In this document: piece by piece, positions 1-64,000 of the stretch | How the letters are laid out: every line of letters starts with the position of its first letter | How positions within the stretch are numbered: position 1 is the first letter of the stretch | Source of the DNA: Allacma fusca | Lineage: Eukaryota > Arthropoda > Collembola > Symphypleona > Sminthuridae | DNA: 64,000 bases | Assembly: GCA_947179485.1 (NCBI GenBank) | Contig: OX359245.1 | Span: 73,643,067-73,707,066, forward strand | Direction of reading: 5' to 3' | The notes under the pieces: model-generated | Database searches by the model: none | Told to the model about the DNA's origin: nothing | The model's input: only the letters and a program-made list of their open reading frames with translations | Position numbers and translations under genes: made by a program

Positions 1-3000
1 CCGGGGTGGTTATGGGATATAGTTGCGAGGTGTTTCGTCTATAGGTTCCTTGGGGGGTATGCACGTTATAAGATCGTGGTTCCTTCGTTGGGCTCTGGAT
101 TGTGCCCCATAGCTGCTTGTCTTTCACCCATACAGGTTGTCCGATAGAAAGGTCTGGTTTAGTAACAACGGCGTGTCTTTTGTCAAAGCTGTTTTTGCCT
201 TTCAATTTCTTAGCAGTTTCAAAATCTTTTACTGCTTTTGCATTTACTGCTTTTGGCTGCAGTGACTTGGGTGTTGTAGGCAAACTTGTTTTAATGCGTC
301 GTCCCATTAGTAGTTGTGCTGGACTATAACCGTTGCCTAGTGGAGTACTCCTGTACTCTAGTAATGCTTCTTGAAAATCCTTGGGATTTTTCTTTAACAG
401 GTCCTTGATGGTTTTGACCATGACTTCGATGAAACCGTTGCTTTGTGGATAATGGGGGCTGGATGTGATGTGTTGGAATCCCCATTTGGTTGTGAATGAT
501 TTGAATGCCTCTTGAAACTGAGGTCCATTGTCGGATCTGACAATATCCGGTATGCCGTGCCTGGCAAAGATGGATTTGCAATGTGAAATAATTGCTTCGG
601 AAGTGGTACTTGATAATAGTACTACTTCTGGGTATCTTGAATAATAGTCACTGACTATTAGGTAATTCTTCCCTTCATAATGGAAGAGGTCCATTCCTAT
701 GGTGGACCACGGTCTGTGAGGAAAATCACTGGGCATCAGCGGCTCTTTCCTCTCTTGTCTGTGCGGAATGCACGTTGGACAGTTCTTGATTAATCTTTGA
801 ATGTCTCTTGAGATTCCGGGCCACCACATGGAAGTGTGGGCTCTGGCCCGTGCCTTGGAAATTCCCATGTGCCCTGCATGGACACGTTGTAGGAGTTCCG
901 TTTGTAAAGGCTTTGGGATGATGAGGCGGTTGCCTCGTAACAGTAAATCTCCTTGTACTGTGATCTCGTCTTTATGAGTGTGAAATAGTTTGAACTCCTC
1001 CGTGAGTTTCTTGAGAGGAGGCCATCCAGAACGGCTGTACTCGGCTAACTGCTTGCACGTATCGTCCTTCTGTTGAGCCTCTTTGATTTCTTGTAATTTG
1101 GCGTCAGTTGCCGGTAAGGAATCAATAAACAGTTCAATGGCAGCGTTGCAGTCCATTGTAAAGTCTTGGTTGCCCGTGGTAGGGAGGGGATGTCGGGATA
1201 GGAAATCAGCTCCGACTAGATTCTTCCCTGGTGTATGATAGATAGTGAAGTCGTATTTCATCATACGTAGTCTGAATCTTTGGAGTCGAGGGGATAGCTC
1301 ATCCAAATGCTTCGTTTTGAGGATTGCGAGGAGCGGCTTATGATCGGTTTCAACTTGAAACCGTAAGCCGGTGAGGAATGTTTGGAACTTCTCACTTGCC
1401 CAGACGATGGCAAGGCACTCCTTCTCGATTTGTGCATAATTCTTTTCTGCAGCTGAAAGTGTGCGGGAGGCACATGCTACAAGTCTCCAAGTGTTGTCTG
1501 ACTGTTGTTGCTTAAGAATGGCTCCGAGGCCGAAGGATGATTCGTCCGTGAAAATGGTAGTGGGAAAATTGGGGTTGTAAATGGCCAGCACCGGGGCGGA
1601 CGTTAGCAGTCCTACTACCGTGGTATGTGCTGTCTGTTCTGCAGGTCCCCACTTGAACTCGACGTCCTTTTGTAATAATGCATACAAGGGTTGCATTATT
1701 GTTGATAAGTTTGGAATAAATTGTCCAATGTACATGATGAATCCTACGAAACTTCTAACGTTCGAAGTGTCCTTTGGTGTAGGTAAGTTGGTAATGGCTC
1801 TTAGCCGTTTTGGGTCGATGCTAATCCCTTTGGCTGAAATTATATGTCCCAGGAACTTGACCTGTTTAACCCCGAATTCACATTTTTCTGCATTCAGGGT
1901 TATCCCTTTCTCCTGGAGTCGGGTGAGAACTAGTCTTAAGTTCCTGTCGTGTTCCTCCGGATTTTTCCCCCACACTAACCAGTCGTCAGTGTGATGAATT
2001 ACGGGAAGTCCTGTTAAGGCCTCTGACATCCGTTTCTGGTAATGTTCCGGGGCTGAGCTGATTCCAAATGGTAATCGTAAACAACAGTACCGTCCGAACG
2101 GTGTAATGAAGGTTGTCAACTTTTGGCTCTCTTCAGATAGTTTGATTTGATGAAAACCCTGGCGATTGTCACCCTTTGAGAAAATTAAAGCGCCCTGTAT
2201 TTTTGCTAGGGTCTCCGAGACAACTGGCATGGGATGGAATTCCCTGGCAATTGATTCATTTAACTTTGTAAAATCTTTACAGAGTCGGATGTCTCCGTTT
2301 GGCTTCTTAACGACCACGATGGGAGCGCACCAATCCGTAGGCTCATCTATGGGTCTGATGACGCCTTGCTGCTCGAGCTTCCTTAACTCTTCCTTGAGTT
2401 TTGGTAGGAGCGGGATGGCAACCTTCCTAGGTTGTGCTATGGCATAGGGTTGGGCTCCGTCCTTGAGCCTGATTGTATAGGGTTGTGATATTGTTCCTAA
2501 CCCTTTGAATAGTTTTGGGAACTCAGTATGGGGTTGTACTGTAGTGTACGCTCCGACCATGTCAATTGAGTTAACTGTCAGTTTTATTAGCTGTAAAGCT
2601 AGGCACTCATTGCGTCCTAGTAGGGGCTGCTTGAGTCCTGAGGCCACGTATATGTCGGCCTGAGTTGCTCTGTCCTTGTATAGTAAATTGGCCTTGAATC
2701 TGCCGGTAACTGCTAAATTTGTGCCATTCGCGGCACTGAATTTTCTGTGGTCCGGTCGTAAATGACGGACTGCCTTGGGTAGGTTTTGTTCAAAAATGTG
2801 CTCAGGGATGATGGTGACGTCTGCTCCCGTGTCTAACTTGAAAATGATGGGGATATTTCCCACTATTATCTCTGTAGACCAATTGCTCTTGGGGTTATCT
2901 TCAGCCCGGGTGGCTTCTCCCAGAAACACGGAGTCTGTGTCGCTATCTTCCTGGACTTGTTGTATTTTTGATTTACTCTTGGGCTTGGCCTGGTCCTTGG

Positions 3001-3739
3001 CTGACTTGCAAACTTTGGCAAAATGTCCCATTTTACCGCATGTATTGCACTTGGCTCCTTTGGATCTGCAAGCGTCCTTTGAGTGTTGCTTCACGTCTCC
3101 ACAATTAAAACATTTCCATGTTTTATTGTTGAATTTCCCTTTTGATTGGGAGTTTTTCTTGCTAAAAACTCGGTCCACATCCGTATTTCCTCCGGAAATG
3201 GTGGGTTGTTGTTTCTTGAACTTCTCGTGAGTTTTCACGTGAGCTACGGCTTCCTCCAGAGTCAATTTGTCCTTTGTCTGGAGCTGTAGTGATACGGTCT
3301 TGTCCAAGATACCGATGACGATACGGTCTCTAATTAACTCATCGTGCAGGGACTGGAAATTACAAGTTTTTGCCAACTTGTGTAGGTCCGTGATGAACTG
3401 ATCCACATTCTCCTCTGTCTGTTGTACTCGGGAATTAAACATGAAGCGTTCAAAAACAACGTTCAGTTTCCCAATGAAATGGGCTCGGAAGGCTTCACAT
3501 ACTTTATCGTAATCTTTAGCGTCCGTTTTACTCAACTGGAATGCGTCAGAGATTTCATAGGCGTTACCACCCATATGGTAGAGTAGTGAGCTGATCTTCC
3601 AGTCATCATCAGTCTGCTTGGAAAGGGTCACGAACCCTTGGAAACGGCGAATCCAGGTTGTCCACTGCGATGGGGTGTCGTAGGAGAATCCCTCTGGAGG
3701 TCTGAGTGCGTCCGTTGGAGGTGCAGCAGGAGTAGCCAT
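1..3739 (-). CDS. gag-pol: Ty3-type Gag-Pol polyprotein, C-terminus outside window
   Basis: Polyprotein for capsid, protease, reverse transcriptase, RNase H and integrase. The start is the ATG at 3739, just downstream of the leader; the frame stays open for about 1246 codons to the window edge. Visible in order: a retrotransposon Gag region, two CCHC zinc knuckles near residues 208-245 (the second reads CNTCGKMGHFAKVC), an aspartic protease site LDTGAD near residue 297, reverse transcriptase with the active box HTDDWLVWG near residue 583 (most relatives have YxDD), RNase H with FTDES near residue 731, an integrase HHCC zinc site near 952-988 and an integrase DDE core with VRSDNG and the final Glu near 1100. 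Gag and Pol share a single frame with no stop between them. No disrupting mutation was seen, so this may be a potentially complete coding copy, but its end cannot be checked here. Confidence 0.88.
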   Translation of the reverse strand, partial: MATPAAPPTDALRPPEGFSYDTPSQWTTWIRRFQGFVTLSKQTDDDWKISSLLYHMGGNAYEISDAFQLSKTDAKDYDKVCEAFRAHFIGKLNVVFERFMFNSRVQQTEENVDQFITDLHKLAKTCNFQSLHDELIRDRIVIGILDKTVSLQLQTKDKLTLEEAVAHVKTHEKFKKQQPTISGGNTDVDRVFSKKNSQSKGKFNNKTWKCFNCGDVKQHSKDACRSKGAKCNTCGKMGHFAKVCKSAKDQAKPKSKSKIQQVQEDSDTDSVFLGEATRAEDNPKSNWSTEIIVGNIPIIFKLDTGADVTIIPEHIFEQNLPKAVRHLRPDHRKFSAANGTNLAVTGRFKANLLYKDRATQADIYVASGLKQPLLGRNECLALQLIKLTVNSIDMVGAYTTVQPHTEFPKLFKGLGTISQPYTIRLKDGAQPYAIAQPRKVAIPLLPKLKEELRKLEQQGVIRPIDEPTDWCAPIVVVKKPNGDIRLCKDFTKLNESIAREFHPMPVVSETLAKIQGALIFSKGDNRQGFHQIKLSEESQKLTTFITPFGRYCCLRLPFGISSAPEHYQKRMSEALTGLPVIHHTDDWLVWGKNPEEHDRNLRLVLTRLQEKGITLNAEKCEFGVKQVKFLGHIISAKGISIDPKRLRAITNLPTPKDTSNVRSFVGFIMYIGQFIPNLSTIMQPLYALLQKDVEFKWGPAEQTAHTTVVGLLTSAPVLAIYNPNFPTTIFTDESSFGLGAILKQQQSDNTWRLVACASRTLSAAEKNYAQIEKECLAIVWASEKFQTFLTGLRFQVETDHKPLLAILKTKHLDELSPRLQRFRLRMMKYDFTIYHTPGKNLVGADFLSRHPLPTTGNQDFTMDCNAAIELFIDSLPATDAKLQEIKEAQQKDDTCKQLAEYSRSGWPPLKKLTEEFKLFHTHKDEITVQGDLLLRGNRLIIPKPLQTELLQRVHAGHMGISKARARAHTSMWWPGISRDIQRLIKNCPTCIPHRQERKEPLMPSDFPHRPWSTIGMDLFHYEGKNYLIVSDYYSRYPEVVLLSSTTSEAIISHCKSIFARHGIPDIVRSDNGPQFQEAFKSFTTKWGFQHITSSPHYPQSNGFIEVMVKTIKDLLKKNPKDFQEALLEYRSTPLGNGYSPAQLLMGRRIKTSLPTTPKSLQPKAVNAKAVKDFETAKKLKGKNSFDKRHAVVTKPDLSIGQPVWVKDKQLWGTIQSPTKEPRSYNVHTPQGTYRRNTSQLYPITTP

Positions 3740-3849
3740 GATGAAGGTGAGAAGAGAGACTGAAGTTTTGTGCCCACGGAGCGTATGTGGAAATCAGTAT
3801 GTGTGTGTAAATTGTAGAGTGTAAACTTGAAAGTGTAATTAATAGCTGT

Positions 3850-3872
3850 GAGTTCGACCGTAGCTGCCACCA
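3850..3872 (-). promoter_or_regulatory. tRNA-type primer-binding site of the first Ty3 element
   Basis: Immediately inside the 5' LTR, the minus strand begins TGGTGGCAGCTACGGTCGAA. Its complement ends in ACCA and contains a T-arm-like GTTCGA, as expected for the 3' end of a tRNA that primes minus-strand synthesis. The tRNA species was not identified. Confidence 0.65.
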
Positions 3873-4237
3873 TGCATTAATTTCTGTTTATGGTAGCGTA
3901 ATAAATGTACGTAGATATTAACGACGATAATTGGATAGGAAAGATTGTAGTTTATTCAGAAAGCCGAATGTGAAGAAGTGGAGAGAGAGAGTAAGAGTAG
4001 TGATAGTGAGTGAGACGCTACTGAAGTAGCATGAGGAAGGAATCCTTTATATACGGGCACGAGAGTGTGTCTCAGCCTGGCAAAGGTAACGGCTGCAGAA
4101 GGTTTAGGTTGGAACAGGATGATTCCAGTTCATACAGGTTCAGACAGGAATGAACAGGTTCATTCAGGTTAGGACAGGAATGAGCAGGTGTTGAGACGGG
4201 TGGAGAGTAACGGTACAATATACATAATATTCACACA
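3873..4237 (-). repeat. 5' LTR of the first Ty3 element
   Basis: Bounded on the inside by the primer-binding site. In element orientation it ends in CA at 3873 and begins with TG near 4237; the outer edge is uncertain by a few bases because the second LTR is not in the window. A TATA-like promoter box (TATATAAAG on the minus strand) lies at 4045-4053, correctly oriented toward gag. Confidence 0.6.
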
Positions 4238-4538
4238 GTTATGATGAAAGTTTGCATATTTTTCACCTGAGCATCCGCTTCACGCAATACGAGGTTTCAG
4301 TAACCCGTAAATTTGAGCAATGATTAATCGTTTGGACTGCAATTCAGAGTCAACAATTCAATTCAGTCCAGCAGTGTGAACTGAATCGTTCGGTTCGGTT
4401 CAATATGTAAACCGAATCGAAAAAACTACGAATCGAATTGAATCGAATTGAATTGAATCGAAAAATTTCGGTTCGGGACTGAATTAGTCCGACCACTAGA
4501 TATAGGCACTACAACTGCGCAAATAGGCGAGAAGGAAG
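4238..4538. other. Gene-free spacer with a decayed terminal-repeat fragment
   Basis: No coding signal. Around 4380-4495 the DNA is rich in short ATCGAATTGA-like repeats and ends in GTCCGACCACTA. Reversed, this is TAGTGGTCGGAC, which resembles an hAT-type terminal repeat, so it may be one end of another MITE. No matching left end was found. Confidence 0.35.
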
Positions 4539-4715
4539 GCCCCTCCTAGGGTTCCCAGACGTCCCGGAATGCCCGGGACAGTCCCGGAATGACAATCGCT
4601 ATCCCGTGTCCCGGAAGGGTGTATTCCGGGACACGTAAATGTCCCGGAAACGTCGAGCTCAAAAAGTTATGAAAATTATTAGAGTTTTTAAGAGAAAAAA
4701 ACATTTCGTTCTGGA

Positions 4716-5609
4716 TAGTGCCCCTCATGGGTACAGGTACTACCCGGGTATTTGAGTACAGGTACAGGTAAAGGTAAATACTGGGGAATATTTTTTGTAC
4801 CCAAACAGAATGGGTAAATTCTGGGTACAAGCCAATTTTACCTAAATATTGGGCACATTTACGGGTAAAGGTACAGGTACAAAGAAAACTTGAAACGGTT
4901 TTTACTTGACAGGAACAGGTACAGCTCCAAAAGTACCTGTACCCGTTCAGAAAATACCTGATTCATACAAGGTACTTTTTTATTACCTGCCATCCTCTAT
5001 TGCATAAAACTGAATTAAAGTGGTTCTTCCCATGACATTCTCGTGCCACTCCATTCAACAGTCTTCCACTGCGTGCTCGTTTCCGTGTCATGAAATGAGA
5101 TTCCTTAAAAACGTGTTCTAGCATTCCACCGACTGACAATTCCATAGGAGATACCATTAGAAAATGCTTCTGTCTAAAAGCATGGATGAAGATCAAATGT
5201 GCAGAGTTCGGAAGTAATTACTAAAACGACCGCGATTGCAAGATGGATGGCTCAAGTAGTTATTACATTTTAGCCGCATTAAATTTTTTGAAAAACATGA
5301 TGTAATAGATTATAGGGGAATAAATTGGAGCACATTATTAGAATAATTTTTATAACTGAATTCAATCATCATAAAAAGTACCCGGGTAGGTAAAACAAAG
5401 TACCTGGTTAAAGGTAAAAATTTGGATGCTTTTTGGGTACAGGTAATTTTCAGGAACAGGTAAAAGTTAAAAAAAGTTTGGATACAGGTACCTTCATTCA
5501 AGTATTATAGGTACTTCAAAGAAGGTATAGGTAAAGGTACAACATTCTGAAGTACCCATATTTGGGTACAGGTACAGGAACCACGTTGTAGTACCCATGA
5601 GGTGCACTA
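4716..5609. mobile_element. Non-autonomous hAT-type MITE nested in the hAT element
   Basis: Terminal repeats read TAGTGCCCCTCATGGGTAC at the left and, inverted, TAGTGCACCTCATGGGTAC at the right: one mismatch in 19 bases. The 8-bp sequence GTTCTGGA flanks both ends (4708-4715 and 5610-5617). The interior is rich in GTACAGGTA-type repeats and has no convincing gene. It lies wholly inside the hAT at 4547-7102, so it inserted later. Confidence 0.9.
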
Positions 5610-6711
5610 GTTCTGGAGGAGCTCGATTCAAACGAGAGCATCATGTGCCATCTACATAAAACTAATAAAATCATAAAAATGTGATTACAAGCGTAACAAA
5701 ATCGCTTAAGCATCAGTTAATGATTAAAAAGGTCTAGGTTTTACAATTTTATATGGGAAGAGGTTGTCAATTCCAAAAATTAGTTACGTCGTTAAAGATG
5801 ATGTTAAAGATGTAAGATGTTAAAGATGACCAGACCCCTGCTAGGATTTTAGTGTGTATATCGACATTCTCTGTGAAGTATGAAGAATTTGGGTCTGTTA
5901 AGTCTCACGTGTAAAGTTCCTAAAAACCTAGAGAAAGCAGGTGCTGAAACTAAAAAATTTAGAGTTTTTCCAAACCGAAAAATCTGGAGATTATAAAAAA
6001 TTCAAACTATTTGCTGTTACAGCGCGAAAAATGCGAACGTAAATTACGGTCGACAAAATTATGTGTTTCAGAAATTCCAGGAACAAAATCGGTTAATTTT
6101 TGCTGATAAATGCAAATATCACATTATACACAACGCTGTGGAAAATGCATGCAATAAATTATCAATGGATGTTGAAGACATATTTTCTTTTGAAGAAACA
6201 AAGTGACTGCCCTGTTGTTATTCGCAAGGTTGTATGTCATAAGAGCAAAGAAGATGCTGCGAGAGTGGAATGCCTAAACGAATGTTACCTATATATTGTG
6301 CACAGTATTTTACTGTAAAATTCGTCCATTTTAATGTTGGAGTGTAATGATTGTACTTCTACGGAAGTTTATGCCATAACGAAATCTCTTCTGGAAATTT
6401 GTGCAAACCGATACAACGATTAATATTACTGAAGTAGCGCTAATGCAATTCTGAAAAATCCTCGCAACAAAAAAAGAGCTGGGAACAGGAAGCTTTGGAT
6501 TTTTTGAAATCACTGCAGACCTATTTAAGCAGACATTTTGATTTCAGTGATACTAATTTTTTTTGAAAATGAAACTACTAAATTTGAAATCAGAGGAATT
6601 CTTAGTATCCTAGGCTTATTTACTAAATATTGCAGTTGCACTCGATATTAAATTAAACGAGAACCAGCTGTACAATGAATTTTGCTTACTTCGTTAAACT
6701 TGAGTTTTTGA

Positions 6712-7029
6712 TTGCGTTCGGTGATCGTGAGATCGGTCGGTGCAAAGTGGGCTGAGTTTTTTAAGAAAAATCAATGTCCGGAACTTTTCAAGCTAATTTC
6801 GTTGGTGCTATTAATTCCTGTTAGCAACGATTTTGCAGAAAGTTATTTCAGCCTAATGAAGAAAGTTTGGACAGCCGAGAGCAACTTAATGTCAACAAAA
6901 CTTGTGAAGGCAGAGCTTCAAGTCAGGCTTAATGTGCCCTTTTCATGTTGTGAATTGGTTTCTTTTTTGGACAAACCGGAAAACAAGAAAATTTTATTAG
7001 ATATCAAAAAGGCTGAAAAATACAGCTAG
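6712..7029 (+). pseudogene. hAT transposase C-terminal dimerisation domain, remnant
   Basis: About 105 codons remain open to a stop at 7029. The segment SNDFAESYFSLMKKVWT with the following LMSTKLVKAELQVRLN matches the conserved hAT C-terminal pattern (SN-x-x-x-E-x-x-FS-x-M, then a hydrophobic L-rich helix). In active hATs this domain mediates dimerisation and carries the last catalytic Glu. The catalytic Asp regions are not recognisable upstream: short transposase-like stretches between about 6000 and 6700 lie in different frames and contain stops. It sits just inside the right terminus, as expected for the 3' end of transposase. It cannot encode a working enzyme. Confidence 0.75.
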
Positions 7030-7110
7030 GAATCGTGTATTCGTAAACAAAATTTAAAATGATTTTGTCCCGGAATGTCGTTTCAAAAAAGTGGGAACCC
7101 TAGCCCCTCC

Positions 7111-7773
7111 TAAACTAAATGTATAGGTAGGATGTAGGAAAGGCAAACTCAGTTTAGCATCTTTGCATTAATGTGTAATTAAAACAGTAACTAAAACGGT
7201 AAGTATTTTATGTGAACTATTTGTGGAGTATATTAAATTGATTGACGCAATATTCTGTAGATAAAATATAGTCAATAACAGTAAATGTATTATTTTATTA
7301 ATGATAATTTATATAATTTTTGTCCAAATTCGAAACATCCTTCACAGAAAGCCCGAGTTTTATCACGGACACGGGCCTGTATTCAAACCGCATATTATTC
7401 ATTTCGTATTTGGTTTGTATTTGAATTTCGAAGACAACTTCAATTTTGCGTTATATTCGAATTCGGTTACCTAATCAAATCAAAACAAAAGTTGGATTCG
7501 AATTATTAAACCGAATATAGACCTAGTATAGTATTCGTCTATTTTATTTGTTTGAAAATCGATTTTTTGGTTGAATTTGATTCGAAGTGTGTTTTTCAAT
7601 ATAACTTATGCCTATCATGATTGTATAACAATTAGTCTTTGAACTTAAAACAAGCCATTAGTGTTGACAGTGAATGTTTCTTTGTATTTTAACTTAAATC
7701 AATGAATTTACTTAGGAAATAAAAAATCACAAGTGCAACTGCTCTCTACACATAAGATATAACTACCATCAAA
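7111..7773. other. Gene-free AT-rich stretch with a possible MITE end
   Basis: No coding signal. From about 7370 the sequence is dominated by TTCGAATTCGG and TTTGAATTCG words that recur at 8080-8260 in inverted form. Together with the transposase fragment between them this suggests a decayed hAT element, but no target duplication was found. Confidence 0.35.
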
Positions 7774-7983
7774 CTAAACATCTAGCTCGCCCATCATCTT
7801 GTTGACAATAGCAATATTAAGACATTTGTTCAACTTTTCAGTGTTAATAAATGTAAGCCAAGCTTTTAAATACATTTTGATTGTAACTGCAGGCACTCTC
7901 TTTGCGGTTAAATGAGTTCCAGTTGAGAATACGCTTTCCACTGGAACACCTGTTGCGGCCGCCCCTAAAAACTCCCGCGGCAT
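7774..7983 (-). pseudogene. hAT transposase C-terminal fragment
   Basis: A 69-codon minus-strand frame contains ATGVPVESVFSTGTHLTAKR followed by LTFINTEKLN. This is the hAT dimerisation signature (S/A-x-x-VP-x-E-x-x-FS-x-x-G). It comes from a different hAT family than the one at 6712-7029, because the two share only the family motif. The rest of the gene is absent or unrecognisable. Inverted, related words at 7370-7500 and 8080-8260 may mark the ends of its element, with CCTG-ATTCAAA-like termini. Confidence 0.65.
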
Positions 7984-9181
7984 TTTTGCAAGATGAGGTT
8001 ACAGAAGCTGATTTTCCTGGTATTAATCATTATTGAAGCAGTTACTATTAGGCAAATACATAATTTAAAAAACCCACTTCGAAACCAAATCGAACAAAAA
8101 TTTGTATTCGGAATTGAATTCTATTCGGATTTCAGAATACATTATTTATTCGGTTTGTTTCGTATTCGGTTTGATATTTCAATCTTTTTATAGGAGTTAT
8201 TCGTATTCAGTTTGATTCGTTTTCCAATCGAAAATTTGAATAATATTCGTATTTGAATGCAGGTATTTATGAATGTATTTAATTATCAGCACTATATTTG
8301 TTCGATGAAAGTGAAAATGATTCTACATAATTTTTACTGATAGTAGAGAATTTATTCCCCATGACGTAAGTACTTAAATGAAGACATGTATAGATTTTCT
8401 GGAATTCCTTTTTTAATATTAACAATAGCTCATTGGTGTTCAATCAGTTATTGATAGGGGCGGAATAATAAAATAATTTCTACCGTGGCACTAAGTCTCA
8501 AAATGCTTTGTGTGCCTTTCCCCTAATAATGTGAGGGGCTTCGATAGTTATTTAAACCCTGGCCGTAAATTTTCTACCCTGACCGGGCCAGCGTGGGCCC
8601 CCGCCAAATTTGAATCCACCATTCATTATACATAATAAGCTCCAACACATATTGCTATACTTTTGGACCTCGACTTTTACAGTTTTGGGGAAAGTATTTC
8701 GGCATTATCAAAAGTCCAGGTTAATAAATTCAGTACAACGTTTGCAGATTATGAACCTGCTGTAGTAGATAATTCAAAAAGATTGCATATAAATTGTATA
8801 TTTGTATTTTCGGAGAGCATTCATTGGATATTTTTTTCAAAGCAATTTTCAGCTCCAAACAATCACGAAAAAAACCTGAGACAAGGACTAAATTGTAAAG
8901 TCACCAAAAGGCGAAGGAATACTTGCGCGACTCCTGTCGTTTAGGATTGTAGGAAGGTCCATAAAAGTATTTTGCCACATTTTCAGGAGACATAATTATG
9001 TATTAGCATAAACTTAAATGTGGACTTTTAATTTCACTGGATTTACACGGATGACGCGATCTTATCTAGAATTCATACTGCTCTAATAAATTATGCAATA
9101 ATGTTCGAAATGCCAGGTGATATTTGTTTTGCCGTTATCCTGAGAACGGGCTCATTCACAAGCCCACAACCGGATTTAATG
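7984..9181. other. Gene-free stretch
   Basis: Apart from the inverted repeat words near 8080-8260 described for the neighbouring hAT remnant, I see no gene, RNA or clear repeat here. Short frames (for example 8663-8944) lack any recognisable motif. Confidence 0.4.
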
Positions 9182-9220
9182 TCGACAACCAAAGATTCAT
9201 AATTGAATCACAGTACATAT

Positions 9221-10014
9221 TGACAGCAAGATAATATTTAAAGTTTAATAAAACTTAATGGAGTGAGATATTCCTCACAATTATAGAAAAGGATCATAAA
9301 AATCCAAACTTGCCAACTCCTGGCAGATATTTTTCATAAAATAATTAAATTCAGAGAGCTTACTCTAGTGCAGTCAAAATCTGGCCAACCCTGGCGTAGT
9401 GTAGATATGCTCCAAAGAAAAAAAGGGTTACAGTGATGGTCGAGTATTATTTATGAAATAAAAGTATAATTTTTATTTCCTTCAATTAGATCAACAAGTA
9501 CTACAATTTTAGGGACCAAAATAATCAAAACTGGACACACTGACCGATACAGGTAACAGTGTTATTTCAGAAAAAAGGTTTTAGGAGTACTGACTCATAC
9601 CAGTAGCAGTACAAAGGAAAAAAAAGGTCTCTTCCAGGTAAGGGAGGCTGATGACAACTGATTTTCTTGGGTCAAGTCCACGGTATTTATACCCTGGACT
9701 TGGCCCGGATTTGGACTATGGTTCCCATTTTTTTCAATAAGAAATACCTACATCCAGGTAAAAAAATTAAGGCAATAAAGTAAAATGAGTTGGTAGGAAT
9801 CCTACCAACTCGCTAAACTCACACAAATACATACAAGGCTCTTGAGCCTAAAATACAAAGTACCCATTATTCTAATTATGTAAACAAAAAAATGAGTGAG
9901 TGAGGGAATATTATCAAATGTATTAGCATGGACCGTGTGCTTTACGGGAGCACCGGCCATGCTAATTTTAAACCTAGATATGTGCATAAACATATGCATT
10001 ATATTCTCTTGACA
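9221..10014 (-). repeat. 3' LTR of the second Ty3 element
   Basis: Begins TGACAGCAAG and ends CTCTTGACA on the plus strand, so it is bounded by TG and CA in both orientations. It is nearly identical to 24158-24951. A polypurine tract abuts its inner edge. Confidence 0.93.
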
Positions 10015-10028
10015 CTATCCCCCCTACT
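10015..10028 (-). promoter_or_regulatory. Polypurine tract of the second Ty3 element
   Basis: The minus strand reads AGTAGGGGGGATAG directly before the 3' LTR, the expected place and composition for the plus-strand primer. Confidence 0.75.
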
Positions 10029-10179
10029 AAGTCGATGTCCCCAGAGACAAAGCACTAACAACAAACTACAACTAATCTATTCATTACTAATCATACGGAA
10101 CAATAATCATCGTATACTTCCAAGTATAAACACAATAAATCAAGAATTATGAATCAACAATGAACTCAGACATGGTAAA

Positions 10180-11082
10180 TCATTTATCTTTCAATGGACA
10201 TATATCAACATGATGCCGGAGATTCGCTGTTTTCCCAGTAGCCATGCAGACACGACACTTGAAAAGCTTGTTTGGTCGGTATTGAGGAAAATACGGTGGT
10301 GGGCTAAATAGAAATGGAGGCAAAGGAACATTCAAAGTCAAATATTGAGGGCCACACCATCGAGGATACGGCTGAACACGACGCTCACTAGAGTATTTGT
10401 ACGTCATCTTCACGTCCTTCTTTGGTCGGTTCTCATTGTCGCTCACTTGTGAAATTATACTTCGGGTTGCTGGAGCTTGAAACAAGGGATTCACATACAG
10501 ATTTGGAAACTGATTCGTCAGATCTCCTACACTTGTACCAGCTTCAACTGCAGCAGCGGGAAGGTCAAGGATGTTCGAAACGTTTGAGTCTTCAGTGTTT
10601 ATGGACCAGGTAGGACTCCGAGGAATCCTAAAACCATCCGCACTGTCCCTGAACCTTTGTTCGGATGAAAACGTAGTTGCAGGAAGTAATGGAGGTTCTA
10701 CAATGTTAGAACATGGGGTGCTAACTACTTCACCCTCAGCTTCCAAGATTCTTCCGGAAACATCTCCAACATCTGGATCCGCCTCGTAGGTCATGGTTGA
10801 TCTAAATGATGGACTCCAATTGGATTGACCATCTACAACCTCCGAGTCTTCGTCAGATGATAGATCGACTGTTATAACCGAGTCTGGGGAACTCGGAGCA
10901 TCACCAATTATGTAGGGCTTAATGGTAGCTACAGGCCGACCGAGAGTTGCAGTAGTCACACAGGATTCTGGAGCATCATCCTTTAGTAAGCTTTCTTCAG
11001 TCTCAGCATCTTGACCGACAACGACACAGTCGTCATCTGATTCCAACAACTCATCGATAATATGCTCAGGTAAATCAGACAT
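10180..11082 (-). CDS. Accessory ORF of the second Ty3 element: acidic protein with C2HC zinc finger
   Basis: A 300-aa intact frame between pol and the 3' LTR, where env lies in errantiviruses. It has no signal peptide or membrane segment, so I do not call it env. The N-terminal third is very acidic. Residues 69-81 (VITVDLSSDEDSE) have the form of a SUMO-interacting motif, a hydrophobic core followed by Ser and acidic residues; CVVVGQDAETEE at 19-30 is a weaker second candidate. The middle is Ser/Thr/Pro-rich and probably disordered. The C-terminus has C276, C279, H290/H291 and C295, a likely zinc finger. It starts 10 bp after the stop of the last pol fragment. Its function is unknown; nucleic-acid or chromatin binding is only a guess. 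Its intact frame contrasts with the broken pol. Confidence 0.7.
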   Translation of the reverse strand: MSDLPEHIIDELLESDDDCVVVGQDAETEESLLKDDAPESCVTTATLGRPVATIKPYIIGDAPSSPDSVITVDLSSDEDSEVVDGQSNWSPSFRSTMTYEADPDVGDVSGRILEAEGEVVSTPCSNIVEPPLLPATTFSSEQRFRDSADGFRIPRSPTWSINTEDSNVSNILDLPAAAVEAGTSVGDLTNQFPNLYVNPLFQAPATRSIISQVSDNENRPKKDVKMTYKYSSERRVQPYPRWCGPQYLTLNVPLPPFLFSPPPYFPQYRPNKLFKCRVCMATGKTANLRHHVDICPLKDK

Positions 11083-11092
11083 CTAAGCAAAA

Positions 11093-13821
11093 CTACATGG
11101 CATTAAGATAATCCATCATACTATTGAATGCACTAAAAGCCTTATATGATACTAATTTCGGATCGATATTCAAGCGTTCTGGTTGTTTAATTACCCTACC
11201 GGATCTGCTAGTAGTTATACTTCCACGGGTAGAGACATTACTTTTAACAGACCTTTTACTATGAGCCGCATTCTGTGGCACAAGAATAGGTTCAGGTTCT
11301 TCAATTTGGTTCGTATTTCGAATCTCAGGAATAAGGTTATTAATAGCAGGTATGTCAGCATATTCAATGGTAACGTTGTTAACACAAGGGATATAACATT
11401 TTCATGAACAGGGTTTAGAATATCAGGGATTAATATGTTATCGTTTAAATTCTCGCAAACTGGAATATTATTCCTATTATTTACCACTGCTGGGCCTACG
11501 TTCATATCTGGTATAATTTCAGGCTGATTACAACCAGCATCGTAATAATCATTTACAAAATCGGAAGACTCTAGATTAATTACATAATTATCTAACCAAC
11601 TAAGGTCGACATTTTCTTCCAAAGGAGGTTCAAGGATATCAGGAACATACTCTTTTAAATTATGGACATGGGCCATAAGCACCACACTGTCGTCAGAATC
11701 AGTATCAATATCTGCAAGTTTGATAAAATATGTTAACGTTTTAGGGCGTTCTATAATAACATAAGGACCTCTCCATTTAATAGTAAACTTTGCAGTTGTA
11801 CCGGGCTTTCTCTCATAATTCTTATGAAGAACCTTATCACCAATCTTAAATTCGATAAATGGATGACCACTATCAAACTTAATCTTCTCTAATAGTTGAT
11901 GTCTACAAGTATTTTCATTCGCCTGATATCTGTCCTTAAAAAGACGGAAACGCAGATCTTCAGGCGTGTTGTCTTTCAGTCTTTCCTCAAACACAGGAAA
12001 ATGTCTATCTACTTCGAAACTAGGATGAACACCATATAGCAAATAATGTGGAGAAAAACTGGTGACTGAATGCACAGAGAGATTATAACTTCGTACAGCT
12101 TGTGGCAGAACTTCGTCCCAGTTATCGTGCTCCTCATTAACCAATTTAGCTAGCATATTCTTGAAAGTACCGTTTTGCCTTTCAACGAATGCATTGGATG
12201 CTGGGTGATGAGGACTTATAAAGCGCTGAGTTATGCCACGTGCCTTGCAGTAATCCTGAAAAATGGTTGAGGTAAAATTAGCACCATTATCCGATACTAA
12301 CACCTTAACAGTAGCATGTTTGAAGGCGTACTGCTGATACGCATCAACCAACGACTCTGCAGTTTGGTCACGTGTTGGTATAACTTCAGCCCATCTAGTA
12401 GCTTGGTCAATGATGACTAAAGCATGAATATTCCTACTCCTAGATTTTACTAAGGGACCAATGTAGTCTAATGACACGCTCACGAATGGATTTACCGGAG
12501 TTACCATAGAAATCATGGGACCTGATCGTTTTGCATGAGAGACGTTAAAATACTTACATGTCTTACATGCTTGGATCCATTTACGACAATCACGGTAAAT
12601 ACCTGGCCAATAATATCTCATATGCATAGCTAGATAAGTTCTATCTAAGCCAAGGTGAGACAATTCCTTGCAATGATACTCATTGAAAATCTTTAATCTA
12701 AGAGAATGAGGAACCACTAATAACCATAAAACCCCATCAGGGTCGTAGTTAGCTCGGTATAAAACGTCATCGATTAGAGAATAGTCAGCATTATATTTCC
12801 CTGGAATATTTGACTCGTCCAAAACATCATACTTCAAACTTTCAATAATTTTTTTAAGCTTGGGATCTTTCCGTTGAACTGTAGCAAAATTCTGTTTCTC
12901 TACTTTCTTACAATAATTAAAGAGATCATTCTCATCATTAATTTCTTTCGTCTCTAAATTAACTGATCTTAATCTGAAAACAGGTTCTTTTGATTTAAAT
13001 GCATTTAGAGAAATAGAGAACTTGTTTAAATTGACACGACTTAATGCGTCTGCAACAACGTTAGATTTCCCTGAAATATGGTAGATATCAAACTTATAGG
13101 GACTCAATTTCACTGACCACCGAGCTAATCGACCAGAAGTATCTTTTAAATTCATTAACCATTGTAACGAGCTATTATCAGTATAAACGTCTACCTGTCT
13201 ACCCCAAATGTATGGTCTGTACTTCTCTGCACTAGCAATTATAGCATAACACTCTTTTCCCATAATTTGCCAATTTAATGCATGTTTAGTTAATGCCTTG
13301 GAGTAGAAAGCAATAGGTCTGCGTAACCCATTAACGTTAAGAATTAACGCAGAAGCTATACGTTTTTGGGAAGCGTCGCAATACATTTCTAGTTTTCCTT
13401 CGTTTGAAGGATATGCTACGATGGCTGATGTGGTTAATGCAGTCTTAAGGTTATCAAAAGACTGTTGAGGTTCTTCACCCCACTCAAACTTAACATCGTC
13501 TCTAGTTAAATAATGCAGCGGAGCTGCCATCTTAGAAAAATTCCAAATGCTTCTACGAAAGAAACCACAGAAATCAATAAAAGACCTAATTTCTGTAGCA
13601 TTCTTAGGCGTGGGCCATTCGACAGCTACTTTGATGCGCTCAGGATCAATGCGTATGCCATGCTTATTGACAATATGTCCTAGATATTCCAATTCTTCAA
13701 ATCCAAAAGAACATTTCTTAGGTCGAAGTTTGATATGATGGCGTATAAAGACAACTAGAAAAATATCAAGACGTAAACAATGCTCATCAAAAGTAGGCCC
13801 ATAAATAGCATTGTCATCAAC
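11093..13821 (-). pseudogene. pol: Second Ty3 element pol: end of RT, RNase H and integrase (broken)
   Basis: An open frame from the stop at 13822-13824 down to 11215, then a shifted continuation ending at 11093. It begins with VDDNAIYG, the reverse transcriptase active site, followed by RNase H (YCDAS, VYTDNSSLQWL), an integrase zinc site (H-x-G ... CKTCKYF), and an integrase core with LDYIGP, LVSDNGANF and VERQNG. The last about 60 codons of the expected tail occur in another frame (11093-11281), so a frameshift lies near 11400 and the 11215 stop is an artefact of it. The piece is separated from the rest of RT by a nonsense codon. The frame is otherwise well preserved. Confidence 0.85.
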
Positions 13822-15117
13822 CTAATTAGCTAAACCCTTGAGATTATAGCCACTAAGAATATTATTCAACACGGACTGGAATATAGCTAAACTATTTACG
13901 GATCCAAAAGGAACTCGTGTAGGTCGCAACTTCCTCTTACTTGTTACAAATGCTAACGCATCTCTACTGTCCTCGTGGAGAACTATCTGCTTAAATGCGT
14001 CAGGTGCATCAACCTTTGAAAACCAACAAGAACCTGCGAAACTATCAAGAACGGTATGCAAGTTTGGTACCGGAAAAGTAAACGGAATAATTTTCTTATT
14101 CACCAGCCTATAATCTATAACTGGTCGTTGCTTTTCACCTCGAATAACTAACAAACAAGGAGATGAATAAGGTCCATCACACTCTTCTGCCCATCCGAAC
14201 TTTACCTTTCTATTAAACAGTTCATCTAAAATCCTTTCAGCTTCAGGTGAATGCCTAAAAGGATTACAGGATACAGGAATATCGTCTTTCAAATTAAATT
14301 TAGCTTTGATAGGATTTCCTTGTTTATCTACAATACATGAGATATCCTCATCAAAGAAAGCAAAAACATCTCTATTTTTCTCTAAGATAGAAATTAAGTT
14401 TGACTTCTGATTGGCGGACATAGTTGGTCCAAAATTAAATTCAGCTAATTCATCTGGAGTGAATTGATTATTTTCATTCTTATTAAGCTCAGACTCAATC
14501 GTCTCATCATTGCTTATCGCTATATTTGATAGAGAAATTACTCTATCATTACTCAGACAAAATTCAAAAGTGGAGAAATTCTCACGAGGTGTAAGTAAGA
14601 TTGGGCAATCGTTAGAGTTTATGACCCATATATAAGCTTTTCCACCAGTGGAAGTAGTTACGCATGATACCGTTAAAATGCCATGACTATGCATTAGTTC
14701 CTCATTCCTATGGATAATTATATCGCCATTAAACTTGTTAGGTAAATGCACGACTATTTTATGGAAAGAACAAGGATTTATACGGAAAGGTCGTTTTATG
14801 CTAACTACATTAGTCTTAGCTTTGGCTAATTTCGGGAAAACGTCAGGAATAGGAGCCGTATCTTTGAACTTACTATAAAATTCTTCATCTTTCTCATCAG
14901 CTTCAAAAAAATTTAAATTACGTAGTGAATCTTCACTAAAACTGTGGGAACTTGCTCTTTCGAAATGCAGCTTTGTCTTTTCAATCTCAATTTTCGTTGG
15001 ACTTACTTTGGCTAATTCGCCTTTAATAGCCTTCTTGGCCTTTGCATTTTTAGAAGCAATCTTGCCCACTTTGATATTAATGAATTAATTATCTTCATCA
15101 GGGTGAGACATAAAATA
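13822..15117 (-). pseudogene. pol: Second Ty3 element pol: reverse transcriptase N-terminal part
   Basis: An open frame of about 415 codons (13822-15069) encodes a linker and most of the RT palm and fingers: RPVIDYRLVNKKIIPFTFP, the first catalytic Asp in FSKVDAPDAFKQI, and VPFGSVNSLAIFQ. It ends at a TAG (13822-13824) placed exactly where the Tyr of the YxDD box is expected; the next codons read VDD in the same frame. Another in-frame TAA lies upstream at 15085-15087. The upstream end of this piece is the BEL insertion site (target duplication CACCC at 15118-15122). Confidence 0.85.
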
Positions 15118-15122
15118 CACCC

Positions 15123-15602
15123 TGAACCGTCTCAAATTGACGATACGAATAAAGTTTGTGTCAGCTTTTCCCAACCAGTTGCTGGGGAAAGTATTTGCGA
15201 AGGACCAGCACTCCCTTTAAGTGCACGTGATTACTTTCCCTGGTATTTCCAACTCTTTTAGTTCCTTTCACAATTGATAGCCTTTGCTATCTAGTGTGAA
15301 TGACAGTGAAAGAATTTTGTATTAGAAACGTAGCCAAAATCAGGCAAGACTTTAATAACAATAAAGCACGTCTAACTCATTCACACCAAAGTTATGTAAT
15401 AATCCTTTTCTCTCATTTCCTATTAACAATATACAATTTCACTCTAACATTCATCTTGTTTCGAGTCTCCAATCAATTTCTCTGTCTAGAACTATACATA
15501 CAATCAATATCAACAATTATTTATATTATAAATAATAATCCATGGTAACAAACAGTCGTAACTACAAAGACTACATTTAGTGTTCGGCTTCAATCTCCAA
15601 CA
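15123..15602 (-). repeat. 3' LTR of BEL/Pao element
   Basis: Starts TGAACCGTCTC and ends CTCCAACA on the plus strand. The last codons of the pol frame (stop at 15590-15592) overlap its first 13 bases in element orientation. Confidence 0.93.
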
Positions 15603-18600
15603 TTTCTTCCCTCTGATGATGGACTTGTGTTCTCATCACCATTACAAATATCTAAGACACAAATCTTGTTAGCGGGCCTGCGGTACACTCCATCTTTGGT
15701 CTTGACATCAATGACTCTCACTTGACCGTCCTTGCCCGGATAAACATTCACGATCCTCCCCAATGGCCATGAGTTTCTTGGTCCATCCTTGTCTGCTATA
15801 ACCACTACATCGCCAACCTTGATCGGGTTTACAGGTTGGAACCATTTCGTCCTTTTTGTCAAAGTAGGCAGATATTCCTTAACCCATCTAGTCCAGATCA
15901 TATCAGCGTATCTCTGTACGATTTTCCACTGGCTCCGTCTACATAGGTCATCATTCGAGAATACTCCCGGAACATTTCCTAAAACTTTCCCACACATAAG
16001 AAAATGATTTGGGGTCAAGCATTCTGGGTCAATGGGATCAACTGACACATACGTAAGCGGCCTATTGTTAACGATAAACTCGACTTCACAGAGTATCGTG
16101 TGCAGCACATCCTCTCGTAAGGTCGTTTCTCTAAGGGTTGAATGAAGCGCAGTTTTCACCGACCTTACCATTCTCTCCCAAATTCCACCCATATGTGGAG
16201 AGGATGGTGGATTGAACTTCCATGTCAATCCATTCCCGGCGAACGTTTTCAGGATGCTTTCTGTGTCAATATCCTGGATTGACTTCCTCAGCTCACGGTC
16301 AGCACCATGAAAATTGGTTCCATTATCTGACCAGAGTACGTCTGGTGACCCTCTTCGTGAGATAAACCTTCTGATGGCATTTATTGCTGAGTCCGTGGAC
16401 AAGTCAGGAGCAATTTCCAAGTGTATTGCTCTTATACTCAAACAAGTGAAGATGACCCCATACCTCTTTAGTGTCTTCCTGTTTGCGGTTACCATGAGTG
16501 GTCCAAAGTAGTCGATACCTGTGTTGGCAAACGGACGTTGCTGTCGCGTGAGCCTTTCTATTGGTAGGGCTCCTTGTATTGGTGGACATGGTCGGGCTCT
16601 TCTAACTTTGCACATCACGCACTCAGAGAAGCTCCGTTTCACCGCTGACCTAGCCTGTAACACCCAATAGTACATACGAAGATTGCTAATTACCGTCTCG
16701 ATACCTTGGTGGCGTGACTCCTTGTGAAGATGGGCAATAAGCAACTTTGTGTAATGATGTTCTGGATGCAAAATTACTGGAAATGTTGTTCCCAATTGCA
16801 GCTCTTTTGCTCTTTCGGTTCGACCCTGCATCCTTATGACTCCATCTGAATCTAACATTGGCGTTAAAGTCATCAACCGACTATCCCTTGCAAGTACTTG
16901 CTTTTTTGACAATGCTTCAACTTCTTTCCCAAAATAATCTTGCTGAACTATCTTCCACCAAAAAACCTGTGCACGGAGGATCTCTTCCCCCGTAAGTTCA
17001 CCAGGACTTCTGTCATTGCTTCTTCTAGCGAATCTTACAAAACGCAACATCCATGCTGTAGCTCTAATGAGTCTAAGCCAAGATGAGAATCTCGTCGCAT
17101 CTATGACACTGACTTTCCCGGGGACCATGCAAACCAGATTAACGTACTCTTTCTTCATCTCAAGGGTGTCAATTGGTACATCTTCAAACACAAAACTTCT
17201 CTCAGATGGCCATTGGGTTTCAGGAAGTTTTAGAAATTCCGGCCCTTGATACCACCTGCAATTGGGATGGAATTTTGTCTCGTCATTGTTTCTCGTAGCT
17301 TCATCGGCTGGATTGTCTCGTGTAGGTACCCACTTCCACTGACTAGGCTCTGTGGTCTCGAGAATCTCCCCAACCCTATGAGCAATGAACTGCATATATT
17401 TTCGTGAGTCGTCTCGAAGCCAACAGAGTACCGTCCTTGAATCAGACCAGAATATGGTAGATTCGATTGGAAGATCTATTTCGTCCTGAATAGATTTAGC
17501 TAATCGGCTTCCCATCACGGCTGCTTGGAGTTCCAGCCTAGGAATTGACAGTGCCTTTAATGGTGCCACTCTAGCCCGTGCTGCAACGAAAGCTACAGAG
17601 ACTTCCCCCGTTCTTTCAATCCGGAGGTAAGTAACAGTTGCGAAGGCTTTCTCACTGGCGTCGGAGAAAATGTGAAGGGACAATTTCGCTTCCTTCAGAC
17701 CCACACCAGGTGCATAACATCGTGGTACTCGGACCTCCGTGATTTGTTTTAGTTCCGTAACCCATTGTCTCCATTTTTCAAGGAGCTCTCCGCTGATTTC
17801 CTGTTTCCAATCCAACTTCTTCAACCACATCTCTTGAATTAACATACGGCCTTTGATTATGAAATGTGTGAGAAAGCCACATGGATCATAAGGGCTCATC
17901 ACTAAGCTCGAAACTTCCGCCTTCGTTGGTACTTTCTTGAGGCTGAGCACATCCGCATTTACCTTGGGAAATTTCAATTGGAAGAAGAATTCATCTTTCT
18001 CTGGGTCCCATTGTAGTCCAAGAACTCTCTCCGTTGGTAACACTTCATTAGCTGAAAGGTCCACCCAATTCTTAGCTCTAAGCTCTACAGGTACCTTTTC
18101 TATCACCTCCTTCGAACTGCACGCCCAATTGCACATGACAAAGCCTCCTCTCTTAAACACCTCAACACAATTTTGCAACTTCTCCAAGGCAGTCCTCTCG
18201 TCATCTGCACCATGTGTAAAATCATCAACATAAGTATTTCTTTTAATGTCTGTAGTATCACCTGGGAACTCTCTCTCAAATTCATCCGCATTCTTTTGCG
18301 TGACATAAATAGCCGATGATGGGGAACATGCGGCCCCAAATATCATGACCTGCATGACATACTCATCTGGCTCAGCTTTTCTCTCCTTCCCCCGCCAAAG
18401 AAACCTTTGGCTATCCTGATCTTCGGGAATAATTTGAACTTGGTGGAACATCTCTCGGATATCTCCAGCAATTCCCACCTTGTATCTTCGAAATCTCCAC
18501 AAAACAGCAGGCAGCGGATTTAAAAGGTCTGGTCCTGTAAAAAGGCAATCATTGAGACTGACCCCGAATGATTTACAAGCAGCGTCAAACACTAGGCGTA

Positions 18601-19105
18601 GTTTTCCCGGCTTCTGAGGATTATAGGTAGCAAAGTGTGGGAGGTAGTATGTACGTGGTCCCTTCATGCGTGCCTCTTCTGGAGTGAGTTTCCTACAATA
18701 CCCTTTCTTCAAATAATCTTCAACCTTAGAACAGTACTCGCCAGCAAATTTTGTATCGCGATCCATCTTTCGCTCCATACAGTGCAGTCGTCTAATAGCA
18801 GTTGTTCTACTTTCTGGTAGCTTCAAATCTGTAGATCTCCACAGAAGACCTGTCTGGAATCTTGTTCCAACTCTTTTGGTGGTTGATTCCAGAATTTGCA
18901 AAGCTTTGTCATCCTCTACTGACCTACTTTTCTGGTGAACAATTTTTACGCCAAATGTTTCTGTTGAGAACGACTCTTTGATTATTTTCATCAACTCTGA
19001 CTCCTCCGAAGGATTTGTACACATTTGTACAAATTCACGATCTACTCTTCTAGGCGACGGAAGATTCCCGTGAACGACCCATCCGAGCCATGTCTTAGTT
19101 GCCAC
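15590..19105 (-). CDS. pol: BEL/Pao Pol: reverse transcriptase, RNase H, integrase
   Basis: About 1171 codons, the second half of the BEL polyprotein. It lies in the same frame as the gag-protease part and is separated from it by a single TGA (19115-19117), so the ATG at 19105 is probably not a true start. Visible in order: RT with LVFDAACKSFGVSLND and the active box YVDDFTHGADD; RNase H with HIFSDASEKAFA; integrase zinc site (HLHKESRHQGI ... CVMCKVRR); integrase core with GIDYFGPL, LWSDNGTNFHGA and MGGIWERMVRSVK; and a C-terminal DUF5641-like domain (GRIVNVYPGKDGQVRV). These are the standard BEL/Pao domains. The frame has no internal stop. It reverse-transcribes the element RNA and inserts the cDNA. 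Confidence 0.9.
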   Translation of the reverse strand: MATKTWLGWVVHGNLPSPRRVDREFVQMCTNPSEESELMKIIKESFSTETFGVKIVHQKSRSVEDDKALQILESTTKRVGTRFQTGLLWRSTDLKLPESRTTAIRRLHCMERKMDRDTKFAGEYCSKVEDYLKKGYCRKLTPEEARMKGPRTYYLPHFATYNPQKPGKLRLVFDAACKSFGVSLNDCLFTGPDLLNPLPAVLWRFRRYKVGIAGDIREMFHQVQIIPEDQDSQRFLWRGKERKAEPDEYVMQVMIFGAACSPSSAIYVTQKNADEFEREFPGDTTDIKRNTYVDDFTHGADDERTALEKLQNCVEVFKRGGFVMCNWACSSKEVIEKVPVELRAKNWVDLSANEVLPTERVLGLQWDPEKDEFFFQLKFPKVNADVLSLKKVPTKAEVSSLVMSPYDPCGFLTHFIIKGRMLIQEMWLKKLDWKQEISGELLEKWRQWVTELKQITEVRVPRCYAPGVGLKEAKLSLHIFSDASEKAFATVTYLRIERTGEVSVAFVAARARVAPLKALSIPRLELQAAVMGSRLAKSIQDEIDLPIESTIFWSDSRTVLCWLRDDSRKYMQFIAHRVGEILETTEPSQWKWVPTRDNPADEATRNNDETKFHPNCRWYQGPEFLKLPETQWPSERSFVFEDVPIDTLEMKKEYVNLVCMVPGKVSVIDATRFSSWLRLIRATAWMLRFVRFARRSNDRSPGELTGEEILRAQVFWWKIVQQDYFGKEVEALSKKQVLARDSRLMTLTPMLDSDGVIRMQGRTERAKELQLGTTFPVILHPEHHYTKLLIAHLHKESRHQGIETVISNLRMYYWVLQARSAVKRSFSECVMCKVRRARPCPPIQGALPIERLTRQQRPFANTGIDYFGPLMVTANRKTLKRYGVIFTCLSIRAIHLEIAPDLSTDSAINAIRRFISRRGSPDVLWSDNGTNFHGADRELRKSIQDIDTESILKTFAGNGLTWKFNPPSSPHMGGIWERMVRSVKTALHSTLRETTLREDVLHTILCEVEFIVNNRPLTYVSVDPIDPECLTPNHFLMCGKVLGNVPGVFSNDDLCRRSQWKIVQRYADMIWTRWVKEYLPTLTKRTKWFQPVNPIKVGDVVVIADKDGPRNSWPLGRIVNVYPGKDGQVRVIDVKTKDGVYRRPANKICVLDICNGDENTSPSSEGRNVGD
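15603..15614 (-). promoter_or_regulatory. Polypurine tract of BEL/Pao element
   Basis: The minus strand reads AGAGGGAAGAAA immediately before the 3' LTR. It lies within the last codons of pol. Confidence 0.65.
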
Positions 19106-19114
19106 TGGGTCAAT

Positions 19115-21037
19115 TCAATGTCCCTGGCGAAGTCTTCGTGGCGTTGTGAGTAGGATGTTGTCGGAACCAATTAATATCTTGGGCTGAGCATTATTCATGG
19201 AGGAGAAGGGAATGTCATTTAAATATGGCCATAATTTTTTAATTACCTCCATATCCACGGACAGAGTAAGGAGGGACATTTTTTCAACTGTCATCGCATT
19301 TTCTAACCGATATTTCTTGGCACCTTCACCTACTCCTGCAATTTCCAGTGAAACCCGTTTTGATGTAGGGTCTTCTTTCGTTATACCGTTTGTCCACTGA
19401 ATGAAAAGCCCCTCTTCAGGTCCATCCAACTTCAATTTCATTGCTATTTCGGAGTCAATCATAGTGACAGTTGATCCCTCGTCCAATAGAGCGTATGTGG
19501 AGACAATACCATTTGGACCAAGAAGATTGACAGGCAAAATGCGTAAGAGAACTTCTTTAATTACCTTCTTACCATCCACGTGCCCACAAACATTTTTCTT
19601 TACTTCTACTGCAGCAGGAGCTTTGTGAAGTAACTTGTGGTGTTGACGCTCACAACCATCGACTCCACAGACTTCTTTATTTTTGCAATCTGTGCCTTTA
19701 TGACCCTTAGACAAACAGCAATAGCAAAGGTTCTGACTTTTGACAGTCTTCCAACGATTTTGACAGACTGCTTCACTGAAATCCTTACAATCAGTTATTC
19801 CATGTCCCTCTTTTGAGCAATGGTAGCAACCTCTATCAATTTTAGTCATCGTAGACATAACGACCTTCTTGTCTTTCTTCTTTGGATCAGACCTTTCTTC
19901 CAGTACTAGATAATTTGAAGGCATCATACCTGCAGTCATTGCCATTCCCTCTAACCAGATCTCCAAATCCTCTAGACTGGGTTCCTGTTCCAACGTCTTG
20001 GCATGACCACACCAATCGAATTGCTGTTGATATGGCAGTTTCATAACCAACTCTTCTAATAGCTGAGGATTGAACATGTGACCCATTCTGTTCATTATCT
20101 TCATAGTTGCTACTAGATTTGTAACGAGATTTGAGAAATGAATTAGTGAATCAGGTTTCTTCGTAACTGGTGATTCGCATGTCTTGACCTTCTGGATCAT
20201 TGATTTAATGATTTGGTCTGGTCTTCCGAAACGATTTTCCAAAGTCTTGATTACCCGTTCAACATTTTGTGGTAATCCTAAAATTGAAATGACAGCCTCT
20301 CTTGCTTTCTCCTTCAGGCATTTTTCCAACCGTGTAACATTTTCGTCGGCAGAAAGTCCACACATTTCCGTAGTTCGACGGTATTGATGGATAAACATGG
20401 GCCACTCTTCAGGATTACCCTTAAAATGAGGCAATTCTTTTGATATGGATTGACGTGATAGAAGTTTATCTAACCTTGCATTCGTTTGGGCCACTTGTAC
20501 CATTACTGCACTGCCAGAACTTGTACCCCCAGGTTCCATTACCCGTTCTGGTTCTCGTTCTGAAAGCCATTTGCTAACATTAGCATCAGTATCCTGGACA
20601 ACCACATCATGCTCCTGTTCGTCCTGTTGTATGAATGAAGCCTCGTCTTCCTCGAAATCCTCTTCTATTACGAGTTTCTCCATTTTCAATCGCTTTTCTT
20701 CGACTTTCTTTTCGATGTGGAACTTCTGCTTGGCTAGTAGAAATTGCGTCTCAGCTTGCCCTAATCTCTGTAAAGATTCAATTTCAGCTTTTAATTTTAA
20801 TCGAGCAACCTCACTCTGGTTACTACAAAAGGACTGGTTGCTCAGACGACCAGACTTTCTTGTCACAACGGATGATGATTCGGAAAACGAAATAAGAGTA
20901 GCTCTTGTTTGGGTTGGACCGTCTTGTTGATTCATAGCTCTCTCTATTGTCGGTGGTCCTAGCAACGGGGTTGCAAATACCTCAGGAGGATTTTTCAACA
21001 AGCGTTGACTTCGTCGAACTCCGCTGTTTTCTTCCAT
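19115..21037 (-). CDS. gag-pro: BEL/Pao Gag-protease
   Basis: A 640-aa frame from the ATG at 21037. The N-terminal half is a DUF1759-like Gag with a charged coiled-coil stretch (about residues 75-130). Two CCHC knuckles follow near residue 400-445 (CYHCSKEGHGITDC and CYCCLSKGHKGTDC). The C-terminal part is a DUF1758-like aspartic protease with LLDEGSTVTMID, where most relatives have DSGS, so the residue after the catalytic Asp is Glu. The frame stops at a TGA (19115-19117); pol resumes at once in the same frame. This could be a nonsense mutation, or stop-codon readthrough to limit Pol; most BEL elements have one uninterrupted frame, so mutation is the simpler reading. Confidence 0.88.
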   Translation of the reverse strand: MEENSGVRRSQRLLKNPPEVFATPLLGPPTIERAMNQQDGPTQTRATLISFSESSSVVTRKSGRLSNQSFCSNQSEVARLKLKAEIESLQRLGQAETQFLLAKQKFHIEKKVEEKRLKMEKLVIEEDFEEDEASFIQQDEQEHDVVVQDTDANVSKWLSEREPERVMEPGGTSSGSAVMVQVAQTNARLDKLLSRQSISKELPHFKGNPEEWPMFIHQYRRTTEMCGLSADENVTRLEKCLKEKAREAVISILGLPQNVERVIKTLENRFGRPDQIIKSMIQKVKTCESPVTKKPDSLIHFSNLVTNLVATMKIMNRMGHMFNPQLLEELVMKLPYQQQFDWCGHAKTLEQEPSLEDLEIWLEGMAMTAGMMPSNYLVLEERSDPKKKDKKVVMSTMTKIDRGCYHCSKEGHGITDCKDFSEAVCQNRWKTVKSQNLCYCCLSKGHKGTDCKNKEVCGVDGCERQHHKLLHKAPAAVEVKKNVCGHVDGKKVIKEVLLRILPVNLLGPNGIVSTYALLDEGSTVTMIDSEIAMKLKLDGPEEGLFIQWTNGITKEDPTSKRVSLEIAGVGEGAKKYRLENAMTVEKMSLLTLSVDMEVIKKLWPYLNDIPFSSMNNAQPKILIGSDNILLTTPRRLRQGH

Positions 21038-21083
21038 TTCTTCGATGAATGAACTTTGACCCTCAGGACTCTTGGTGAAATAG

Positions 21084-21101
21084 ATCCGGTTCGAAGGACC
21101 A
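21084..21101 (-). promoter_or_regulatory. tRNA-type primer-binding site of BEL/Pao element
   Basis: Two bases inside the 5' LTR the minus strand reads TGGTCCTTCGAACCGGAT. The complement ends in CCA and carries GGTTCGAA, a canonical tRNA T-arm. The exact tRNA was not assigned. Confidence 0.8.
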
Positions 21102-21103
21102 AA

Positions 21104-21583
21104 TGAACCGTCTCAAATTGACGATACGAATAAAGTTTGTGTCAGCTTTTCCCAACCAGTTGCTGGGGAAAGTATTTGCGAAGGACCAGCACTCCCTTTA
21201 AGTGCACGTGATTACTTTCCCTGGTATTTCCAACTCTTTTAGTTCCTTTCACAATTGATAGCCTTTGCTATCTAGTGTGAATGACAGTGAAAGAATTTTG
21301 TATTAGAAACGTAGCCAAAATCAGGCAAGACTTTAATAACAATAAAGCACGTCTAACTCATTCACACCAAAGTTATGTAATAATCCTTTTCTCTCATTTC
21401 CTATTAACAATATACAATTTCACTCTAACATTCATCTTGTTTCAAGTCTCCAATCAATTTCTCTGTCTAGAACTATACATACAATCAATATCAACAATTA
21501 TTTATATTATAAATAATAATCCGTGGTAACAAACAGTCGTAACTACAAAGACTACATTTAGTGTTCGGCTTCAATCTCCAACA
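21104..21583 (-). repeat. 5' LTR of BEL/Pao element
   Basis: 480 bp, same termini as 15123-15602 and nearly identical to it. It should contain the element promoter; no clear TATA box stood out. Confidence 0.93.
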
Positions 21584-22140
21584 CACCCTATTTGCATAAC
21601 AATCTATCATAGCACGATAATATTCAAGAAAATCCTTACCAATAGTAAGGGCAGAAGTAACGTTATTAACTACATAGAACTTCCATGTACTATAACGAAT
21701 CTTTCAGCCTTAATTTCTAATTCTACATACTCGGAGATTATACAAGTTGTTTCTCCTGATACGGATAAGGTAGCATGTAAAGGAGTGCATGAAAACCGCT
21801 TATAACAATTCCCAACTCTACGTAGAATATCAGGATGAACAATTGAGATATCTGCTCCAGTATCACAGAAACCTTGTATCTTTAAATCTGGTTTACCACA
21901 GATGGTAAGAGGCCAAGCTATATCACTATTTACAGATAGGTTTCTAAGCTTACATGTAGAACCTAATGAAACATTACTTACTAGACTATTATGCTTTGAA
22001 GATGCTTCAGAATCCTCTATGTCTAATATGCTATACCTATTCGCATGTGAATGAGTATCTACCCAATTCTGAACTTCATTGGGATTAATCTTAACTACTT
22101 TATGACTAGAAAAATTGGAGTGAACCTTAGTGCCCTGCAC
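21584..22140 (-). pseudogene. pol: Second Ty3 element pol: protease part (frameshifted)
   Basis: An open frame 21670-22140 (156 codons) carries the aspartic protease signature FCDTGADISIVHPDIL. It stops at 21670-21672, but the expected protease tail continues in a different frame to the BEL insertion site. That second frame is the one that matches the RT piece beyond the insertion, so a frameshift lies just before about 21690. Pol here is out of frame with gag, whose stop is at 22158, which implies either ribosomal frameshifting or internal initiation in the parental element. Confidence 0.8.
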
Positions 22141-22157
22141 CCAAATACAGAGCGGAT

Positions 22158-23042
22158 CTAGTTTTTTGGACTAGAGCCCTTTTTACCCCAATCGGGTATG
22201 CTCAATCCTTGGGACACGGCTAGCTTGAAACAATTTCTAACCATGTGGGATGCAGATTTGCAGTTTAAACAAAGACGTCTACCTTCACTATTCACACAGG
22301 ATTTAATATGTTCCTCAGAATACTCAGGAATCTTTAATCCTTCTATGCCCTTCCTGGAAGATTCACCCTTTGAATTAAATTTCCTGACTTGAGGAGACTG
22401 GGTGACTACTTCCGTAACCGCTTTAGGTTTTGGAGGGTTCATCGCTAAATAATGATTTAATTTCTGGTAGAATGCTTCTACCGAATTATAGGGACTAGAT
22501 AGATGAGGTCTGAGCTCGTCTGTTAAGCCTTTAGTTAAGAATGAAATTTGATCGTCGATAGGCATGTTAGGGTTAATGCGCATGATGCAATCTATCTTCT
22601 TGGTAATGTAAGCCATTGTATCATCACCAGGCTTAAATCGGATGCTATGAATTTCACTCTTAGCTCTTTCCTTAATATTTTGATTGGAAAAGAAATTCTG
22701 CATTTCCGCCTGCACTAACAACCACTGAGCGTCAGCAGTATTCTCATTGGCATCAACAATTACGAGGTAAGAACCCCGCTTGGATCGCCACCATACTGCT
22801 GGCGTACCTTCAAGGAATCTATCAAGGTTCCTAATTGCCCAAACTGAAGACAAATTATATAGGCCACGTTCCCTATTAAACTCATTTAACCAGGAATTTC
22901 CTGGATAAGTTCCATCATACTTCCTAAAATTTTGTATCATATGATACTCGTTTGAAGCGTTATGAGCTAATCCAACAATAGGGTTTGCTACAAGGTGCTG
23001 GATTGCTGCAACTACAGCAGCATTAATAGCCTGCTGATCCAT
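22158..23042 (-). CDS. gag: Second Ty3 element Gag
   Basis: About 294 aa from the ATG at 23042 (MDQQAINAAV); the frame is open upstream to another ATG at 23129, but those residues are hydrophobic leader-like sequence and I prefer the downstream start. The central region has the retrotransposon Gag pattern (GNSWLNEFNRE ... WWRSKRGSYLVIV ... SFLTKGLTDELRPHL). A single CCHC knuckle, CLNCKSASHMVRNC, lies near the C-terminus. It forms the particle that packages element RNA. The frame is intact. Confidence 0.85.
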   Translation of the reverse strand: MDQQAINAAVVAAIQHLVANPIVGLAHNASNEYHMIQNFRKYDGTYPGNSWLNEFNRERGLYNLSSVWAIRNLDRFLEGTPAVWWRSKRGSYLVIVDANENTADAQWLLVQAEMQNFFSNQNIKERAKSEIHSIRFKPGDDTMAYITKKIDCIMRINPNMPIDDQISFLTKGLTDELRPHLSSPYNSVEAFYQKLNHYLAMNPPKPKAVTEVVTQSPQVRKFNSKGESSRKGIEGLKIPEYSEEHIKSCVNSEGRRLCLNCKSASHMVRNCFKLAVSQGLSIPDWGKKGSSPKN

Positions 23043-24157
23043 AATGAGTATGCTTGAAGGGGAAAAGGGTCTCGCAAGGTATAGTGAAAGGTATCTCAGA
23101 ACTTCCGCAACTACCACCAGTAGAACCAAACCTAACGCTTGAAAGTCAATCTTTATTTAGTGTATAAAAAAATTTGAACGACAGAATTACCACTCAAAAC
23201 ATAGCCAATAGGCAGGTTACTACTCTTGAGAGAAAAGCGATACTCAAAAGACCAAGACAAACTACAAAACAAATAGAAAATATTTCAAAAACTAATAAAA
23301 GGATGTTCCTTCAAATAAGAAATGTATTTCAATAATCCAGACTGCGCTAATTATATTACTATGCAATTTACTAGCAAACTCAAATTTTATGCCAACAATT
23401 CATACACCTCTCAATCATACGGTACACTTACAAACAGGTATAAAAAGGTAACGTGAAGGATGGTTGCCCTTAACTACCACATTACGAATCCATCTGTCGT
23501 AATAAGTCTGCTATAGTTTCTCAACAACCAGATTTTTAAGGAAGGTTGGGTAAGGTACACTCTCAATCACTTCAACTCGCAAAATACATACATTCATACA
23601 GAGAAGCAAGAATGAAAGAGTAATACTTGCAATAATTATGATTACAAGGATTGCATAAATGAGAACTTCTCTAATAAACTGCAAGAATCTCAAAATGAAC
23701 TCAAGGAGCTGGTTGAAAATTCTAGCATATCTAACAGATGAATCCATACTAGACCTAAAATGCAACTTGGTGATAGCAAATTTACACCAATGAGTCTAAA
23801 GTATGAGTTTCCAACTTTTATGAGCTTGAAATTGAAAAAAAGTTATAGGAGAGTAAAGAAAAGTACTACTTTAAATTATTTACTACACCTGGACTTAAGA
23901 TCCGAAGTACAAATAGATTTCAGCAGGACCTCCTTAGTGATGAAACGTCAGGGGCTGTCCAACACTGCTCCAACGGACTTCAACAGCAGTCACGTCAGCC
24001 AAGAAAATCAAGGGCTGTCCAATACTGCCGCAACAGATCTCAAACAGCACCAACGTCAGCCAAGAAAATCAAGGGCTGTCCAATACTGCTCCAAAACTGA
24101 GGATTTTCTACCAGAAATTCCAGTAATTATAGGAGAATTTACCCCGCACCTAATTTA
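23043..24157 (-). other. 5' leader of the second Ty3 element
   Basis: About 1.1 kb between the 5' LTR and gag with no convincing gene. It includes a tandem repeat at 23951-24101. No TGG-starting primer site abuts the LTR: the first bases after it are TAAATTAGGTGCGGGG on the minus strand, so the priming mode is unclear. Confidence 0.6.
23951..24101. repeat. About 2.5 copies of a 60-61-bp tandem repeat
   Basis: Units begin GGGCTGTCCAA at about 23952, 24012 and 24073 and share GTCAGCCAAGAAAATCA at their ends. It lies in the retrotransposon leader. Confidence 0.85.
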
Positions 24158-24951
24158 TGACAGCAAGATAATATTTAAAGTTTAATAAAACTTAATGGAG
24201 TGAGATATTCCTCACAATTATAGAAAAGGATCATAAAAATCCAAACTTGCCAACTCCTGGCAGATATTTTTCATGAAATAATTAAATTCAGAGAGCTTAC
24301 TCTAGTGCAGTCAAAATTTGGCCAACCCTGGCGTAGTGTAGATATGCTCCAAAGAAAAAAAAGGGTTACAGTGATGGTCGAGTATTATTTATGAAATAAA
24401 AGTATAATTTTTATTTCCTTCAATTAGATCAACAAGTACTACAATTTTAGGGACCAAAACAATCAAAACTGGACACACTGACCGATACAGGTAACAGTGT
24501 TATTTCAGAAAAAAGGTTTTAGGAGTACTGACTCATACCAGTAGCAGTACAAAGGAAAAAAAGGTCTCTTCCAGGTAAGGGAGGCTGATGACAACTGATT
24601 TTCTTGGGTCAAGTCCACGGTATTTATACCCTGGACTTGGCCCGGATTTGGACTATGGTTCCCATTTTTTTCAATAAGAAATACCTACATCCAGGTAAAA
24701 AAATTAAGGCAATAAAGTAAAATGAGTTGGTAGGAATCCTACCAACTCGCTAAACTCACACAAATACATACAAGGCTCTTGAGCCTAAAATACAAAGTAC
24801 CCATTATTCTAATTATCTAAACAAAAAAATGAGTGAGTGAGGGAATATTATCAAATGTATTAGCATGGACCGTGTGCTTTACGGGAGCACCGGCCATGCT
24901 AATTTTAAACCTAGATATGTGCATAAACATATGCATTATATTCTCTTGACA
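24158..24951 (-). repeat. 5' LTR of the second Ty3 element
   Basis: Partner of 9221-10014, same length of 794 bp and same termini. Confidence 0.93.
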
Positions 24952-25541
24952 ATATATCCTTCCTTTAAATGATACCAAAATATTGTCCTACATATCTTAT
25001 ATTTAGTACAAATGCCAGTCTCTAGCCCTACCTACATATATGCATATATGTATTTGAAAATCATGGACAACTCTGCCTTTCTATATATTCCTATTTCCTA
25101 TATAGGTTCCTTTGACATACAACCCGCATTCCAATGCCTATCGTTTAAAGAAACGTTGGAGTTGCATATATCGTTGGCTAAATTCTAATAAGTACCATTT
25201 TCAAAGGAGATCCCATTTAAAAAGCACGTGTTACGAAATGAAAATAGTACGTTTTAAAATTTAGCAGACGATATCTTCATTAAAAAGTCAATGTATTTCC
25301 CATGGCTTTTAATATTTCCTACATACATACATACATACTTCATGCTTTGCCAGCCAACTCCTGCCCTTCCTATTTGTACTTTTGCTCGGAAGGAGGCTTC
25401 CTATCCTATCCCTACTTTTAATTATTAGATTTTGCATGCCTTCCTTTTCCTAATATAAATTCTTGCAAAGTCCGTTCCTATCCTATAAATATGCCTATTT
25501 GTAGGATCCTTGTAGGAAGGAAGTGCATCTTTGTCGACAAC

Positions 25542-26686
25542 ATCAAAAGTTGTCCCTAAGAAAAGCATTTATAACTAACAAGCATCAGTAACGCAGGAAG
25601 TCCTTGGTGAATGTGAAATAGACCTCTGAACAGAGTAACTGTTCCAAGAAATCTGCGCAAATGTATCAGTGACACGCTAAATTTTAAGTTAAAGGTACAG
25701 TAAAATTGAAAACAATGCAAATCAGAAGGGTTGTTTATTAGACGTCTTGTGGTATGCTGGCTAAATTTAATGGCACGAGTCAAAATTTATCTATCAAATA
25801 GGCACATTCTTATTAAATGAGTGCACGACATCATTTGGTAGTCCCTGTAAAACACACGCCAGGGAATGAGTCACCCTTAAAATATTTAATTCCCTCAATT
25901 TGTGTCTGCAGCATTAAGTCGATATTTGGAGCCTCAGCTGTGAGAAATATTAAGTAAAGTATAATGTTAAGACGATTCGAGTTCTGAAATTTGTTGAATG
26001 TTTTGTGCATAAATTGTTTGAATATTTGCAAAGGCTTGTTTTACGATATTCTAGAGGATTTTTAGAATGATGTCTGATGGAACCCCACATTGGAACTCTA
26101 CAGATGAATGTCGATACCAAGGTTGAGGAAATCTATTCTAGATCCCTGAAAAAAATAATTTCTCTTCGAAGGTTCATCAATTAACATTAATTTTGATAAA
26201 TTGTTTGTTTGAATTTGGAAGAAATAGACTGACATTGTAGCAAACGTGCAAATATTAACACTCATGTGTTTGACGATATTACAAAAGCACGGAAAGCTCC
26301 ATCAAGGAAACATTTTGTATTGATAACATTGTTGTGGCTTTTATGCAACGAGGCAGTATATTACAATTGCATCATTGTGTCATCATTAAGTATTAATTTC
26401 CTGTTATGATTTTAAAGTGCATTCAGTTTTAAAAGTGTTCACATTCATCTCAATGAGTGTTCCAGGTTTTTGTGTTTTAAGTTTTGATTTACATTGTAAT
26501 TAGCCTTATTGATACAATTTCGATAGATGCTATCAACAAATTCCAAAGTTGGATCTCATACAAACCACACTGGCAAAATTTAATTCAAGGAAAATCCACT
26601 AACAAAAAGCTAGTCTAACTAATAGCTCAGTCAAAACTCGCATGCAAAAATTCGTTGAAAGATAATTCAAGGGCTAGATTTTAGCA
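25542..26686. other. Gene-free stretch upstream of the secreted-protein gene
   Basis: AT-rich DNA with no recognisable coding or repeat signal. The last few hundred bases presumably hold the promoter of the gene at 26687, but no clear TATA box was found. Confidence 0.4.
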
Positions 26687-28017
26687 ATGCAGATTCTGCT
26701 AGCCATCCTTATTGCTGCTGCAGCTTCAAAAGTTCAAGTAAGTTTATTTCAGAAAATCTATTTCGATTGTGAACTCATGATTTTGTAAAATTGTTTCAAA
26801 TTAGAACGTCTGAAAAATTTAATAATAATTTTGGGATGTACAGTGTACATATGTAATTACGTAAAATCAATTTCTCATCACACCCAGTATGAATAAGTAA
26901 ATGACCAATAAATATATTTCGACTCCCATTGCACTAGTGAAAAGTGCTCATAAGGCTTGTCTTAAAAGTTTTAATTCATTTGCTTCCTTCAATAATTGTC
27001 CCAGTATTTGCGCCATAAATGCACCAAATTTTCCTGGATTTTATAAAACATTTGTGTGGATTCTTTGAAGAGTTTAAAATGCTTTGCTGGAATGATTGAT
27101 ACTTTAGAAACCTTTTATTTTATAAGATTTTCCAAAATAACAGAAAAGCCAGAAGTGGTGCAAATAGTTTTGATTTGTGTGAAAATGTATTCCGGTTTTG
27201 ACGATTGAAGTTATCCTGCTTATGTTTTTCCATATGAGTTCTCATTGCTACCTAGATATCATTAGCGAGTACTACCATCAGCTGTCTGTAATCACAGTAA
27301 TTTTGAAGTTATTTAATTCTTTTGAAATTTCAGAGTGCTGGTTTTGCGTGTTCCAAATGTCCCATACTTTCCAATTTGTACAGCTTAGCCCAAAACATTT
27401 CGGGCAAGAAAATACCCGAGTCAGAATACGACCATTCAGGCGGAGCTTTATTTCAACAGTTTACTGACAAAATCATGGATTTTAAGAAAAAATATGAAGT
27501 TGCGGAAACCGAAGTTGATTGCAAATCTCTTTTATGCGACCAGAAGCTTCAATTGTTAAATGATGAAGAAGTGGATAGGCCAACAGAGTCAAGCAAATTC
27601 GACGAATATGACTACGTACACGAAATGTATGTAGAACAACTTGGTCGAGATGTTTACAACCTGAGTTCCGAATATTGCCAAGCAGCTGAAAAAAAAATGA
27701 AGGAAATCGTAAACCTCAGTGGACCATTGATTAACGAACTATTTAAATTCATTCATGATAGTCGTTTCGGCTCTTCTTTTGATCAGTTTTATAATTCAAT
27801 TTGCATTATACTTGCTAAATTTTCCGGCGCTGATAGATACAAATGTCGATTCTTGAATCCCGAGTTTTTAAACTGCGTCGGCCGTGATTTTTCTGAGGAT
27901 TATTTCAAAGCACTTCCACAAGAGGTCCAGAACCATATAGATAATTTTCTGGAGCTTTGCAGCAAAAATAAGAATGAGTTGGAATCCATGAAGGGACCTG
28001 GAATAGATTGTGATTAG
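26687..28017 (+). CDS. Two-exon gene for a small cysteine-rich secreted protein, unknown family
   Basis: Exon 1 (26687-26737) encodes 17 residues, MQILLAILIAAAASKVQ, a typical signal peptide. It ends at GTAAGT. The intron is 26738-27333 and ends TTGAAATTTCAG. Exon 2 (27334-28017) keeps the frame and encodes 227 residues, giving a 244-aa precursor. The mature part has ten cysteines, including CSKC at its start, and three NxS/T sites, consistent with a disulfide-bonded secreted protein. A polyadenylation signal AATAAA lies at 28097-28102. I do not recognise the family. Signal peptide, exact splice signals, phase match and poly(A) site together make it a credible host gene; it is the only one here not tied to a transposon. 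Confidence 0.72.
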
Positions 28018-28102
28018 GATAATTTATTTTGGTGAAGTTTTTCTTCCAAAGGATTACAACATGTCGTTACTTCATCACGTGTAGTACCTCTGTTGAAATA
28101 AA

Positions 28103-29414
28103 ACAAATTCTTACATTCATGAATGGATTGAAAGTTTAATTAATAACATATTCCGAATTCTGATAAGTTATGACAACTTGGATAGCCGTGGCTCATCTTA
28201 TGTGTTGGTTGGCGTAATTGTTTGTAATACCCATGAGGTTTAGAGCATCTACTTGTACATTTAACAAAATTAGATACAATCATTGAAATAAGGTAGGGGG
28301 TCAGCAGAACGCTTGAATGCGCATGGCTAAAAGAATTCTTGTTGTTGTTCTAGAGATATTTTTTATTTTATTCCGCCGATTCTATGATACAATTTCCTTG
28401 CAGGAATTTCTTGTACCTCTGTTTCGTAAATTTGAAAAATTACTTACCAAAGTTATCTGACCCTATAATAAAGTATCCACAGGCTAGAAACCCCAAGTAG
28501 TTTTTATATAGTTTACATTCACGTCGGCAATCCCATCAAGAATTCACAAATTCCCAGGTGCATTTCTGCAGACCGGAAATGAAAGCAGAATTCATTTCAT
28601 ATTCATAAATACTTAAACTGCTGTCAGCCATAAAACGTTAGTGTCATCATTTTATTCCTGCGAAAGAGGAATTTTTAAATTGATGCTGGCGTTAATGTTA
28701 TAAAATCAAACAATTAATGACTTGTACCAAAATTATAAGTTGCGCAATGATATTTGATGACTCCTACCGGTCCACATTGTAACAAAAATATATATAAGGA
28801 ATTTAAGGAATTTATGTGGGGACATTAGTACCTGTTTATTATGAAGTGTTTAACTTTCACTGCATTTTTTACAAGTCCAGCAGATGACCCGATCTGCGTC
28901 AAAATCAATAAGGCTTTGACGCATTATTCATGACTGAATCACATTTTTTGTTTCAGCTGCGTCCTGTTTAACTCTAATGTTCGTACGTCCTAGATGATTG
29001 CTTAGAAACTATATACCCAACGGATTTTAACCCAACTTTACACAGCGATACTTGGCAATGTTTGAGACGCATTTAGGTCGAAATCGGTGGTTCCGTTTCA
29101 TCAAGATTGAGCTAAATGAAATAGGTTTGATTTTACAATCAACAAGCTCCATACGGCAGTTATCAATACAATGGGAAATGTATTTTTTCGAAATCGCCAG
29201 GAACCTTTTAACATAATGATGCTCCATTGAATTTCTAAGGGAAAAACCAACACGAAGCATAAGGACAAAAATTGTGTCATACAGGGGCTCATTACTTATT
29301 TGTCAACTAACACTAAGTTGTTCAAAAACGTTTCTCTAAATCAATTTTCCATGTAATTAAATACTAAGTTTTTTAGATTTTTTACATTCAATTTAATTCA
29401 ATAATTGAGACTGT
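28103..29414. other. Gene-free stretch
   Basis: No gene, RNA or clear repeat was seen between the secreted-protein gene and the 10.2-kb transposon. Confidence 0.4.
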
Positions 29415-29679
29415 TCAAGCTAAAAGTACCTCTGAGAAAATATACACGGGTTACCGATGACAACTGTAATCACATTTCAAACCTTCGCCGAACAAAAATA
29501 AACAAACGATAAATTCAAAATTCAAAATTGAAAAATATTGCATTATTATGCTTTTAGCACTTTAAATAACAGCGCTTACAATATACGGGGTCATACGAGA
29601 TATTTAAAGTTCGTTATAAGGAATACCTTCCACAAGATACGAAAGTATTCTGTTAGCAAGTACACCGTTCAGAATAACC

Positions 29680-30036
29680 AGTGATTTCTTAAGTTCCTCA
29701 AAGGCAGCATCTGGTATTAGTGACGAAAGTTGTGGTGTAAGCATACAACAGTGAATAACCGGAGATTTCTTAAGTTCCTCAAAGGCAGTATCTATTATTA
29801 GTGACGCCAGCCATGGTGTAAGCATACAACAGTGAATAACCGGAGACTTCTTAAGTTCCTCAAAGGCAGTATCAATTGTTAGTGACGCCAGCCATGATGT
29901 AAGCATACACAAGTGAATAACCGGAGACTTCTTAAGTTCCTCAAAGGCAGTATCTGGTGTTAAGGACGAGTCATTATGTTATCATACAACAGTCTCAATA
30001 ATGCGAAGATTTCTTAAGTTCCTCAAAAGCAGTATT
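29680..30036. repeat. Left subterminal array: five motif copies, partly 81-bp tandem units
   Basis: The motif with core TTCTTAAGTTCCTCAAA occurs near 29682, 29763, 29844, 29925 and 30006. Spacing is about 81 bp, and the sequence between copies (AGTGACGCCAGCCATG, AGCATACAAC) is also repeated. Because 81 is a multiple of three, a spurious minus-strand frame runs through it; I do not treat that as a gene. Confidence 0.9.
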
Positions 30037-31035
30037 CACTGTTACTATGATTTTCTAATTCGGAAATTTATTTTTTAAAGATTTTGCCCAACGGGTTTTA
30101 TGCACATGCTGTTTTGTAACTTGACAGAGTCGACGCAGAAGTACATTGTGATCGTGATTATTATCGAGATACTTACACTTTGCGGAGAGTTCTCAAACGT
30201 GGGCCGGTCTGCGTTCAATTGTATGATAGTGGATGCGAATTCCTTTTGATAAATGCGATATTAAATTTTTTAAATATTATACTATGAACATGTATATAAT
30301 GTTGTTTTAAATGCTTGCAGTTATAACTGAAACTTGGATGACATATCACGGATGTGTGAACAATATTTATCTCAGTTTTTATTGTATGCATTGAACAATT
30401 GAATTAAATAGCTCATGCTCTGATATATGGCTGTTCACCACCTGTTAATCGCATCCTCCAAAAGAAATAAAACCTACTCAGTTTACCCCAACAAACCAAA
30501 GCTGCTTTTAGTGTTTTGATTAAAATAAATACACAAGATCTTGCACTCTTACTATCGTAATGCTGATTAAGTAACGCGTGAAAATGTATTTATTATCAAC
30601 ACAACTGGTTTTTCAATGTATTAAAGTGTTAGCAAAGACATTGTTTAACAATGCAGTCCATATTTAGATACGCTTCTATAAAGATGACATTTGTATTAAA
30701 AGCACACTGAAGAAGGAACCGAATAGATACTGCACTAACATGAACTTGTCTCGTGATTTTAAAACTAAAAACTAGCAATGGGTGGTCAAAAAATGAAGCT
30801 TACTAAGTAGTCCGGCCTGACGAATATATCGACCTAGATACAAAACAAAGGACACAATTAATTTGAAACCTGACAATTTAAGTCACACAACAAGGAGACC
30901 ACCAGACCGAAGCCACTAGCTAGTGTATTGGGTGCACATTGATACATGTACGAAATTATCATTAAATTCATTTACGTCTCTAACTACTTATCGCTACTAT
31001 TTATTGTCGTAATGTCTAAAATAATATATTTCAGT

Positions 31036-32271
31036 CCGAGATTTCTTAAGTTCCTCAGAGGCAGTACTTACTCTTCCAGGCGGCCGCCCAAATGTCAGCG
31101 AAAATAAGTAGTAACTAGCACTGCACAGCCGGCTATTGCTGACTTCGAAAGGCTTCATAGTTTTCGCTTAGCAAATGTTTCAGAAATAGCTGACTTGGCT
31201 GTGCTAGTAAATATGAATATTTATATAAACATTAACGTACGAAACTGAAAGGGATAATGGCTTAATCGGCTATAGTACTAATATTCAAGTCAAAATGATG
31301 CGGATAATGAGATGCAAAATCACACTTTGACTTCGCCGGTGCGAAATTCCCGTCAATTGTAAACATATACATATTACATAACTCAAATGAACTGGGCATT
31401 TTTCCTTTACGGTAACTCGTAGTCTCAATTGTAAAACAATCGCAGTTTTTAATATTAAGAGGAAGACCAAAGATTTAATTTTTATCATCGTCAAATTATG
31501 TGGTCAGATAACGGATCAAATCACCGCCTACGTTGGTGGATAACCACAATTTCTCAATAACAGCCCCTACGCAGTCTGTTGACTTGATGCACCAGAAATA
31601 AAATTCTATTGCCCAAATATATATTTTTAAATCGAATTTATTACCTTTGCTTCTGAAATACTATTTCGTATGTTATAATCTAGCAGTATCGAGCTTCTTT
31701 AAATAGACAATTTGCGTTCACGAGTGTTTAACCAATACACTTACTAAAGCCTTTTAATTACAGCCATTTTAATCAGTTATGACTGCGACCCTGACATTTT
31801 ATTTAGACCCCTCGAAAAAGCAACATACAATTTTCCATGTAAAAATAAATGCACATGTACCAAAACTTCGTCCCTGACATTTATCAACTTTCTTTGCAAA
31901 TGATACTCTGCAGGAAACTGTCTTCTCTTTAATATAAATCAGTAGTCTATGATTCTGTTGTTATAAATGTGGTCCATAACAATACCCCTACCCTTGATAC
32001 TGCATAATGCTTGGGTATACCAGCAAGCTTAGCCTTTATGGTAATAAAATTTGTACTCGTGAACCTATAAAGCTAGTTACTGAGACAGAGAAAAGTTTTC
32101 AAATTCATTTTTTGTTCAAGCTGTCATGATCATTTTATAATATTAAGATAACGGGAGATTTCTTAAGTTCCTCAAAAGCAGTATGTACTGTACGAGGGGG
32201 CTACCGAGAGTGCGAGAAAACAACAATCCAAATAAGCCGAATTTTCATAAGTTCCTCATAAGCAATATCGA
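31036..32271. repeat. Left subterminal motif, three dispersed copies
   Basis: The same motif and orientation recurs at 31036-31066, 32151-32186 and, degenerate, 32240-32271. Confidence 0.85.
31785..32060 (-). pseudogene. Remnant of a PIF1/Helitron-type helicase C-terminus
   Basis: On the minus strand near 31815-31845 one frame reads FLHGKLYVAFSRG, the helicase motif VI pattern of Helitron and PIF1-like helicases (HGQLYVAxSR). Upstream, another frame has DKCQGRSFG, similar to motif V, and the first frame has KRRQFP, which usually precedes it. The frames are broken and no complete domain remains, so this is an old fragment. It lies between two subterminal motif copies of the 10.2-kb transposon. 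Confidence 0.5.
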
Positions 32272-33017
32272 CTTTTAGTGGCGGTTGCAGTTTGTCATCA
32301 GACTAAACGCTTGACATAATTTAAAGGCGCCATTTCTCATGTGGTTACTAGCATTTGCATACTTATTCTATATAATAGGCGTAGATTATTGCACTTGCAA
32401 TTCATTTACCTCACTGTAGTGCGGTTAGCAGTATCAGTGAGTAAAAATGCATACTACAAATTTACTGTTTACTCTTTTACAATATAAAATATATAACATA
32501 GCAGTAATTCGTTTTGCAAATCGTATTAGTAGAAAATGGCTGGACTATACATCATATAATAAATATGCCCGTTGTAATGCTTTTGCGACAAATGTAACGA
32601 TTTATTTCTGGGAAATATCAAAAATACGAACATTAATAATTTACTTATTTAGCCGGACAGAATACCAGCATAAACATAATAATTGACAAGCTAGAAAATC
32701 TGACGTGTTAAACAGTTTATAAAATACCACAACAATATGTTCATTAAGAAAGAGGGAAGCGCTGGTGGCTTCACAAATACACACGATACCCCTCGCTATT
32801 GAAAGCATAAACCGTGTCAAAGAACACCACCTTAAAAATATAAAGTTCTGACATTTATAAAATAATCTTTCCTTTTCAGATAGAACTAAATTTGTCATTA
32901 TTAGATTTAACGCGTAACAGTTTAGATTAGAAATAAATAAATGTCATACAGTTTGTAATTGTCATTAAAATAAGCCGACAATGATTTGAAAATTATTTTT
33001 AAATACACTGTCGAATA

Positions 33018-35270
33018 TCAGTGCCGAAGAGTCAATAATAATACCTCAGGTCCAAAAGAAATGTGTGGAAAAAGTATCTTTAGATTGGTGACTTTGGCCA
33101 AGTTGATTGGAAGGAAATCGTTGTATGCCGGAGGTACGTCGTTTAAACACGATGCCACAATCATAGGTGTAACATTATCAGAGAATATTTTTATTTCCCT
33201 GCAAGGTCCATTGAATCGCTCACTAAAATTAGCAATTGGAAACGAGTCGTCGAAGAATCGCAGTTCCCTTACAGATCTCAGGTTCATACCTCCAACTTCA
33301 GTAGTCCGAAATAGTGGGGCCAAAACAAGTTTGTAATCTCGCACGAGAACACATGGGACGCCATCATCGCATAGATCATTTGTCAATGCCATATTTACAT
33401 ACACAATATTGAACGGCGACACAACGCGAGCCGATTTAACCATATTTACAATGTCAGATGGATAATAGAGGTGCTCCATTCGGCGCTTCTGAACCTCAAT
33501 TAGACCAAAATCAGCATCAGTGGGCATTCTTGAATGGCCTGGAATTGGATATTTGACATAAAGTCGTTCAAATTGTGAATTTGCTAAGTGTTGCAGTGCA
33601 GCGAACAAAAACCGATTTTTATTCTGGCCTGCTGGATTATCGCAAAAGACACTGAGAGTAGTAACATTAGGAGGAACCACATTATCGACGTACCATAGCA
33701 AGCAAGATATGACTTCATTCGCTCCTGAAAGTGTGTTAAACAAACGCGTTTTTAATAAATGTAATGTAATTTGAAAACCTGAATTTCCGTTGAGCTGATA
33801 ATGACTATTGAACCTTTTTTAGCAAATGTTTCGCTGTAAAGGAACATCGTTGTTTCCCCAGTTTTAATATTTTTAATCCCAAAATTAAAGATCCAAAGCT
33901 GCCTCAAATAAAATTCCTTGTTGATTCGCGTAACCGGCAAAGGAATGTTTTGTTGAAAGTCCATGCAAAGGGCAAAATGATTGTCAGGAAATAATTTCGC
34001 GGATGCCATGTCTCTGTAGAATATATCAGCATATTCTAGATGCTGCTCGTGCATAATAGATGCCCCGCTAATAGCGTCAACATCATTTGGAGTGAGTGTA
34101 CGCAAGGAGTTCAACGAAGTCAAAAATTTGCTACAAGTGTCACATTTGTCAGTTCTAGGACACCCAAACTTAATGTTAAACTCGTTGTTGAAAATATGAC
34201 GAAAAACAGTTAACGTGGCTTGTTTTCGAGTAACGTCGGGGAAGTAATGTAAAAAACGTTCAAACAAAGCTGTAACTGTCCAGTGTGAGTCCATGTAAAG
34301 TCGGTTTGGGTTTTTGTTGACAGAGTAATGTGAGTGTCGAGCTGGGAGAGATTTAAAGAATATCCTCATTAGATCACGTGTAGCATATGTGGTTTTCATT
34401 AGGTGATTAGGATGCTTTCCCCTGCGATCTTCTATATATATCTACCTCCCTGTGAAGTACCTTAAAAAACAAATTCAGAAACATCGAACTATACATTGAA
34501 TATATACAACATACTATATACTGTAATACTGACCGAATATGTAATACTGATGTGTGATAATAATTTAGCCAGTTTATGGAATTATAATCAGCATAATATT
34601 TGTCAAATTTTCAAACATGTTTGCAAGAAAATTAACCGTGAATTATTTGTAAATACCTTTTTTCTGAGACGGCTACGGTTTATACCATGAATTGCCAGAA
34701 AGAATTTTTGGCAAACGTGTACAGTTTTGTACTGAAAGTGAAGTTTGTGAATAAACGTTCTCCTTTTTGTACCGTTTGAAAGTGTATCGACACCAATAAC
34801 TTTTGTACAGCCTCTTAAATATTCGTTTTGAATTTCGTGGCTTCCTTTTCCACAAAATGATTCAAAAATCAGATCTTTTTCAACCTCTGAAATGGATTCA
34901 GAACATCCACAAATGCAATCGATTCTCCTCATTTCACGCTGCTTAACAACAGTTTGCCCACTCGGGTTTTTAAATTCTGTACCTGCACATTGAACTAAAG
35001 CGTGTATAGTTATTCAATCATAGAAATTATACCATTGAAATGAACGTAAAATGTAACAAATCCTTGCGAAAAAACGTATGTTTAGATTTCAAAATAAAGC
35101 TTGTTTCCCATACCAGATACTCTTGCCTTTTTTGCTTTTGTTCGACTCCATTCGGATGGATCACGTTTTCGTTTTTTCCTTTCGTTGTTGGCAAACGTTT
35201 CAGGTTCAAACAAATCGTCATCGATGTTAAGTGGCCGTTCCATGGAAATTTTAAGTCGCGGTTCAAAAGT
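33018..35270 (-). CDS. Multi-exon DUF7869-type transposase-like gene (model incomplete)
   Basis: Exons on the minus strand: about 35270-35114 (basic RKKRKRDPSEWSRTKAKK), 34982-34657 (cysteine-rich start, then VCQKFFLAIHGINRSRL), 34429-33814 (GCPRTDKCDTCSKF, MDFQQNIPLP, YLRQLWIFNFGI) and 33724-33018 (FCDNPAGQNKNRF, GHSRMPTDADFGLIE). Two introns, 34983-35113 and 33725-33813, have GT/AG ends and keep frame. The junction around 34430-34656 is off by one base in my model. The order of motifs matches the widespread animal DUF7869 proteins, which often occur as transposon-like families; the conserved Asp/Glu residues suggest an RNase H-like nuclease, but that is inference. The true first exon and the 3' end (a possible donor follows FGPE) are not resolved. 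Confidence 0.6.
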
Positions 35271-35279
35271 TCATAAAAT

Positions 35280-37008
35280 AAGTGTGCTATAAAGGTAAAA
35301 ACATATCAGTTAAGTTTCTTGATGAGACATGAATAACTAATAGGTTGCTCCTAAATGACGCCCCGAAATAAAGTGAATTGGTATTGTTACGATATCTAGA
35401 GTCGGTGATGAACAAACTTGTTCATTGTTATACCATGAAATTAAATATGTTTTAACTGGTCTGTTAGCAGGATACCCGGCCTGGTTTTGGCTATTTATAA
35501 ATTATATAATAGAGCCCGTGTATGCCGATTTTTTCCAAATAAAATTCTTGTGAGCTTAAAATCAAATTGCGGTAATAAATGTATCACCCCGGCACCACCT
35601 GCGTACCACAATGCACTTATTGAACAAACGTTTAAAACGTCTACCAAACCATTGTAACATTTATGTATCAATGGAAGCACGGGCTCCATATAAATTTGTT
35701 ACTAATGTGTCAATATATTTTAACCTGGATACAACGATACCGAGTCTTGACAAAGCAACCAAAATAGTCAATCAGTTGAACAGTGAATTCTCACTTTACA
35801 ACAAGGGTCTAGCTTTAAGTTTCATTTACTCATACCGGATAACAAGTATTATACTAACTGGTATGTTTGTCATGTCTGGTCTTGATGCTTCAATAAACGC
35901 TAGTCGTATGTAAAAACGGGAAAGCAATGAAATCTCGCGCTATTATTGCTGCTAATTAAAGAGAATATAGTGAGTGAAAACTGTATACACGCATCCCTTA
36001 CTTCAATGTAAAGTGTATTGATGTAATTCTGGCTGATATTAACAACACTTAGTTGAGTTTCAAAGATTTAATTGAGAATTGATGGGTGAATATAACTATT
36101 ACAGCGTATGGCAGAATTCCTTAAAACAGCAACCGTTTGAACTACTAAGATTTGTGCAAAAAAAGTAGTCACTCTTTGTGGGATACTATGTTTTGATAAA
36201 GTGAAAGGCTGTGATAATTTCTAAATAAGGTACGTTTTGCTTCGTTGTCTCTAATTATTGCATGGACAGCTGTATTATTTAATAACAGTTCTCACAAATC
36301 CATAAGATGTTGAAATGAATAACTGCAGGTGGTAGCGACCTCCATTGGTAGTAAAGCAAAACTGATCAAGTGAAAAGCAGTATTAGGGTTTGGGTAAACT
36401 TACCCTATTTTTAAATTCTCAGAGCGTTACCAAAGTTATAATTCCACAAAGCGTGAATAATATTTCAAACGCGTCTTCGTGTTGACAACGGTTTCGCAGC
36501 GGTATTTTTGGTGGATTGCTACCTGCGGTATAATTATGGCTACCCGTCGATTTCTCAAATAATTTGTCGCCAGACAACTAAATGTATTCCGTGAATATAA
36601 ACTGAAGCTACGTGCAGTTAATTCACGCAACATAGATTCAGGGTATATCATTGCCAATTGCATGCATTGTGTTAAATAACCAACACAGCGAGACAGCGCC
36701 GAAATATATAATTTGAACCTGCATGAACCTCTACAGGAAGATATGTTTCGAGACTGCTGTCTGTAGTTGAACAATAACTAGCTCCCAGCCAGGTTTATAT
36801 TTTCTTTGACATTCACGTTTTGTGTTTTATAAAGAAATTACCCGTAAAAATTATCTTTCAGTAGTCAGGGTTGTTCAAAAACTACAGAAGTATCCGAATA
36901 TTCTGAGAATTTCCGCTGCTGCTGAAAATAGTACAAGCATTATTTTAGAAATCCTGTTTTTAAAACTCCTTAAACAAGTGTAAAAATGCTATTTTGTGTA
37001 AAACATAA
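35280..37008. other. Gene-free interior of the 10.2-kb transposon
   Basis: Small frames occur (for example 35495-35913 and 36436-36774) but none shows a family motif or splice support. It could hold upstream exons or a promoter of the DUF7869-type gene. Confidence 0.35.
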
Positions 37009-37010
37009 TA

Positions 37011-38513
37011 CAGTGATTTCCCATATAGTGGTGTGTAAGTGATGTCAAAAATCCTTCCGCTATATAGACATGGCACTATAAATTACTGCCTTAAATTGTG
37101 TTACATAAGTCTCAATACTAAATACAGATAGTGAAACATTTCGCTCATAAAAACACTTCCGCGTAAGTATAACCTATGCATTGTGTAAACGGGAATCTGC
37201 ATTGCAAAACCAAATCCCCTGAAACCAAATGCGTCTTATAAAAGTATCCATTATAACGATGGTTTACTGTACAGTCGACTCTCCTTATGGCCTCTCTCCC
37301 TATAGAGTCACTCTCCCTATAAAGTCATCCTGGGTTCCTCCCAAGCTAAATTACATTATAATTTCTACCTTTATTGTGCCACTCGTTATAGCGTCAGTTC
37401 CTTTTTTGTAGCCTTAAGGTGACAAACGAACCCTTATACCGTCATGTTGACTGATACAAAGCGGCAAATCTAGCTAAAAACATACTGGTACTGCCATTTT
37501 AAAGTTTTTTACTCTTCATTTTGACAATAATTGCATTACCTTATTATGCAGCGACGCTATAAAAGACTGGAAAGAACATATTATTGTAAATATATGTACA
37601 AGTGTAGTTAACGACATTGATTAAGTCCCAACCAGGAAATTCCACATTTCTAAGCTTTTAAAATTACTTTCGTATCCAGTAAAGAACTGATTTTCATAGT
37701 TTTAAAGGAATTGCATTTTCCACTGTTTGACAACTTATGACTACTGAACTTTTGAAAACTTAAAGTGTTATTGAGATTCATAAAATACTTTATTCACTCC
37801 TGACCTTTGTTTTTGAGTGTTTATGGCGTAGAAAACTGAATTAATTAATAATAATTGGGTTTATTCTCATTCTGAATATAGTATGTGCTAATTAAATGAA
37901 CCCAGACATGATTCTAATTTAACTAAAAACGAAAACTTTGCAATCAAACCGTTATTTATTTTATGTGCCTCTATAGCGTCCTTCTCTACGTCGCTTTCTG
38001 GGAGATTTATCGATGTCGTTATAAAGAGAGCCGACTGTAGTTGGTTTGAAATAGTAAACTTGGAAGTGGAAAATGACTTTGGCTTTGCTACTATTGTTCC
38101 CAATCAAACGTGGACTTTCCTGCATTGTCACTGCTCAATCTTTTTTAATATTTAAAATCCTCGGTTCAAATCATAGTTAAAGAAATTGATGTATCATGTG
38201 TAATGGGTAACGTCCAGTTTAAAGATTTTTAGAGGTTGAATAAAAAATCAATTAACTGTCACAATGTTTGTCAATCGTTTTAGCAAAAATTCCTTTTTAT
38301 CATTTAATAGATAATTTTTGATTCATTGCCATTATAAATGGACAAAAACGTCCCATACTGCTTGGAAATCAGGTTACTATAGAAGGAATCCCATTACACA
38401 GTGTACCAGTATAGTATATACCTGTAACATAGCAAAATTATGGGGAGGAGTTTACAGTGCCAATGTAGAGGGAATGTCATCCAAGAATAAATCACTATAT
38501 GGGAAATTTACTG
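37011..38513. mobile_element. TA-flanked MITE (pogo/Tc1-mariner type), outer
   Basis: Left end CAGTGATTTCCCATATAGTG and inverted right end CAGTAAATTTCCCATATAGTG are near-perfect terminal repeats, flanked by TA on both sides (37009-37010, 38514-38515). No transposase is visible. It is interrupted by the MITE at 37272-38037. Confidence 0.8.
37272..38037. mobile_element. TA-flanked MITE (pogo type), nested
   Basis: Ends CAGTCGACTCTCCTTAT and, inverted, CAGTCGGCTCTCTTTAT, flanked by TA at 37270-37271 and 38038-38039. The repeated CTCTCCCTATA-like words inside the left end are typical of pogo/Tigger termini. Lies fully inside the MITE at 37011-38513. Confidence 0.8.
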
Positions 38514-38559
38514 TATGTTTTTAGTTGCTTAAGTAAACTGCATACTCAGAGGAAAGTGT

Positions 38560-39346
38560 TGATGCTACTTTTGAGTAACTTAAGAAATCTCCTGTTAGCC
38601 AGTGTTAGTCCAGACACTGGAAATAATAATCTTTGTTATAGTTCAAAATTGAATACAAAACCAAAATGTTTGAATTAGCTATTGCAAGATCAACAATCAG
38701 TAGAAACAAGAAATATCTGGTTATAACCTTGTAATATTTCTGCAGACGCACAACTTCAATAACGCAGCAAAATAATGCTTTTGATGAAGTTAAGAAATCT
38801 CCAACTATTGAGTGTTGTCGGGGTCTGAAAATCATAAAAGCCGTATTATTGCTCAAAACTGAATTTCAATTATCTAATAAAAAGTAGTATAATTTGATCG
38901 CAAAATATCATACATGAGCTATCATGACTACTCCATCCAAATTGATGATACTGCTTTTGAGGAACTTAAGAAATCTCGTGCTATACTGAGTGTTGGTTCT
39001 GCTACTGAAAAGGACGAAAACATGTTCATCGGTCATTCCTTGCACTATTTAATTTTTCTTGCAAAAGAAAAATAATTGTTACGCTGTCATACATCCGCTT
39101 GATGTTGTAAGCCAAAACTGTAGATACTGCTTTTGAGGAACTTAAGAACTCTCGGGTGAGCTGTCCTTGCTAGTAAGCCTCTTATGGAAATAGAAATTCT
39201 CCTTGATGCTAAGCCGAAGAAAGATAGCCAAAGTAGAGGATACAGAACTGTCGCATGTAGTGACATAGACGATAACCTTGATAATTTTGATAATGCAATC
39301 TGATGAATATTTAGATACTGCTTTTGAGGAACTTAAGAACTTTAGT
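38560..39346. repeat. Right subterminal array: five motif copies in mirror orientation
   Basis: The motif with core GAGGAACTTAAGAAATCTC occurs near 38560 and 38771 (both degenerate), 38948, 39124 and 39313. Spacing is about 175-210 bp. It is the reverse complement of the left-array motif, so both arrays face the interior. Confidence 0.9.
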
Positions 39347-39653
39347 GATTGACGATTTAGCATTTGCTTTCAATAAAATTAAACGTCGTTGAAATCCTCG
39401 CATTGCATTTGAACTACACAGAATAATAAAGATACGGTTCTAATCCTTTGAAAGACACAGCGGGATAACAATGATTGATAACTATTTGTACAGTATACAT
39501 ACGAGAATGGAATCCCGCTGTGCGTCCATCAGTTTTTTACATTTTTGCATATTATTTACATTAATTGTTACATTTGTTTTCTGAAACAGATTTATAAATA
39601 ACCGTTGCCTACAGCAACCAGATTTATATTTTTCGGAGGTACTTTTAGCTTAA

Positions 39654-40640
39654 TCATTCTCAATTGATTCATTTTTCAATTGATTCACTTTTAATTTACT
39701 AAATCAATTCATAGAATATTTAGAGGCGCTGTTGTAAAGAACTTATAAATAACAGACCAAGTGAGAAGGAACCGTGTAAAGGAAGAGAATGAAGATTCTA
39801 TTACTTTTGTTTTACGCTATCTTCCGGCTCTGCTGTTATGACCTGCAAAAATCAATGCTATCAAAAGTGTGACAGAGTGCGTAAATTTCAAAAATTCGCA
39901 GTTTGGGGCCATTGTTGGGTTTTACGATCGTCTGTTCTACTTTAATTTTTGACTATCAGACATTTTTGATACCCAAAACACAACATCAACAAAAGATTCT
40001 TCTTGTCTCAAAGAAAGGGTTAAGGAATGACGGGAAAAATTAAATGGGTTAACGAAATAAAATACAAGTTGAAGTGTGAGTTCTTCCGCAGACCGCTTAT
40101 GCTATGAACACAACCAAATGCACCAAACACAAATAAATGCTGAACTGGGAAATTGTTTATTCGCAGAAATGTTGAGCAATCTAAGAGCGAGACTTTTCCA
40201 ATTTGAAGGCCGTTGATGAAATTATTTCAATTTGAACATATTCCAGTACACTTTCAAATTTAACGCAATTTTGATATCAATACAGTGGTCATCACGGGAA
40301 CGAGTGCGGGAACGGGTTCGGGAAAAAATATTTTGTTCCCAACCGGTTTGGGTACAGGAACAGGAACATACTCAAGTGGACCCGACCGTTGGGAACAGGA
40401 ACAGGAGTGGGAACAGGAAAAATGATCTTTATTTTGTTCCCGTTCCCATCGGGAACGGGTTTGGTTTGTTCTTTTGTTCAGTTCTTGTTTTTTGAACAAA
40501 ACAAAACAAACAACGTCCGTTTTCGAAAAAAACAAATCTAGAACAAAACAAAACCGCGATAAGATAAAACAAAACTATAACAAACTAACCACCACGACAG
40601 CCAGTAAAGAACCTTTTCCAATTTTGAATTTGAAAAAGTG
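39654..40640. other. Gene-free stretch with GGGAAC/GAACAAAAC-rich segment
   Basis: From 40290 to 40560 the DNA is made of GGGAACAGGAAC and GAACAAAAC words, similar to 42120-42265 and 43410-43470. This may be another hAT-type MITE family, but I could not pair terminal repeats with target duplications. Confidence 0.4.
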
Positions 40641-40651
40641 TCTAAAAATAA

Positions 40652-41245
40652 CATGACCTCAAATTGATCTTCGTGAGTCACAAATAGCAACATGATCTCA
40701 AATTGACTTGAGTGAGTCACAAATAGCAACATGATCTCAAATTGACCTGAGTGAGTCACAAATAGCAACATGATTACAAATTGATATTGCAGTATTGAGT
40801 CACAGATAGTCACATGACCTCAAATTGACCTCAGTGAGTCATAAAAAGTTTCATGACCTCAAATTGACCTCAGTGAGTCATAAAAAGTTTCATGACCTCA
40901 AATTGACCTCAGTGAGTCATAAAAAGTTTCATGACCTCAAATTGACCTCCATGAGTTACAACAAGTTCCATGACCTCAAATTGACCTCAGTGAGTCATAA
41001 AAAGTTTCATGACCTCAAATTGACCTCCATGAGTTACAACAAGTTCCATGACCTCAAATGGACCTCAAGGGGTCACATGAAATTCCATGAACCTTAATTT
41101 GACCTCAGTAGGCTACAAGAAATTGTATGACCTTAATTTGACCTCAGTGAGCTTCAAGAAGTTTCATTACCTCATTTTTCGATGGGTCACAAGAATTCCT
41201 ATGACCTTAGTTTGACGTTAGTGGGTTATTAGTAGACCCGTGACC
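40652..41245. repeat. Minisatellite with 39-bp unit
   Basis: At least ten units with consensus containing GTTTCATGACCTCAAATTGA and CAGTGAGTCATAAAAA. The unit length is 39 bp, a multiple of three, so a plus-strand frame at 40825-41097 reads a 13-residue repeat (LTSVSHKKFHDLK). Left units are variant (CACAAATAGCAACATGATCT) and right units decay. No start context or splice signal supports a real gene. Confidence 0.9.
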
Positions 41246-42372
41246 TTATATACACTATATTGGATTTAAAATAACTTCATAATGACCATTAGGAGCTATT
41301 GGAGTGAACGGGTTTATTTACATGTACACCTAGCATTTATGCTTTGAACCGCTGGGCTTATGTAAGTTCAACAAAATCTTTGCACTATTTACAGATCTTT
41401 AAGACCAATCTAAGGTTATTGAACAAAGTGTAACGTAGAATGCCTACTAGATGTCAATGGATTAATTAATTGTTACCTGCAATTACCATAATCTGTACTG
41501 ACATTAGATGTTTGGGTACATCGGATATTGTAAACGAGAGCAATTTCTGTTGAACATCAGTAATTATTTGGACAAATGTCACCTCCACTGCTGAAATGCG
41601 ATTTTATTTTGCTGTTTTTAATAAAATGCCGAAGGATAACTTGAATGCTAAACTATAAACTTTGATTTGATTCCGAAATGCTGAAACTAGTCTGACTGTG
41701 AGTTGACAGGAAGACACAGAAATAAAAGAGGCCTAAGCAATCCAAAAAAAACATACAGGTTATTAATTCAATCAAGGCATCGGGCGAACCCAAATCGATG
41801 CATATCGGTAGTACTAGATAAACCCCACCACAATCGTTTGTTGATATACTATGTCTATACATGCGGTCATCACAGGTCTTGTGGATGCACGTAATTACAT
41901 TACGCCTCACAACCCTAGAAACTATGAACAAACGGTTTGATGAATAGGAGTTGTAAAGCAGATCCGCCTAAAATTAGTTAAATACCGTTTTTTGGTTTTA
42001 ACGTCCTTCGTGCTCGGACCAAATTTACGCCAATTAATTTCTGTATGCTGTAGTACTAATAAACAACATTCAGTTTCACAAATTCCTAACATATTCTACA
42101 TCCGTAGAACATAACAATATGGATTGTTTTTTGAACAATACGGATTGTTCAAAAAACAAAACAAAACAAAACTCGGTGAACAAAACAAAAATCGGTGAAC
42201 AAAACAAAACTCAAATTGTTCTACTTTTGTTCATTTCCGAAGAGAACAAAACAAAACAAAACGAATAAATTACAGCACTACCCACATCTGTTGTTCCCGG
42301 GCTCGGGTGGGTACTTTTACAATCTCCTAGAAACACACTCAAACTTGATCTTGGTAGACTTGAAAGTATTTA
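41246..42372. other. Gene-free stretch
   Basis: AT-rich, with a GAACAAAAC-rich patch near 42150-42265. Nothing coding was recognised. Confidence 0.4.
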
Positions 42373-42380
42373 TTTACATA

Positions 42381-42937
42381 CAAAGATGCATAATTGAATC
42401 ACAGTACATATATCCTTCCTTTAAATGATATCAAACTATTGTCCTACATTTTCCTATATCTAGTGCAAATGTCAGTCTCGAGCCCTACCTACATGCATAT
42501 ATTTTAAAATCAATGACAACTCTGCCTTCCTATATATTTCTATTTCCTGTATAGGTTCATTTGACATACAACACACATGCTTACAGTATCCCTTAAAGAA
42601 ACGTTGGAATTGCATATATCGTTGGCTAAATTATAAAAAGTACCATTTTCAATAGAAATCCCATTTCAAAAACACGTGTTACGAAATGAAAATGGTACCT
42701 TTTAAAATTTAGCCCACGATATCTTCATTAAAAAGTCAATGTAGGCCTTTCTCATGGCCTTTCCTATTCCCTACATACATACTTTTGCTAGGAAGGAGGC
42801 TTCCTATCCTATCCCTACTTTTAATTATTGGATTTTTCATGCCTTCCTTTTCCTACATATAAATTCTTGCAAAGTCCGTTCCTATCCTATAAATATGCCT
42901 ATTTATAGGATCCTTGTAGGAAGGAAATGCATCTTTG
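42381..42937. mobile_element. hAT-type MITE, copy 2 (uninterrupted)
   Basis: 557 bp, from CAAAGATGCAT to ATGCATCTTTG, an 11-bp perfect terminal repeat, flanked by TTTACATA on both sides (42373-42380, 42938-42945). Clearly similar to copy 1 on both sides of the retrotransposon nest. It contains the same imperfect palindrome (about 42617-42722). No coding capacity. Confidence 0.92.
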
Positions 42938-42945
42938 TTTACATA

Positions 42946-45747
42946 TGTATACAATTCAATTTGCATATTCTAATCTACTCTTTTTTCCCGTAGATTCTAC
43001 AGACGGAGCCTGGCCTTAAAGTTTAATAACAACGCTTAACGGCTTGAATGAAAATACAGATCCTGTTTCAGTTTAATAGCTGAATTATGTCCAGTAGCTC
43101 TGAAGTGTTCTACAAATTATATATTATAAAATATATTCAAATAGTTATTATTGGCTTCTGCAATTTCTGCTAAATGTGGAAAAACAAATTTAAAATAACC
43201 AGTGCCGGTATATATTCTTCAGGTACCCTCATCAACACGACTCGGAACATAATTCCTGAAGAATTAAACAATTAGTTATTACGAGGTAACGTTTCGCTTC
43301 GGGGGATTAACCCACCCTGCGTATGCCTGTTTTTTATCTGCAAAATGATGGGCGTGGTATTACTGAAATCCTGGTCATAATTTTTACTACAATTACTTAA
43401 GTACAGTATCACTTGGACCCCGGAACCGGACCGGGAACACAAGCTGTGGGAACGGGTACGGGTACAAAACATTTCCAATTTCGGTGTACAAGAAGTTATT
43501 TCCACTTCTCTGAAGCGGAAGTGACTTGTTGTATCGGAAGACTTAATGTGTTTCAGCAGCACCCTGAAGCAGATGTGGGATTCCGGCACCGATCCCAGAT
43601 GAAACACGTAATTTTTCCATTAGCACGACTTGGCCCACCACCAGGTAAAATATTGTAGCTTTGCACCGATCCGTTTTGTGCACTCTACATTTAATTGAAG
43701 CTGAACAATATACGAATCCCATAAATTTTTTACCACCCGAACGGGCTGAAAACTCGGTTTTTACATTTCTGCAAATTATGCTAAACCCCGTTTCATTATT
43801 ACTTATACGGTTTGGTGGAGAAGAAACGCATGGTATATACTTTATGTATTAGGGGTCCCAGTGGAGGCTAAGTTTCCCACAGAAGACCTGGTAACATTCG
43901 AAATTCTGAATTTAATGTCCTTTTTACAAAACACGCCATTCTGCAGAGTCTATAGGCATGTGATCATTTATTCAATTTACAAAAATTCTTAAAAACCAAC
44001 ACAGCCTCGCGATCAACTTTAAAAACCTTCGATGCATATCAATATTTAATTCTACATTTTATTGATGAAGTTGAACTTTTACGATATTGAGTCTAAGTAA
44101 TCAATAATTGATTGATTTAACACAGCTAAGAACAAAATTACAGAAACTGGATATTATTACCCACGGATCAAACAAGCATGCAATTTTTGTTGCCAGTTTA
44201 CAATGCAAGGAAATACTGAAAATATTTGAAGTAATTAAAAGTTGTTTTTGAAGCATCTCACATTTACCGGAATTCTTTCCTACAATGTGGGCATCCCGAA
44301 TTTCAATCGTAATTTCAGCCAATTTTCTGTCTGTAATCTGCGTTCACAAAGTTGAAGCTAAAAATGCACACATTGGTTCAGATTTTCTGATTTGGCTCAT
44401 TGGCGGCAAATATTCGAAGGCTGCTGGCAAATTATGTACATCCCGTTCATTTGTATTGATAATTTTCACTTAACACAACACCTATTACTTTTTAATGAAG
44501 ACAGCCCTGGAGAATCGTACGATTTACTGGAGATTCGACTCGAAAAGGTTTTTTTGGAGAAGCTCCAGTTGTCGCGCCGTGTTGATGATCTACGTTTTAC
44601 CATTTACGGAACCTTGTGAAAACTTTCTGGACCAGAGTGCTAAACTGATTCAGTATTTTAGAACATGTTGGAAAACATACACAAATATCGCCGATAAATA
44701 AATCGTAGTGCAAAACCGAGAGTCTAACAAATTAGGCCAAAATCTTTGCATCTAACATTATGTAGCTACCCTAAAATGACACGCAATTATTTTACACGTA
44801 ATTCGTACTGACTGAAGTCACTCTTGAGCGTGCGAATCTGATGGATCCGGGTTGCAACCATATAATTAAATAAAAAAATTTAGTGACACAGTGCACTGCA
44901 TATATTGGTCCCCTCTGAGATGGTTCTTCCTATATAGTGGTCATTTCAAATCCTCCCATGAATTTTTCCCTGTATATAGAAGGTACATATATCGAATAGT
45001 GGTGCTCCCGTATAATGGTTTTTGCTGTATGTATAATTATACAATTACCACCAAAATGGTTTCCAAGGTCAATTTTACTCTTTATTGGTTTTCAATGTTA
45101 AAAATTCCAATTGGACTTATAATTAGATTCTCTGTTCAATTATGGAACGACATTCCATACGAAAACATTCCACGAAATAGGTACACTATCTGTTAAAGTA
45201 ATAGCACATAAATAAGTAATTGCATACTTGAGTTATTTTTCATAAAGCTTGAGTACATGCCTGCGGGATTTTGCGACCCATCTTTCGTTCATAGCATGGT
45301 TTTAATTGTGAAACATTGGTACGTAGAATTATTTCCTGGTATTTAAATCATTACATATGTAGATTACATTATCTTACAAATGTGCGTATTAGGATTCTCG
45401 TGAACACAATAAACATACATAGTGGGGTCGAAATCCGGTTTTCTCATCAAACTATGACATTTAACGGACAAGTGATTCAGTATAATCTGATTTTGAGGAT
45501 TTAATACAAAATTGCTTATTTTCTTTATATCGTTTGTAATAAACAATATTAAAAAAACATTAAATTAAAAAAACGTTATTCTATTTTAGCCATAAGATAC
45601 ATGAGGTAAACTCCCTGGATATGATCAATTGAAATCGTTACCTGTCTTAATACAATTGTCGCTTTAATCATAATTACGATAATCTGTCCCAGCTTTTGTA
45701 TATTATTGTGTTTTTGATGAACCTGAATTTTCTGTGTTAATATTTCG
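42946..45747. other. Gene-free stretch left of the Polinton genes
   Basis: Includes a GGGAACGGGTACGGG patch near 43440 and, near 44885-45030, words such as CCTATATAGTGGT resembling the MITE at 37011. The left terminal inverted repeat of the Polinton should fall near the right end of this stretch, but its partner lies beyond the window so the edge cannot be set. Confidence 0.4.
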
Positions 45748-46488
45748 TCATGCGCCTTCAATTTCATTTATAAAGCGTCCGTAAGAAATAATACGACCTA
45801 CTTGATGAATAATATAGTAAATAAATTGTGGCCTCTTCGTTAGATTATTTTCATACACAAAATTGAAATGCAATTTCCAAGAAATGAATTCGTTTGGATC
45901 GGTAAAGGTGATTGGGAATAAGCTAACCCAATTTTTAACCAATGATTTACTTGTTGGGAATACATTAAAGGGCTTATTTGCTAGGCCCCCAATTTGTAAT
46001 GGAATCACGTAACATAGAACATCACCACCTCGCCGGGAGGGGTTTTGATAAAAATCTGCTTCTTCTGTGTAATTGTTTATTCTAAACTGAGCAAGACCAA
46101 ATTTTAGTATAGTGCCATTGAGGGATTCGATTCGATTTTTGGGTCCTAAGCGGTAAGAAACCGCTGTGCCAAAATTCGACAGTAAAGATGATTTGGAATT
46201 AGAATTTCCAATTACAGAAAACTCAACCAAGTCTGGGACGTAGATTCTTGCTTGACGATTTTTAATCGGATGACATACTAAATTGTCGCTCATGGTTGCG
46301 TCCGCGAATTCGTCCAAGAGACAAGGTCCAACGGATAACACTTGTTTCAAATTGATGTTTAATTTTTGATTACTATTTTCTCTTCCCGGATAAATCGCTA
46401 ACGACAAACCAGTGCAATGCGATTCGCTGAAAAGTCTGATGAATTTCCCAAACGTTGCTGCTGACTTAATTTTTTTGATTTTCAACAT
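45748..46488 (-). CDS. Polinton left-end protein, possible inactive NUC-type endonuclease fold
   Basis: Intact 246-aa frame with ATG at 46488, transcribed away from integrase. The N-terminal half is not recognised. The C-terminal half (about residues 150-245) follows the layout of bacterial-type DNA/RNA non-specific endonucleases: RRGGDVLCYVIPLQIGG, then NKPFNVFPTSKSLVKNW, then a beta-rich tail with KRPQFIYYIIHQ and GRFIN. In active enzymes the first block holds a D-x-GH or GGHL catalytic motif; here the His position reads Cys (VLCY), so if the relation is right the enzyme is probably inactive. This is a pattern judgement and not a firm family call. The alternative is an unrelated capsid or accessory protein. 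Confidence 0.5.
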   Translation of the reverse strand: MLKIKKIKSAATFGKFIRLFSESHCTGLSLAIYPGRENSNQKLNINLKQVLSVGPCLLDEFADATMSDNLVCHPIKNRQARIYVPDLVEFSVIGNSNSKSSLLSNFGTAVSYRLGPKNRIESLNGTILKFGLAQFRINNYTEEADFYQNPSRRGGDVLCYVIPLQIGGLANKPFNVFPTSKSLVKNWVSLFPITFTDPNEFISWKLHFNFVYENNLTKRPQFIYYIIHQVGRIISYGRFINEIEGA

Positions 46489-47495
46489 TTTAGAACATCC
46501 AATCTCTGATTCGTATTTGAATATGCCGGAATGATAATCTTCAAAATTGCCTGAAATTCACCAAACCGTTTTGGGATGTGCGCAAAACAATATTCTTCAA
46601 TTTTAAAGATAAGCATGAGTCAGTTGTTTGAGCGAAGTTTGGAATTATTTTTATTCATTGAATGAATTCAGAATTTCGTAATTCAAATTCGTCTTTTAAA
46701 CGTTTCAACGACCTTGACAGCCGACCTTGACAGCCGACCTTGACAGCCGACCTTGACAGTCGGCTTAACTTTAAATTAAAGATTTAAAGGACAACAAAGC
46801 AATTTTGGGGAGGAAAATTAGCCTGTCGTTTGTCCCATTACATATATAATTTCTGAAGTTTAAAACCCGCAAATTTCAAAAACAAGTATGAGAGGTAAAA
46901 GGGGTTCATGTCCAGCGAGACGACATACTTGATTATTATTTTCTGCAAAAGCATTTACTAAACGCATTTAAAAGGGGAACTAGAACCTCGAGGTTTTCGA
47001 AAAATTTTTTCGTAATTTCATGAATAACTCCTGTCCTTTCATTGTCCCTGTCCCAAAAATTTTAAACTCGCTGTTTTACTGAATTTTCCTGTTAACATGT
47101 GACTTTTACGGGGGCTATCTATTACGAGTTCCCTGGTTTTTGACATACCTGTTATTTTCGCCATCGAATAACCGCGCCATCGGGTTCTTAAGCATTTCTG
47201 CAAAACAAATTTCCGTAGGACTGAATTGGCAGTTATCAGTAGTCCCCTATAATGGTGTAAACGATCCCGAAAGAGCCCTCAGGACATTTCGGGTATCGAT
47301 TGCCCGGAGATACCCGAATATGTTCTTTAAGTGGGGGGAAATGTATGAACTTTCCTTCTCAGTTATACTTTACGCATGGCACATACATTGGTATCACCTT
47401 TCCAACGCAGCTCAGTTCATATTTGTAATAATATATTCATAAATTCAAGAATTCACAATAATTAGTTCATTTCAAATACAAAAAACAAAGAAAAA
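46489..47495. other. Divergent intergenic region of the Polinton
   Basis: Lies between the leftward end gene and the rightward integrase, so it probably holds promoters for both. It contains the short tandem repeat at 46716-46768. A 100-codon frame at 47140-47442 has no recognisable feature. Confidence 0.5.
46716..46768. repeat. Short tandem repeat, four units of about 14 bp
   Basis: Units of GACCTTGACAGCC-type sequence (ACCTTGACAGCCG) repeat four times in the divergent promoter region. Confidence 0.85.
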
Positions 47496-48561
47496 ATGTC
47501 AATTCGAGACAGTTTATTGAATCAAAGATTGACTGGATCATTTTCGGGTATCGGTAGATTTATTAAGGAGCGAAAAGAGTGGAAATATAAGCGAGAAATT
47601 GAAAAGGAATTGTTAAAATTAAATTCGTATGCACTGCATCGTCCAGTGCGTAATAAATTTAAAAGACGAAAAATAATGACAAGCTTCATTAATCAAACTT
47701 GGTCGGCGGATTTGAAGGATATTGACAATATTGCTCCGTGGAATAATTGTAATACTTTTATACTTGTTGTAATTGATAATTTCAGCAAAAAGGCGTACGC
47801 AAGAATGATTAAATCAAAAGATAGCGAATCAATGATTAAAGCTTTTGATTCAATTTTTAAAGAGGCAGACCAGACGCCCATGTTTCTTTTTACCGATCGG
47901 GGTAAAGAGTTTACAGCAAAGCGTGTGCGCGATTTTTTAAAAGATAACGGTATTAAACCCTACCACGTATATAGTCATATAAAAGCTGCTATTGTTGAAC
48001 GTTTTATTCGTACTCTGTTTACCAAATTGCAACGCTACATGACAGAACACGATTCGCCGCGTTTATATAAAGTTCTTCAAGAATTTATTGACACTTATAA
48101 CAACACGTATCATTCCACGTTGGGTCATGCTCCGAACGCAGTCAATATTCGCGATCAGTATGACATCTGGTCTCGCATGTACAGTAAATACTTGAAGGAA
48201 AAGGAAAATTCTACACAAAAACCACTAAAGTTCAAAATCAACGACTTGGTCCGAATTTCCCGCGCAAAACTTCTATTCGAAAAAGGTTAGTAAACAATTA
48301 CCTTTCAAATACATTTTAATCAACAATTTTGATAACAATTAACATTCAACGGTTAATCAATTACTTCATTTTATAGGGTACTCTGAGTCGTGGTCTCGAG
48401 AAATTTTTCGAATTGTCAAGGTTCAAGACACAATACCATATACATATTTGCTGGAAGATACATCGGACCCTCCGGAAGATATAACTGGTCAGTTTTACGA
48501 CAACGAGTTGGAGCTGGCGCGAATATTTGAGCCGGAAAACAACACTAAAAGCAACGAATAA
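47496..48561 (+). CDS. Polinton retroviral-type integrase, two exons
   Basis: Exon 1 is 47496-48285 and exon 2 is 48377-48561; the intron (48286-48376) starts GTTAGT and ends TTTTATAG, and splicing keeps frame to give about 324 aa. The catalytic core has the DDE triad: Asp in SADLKDI, Asp in FTDRGKEF and Glu in IVERFIRT. The basic N-terminal segment and a chromo/SH3-like C-terminal tail (about KFKINDLVRIS onward, continuing into exon 2) are usual for Polinton integrases. It inserts the element DNA, normally with 6-bp target duplications. The stop is 18 bp before the next ATG. Without splicing the protein would end at a TAG in the donor site. Confidence 0.9.
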
Positions 48562-48579
48562 GTGTATCCCGAAATCATA

Positions 48580-50181
48580 ATGTCGATACACAACGAATTT
48601 AAGTTGCATAACGGTCGAAATGAGCCGAATGTTTTGCGAAACTTCTATACTATTCTGTCAAACAAAGCAAATCCAAATGGTGTAGGACTTGTGGGGAACA
48701 TTGTAAATTCATTATCGAATCCTGTGAATTTGGAGAGGGGAATGTATGATGTTGGACTCAGGAGGTTGCGGTACTTGCCTCATGCGCAAACAAAAGTTGT
48801 TCGAAAAACCAGGACTGTACAGAAAATTCTACGACCTAGAATCACTCGAAGAATGATCAGTGCAGATAAGGAAATTCCACAAGGTCCATTATTTCCACAC
48901 TATGAACCTCCAGCAAAGTTCACATTAAAGTACCAAAACACAGATAAACGCTTTGCAGAATTTATAAGTAGAATTAATAAATCTTTGGAAGCTAGTAAAA
49001 TCAAAGTTAGCTTTAATTTACGCCCGCTAGAAGGGAACAGATTTCTCGTAACAGTAAACCAATTGCTTGACGATCCGGAAGATGTGCTGGAGATATCGGA
49101 AAATTTGGCAACCCTGATTGGACTCAAACGTAAATTCTTCCTAGTTGGAAGTTACACAGCTGAAGACATTACATCCGAAGATATTTACAAAAAACTTGCA
49201 GCTAAAACCGAATTTCAAATATCAACAGTTAAAAACAATTACAAAGCGAATATAATAACAGTGGATCAACAATTTCAAAGTCTTGCAGTATTTTATAAAC
49301 ACAGTGAAACGAATTTTAAAAACGTTTTTCGAAACCTGACTATCAGACTCCTGGAGTCTAGTTTTAATGTGGATTTCAACTTTGATAGTCAAAACAAATG
49401 TCGAATATTTGTTGGAACTCCTGATGGTCGCAAAACGGATTATATAACGCTTCCTCAATCAATTGTTGCTTGTTTGGGTTTTAATCACGACAAATTTTTT
49501 CTTGGACAAGAGGAATCTATTGCCGCGTTTAATGAAAACGAATTTCGGAAAATTACTGCCGAGGATCCGCTTTTCTTTAAACTGGGATATTCAAATAAAC
49601 TCTTTATTGCAATGAAAGAACCGACCAGCATGGGCGTAAAGGATGTTTTGCAAGCGTTAAATAATACATTCATTAACGAAAAATTTCCTGAATTTGATAT
49701 AAAATTTCAATATGGAAATGGTGACATGTTTGTCAACGACGTTCCCAAAAATTTTGCCGTAGAATTGCCAATTCCTGTGAAGAGATACTTTGAAATACCA
49801 TTAGATGCAATGTTTAAAAATGGGACGCGCATACCCGTCGGTCATGACGTTGTTGTGCAGGAGGAAATTATTAGAGAAATTGAAGAAGGCGAGGACGAAA
49901 TCATTCCTGTTGAATCAAAATCTAAGCGGTTGCTTGTACTACTAAATTGTGTGGAGAATCAATTTTATAAAAATCACTCTGCTCCAGTACTAGCAGAAAT
50001 TGCCATGTCTACTGATCAAAATACAGAAGTTGAAATAGAATTCAATCCAGTGTCATTTATTCCTGTTAACAGTCAACAACTGCAAATTTTACGTGTTGAT
50101 TTTGTCGACGAATATTTTCAACCTTGGGATTTAAGTAACGCAGAAACAAGTGTTCTGTTGCATTTTAAGCCTAGATTTTAA
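48580..50181 (+). CDS. Polinton penton-like minor capsid protein (PY-type)
   Basis: 533 aa from the ATG at 48580 (MSIHNEFKLHNGR). Position between integrase and major capsid gene, size and the C-terminal pattern (QQLQILRVDFVDEYFQPW ... SVLLHFKPRF) match the Polinton minor capsid protein PY, which folds as a single jelly roll and occupies capsid vertices. Two internal blocks appear related: NLATLIGLKRKFFLVGSY near residues 175-192 and SIVACLGFNHDKFFLGQEES near 300-319, suggesting a duplicated domain. The frame is intact and uninterrupted. Confidence 0.8.
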   Translation: MSIHNEFKLHNGRNEPNVLRNFYTILSNKANPNGVGLVGNIVNSLSNPVNLERGMYDVGLRRLRYLPHAQTKVVRKTRTVQKILRPRITRRMISADKEIPQGPLFPHYEPPAKFTLKYQNTDKRFAEFISRINKSLEASKIKVSFNLRPLEGNRFLVTVNQLLDDPEDVLEISENLATLIGLKRKFFLVGSYTAEDITSEDIYKKLAAKTEFQISTVKNNYKANIITVDQQFQSLAVFYKHSETNFKNVFRNLTIRLLESSFNVDFNFDSQNKCRIFVGTPDGRKTDYITLPQSIVACLGFNHDKFFLGQEESIAAFNENEFRKITAEDPLFFKLGYSNKLFIAMKEPTSMGVKDVLQALNNTFINEKFPEFDIKFQYGNGDMFVNDVPKNFAVELPIPVKRYFEIPLDAMFKNGTRIPVGHDVVVQEEIIREIEEGEDEIIPVESKSKRLLVLLNCVENQFYKNHSAPVLAEIAMSTDQNTEVEIEFNPVSFIPVNSQQLQILRVDFVDEYFQPWDLSNAETSVLLHFKPRF

Positions 50182-50201
50182 ATAAATGTATACTTTTAAA
50201 A

Positions 50202-50582
50202 ATGCGTCAAGTTGAGTGTAACGATCAAGTTTGCTTCCTTGAACCTAAGACCCCTCACGTGAAAATTGGGAACGAATCTAAAGAGAGCGACATGACTGGC
50301 GGAGGAAGTGCTGGATTGAGCGTCGAAGGTTCATCGTATCTTATTCCACTTAAATCTGGCAACGGACGTAAATCAATTCATAAAAGGAAACAACCTCAGT
50401 CGCAGTCAGGTGGTGGTCGAAGAAGGAAGCGTAGCGCAACTACAGCTGGTAGAAAACGTTCAGTACTTAAGAAGAAAAGAAGGGGATCCACACACGGAAA
50501 GCGAGGTCAGTTAAGAACCATTCAAGTTGGTTCAGGAAAACGAAGATCGAAAATAGCAAAGCGAAAGTGTGTTCGAAGATAA
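50202..50582 (+). CDS. Small highly basic protein, candidate DNA-condensing core protein
   Basis: 126 aa. The last 72 residues contain about 30 Lys/Arg, in clusters such as GGGRRRKRS and KKKRRGS. The N-terminal 30 residues are neutral to acidic. Between them lies M31-T32-G33-G34-G35, which fits the adenovirus protease consensus (M/I/L)-x-G-G|x. The gene lies between the minor and major capsid genes, 16 bp before the latter. By analogy with adenovirus pVII and pX, it may be a packaged, protease-processed core protein. The analogy rests on charge, motif and position only; no sequence relation is claimed. Confidence 0.65.
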   Translation: MRQVECNDQVCFLEPKTPHVKIGNESKESDMTGGGSAGLSVEGSSYLIPLKSGNGRKSIHKRKQPQSQSGGGRRRKRSATTAGRKRSVLKKKRRGSTHGKRGQLRTIQVGSGKRRSKIAKRKCVRR

Positions 50583-50598
50583 ACAGAAAAGGGCGAAG

Positions 50599-52104
50599 AT
50601 GGACGCCAATAATATTTTCCAGGAACGTCCGACAGTGTTTGAAGGATCTACGCAGTCCTTACGTTCCGAATTAAATTTGTTTTCATTACCACCAACAGAT
50701 GTCAGCATTCAACAAAGGTCTGAGTATATGCCCTGCTTTCCTCTTGTTTCAACGAAAGAATCTTATAACCCAATTGAGTTTTACCTAATGTCTGACGCAT
50801 CGGGCTATATTGATCCTTCCGATAGTTTTTTAATGTTAACATGCAGAGTGTTACGTGTTGATGGCAAAAACTGCGACGAAACAGACATTGTATGTCCAAG
50901 TTCAAACTTTTTTCATTCAATGTTTAGTAACTTGGAAGTTTATTTGAACGGTGTCCTAATTTCCGATTCAAACAATCACTACTCAACAGTTTCGTATTTG
51001 CAACGTTTACTTTCAGCGAGCGAATTAGATAAATCTAATCGATTAAAGGACGAGTTTTGGTATCCAAATACCAAAAAAGGTGCATTTGCCCTAACTGACG
51101 ACGGATTTAAACTTCGATACGAAAAAGCCAAAAATTCTCAGCAATTTACTCTTTTAGGACGATTGAATTGCAATATTTTCAATCAGTTACGCTACCTCCC
51201 TCCTTCAAGTGAACTTCGCATTGTATTGCGAAGGTCACCACCAGAGCTATGTTTAAACTCAAGCGTTTCAAAACTCCCCGGAATTTCGGGACCTCCATAC
51301 CGGTTTGACATAAATGAAGCTGTATTTTACGTATCCAAAAAAATTGTGTCGCAACAAGTTGTTGATATTCATCGGCGTGAACTAAGTCTGGGTAAAACAT
51401 GCAAATACCCCATTGTAAATGCAGACCTGCGAATGTTTTCAATTGCCCAAGGATTGTCTCAAATTACAACCGAAGGAATTTTACTAGGCAGAATACCACA
51501 AATAATTGTGTGTGGGATAATATCTGCAGATGCGTTTATGGGCGACATTACAAAAGATCCGTTTAATTTCGTTGACAAAAATCTATCAGAGATTTCCTTC
51601 CAATGGAATGGCGAGACGATACAACACAGGACTATTCCTCTTAGTTTTACAACCGCCAACGGGGCTGGACAAGATAATTTCTTGCTAGCCTTGCGATCAC
51701 TACGAAGCACAGCTGGCTCGGAACTTTTAGGCAATGGTATAAGCAGAGATAACTTCAAGGAAGGTAGGCATTACTCATATTTAGTTATTCTAAACAATAT
51801 ACTTATTTATTTTGTTTATTCAAATTCAGGTTTTTGCAGGCTTTCGCCCATGAACTGAATACTAAACAATATGTACTATCATTCTAAAATTTAATCTTTG
51901 ATTGTCATTTTAGGTAATGTTTTGGTGGCGCTACATCTATTACCAAACCAAGGTGACGCATTGTCAGTCAATCGAAGAGGCAGCATTAAGATTAATTTAC
52001 GATTCAAGACACCATTGGACGAACCTGTTCAAGTTGTTGTGTATAGCCATTATCAGAATGTAATGGAAATTGATCAGAATAGACAAGTTATTTTAGACTA
52101 TTGA
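50599..52104 (+). CDS. Polinton major capsid protein (double jelly roll), two exons
   Basis: Exon 1 is 50599-51763, exon 2 is 51914-52104; the intron starts GTAGGC and ends CATTTTAG. Splicing gives 451 aa. Start is the first ATG of the frame after the basic-protein gene. Motifs typical of Polinton hexon-like proteins include LNLFSLPPTDVSI near the N-terminus, FHSMFSNLEVYLNGVLI near residue 100, RYLPPSSELRIVLRR near 205, and the C-terminal LRFKTPLDEPVQVVVYSHYQ. It builds the trimers of the capsid shell. The intron falls inside the second jelly roll, so splicing is required for a complete capsid protein. Confidence 0.88.
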
Positions 52105-52109
52105 ACAGC

Positions 52110-52577
52110 ATGAACACAGAAGATGTAAAACGCGTTTTAAGATACATTTTTAGATTACGAAATATTAAAATCCCATTTCATGTTATGGCTGCTGATGAAT
52201 TCAACAATTTTCATGCTTTTGCAACATGTCCAACAATATTTATTGTAAATACGGATGTAAGAAAATCACCTGGTAAACACTGGGTATGTATTTATAAAAT
52301 AGGCACTCAACATTATGAGTTTTTTGATAGTTTTGGAATATGTATCAAGTGTTATAAAAATATAAACCTCCCAATGAAGTTTATCAAAAAAGAAAATTGT
52401 AGACAGCTCCAAAGTTATACTTCGCTTCTATGCGGGGGTTATTGTATTTTATTTATTTATAATCGTATTTTAGGATTATCATTTGAAAATTCTATTTATC
52501 GTTTTAGATCTAGTTTTAGGTACAATGAATCACTTGTTTGGAACTTTATAAAACGATTTGGGAATAGAAACATCTAA
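52110..52577 (+). CDS. Adenain-type cysteine protease (capsid maturation)
   Basis: 155 aa from the ATG at 52110, six bases after the capsid stop. Catalytic residues of the adenovirus protease/ULP1 fold are visible: His57 in GKHWVCIY, Asp73 in YEFFDSFG, Gln101, and Cys108 in LLCGGYCILF. Length is close to other Polinton proteases (about 150-220 aa, short end). It should cleave precursor proteins in the capsid at (M/I/L)xGG-type sites. Confidence 0.88.
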   Translation: MNTEDVKRVLRYIFRLRNIKIPFHVMAADEFNNFHAFATCPTIFIVNTDVRKSPGKHWVCIYKIGTQHYEFFDSFGICIKCYKNINLPMKFIKKENCRQLQSYTSLLCGGYCILFIYNRILGLSFENSIYRFRSSFRYNESLVWNFIKRFGNRNI

Positions 52578-52710
52578 ATAATGCTTGTGTATATGTGTAA
52601 TTGTGTAAGACATTTCGAGAAATGTTACATGTATAAACTTATTCAAATAAACGGAATCTGTAGAAATCAATTTCAGTGCAACGTGTGCATTAGTTGCGAA
52701 GTTACACATC

Positions 52711-53379
52711 ATGGAACTTAACTTAAAGGAAGACAATTTAATTAATTGTAAAATCCCTCATCCATCAACAATATCTATAGTAGGTATAACAATGGGAGGG
52801 AAAACGCATACCACCATGGAAATTGTTCGACGTCGTAACGAAGTTTTCGAAACTCCGCTCGAAAGAGTTATTTGGGTGTATAGCGACTTTCAAAAGGATT
52901 TATATAAACTAAAAGAAGAAGATAAAAACATTAAATTTACAAACAACTTGCAAGATATCGAGCAGCTATCAAAAGGACCTTGTTTAATTGTGATTGACGA
53001 CCAACAGGATACATTTTCAAAACGAGAAAATTTGGATCTTGTTACAAAATATTTTATTAAACACAGTCACCATCGAGGTGCTAGCATTATTCTAATTCTG
53101 CAAAATCCTTTTGTAAAAGGACTTCGTGATGTCAATCTGAATACTCAGATTTTAATTTTATTTGATAACCCCGGTGACAAAAGCATAATTACAAATATCG
53201 CTAAACAAATTTGTCCTGGCCAAACTTCATTTTTAACCTCAGCATACAGTAAAGCCGTAACGGGTAAGCAATACGGTTATCTTTACATGGATATGCATCC
53301 AAAAAACAAACAATATCCGTATTGGGTACGTAATTCAGTTTTCTCTATAGATAATATGGAAGTTTACACGCCCGAATAA
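52711..53379 (+). CDS. Packaging ATPase, FtsK/HerA (A32-like) family
   Basis: 222 aa. Walker A is GITMGGKT near residues 25-32; Walker B is CLIVIDDQQD near 91-100; ILILQNPFVKG follows as the sensor segment. Polinton ATPases of this type pump DNA into the capsid. ATG at 52711. A 130-bp gap separates it from the protease. The frame is intact. Confidence 0.9.
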   Translation: MELNLKEDNLINCKIPHPSTISIVGITMGGKTHTTMEIVRRRNEVFETPLERVIWVYSDFQKDLYKLKEEDKNIKFTNNLQDIEQLSKGPCLIVIDDQQDTFSKRENLDLVTKYFIKHSHHRGASIILILQNPFVKGLRDVNLNTQILILFDNPGDKSIITNIAKQICPGQTSFLTSAYSKAVTGKQYGYLYMDMHPKNKQYPYWVRNSVFSIDNMEVYTPE

Positions 53380-53380
53380 C

Positions 53381-53707
53381 ATGAAAACCGTCAACCGATT
53401 CGAAACAAACGGAGAATTTTTATTAAGATTGTCACAATCGAAACCATCTACTGTTAATCATTTAATCTCAATTGCATCTCCGGAAGAGTTCAGTGCATTA
53501 GTGGAATTAATTTTAAATTTTGATAAATTCTGCAAATCAAAACATATTAAGGTGTGCAAATTTTTAGATAAAGTACAAAAACGGGTAAATAATCCTGAAA
53601 TTTTAAAACGGGTTTTCATTAAAAATACCAAAATTGTGAAACAAATTTTATCTACTGTGTTTTTGAAAGTGTTGTATGTGGAGCTAATTTTGTTTTATAG
53701 TTATTAG
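53381..53707 (+). CDS. Small helical Polinton protein
   Basis: 108 aa, starting one base after the ATPase stop. It is Leu/Lys-rich and predicted all-helical: HLISIASPEEFSALVELILN followed by LKRVFIKNTKIVKQIL. Many Polintons and adintoviruses carry a small protein of this size and pattern near the ATPase and protease genes, possibly a virion core component. The match is by pattern, so the assignment is tentative. Confidence 0.55.
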   Translation: MKTVNRFETNGEFLLRLSQSKPSTVNHLISIASPEEFSALVELILNFDKFCKSKHIKVCKFLDKVQKRVNNPEILKRVFIKNTKIVKQILSTVFLKVLYVELILFYSY

Positions 53708-53714
53708 ACTTGCG

Positions 53715-54371
53715 ATGGCTAAGGTCATGCGCGTTATTTCTCCTGGACTCTATGAGTCGCTAATTAAAATTTATAAACAAGAAATTGAAGGAAGTACGTC
53801 TTCTGCAACTGCAAACGTTAACACAGATGTCAAAGTGGAAGACTTAGAAGGTTCAAATAATATTGAAAAAGAAGGCGACGATAAATCATTACGAGGAGTT
53901 GAGAAAATAGATTTTAGTGAGGAAAAACAAGCAAAACATGTTCCAAAAGCGTCACAACCATCTGCTGTTGCTGTAAATCAAGATAATGACAACTATGCAA
54001 AATATCTCAAAAATAAAGAAAAACCAAAATTTATAAGAATTTGCTGTTGTGAATCTGCATTGAAACACAAACGCAAAATTCCAAATTGGAAAACTATTGA
54101 CGACGCTTCACAAGATTTGTATGTGTCGCCATCTACACTACCAAAAGAATTGGCTAGCACGAGTACTCCTTTAGTATCCCAAAGATTCCATAAAACTATT
54201 GAAAACGGATCTACAAATCTAGATACCGAATCTGGTAAAAGAACTCTCAGGCCGAGGAAAAACCAACGAGGTTATGGCAAGAGGAAACCTAAGAAGATAA
54301 TATCAAAGAAAAAAGAAAAAAATCAAAACTATTATGCAACTACGTATAAGCACCGAAGAAGAAATTTGTAG
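53715..54371 (+). CDS. Polinton protein with basic C-terminus, function unknown
   Basis: 218 aa, seven bases after the previous gene. The N-terminus (MAKVMRVISPGLYESLIKIY) resembles the conserved start of a common Polinton/adintovirus structural protein. The middle is acidic and disordered-looking; residues from about 180 on are strongly basic (RTLRPRKNQRGYGKRKPKK). It may bind DNA or link capsid and genome. It is followed by 27 bp and then the membrane-protein-like gene. Confidence 0.5.
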   Translation: MAKVMRVISPGLYESLIKIYKQEIEGSTSSATANVNTDVKVEDLEGSNNIEKEGDDKSLRGVEKIDFSEEKQAKHVPKASQPSAVAVNQDNDNYAKYLKNKEKPKFIRICCCESALKHKRKIPNWKTIDDASQDLYVSPSTLPKELASTSTPLVSQRFHKTIENGSTNLDTESGKRTLRPRKNQRGYGKRKPKKIISKKKEKNQNYYATTYKHRRRNL

Positions 54372-54398
54372 TCATCTACTTTAACTGGAGGAGTAAAC

Positions 54399-54725
54399 AT
54401 GGCACTTTTTAACTCTGCTCCCGTCAATGCCAGTCTTGTCATAATTATTTGTATTTGTTGGACAAATACAGCAGCAGAGATATCTCCATCTAACGAGACA
54501 AGCAAGTGCTCTGATATAAAATGTTTATCTGTTGCCCAAGATGTGGCTCTGAGCGATGCAAGTAGTTCATCCGATCGATTGTTTTCTCAGCTTCAGAGAC
54601 TCATGCTCAATCTGCTCCAGGATTATTTAAGTCGAAAGAACGGAACACATCATTCTGTCGCCACTATTGACCATGCCGCACTATCGGACGAGCTTGTTGT
54701 TAAGATATTTTTATTTTTATTATAA
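54399..54725 (+). CDS. Small protein with N-terminal signal or membrane segment, possibly spliced
   Basis: 108 aa as an unspliced frame. Residues 10-26 (NASLVIIICICWTNTAA) form a signal peptide or membrane anchor. Two Cys and one NGT site follow. The frame ends in low-complexity FLFLL, and a GT donor (GTTAAG) precedes that. Downstream, after an acceptor at 54829-54831, there is an open frame with a strong membrane segment (VTLLCVLVIIIKLTKLAAQF) ending at 54928-54930, just before polymerase. It looks like a second exon, but the phase does not match by one base in my model. It could be a small membrane protein of the particle; unverified. Confidence 0.5.
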   Translation: MALFNSAPVNASLVIIICICWTNTAAEISPSNETSKCSDIKCLSVAQDVALSDASSSSDRLFSQLQRLMLNLLQDYLSRKNGTHHSVATIDHAALSDELVVKIFLFLL

Positions 54726-54930
54726 TTTGTAGTAGTAGTAATATTATCATTAGTATTAATATTAGGTAATATTAGATACTGTTTTTGATTTTTATTTAAA
54801 CTAATTTTTATTGTATATCTTGTAATTCCAGCATCGTATACAACAGTTACCCTTCTCTGTGTACTCGTAATAATCAAGTTGACTAAACTGGCTGCACAAT
54901 TTTACAAAGATTGGAACACAAGACAGTAAA

Positions 54931-57900
54931 ATGGAGGAGCAAGAGCATACACTAGAACCTACAGAAGAACAAAATTCTGAAAGCGTGCCACCAGCAGCAT
55001 CTTCATCATTGAATAGTCGAACTGTTCAGACTGAGATTACTGTTTATCCCAGACCTATCACATCAGGATTTGATAACCCGGTAAGTCTTACACTGTCTTT
55101 TAACGTGTCTCGAATATACTATTGATTTGATTTATGGTGGATTGTTTATATTATTCGTTTTATCGAGTTGCTAATTGAGTTTCTGAATCGGTTGCTCATT
55201 CGGTTTCTCAATCGGTTGCTCATTCGGTTGCTCAATCGGTTGCTCAATCGGTTGCTCATTCGGTTGCTCATTCGGTTGCTCAATCGGTTGCTCATTCGGT
55301 TGCTCAAACGGTTGCTCAATCGGTTGCTCATTCGGTTGCTCCATCGGTTGCTCGTAAGTTAATTTCAAAATTTGTTATTCCATTCGTTTCAGGAACACAA
55401 TTAATTTTATGTTACAGATCTTACGCTGTTCCATGCCTGAATGCAGATTTTACTGTCGTACTCATGTTTTGTATGATTCTCATATTGAAAACATTCATCT
55501 GTGCGACCACTGTGGATATTACGTAAATTACAAACACGAGCACCGTTGTCCACATCCTGCAGAGAGACGATGTCATGTAGACGCTGGAATGCTACTTGAT
55601 TTAAGGGATTTCCAGGAAATCAGGTCACATTTGGGTATAATAATTCACTATGGATACCGTCATCCCCTGGAAACAGAGGATCTAGAAACTGTGTTTACTA
55701 TTACTTTTAGTGCAGTCGAAAAGTTGTTTACAGATTTGCTTAACATCCACGGAAATTTGAGGGTTGAAATGACTGTAGGTGTTACAATGGAGAGAGATTT
55801 AGTATTGAATGAAGGGGAAATATCAACAAAAACAGCTTCTATTTATTTTAAATCAAAAAATCACGATTTATATGATAAGACTGGAATCGAAGATTTAGTT
55901 TGGGAATGCGCTACTGAAATATTAGCGCAGAAAGAGAATTTTACGGAGAATGGAAGCAATTGGAGAATTGTGAATGTTGATGCTTTTGAGGTTAAAATTG
56001 GGGAATTGCGACTGTTTCAAAATGCTCGCGTTAAGGGATGGTTGCCTTTACCATTAAATAAAAAGGGTTATCTAAACATACGAAACAACGACAACCAGCG
56101 TTTCAAATATTGTGTCACTGCTGGAATATACTGGAACGATCAAATAAAAGAAAACAAGCGAGAAAAGAAGACGAGCAAAATTCTCCAGAATCCAACCACC
56201 TGGATGAAATACGTAAGCAGAATTGATTTTTCAAGTATACCCGAAGGGTTTGTAAACCCGTACCAAGATATTCCTCCTTTTGAAGTTTGAAACAATGTTT
56301 CAATCAACATTTTTACAAACAGAGGTGAGAATATCATTATGATGCGAAAAAGTCGACATAAATCCCTCAATATAATCAATATTTTCCTTGTGCAAAAGAA
56401 ATCCCAAAACCCTCCTGAAGACCTATACCATTACATTCTCATTACAAATATTGAAAAATTCTTAAAAGAAAACGGTAAAAAATCTCTCTTTTATTGTAGT
56501 AAATGCTACAGGAAATTTAATACGAAAGGAAAGCAACTCAAACATTCTCAGACATGTTCATTTAATAACCTCACAAGTGAAAATAAATCAATGGAAGGTA
56601 GAAAATACGAATTCCCGGAAGAAAATCAAACTTTAAAATTCCAACGACTGGAAATGCTCCACCCCCTACCCATACTTTGCAACTTTTGACTTCGAGTGTT
56701 TTAGCAGACCATTGGAAGAAGTTGAAAAACAGGGATCACGAAACACTTTAAAGCGTTGCGAATATGTTCCTTGTAGTTACTCAATGGCTGTGTTTCAAAA
56801 TATTGATAATCGAGCTGAGTTACTAGCCTTGGAATACTACGACAAAGAAAATGTAGTAGCCCATTTTTTCAAGACAGCGTTTAATTGGGCTCAGAAAATA
56901 TTATTCCAAGTACGTTCAACGAATAACATGGTTATTCCTACAGCAGATGAATTAAAGAAGCATGAAGAGACAACACACTGTCATCACTGTAACCTCGAGT
57001 TTACCAAAACCGGCGAATTTACGAGCAGTGAGAACACGGGCATGTGGGAATTGTTTAATGAAGATGGGGAATTACTAGAAGGAAGCTCGGAAGAGGATGA
57101 TATCGAGGATACTTGTACACAACCATTGAGCAAGCGACAAAAGCAAAGCGACCCCGACTTCACCAGAAAAAATGTTATAAAATGCTATAACCATGATCAC
57201 ACTGATGGCAAATATGTATCTACAATTTGTACGATATGTAATTTAAAAATCCGATATTAGTTTGAATTGCCACTTATAGTGCATGGGGGGAGTAATTTTG
57301 ACTATCATCTTTTACTAAAGTATATGGACTCGACCCTTTTTGATTACGAAGATGTAGACGTAATTGCAAAAAGTGGTCAAAAGTATGTACAAATTACCAC
57401 ATCTGCACGAGACATGTACGTACCAAAACTGTATACAAACTATGGAGGTTTTCAAAAAAACCTTGACAAGTTCTCTTGTGGAAATAGGAAAGTTCGGTTG
57501 AGATTTTTAGATTATTGTCAGTTTCAACATGATTCATTAGCTAGACTTATACAGAGGTTGCAGAGAGAAAACTCGCCACATTTTTCACTTTTAACCCAAG
57601 CCGTTGAGCAATACTTAATCCCAAATAATGTTATAAATACGCCAGAGAGTAACATTTCCAAGAGCTTTGCATTAGGACTCTTGCTAGAAAAATTACCTTT
57701 TCCCTACATGTATCTTTCCAACGCACATGTACTAGGAGATGAGGTTGGTATTCCGGAGCGTAAGTACTTCAACAACGATTTACGCCATGAAGTATGTACA
57801 GACGAACAGTGGAATCTAATACAGAAAGTTTGTTCGGTATTCAAGGTTAACAGTTTTAGAAAATACACAGAATTGTATTGCTCGCTAGATGCTATTCATT

Positions 57901-59496
57901 TAGGAATTATTTGGACCAATTTCGTCGTGAACGGAATTAATACGTATGGACTAGACCCCACATACTGTTGCACTATTTCATCGTTCTCTTGGCAGTGCTG
58001 GTTATACTCTTCTGGAGAAGAGGTTCATTATATTCGAGACAAGAGTATGTACGACTTAGTTAGAGAAGGTATACGAGGTGGTCAGTCATATGCAACAAGA
58101 AAGATCACAACAGCAAACAGTCCTAGAAATGTCAATTATTATGATATCAAGAAACCTTCAAGTACTTTAATATACTTTGACGTTGTTAGCTTGTACAGCC
58201 ATGCCATGCAGACATATAAATTTCCACATTCGGATTATAAATGGGAGAGTGTCCAAGAGCTGGAAAGCATTGACTGGTTGGATAAAAAGTTACTCGACAA
58301 AGAAAATTGTAAAGGGTATATACTAAAACTAGACTTGGAGTATCCAAAAGAGATTCACGATGCTACCATTTCTCTCCCTCTCTGCCCTGAGAAGCGGTGT
58401 GTACATTCAGAATGGCTATCAAAGAGGCAAAGGGAGAACCTTGCCAAGCTTGGGAACGCGAGTGTGCGTTCGTTCCTGGATTCCCCCAAGCTTCTACTTC
58501 ACTGTTACACTCGTTTCAAGTATGTAGTTCACTACAGAGCTCTTGCTTACTATTTGTCCAAAGGAATGAAACTTCAAAAAATACATTGTGGGTTTTCGTT
58601 CACTGAACGCGCTTATCTCCGAAAGTTTATTCAGGAGAATATAAAAAAACGTAAAATAGCTAAAACTGAGTCCGAAAGATCTGATCAGAAATTGATTTGC
58701 AATGGAACGTACGGTCGAACTTTAATGAATAATGAAAACTTTTTGCGAGTTAAGTTTTGCAAATCTGGAGCTAGGGCACGTCAATATTTGGCTTCACCTG
58801 AATGCATGGATTTTGATGTTTTGAATGAATTTGTGAGCATTATAAAGCTCAAACCAAGAAAGGTTATCTTAAACAACCCCATACAATGTGGTATGAGTGT
58901 ACTAGATTTAGCTAAATGTATATTTTACACGGGGTATTATGATAAATTGTGCAAAATATTTCAGGATCGTATCTCTGTCATATATTCGGACACAGACAGT
59001 GTGCAGTGCGAAATAATTGGTGAGGAAAAATTGATTTGGAGCGAGTTAGTGCAGTCTAAAGATTATTTTGACTTTTCAAAATTTCCTGAAAATCACGAAA
59101 TATTTAAGCTGCAGACATATTCCCGATTTGAGAATGAGACAGGCAAACGAGTCCGGAACGTGGAAGATTGAGAATTTAGATATACGAGAGATTGTATCTT
59201 TAAAGAGTAAACAGTACAGCTTGCTATTATACAACCATTCTATGGAAATGAAAAACAAGGGAGTTCCTTCTTATACATTGAAACATTTTTGTAACCATGA
59301 TACATATAAAGATGTAGTTGAAAAAGGTAAAGCCAAATCTTTGGATATTAACTTAATACGTTCTCTCAATCACACGCTATATAATTTAACGGTGGGGAGG
59401 CTTTCGTTCCATAACTTGGATTTGTACAGAAGCTACCCTGATGAAAATAATTACAATTACTCGCTCCCGTATGGTCACTATAAGTTAAACCATTGA
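54931..59496 (+). pseudogene. polB: Protein-primed DNA polymerase B, broken in at least four places
   Basis: Exon 1 is 54931-55080 and exon 2 starts at 55418, after an intron with GTAAGT and TTACAG ends that contains a 12-bp minisatellite. Exon 2 begins with zinc-binding clusters (CSMPECRFYC, CDHCGYY). The exonuclease motif FDFE lies near 56690-56700. Polymerase motifs are DVVSLYS (usual DxxSLYP, so Pro is replaced), KLICNGTYGR and YSDTDS. Breaks: TGA at 56288-56290 in frame, a frameshift between about 56640 and 56685, TAG at 57258-57260 in frame, and a frameshift between about 59130 and 59165 before the C-terminal stretch ending at 59496. The gene would replicate the element from terminal protein; as read here it cannot give full-length enzyme. 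Confidence 0.88.
55187..55352. repeat. 12-bp minisatellite inside a polymerase intron
   Basis: About 14 units of TCGGTTGCTCAA/T. The unit is a multiple of three, so all frames stay open on both strands; the minus strand would read repeats of NEQPIEQP. It lies wholly within the intron 55081-55417, which argues against coding. Confidence 0.92.
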
Positions 59497-59584
59497 AATA
59501 AATGAAATAAATTATGTACACACTGTAAATTTCTGGTTGCTACTATATTCATTTATTTACAAGTTGAATCATTTAATATTCGTA

Positions 59585-61254
59585 TCATTCAAAAACCTTG
59601 CATTCTAAAGCTAGAAGTCGCTTCTCCTCGTACTTTTGAAGTGTAGTCGGACCGTTAAGTTTTGCTTTAGACAGGAACCTATCGGGTGAAATACATTCAT
59701 CAAGTACAGCTACTGACGATGGATCCTTGCATCTGCTCCACATGACGTAGTCAAGACCTACACAAAATTGAACAGTGTCTAGGTATATAGCGACACGATC
59801 CAGATTTCTTCCCTGGGATCGATGTCCAGTGAGGGCATACCCCAAATCCAAACAAAACCTTTTCCCTGAAATATATTTTCCTGTAAGCTCATCAAACTGG
59901 GAATCCCACTGACGAAATATTGGAACCCCTCTTCCTTTGGGCGTGATCACGTAATGGTTACCGGTGTAGTTAAGGAATTCCACCAGAATAAACCGCACAA
60001 CTTTTCCCTCGGTAATAGATAAATCAAACTCCCCTTCGTCGCTACTTTGAGACTCAAAGATAACATCGCGAACAAAACCAGCACATCCATTATTTAATCC
60101 AGCAGCTACGCACAAATTTTTTTGTAGGATAACAGGACAGCCTATGGCTAATTCGAGAATTTGAAGTCCGTTGTCAATAGAAAAGATAGCCTTGCTATCA
60201 TTGTCGGCATGAAGCTTGTCCCTAAAAGGCAAACATAATACATTTAAATGAAATCAATAACATACAATTCTCACATCTCTCTGTGTGTTTCATGAAAGTA
60301 CCTGTTATGCTGATACACTTGCTTCCGAAGAGGATATATGTGTAGAGCGTTGTGAAATAATTTCTGATCTTCCTTAGACAGATTTAGAAGCTGCCGAGAG
60401 CGTATGAATTTCAAGTCATGTTCAATACATTCCTTTCTTTTAAGTCTCCCTAGAAAATTACGGAAGCTCTTCTGCTCCTCACTCTCCCCCACTTGACGAA
60501 ATTGTTTATCCATTACAACAACCTTTTCAAAGGACTTGTACATTTTATACACATGCTTCAGTTGAGGATTGCGTGACTTTGACGAAGGATAAAATATGGG
60601 ACAATCGGCAACGGGAAACGTTTGATACAAATCTCCTATTAATATAACAGTCTTTCCGCCAAAATATTTATCCGCATTAATCGGATCAACCTTTCGCAAG
60701 ATACTATCTATTTCCTTTAGCATATTTTGCCCAATTAACGAAACTTCGTCAATACAAATTAAGGTCACATTTTTCAATCTTTCCTTTTGTTTTTCTAAAA
60801 GAGATGTTTCTGAACTACTACTGCGTTGGTCTTGAATGTTGCAGTCACTTCCCTCGACCGGATTTTCCAGTGCTTTGAAACAGGGTAATAGAAACGCAGA
60901 ATGCAAGGTTGTACCACGAACCAGAAAGCTAGCACTACCCGTTAAACAGGCTAATACGTAGTCAAAATCTGGTGAAATTAGCTTTTGTGTGTCAAATGCA
61001 AACTTTAAATGGGAAATTAATGTACTTTTGCCCATTCCAGCCTCCCCTACAACAATTAAACGAATTTGAGACTTGATTTGCTCTTCTCGAGACATTTTAA
61101 TATGTCCTCGAATCAAATTGATAACATATTTCTGTTTTTCACTCAAACTTTCAAAGGGAACTTTTGGTTCAATTGGCTGTGTTGGTGTTTGTGACCAAAT
61201 ATTTATCCATTTGGTAAAAACTCTCTCGTTTACTTGATCAGGTTGGAATTCCAT
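59585..61254 (-). CDS. PIF1-like superfamily 1 helicase, two exons
   Basis: Exon 1 is 61254-60302 and exon 2 is 60221-59585; the 80-bp intron begins GTACTT and ends CCTTTTAG. Spliced product is 529 aa. Motifs: I GEAGMGKST near residue 71, II CIDEVSLIG near 175, III GDLYQTFPV near 212, IV-like MDKQFRQVG near 256, then in exon 2 GCPVILQKN, GYALTGHRSQGRNLDRV (motif V) and MWSRCKDP (motif VI). It is a 5'-3' DNA helicase by family. It is convergent with polymerase B, with 88 bp between stops. The frame is intact. Most animal Polintons are not known for such a helicase. It could have been captured from a host PIF1 or Helitron, or be an insertion next to the element; its tight packing between Polinton genes favours membership. 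Confidence 0.8.
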
Positions 61255-61553
61255 GATCGTGTCGTCTGTGTAGCAATTCTGTAACTAACAAAATTGGATA
61301 ATGAAGGAGTGCATATGAGAATAAAAAGTTAGCCTGTTTTTATAAAATCTTGAGCGAGAACTGGTAGTAGACGCTACGGCTAAAAATCGAAACCCGCAAG
61401 TATTGAAGATATAAATGGGAGGACAACGTCACAAATATTCATTCTATACATTTTGGTTTCAGTTACCACAACTCTTAGAGTTCTCGAAATCTGAAAACTT
61501 CCGTTATTTAAAAGCAAAAATTTCTTCTCAATAGCTCTCCACAGTGCTACACA
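61255..61553. other. Divergent intergenic region
   Basis: About 300 bp between the leftward helicase and the rightward four-exon gene; probably carries both promoters. No distinct motif was identified. Confidence 0.4.
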
Positions 61554-62631
61554 ATGGCAAGCAACCCCAAAGTAAAAGGTGCTGTATTTTGTATTTTTCT
61601 CTGCGTTCTTACATTTATTTACGTAATGTATGCTTCCTCATATTCTAAATTTAATACATTTACATTCGAATTTTACAGTAATTGTAATGTTTTTCATACT
61701 GCAGGTACCAGTCGCATTGTTCGTCCAAAATTAATTAAATTTGATCCGTATTTGAGAGCCGCTAAGAAGTTAGCTTCCCAGGATCTTTGCAGCAATTGGA
61801 GCTTTTTTGAAAATCCGGACTGCATTATGGTAACTTGTTCACATTTTTATAGCAGTGTTATCTTGCATACTCTTGTAAAGTTTGATCTATATTTGATTTT
61901 ATGTTTAAATATTTATTTCTAATAGATTGACGATGATATATCAGGCCGTATAGCTCACAATGCTATTCACCGGGTTGAGTTTTTTTATATTGGTCGACCC
62001 ACAAACCAAGGAAAGCCAACGGTCGTCAAGTTCTCGTTTTACCAGGGAGCAAAAATTGCCAATTTTTTGACTACTATACTTGGACAGTACGCTGAGACCC
62101 GGGAGAAGAAGCTGGCAGAAGGTTTGGAGGATGTTCCACTTATTCCATACCTCCGAGGGAAGGAGGATCGCACTTACTCTGCAAAGGACGAAAACCGCTT
62201 GGATTTTTGGGCTCATCCCGACTTGGACTTGGGTAGTGTTAAAGTCAGTGTCATACTGAACAAAACACTGGGTCAGCCGGAGGTACTTATGAACTCACCA
62301 GTCCCAATTGAAACAAGCAACAAACTCAAAGGTAAAAAATTATGAATCAGTTATACTTCAGTTGTGCTTCATGATAGTAAAATTATGATTCAGTTGTGCT
62401 TCAAGTCCGTAACATCGATAGATATATAATGTAAATACACGATTATTAACTCTAGGATGGCCAGGACCAGTAATTGGATTATCCCTTGCTGCATGTGTAA
62501 ATCTGGAGGCTTTCATCATGGAAAAAAGGAAGGACAACATTGATTTTTACATCCCAGTTCGTTCCAAAACAAACAGTGGAAATGAGGGAGAGGATGGAAA
62601 ACTGGCGGGAGGAGATGGGAGTCAAGAGTAG
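61554..62631 (+). CDS. Four-exon Polinton gene, 243-aa protein of unknown function
   Basis: Exons 61554-61578, 61705-61829, 61926-62331 and 62456-62631. All three introns have GT/AG ends (GTGCTG...CTGCAG, GTAACT...TAATAG, GTAAAA...CTCTAG), and the total of 732 bases is one continuous frame. The protein is mixed alpha/beta in composition, with no membrane segment once spliced. The first intron, if read through, would add a false hydrophobic stretch. I do not recognise the family. Near the C-terminus L-A-G-G-D fits the adenain cleavage consensus, which would remove about six residues. A poly(A) signal AATAAA follows at 62786-62791. It could be a virion or DNA-binding protein. Confidence 0.65.
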
Positions 62632-62976
62632 GATTGAAAATTTTGCTGACATGCATTCCTAAAATTGTATGCAGAGAATCTCAGTAGTAGTATTACGTAG
62701 AAAAGCTTTAGAATTTTAGGCTGGTAATTCATTCGACAAGTTATGAGTAATGTGCACTTATATTTATTTGTCAAAATGTTGATGAAATAAAAAAATTATT
62801 TAGAAAACATTGGCATTTTCCAACTAAATGTTTTATTAGGGAACATACTTGCAAACCATTGAATTAAAAAATACATGACCCATATTGAATTAATGAAGCT
62901 CGCTCCATATTGTACAAACACATACATAAATGCAGTCATATTCATACGCAAATCCCACTGTACACCTTGTAAGTTT

Positions 62977-64000
62977 TTATTTCCCAGGGAAGGGATGAAC
63001 GCAGCTGAAATCAAAGTCTTCAAAATTGTATGTGTCAGCAGGCGGTGCTTCTCCTTCCCAAACTTGGATGCTCCTGTTAACGGCTTCAATTATCTCGTCA
63101 CAATTTCCTGCATCTATAGCGTCAGAATTCACCTCCTCATCAGAATTGATAACGCCCTCAGTAGTAACGTCAGGAGGTATCTCTTCCACTTCCTCAATTT
63201 TATCCAGTTTTCCCACAAACTTCGAATCTTTGGTAGATTTTAACCACGGGATGTTCTCGAGCGGTACAGCTTTTCCTAATTAACAGGTGCATAAGCATGT
63301 ATCTTGGGAAAATTTACGCGTTAAAAAAATAACCTTATTTATTATGAAAAATCGTTGGAAAGAGATATACCTTTGCTGTCCACGAATCGAATTTTTTCTC
63401 CTGACACTAGACAAATTTCATTTTCACTTCCACGAGTCCTTTCCTCCTCCACAACATTTAAGATTTGTAGCGTGGTTGATGTTGACGGGTACGCTCGTTT
63501 CTTCAGAGGTAAATTACGTTGATTTCCGTAAGCTTGAGCTGAAGTGGATGGAGCTTCATCTTCAGTTGTTGTTGTTTGGGATTGAAGAATAGATTCTTGC
63601 CATTTTTCTCCAGATATAGACGTTGGAGTAGTCACTACTGGTGGCCATTCAACTGATGAAAAGAGTCTCAGGACACCTTGACAATCAGCCCACACAATTT
63701 CCTCCCCTGAGGCTAGCTTAATAACACTTCCGTGAATGAGTTTTGATCCCTTTCGAATGTATTCCTGCGTGGCAATTTGGACCGCATCTTTTCTTGCACT
63801 GTCTATAGCCCTCTTCTTGGCTTCAATCCATCCACTCTTCTTTTCTGGCAATTTTGGTTTTACTAGCTGTTGTTTATGGATATTGTTGGGCTCAGACACC
63901 GATAATTTCAATCCGAAACACACATGTTCTGTGTATGCAAAAGCCGACCGTGGCTTGCACTCGACTTGGTTGATTGATGAGTAGGAGTTGGTGCAAAATG
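62977..64000 (-). CDS. Polinton right-end gene, partial, with a repeated SGE motif
   Basis: Exon 2 is 63275-62977; exon 1 runs from 63371 upward and is open to the window edge, with an internal ATG at 63923 that may or may not be the start. The 95-bp intron begins GTATAT and ends AATTAG and splices in frame. Two blocks look alike: LASGEEIVWADCQG and LVSGEKIRFVDSKG, each followed by a W/P-containing segment (SSVEWPP, ENIPWLK), so the protein has a duplicated unit. The region between is Ser/Thr-rich, the N-terminal part is basic and the C-terminal tail is strongly acidic. The family is not recognised. Confidence 0.6.

What the first reader, a model, noticed from the sequence alone, without database searches (positions are those of the whole stretch)
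59585..61254. Intact PIF1-like helicase as part of an animal Polinton
A complete two-exon superfamily 1 helicase lies head-to-head with an element gene and tail-to-tail with polymerase B. The canonical Polinton gene set I know does not include PIF1. A helicase could support replication, or act where polymerase B is failing.
Basis: partly seen in the sequence, partly recalled or inferred. Interest (0 to 1): 0.75.

Follow-up and report, generated by a model that had tools for sequence, protein, structure and literature searches.

The report
Polinton helicase paired with DNA-binding protein
A large virus-like jumping element in a springtail genome carries its own DNA-unwinding enzyme, back to back with a protein that looks built to bind single-stranded DNA; many relatives in the same genome keep both, so it looks like a regular working part of the element, not a stray gene.

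The parts
60302..61254 (-). helicase exon 1 (motifs I, Ia, II, III and FRQ)
   Evidence: Pfam PIF1 2.2e-20; motifs
60222..60301 (-). 80-bp intron of the helicase, GT-AG; a GT donor at the same place in 19 of 22 copies examined
   Evidence: sequence; other copies
59585..60221 (-). helicase exon 2 (2B domain, motifs V and VI) with stop
   Evidence: Dda-like phrog_325 1.3e-11; motifs
61554..62631 (+). gene X, head-to-head with the helicase; spliced (exons read by eye: about 61554-61578, 61705-61829, 61926-62331, 62456-62631); predicted PUR/whirly single-strand binding protein
   Evidence: models of exon 3 and of a longer homologous frame; fold search; homologues beside the helicase in 25 of 27 copies
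54931..59496 (+). protein-primed DNA polymerase B, frame broken in this copy
   Evidence: Pfam DNA_pol_B_2 2e-18; stops and frame breaks; start codon and intron by eye
47496..48561 (+). retroviral-type integrase with one intron
   Evidence: Pfam rve 4.7e-14; intron by eye
48562..50181 (+). 539-codon frame, unassigned Polinton gene
   Evidence: no family match above cut-off; homologues in 6 of the 20 loci L009-L028
50557..51858 (+). putative major capsid protein, first coding stretch (name by position and recall; no Pfam match)
   Evidence: homologues in 7 of the 20 loci L009-L028
52110..52577 (+). adenovirus-type protease (weak Pfam match; active-site residues by eye)
   Evidence: Peptidase_C5 0.0074, below cut-off
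52711..53379 (+). packaging ATPase (Walker A by eye; weak profile match)
   Evidence: no Pfam match; phrog_2666 0.006
47238..47323 (+). left terminal inverted repeat, 86 bp, identical to the right one, which ends at 71462 outside the window (L029)
47232..47237 (.). target site duplication GTTATC, repeated after the right end

Best explanation
The gene is a resident, long-conserved component of the Polintons of Allacma fusca. It encodes a PIF1-type 5'-3' (polarity inferred from the family) superfamily 1B helicase and forms a divergent pair with a PUR/whirly-fold single-strand binding protein. Shown: it lies in the element, it is shared by many diverged Polinton lineages, it diverges with polymerase B, its exon 1 is under purifying selection in the pairs that could be measured, and its partner has a predicted single-strand binding fold. 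Inferred: during protein-primed strand-displacement replication the helicase opens the duplex or clears structured or protein-bound DNA for polymerase B, while the partner coats the displaced strand. It can probably be supplied in trans, because a helicase-deleted subfamily has multiplied. The gene probably shares an ancestor with Helitron-type helicases.
Against: Nine copies (L036, L037, L039-L045) share a deletion of all but the helicase tail, keep polymerase B open and are 98-99% identical to L036, so the helicase is not needed in cis. In other lineages the helicase sits beside integrase or protease instead of polymerase B. Gene X was not detected in two of 27 copies. Six of 15 pairs were saturated for dS and the six usable pairs are not independent. 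Two more Allacma helicases lie just outside the Polinton clade and their surroundings were not examined. No biochemistry or expression is available.
Confidence: 0.72

Rival explanations
1. The helicase serves integration, recombination or repair of the element or its resolution in the host (as cellular PIF1 does at stalled forks and telomeres), not polymerase B strand displacement.
For: In three loci it lies next to integrase rather than polymerase B (L009, L010, L022); polymerase B with an exonuclease domain is thought to displace strands without a helicase (recalled from adenovirus and phi29-type systems).
Against: Tight co-divergence with polymerase B and pairing with a predicted single-strand binder fit replication as well or better.
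Confidence: 0.2
2. A selfish or accessory passenger that gives the element an advantage in the host, such as inhibiting a host DNA-based defence, with no role in its copying.
For: The helicase-deleted subfamily has multiplied.
Against: Catalytic motifs kept in seven diverged copies and purifying selection in the usable pairs; deletion lineages may borrow the enzyme from the many helicase-bearing siblings.
Confidence: 0.07
3. A chance insertion of a separate transposon (for example a Helitron fragment) or a captured host PIF1 in one copy.
For: Nearest relatives outside are Helitron-type helicases.
Against: Present in the same place in many copies, no second set of termini, no Rep domain match in its exons.
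Confidence: 0.01

Closest known systems
Polinton/Maverick (family Eupolintoviridae by recall)
   Same: 6-bp duplication, AG...CT repeats, integrase, protein-primed polymerase B; protease, ATPase and capsid by weaker evidence
   Different: carries a separate PIF1-type helicase and a predicted PUR-fold single-strand binder
Tlr1-like helicase of Tetrahymena Tlr1, Polinton-like viruses and transpovirons
   Same: superfamily 1 helicase in a Polinton relative
   Different: there fused to a polymerase that lacks the exonuclease (passages of PMC11071308); here a separate gene beside a polymerase that keeps exonuclease motifs (by eye)
OmPLV Helicase SF1-pPolB of the dinoflagellate Oxyrrhis
   Same: superfamily 1 helicase together with an exonuclease-bearing polymerase B
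   Different: there one fused protein in a protist element in which no retroviral-type integrase was detected (passages of PMC12721341)
Helitron RepHel helicase domain
   Same: nearest rows in the trees; a Helitron of the same genome (L051) joins them
   Different: no Rep/HUH domain match and no fusion in the Polinton gene
PUR-alpha and Whirly single-strand binding proteins
   Same: predicted two-repeat fold of gene X
   Different: about 11% identity; no Pfam match for the L009 gene X

Membership tests
Polinton/Maverick | terminal inverted repeats starting AG and 6-bp target duplication | tested here: met
   86/86 bp identical, GTTATC on both sides; that AG ends and 6 bp are typical is recalled
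Polinton/Maverick | retroviral-type integrase and protein-primed polymerase B | tested here: met
   rve 4.7e-14, DNA_pol_B_2 2e-18; protein priming itself is recalled for the family
Polinton/Maverick | capsid protein, protease, packaging ATPase | tested here: inconclusive
   weak or no profile matches; order, motifs by eye and homologues in other copies fit
PIF1-type SF1 helicase | helicase motifs I-VI and PIF1 profile | tested here: met
PIF1-type SF1 helicase | ATP-dependent 5'-3' unwinding | not testable with these tools
   needs protein
Helitron RepHel | Rep (HUH) domain fused upstream of the helicase | tested here: not met
   exon 1 starts 69 residues before the Walker motif; no Rep match in the exons
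Tlr1-like polymerase-helicase fusion | helicase fused to polymerase B palm | tested here: not met
   opposite strands, separate genes
PUR/whirly single-strand binding proteins (gene X) | two-repeat beta-sheet plus helix fold | tested here: met
PUR/whirly single-strand binding proteins (gene X) | binding of single-stranded nucleic acid | not testable with these tools
   needs protein

The most novel reading that the evidence does not exclude
Springtail Polintons carry a complete fork module of their own, a helicase related to Helitron helicases and a PUR-fold single-strand binder under one divergent promoter, which can change place inside the element and works in trans, so that helicase-deleted Polintons live as parasites of helicase-bearing ones.
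Probability: 0.35. Interest if true: 0.72.

Novelty: new variant of a known kind. Interest (0 to 1): 0.6.

Why it matters
A 2024 analysis (passages of PMC11071308) proposes that in this virus phylum gain of a helicase goes with loss of the polymerase exonuclease, as if one compensates for the other. Here a separate helicase lives with a polymerase that keeps exonuclease motifs (by eye), which, like the Oxyrrhis fusion, argues against a simple trade. The predicted single-strand binder would fill a gap in the Polinton replication set. The deletion subfamily is a natural knock-out that makes the question of cis or trans action testable.

Full report
What is there. The minus strand of 59585-61254 encodes a helicase in two exons, 61254..60302 and 60221..59585, with an 80-bp GT-AG intron; lengths add up to 530 codons with the stop. 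Exon 1 matches Pfam PIF1 at 2.2e-20 and exon 2 a Dda-like helicase profile at 1.3e-11. The core motifs are present. Polymerase B ends tail-to-tail 88 bp away; gene X starts head-to-head about 300 bp away.

The element. The window lies in G000, 392.7 Mb in 91 contigs. A polymerase B protein named Allacma fusca in public databases (P0004) is 99.8% identical to the polymerase of L023, and size and longest scaffold match the published assembly (392.8 Mb, 81.9 Mb; passages of PMC10427803; contig length). The element runs from 47238 to 71462 (extended coordinates): 86-bp identical inverted repeats starting AG, flanked by GTTATC on both sides. The helicase is thus inside one Polinton. Polymerase B of this copy has two in-frame stops and two frame breaks, although the repeats are identical. 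Of the five polymerase places next in score, three have open frames of 1360-1373 codons and two hold two stops each.

Other copies. Exon 1 gives 127 matches, 122 places after merging; only the best 125 of 430 candidates were scored, so this is a lower bound; 115 of 127 matches hold no stop, but some are partial. Polymerase B gives 72 matches, 69 places (69 of 787 candidates scored). 51 of 69 have the helicase tail-to-tail within 4 kb. By identity to the window helicase, those with polymerase tail-to-tail are 8 of 9 (65% or more), 40 of 47 (50-64%), 2 of 14 (38-49%) and 1 of 52 (34-37%). These counts miss pairs: L012, L020, L021, L023 and L028 have polymerase beside the helicase in fetched DNA but are not paired. 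I fetched 27 distinct copies (L001-L028, L026 being the same place as L007). 18 of 27 have polymerase tail-to-tail; 3 have integrase after the helicase (L009, L010, L022); 5 lie beside protease, capsid or the 539-codon gene (L013-L016, L018); in L017 only gene X was recognised. Gene X is head-to-head in 25 of 27 (not found in L015, L018). So the pair mostly stays together while its place in the element changes.

Age and selection. Pairwise distances of the helicase follow those of polymerase B (Mantel r 0.974, 8 loci, 0 of 2000 shuffles), gene X (0.902, 16 loci, 0 of 2000) and capsid (0.829, 7 loci, 5 of 2000). Of 15 pairs, dN/dS of exon 1 was 0.07-0.17 in six with usable dS (two of these with dS above 1.4, and three sharing members); six pairs were saturated and three had almost no changes, one of them with a meaningless 0.52. 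In 22 copies examined, a GT donor stands at the same place in 19; L005 lacks the GT, and L015 and L016 are intronless. This fits an old resident gene.

A natural knock-out. Of 18 polymerase places without a tail-to-tail helicase I fetched the 3' side of ten. Nine (L036, L037, L039-L045, on C1, C8 and C12) share one junction: about 1.57 kb of helicase and its upstream is gone, as measured for L036 and L037 against L026. A helicase tail of 41-50 codons is still recognised in five of the nine; the other four align as DNA across the same stretch. Gene X is kept in nine of nine, and the polymerase frames are 1245-1414 codons with no stop in the matched part. They are 98-99% identical to L036 over about 2.2 kb and 92-99% at the junction. 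The tenth (L038) has a truncated or interrupted helicase. For eight of the nine the nearest helicase in the list is more than 49 kb away; for the ninth it is 13 kb away and pairs with a neighbouring polymerase. Thus helicase-less elements have multiplied. Either the enzyme acts in trans or it is not essential. I did not read the rest of these elements.

Origin. In the first tree (67 rows) the 17 Polinton helicases form one clade (100/99) next to P0015 (98/91) and near P0016-P0020. A helicase of the same genome (L051) follows a frame that matches Pfam Helitron_like_N at 3.4e-15; in a tree of 28 rows its 122-residue piece groups with P0018 (89/84), and Helitron-type rows plus Polinton helicases are separated from 11 other PIF1-type rows, among them bacterial, unnamed and one slime mould PIF1, with 100/99. 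The label Helitron-type for P0016, P0017 and P0019 rests on recall of linker motifs and on this grouping. The direction of transfer is not resolved and the Polinton stem is long (1.49), so long-branch effects are possible. In a tree with three usable further Allacma rows, two (L047, L048) fell just outside and one (L049) inside the Polinton clade.

Mechanism. Protein-primed polymerases copy linear DNA by strand displacement (established knowledge). A 5'-3' helicase on the displaced strand or ahead of the fork, plus a protein that coats that strand, is the simplest reading of the divergent pair. Steps shown: location, conservation, selection in the usable pairs, predicted folds. Steps inferred: activity, polarity, partnership, trans action.

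Comparison. Superfamily 1 helicases in this virus phylum are described as fusions with polymerase in Tlr1, Polinton-like viruses, transpovirons and OmPLV (passages); [quoted passage not shown] I found no animal Polinton with a separate PIF1-type helicase plus a single-strand binder in the searches named under Tried and rejected.

Noticed in passing
L036, L037, L039-L045: Nine Polinton copies share one deletion of the helicase, keep polymerase B open and have spread over three chromosomes.
   Followed up: yes
window 54931-59496 and 47238-47323: Terminal repeats are 86/86 identical although polymerase B of the same copy carries four lesions; perhaps copied in trans after decay.
   Followed up: no
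window 45748-46557 (-) and L029 8634-9200 (-): Two frames that look alike by eye flank the element outside its repeats, as if it had inserted within a host gene family.
   Followed up: no
L015, L016: Helicase copies without the otherwise shared intron.
   Followed up: partly
L051: A decayed Helitron of the same genome with a PIF1 domain, used in the tree.
   Followed up: partly
window 55162-55353 and L029 about 915-1300: A 12-bp tandem array inside the polymerase B intron region, and a similar-looking array in the right part of the element.
   Followed up: no
window 2-3793, 11215-15084, 15590-21112 (all -): Long frames that read like LTR retrotransposon polyproteins (by eye, not searched).
   Followed up: no
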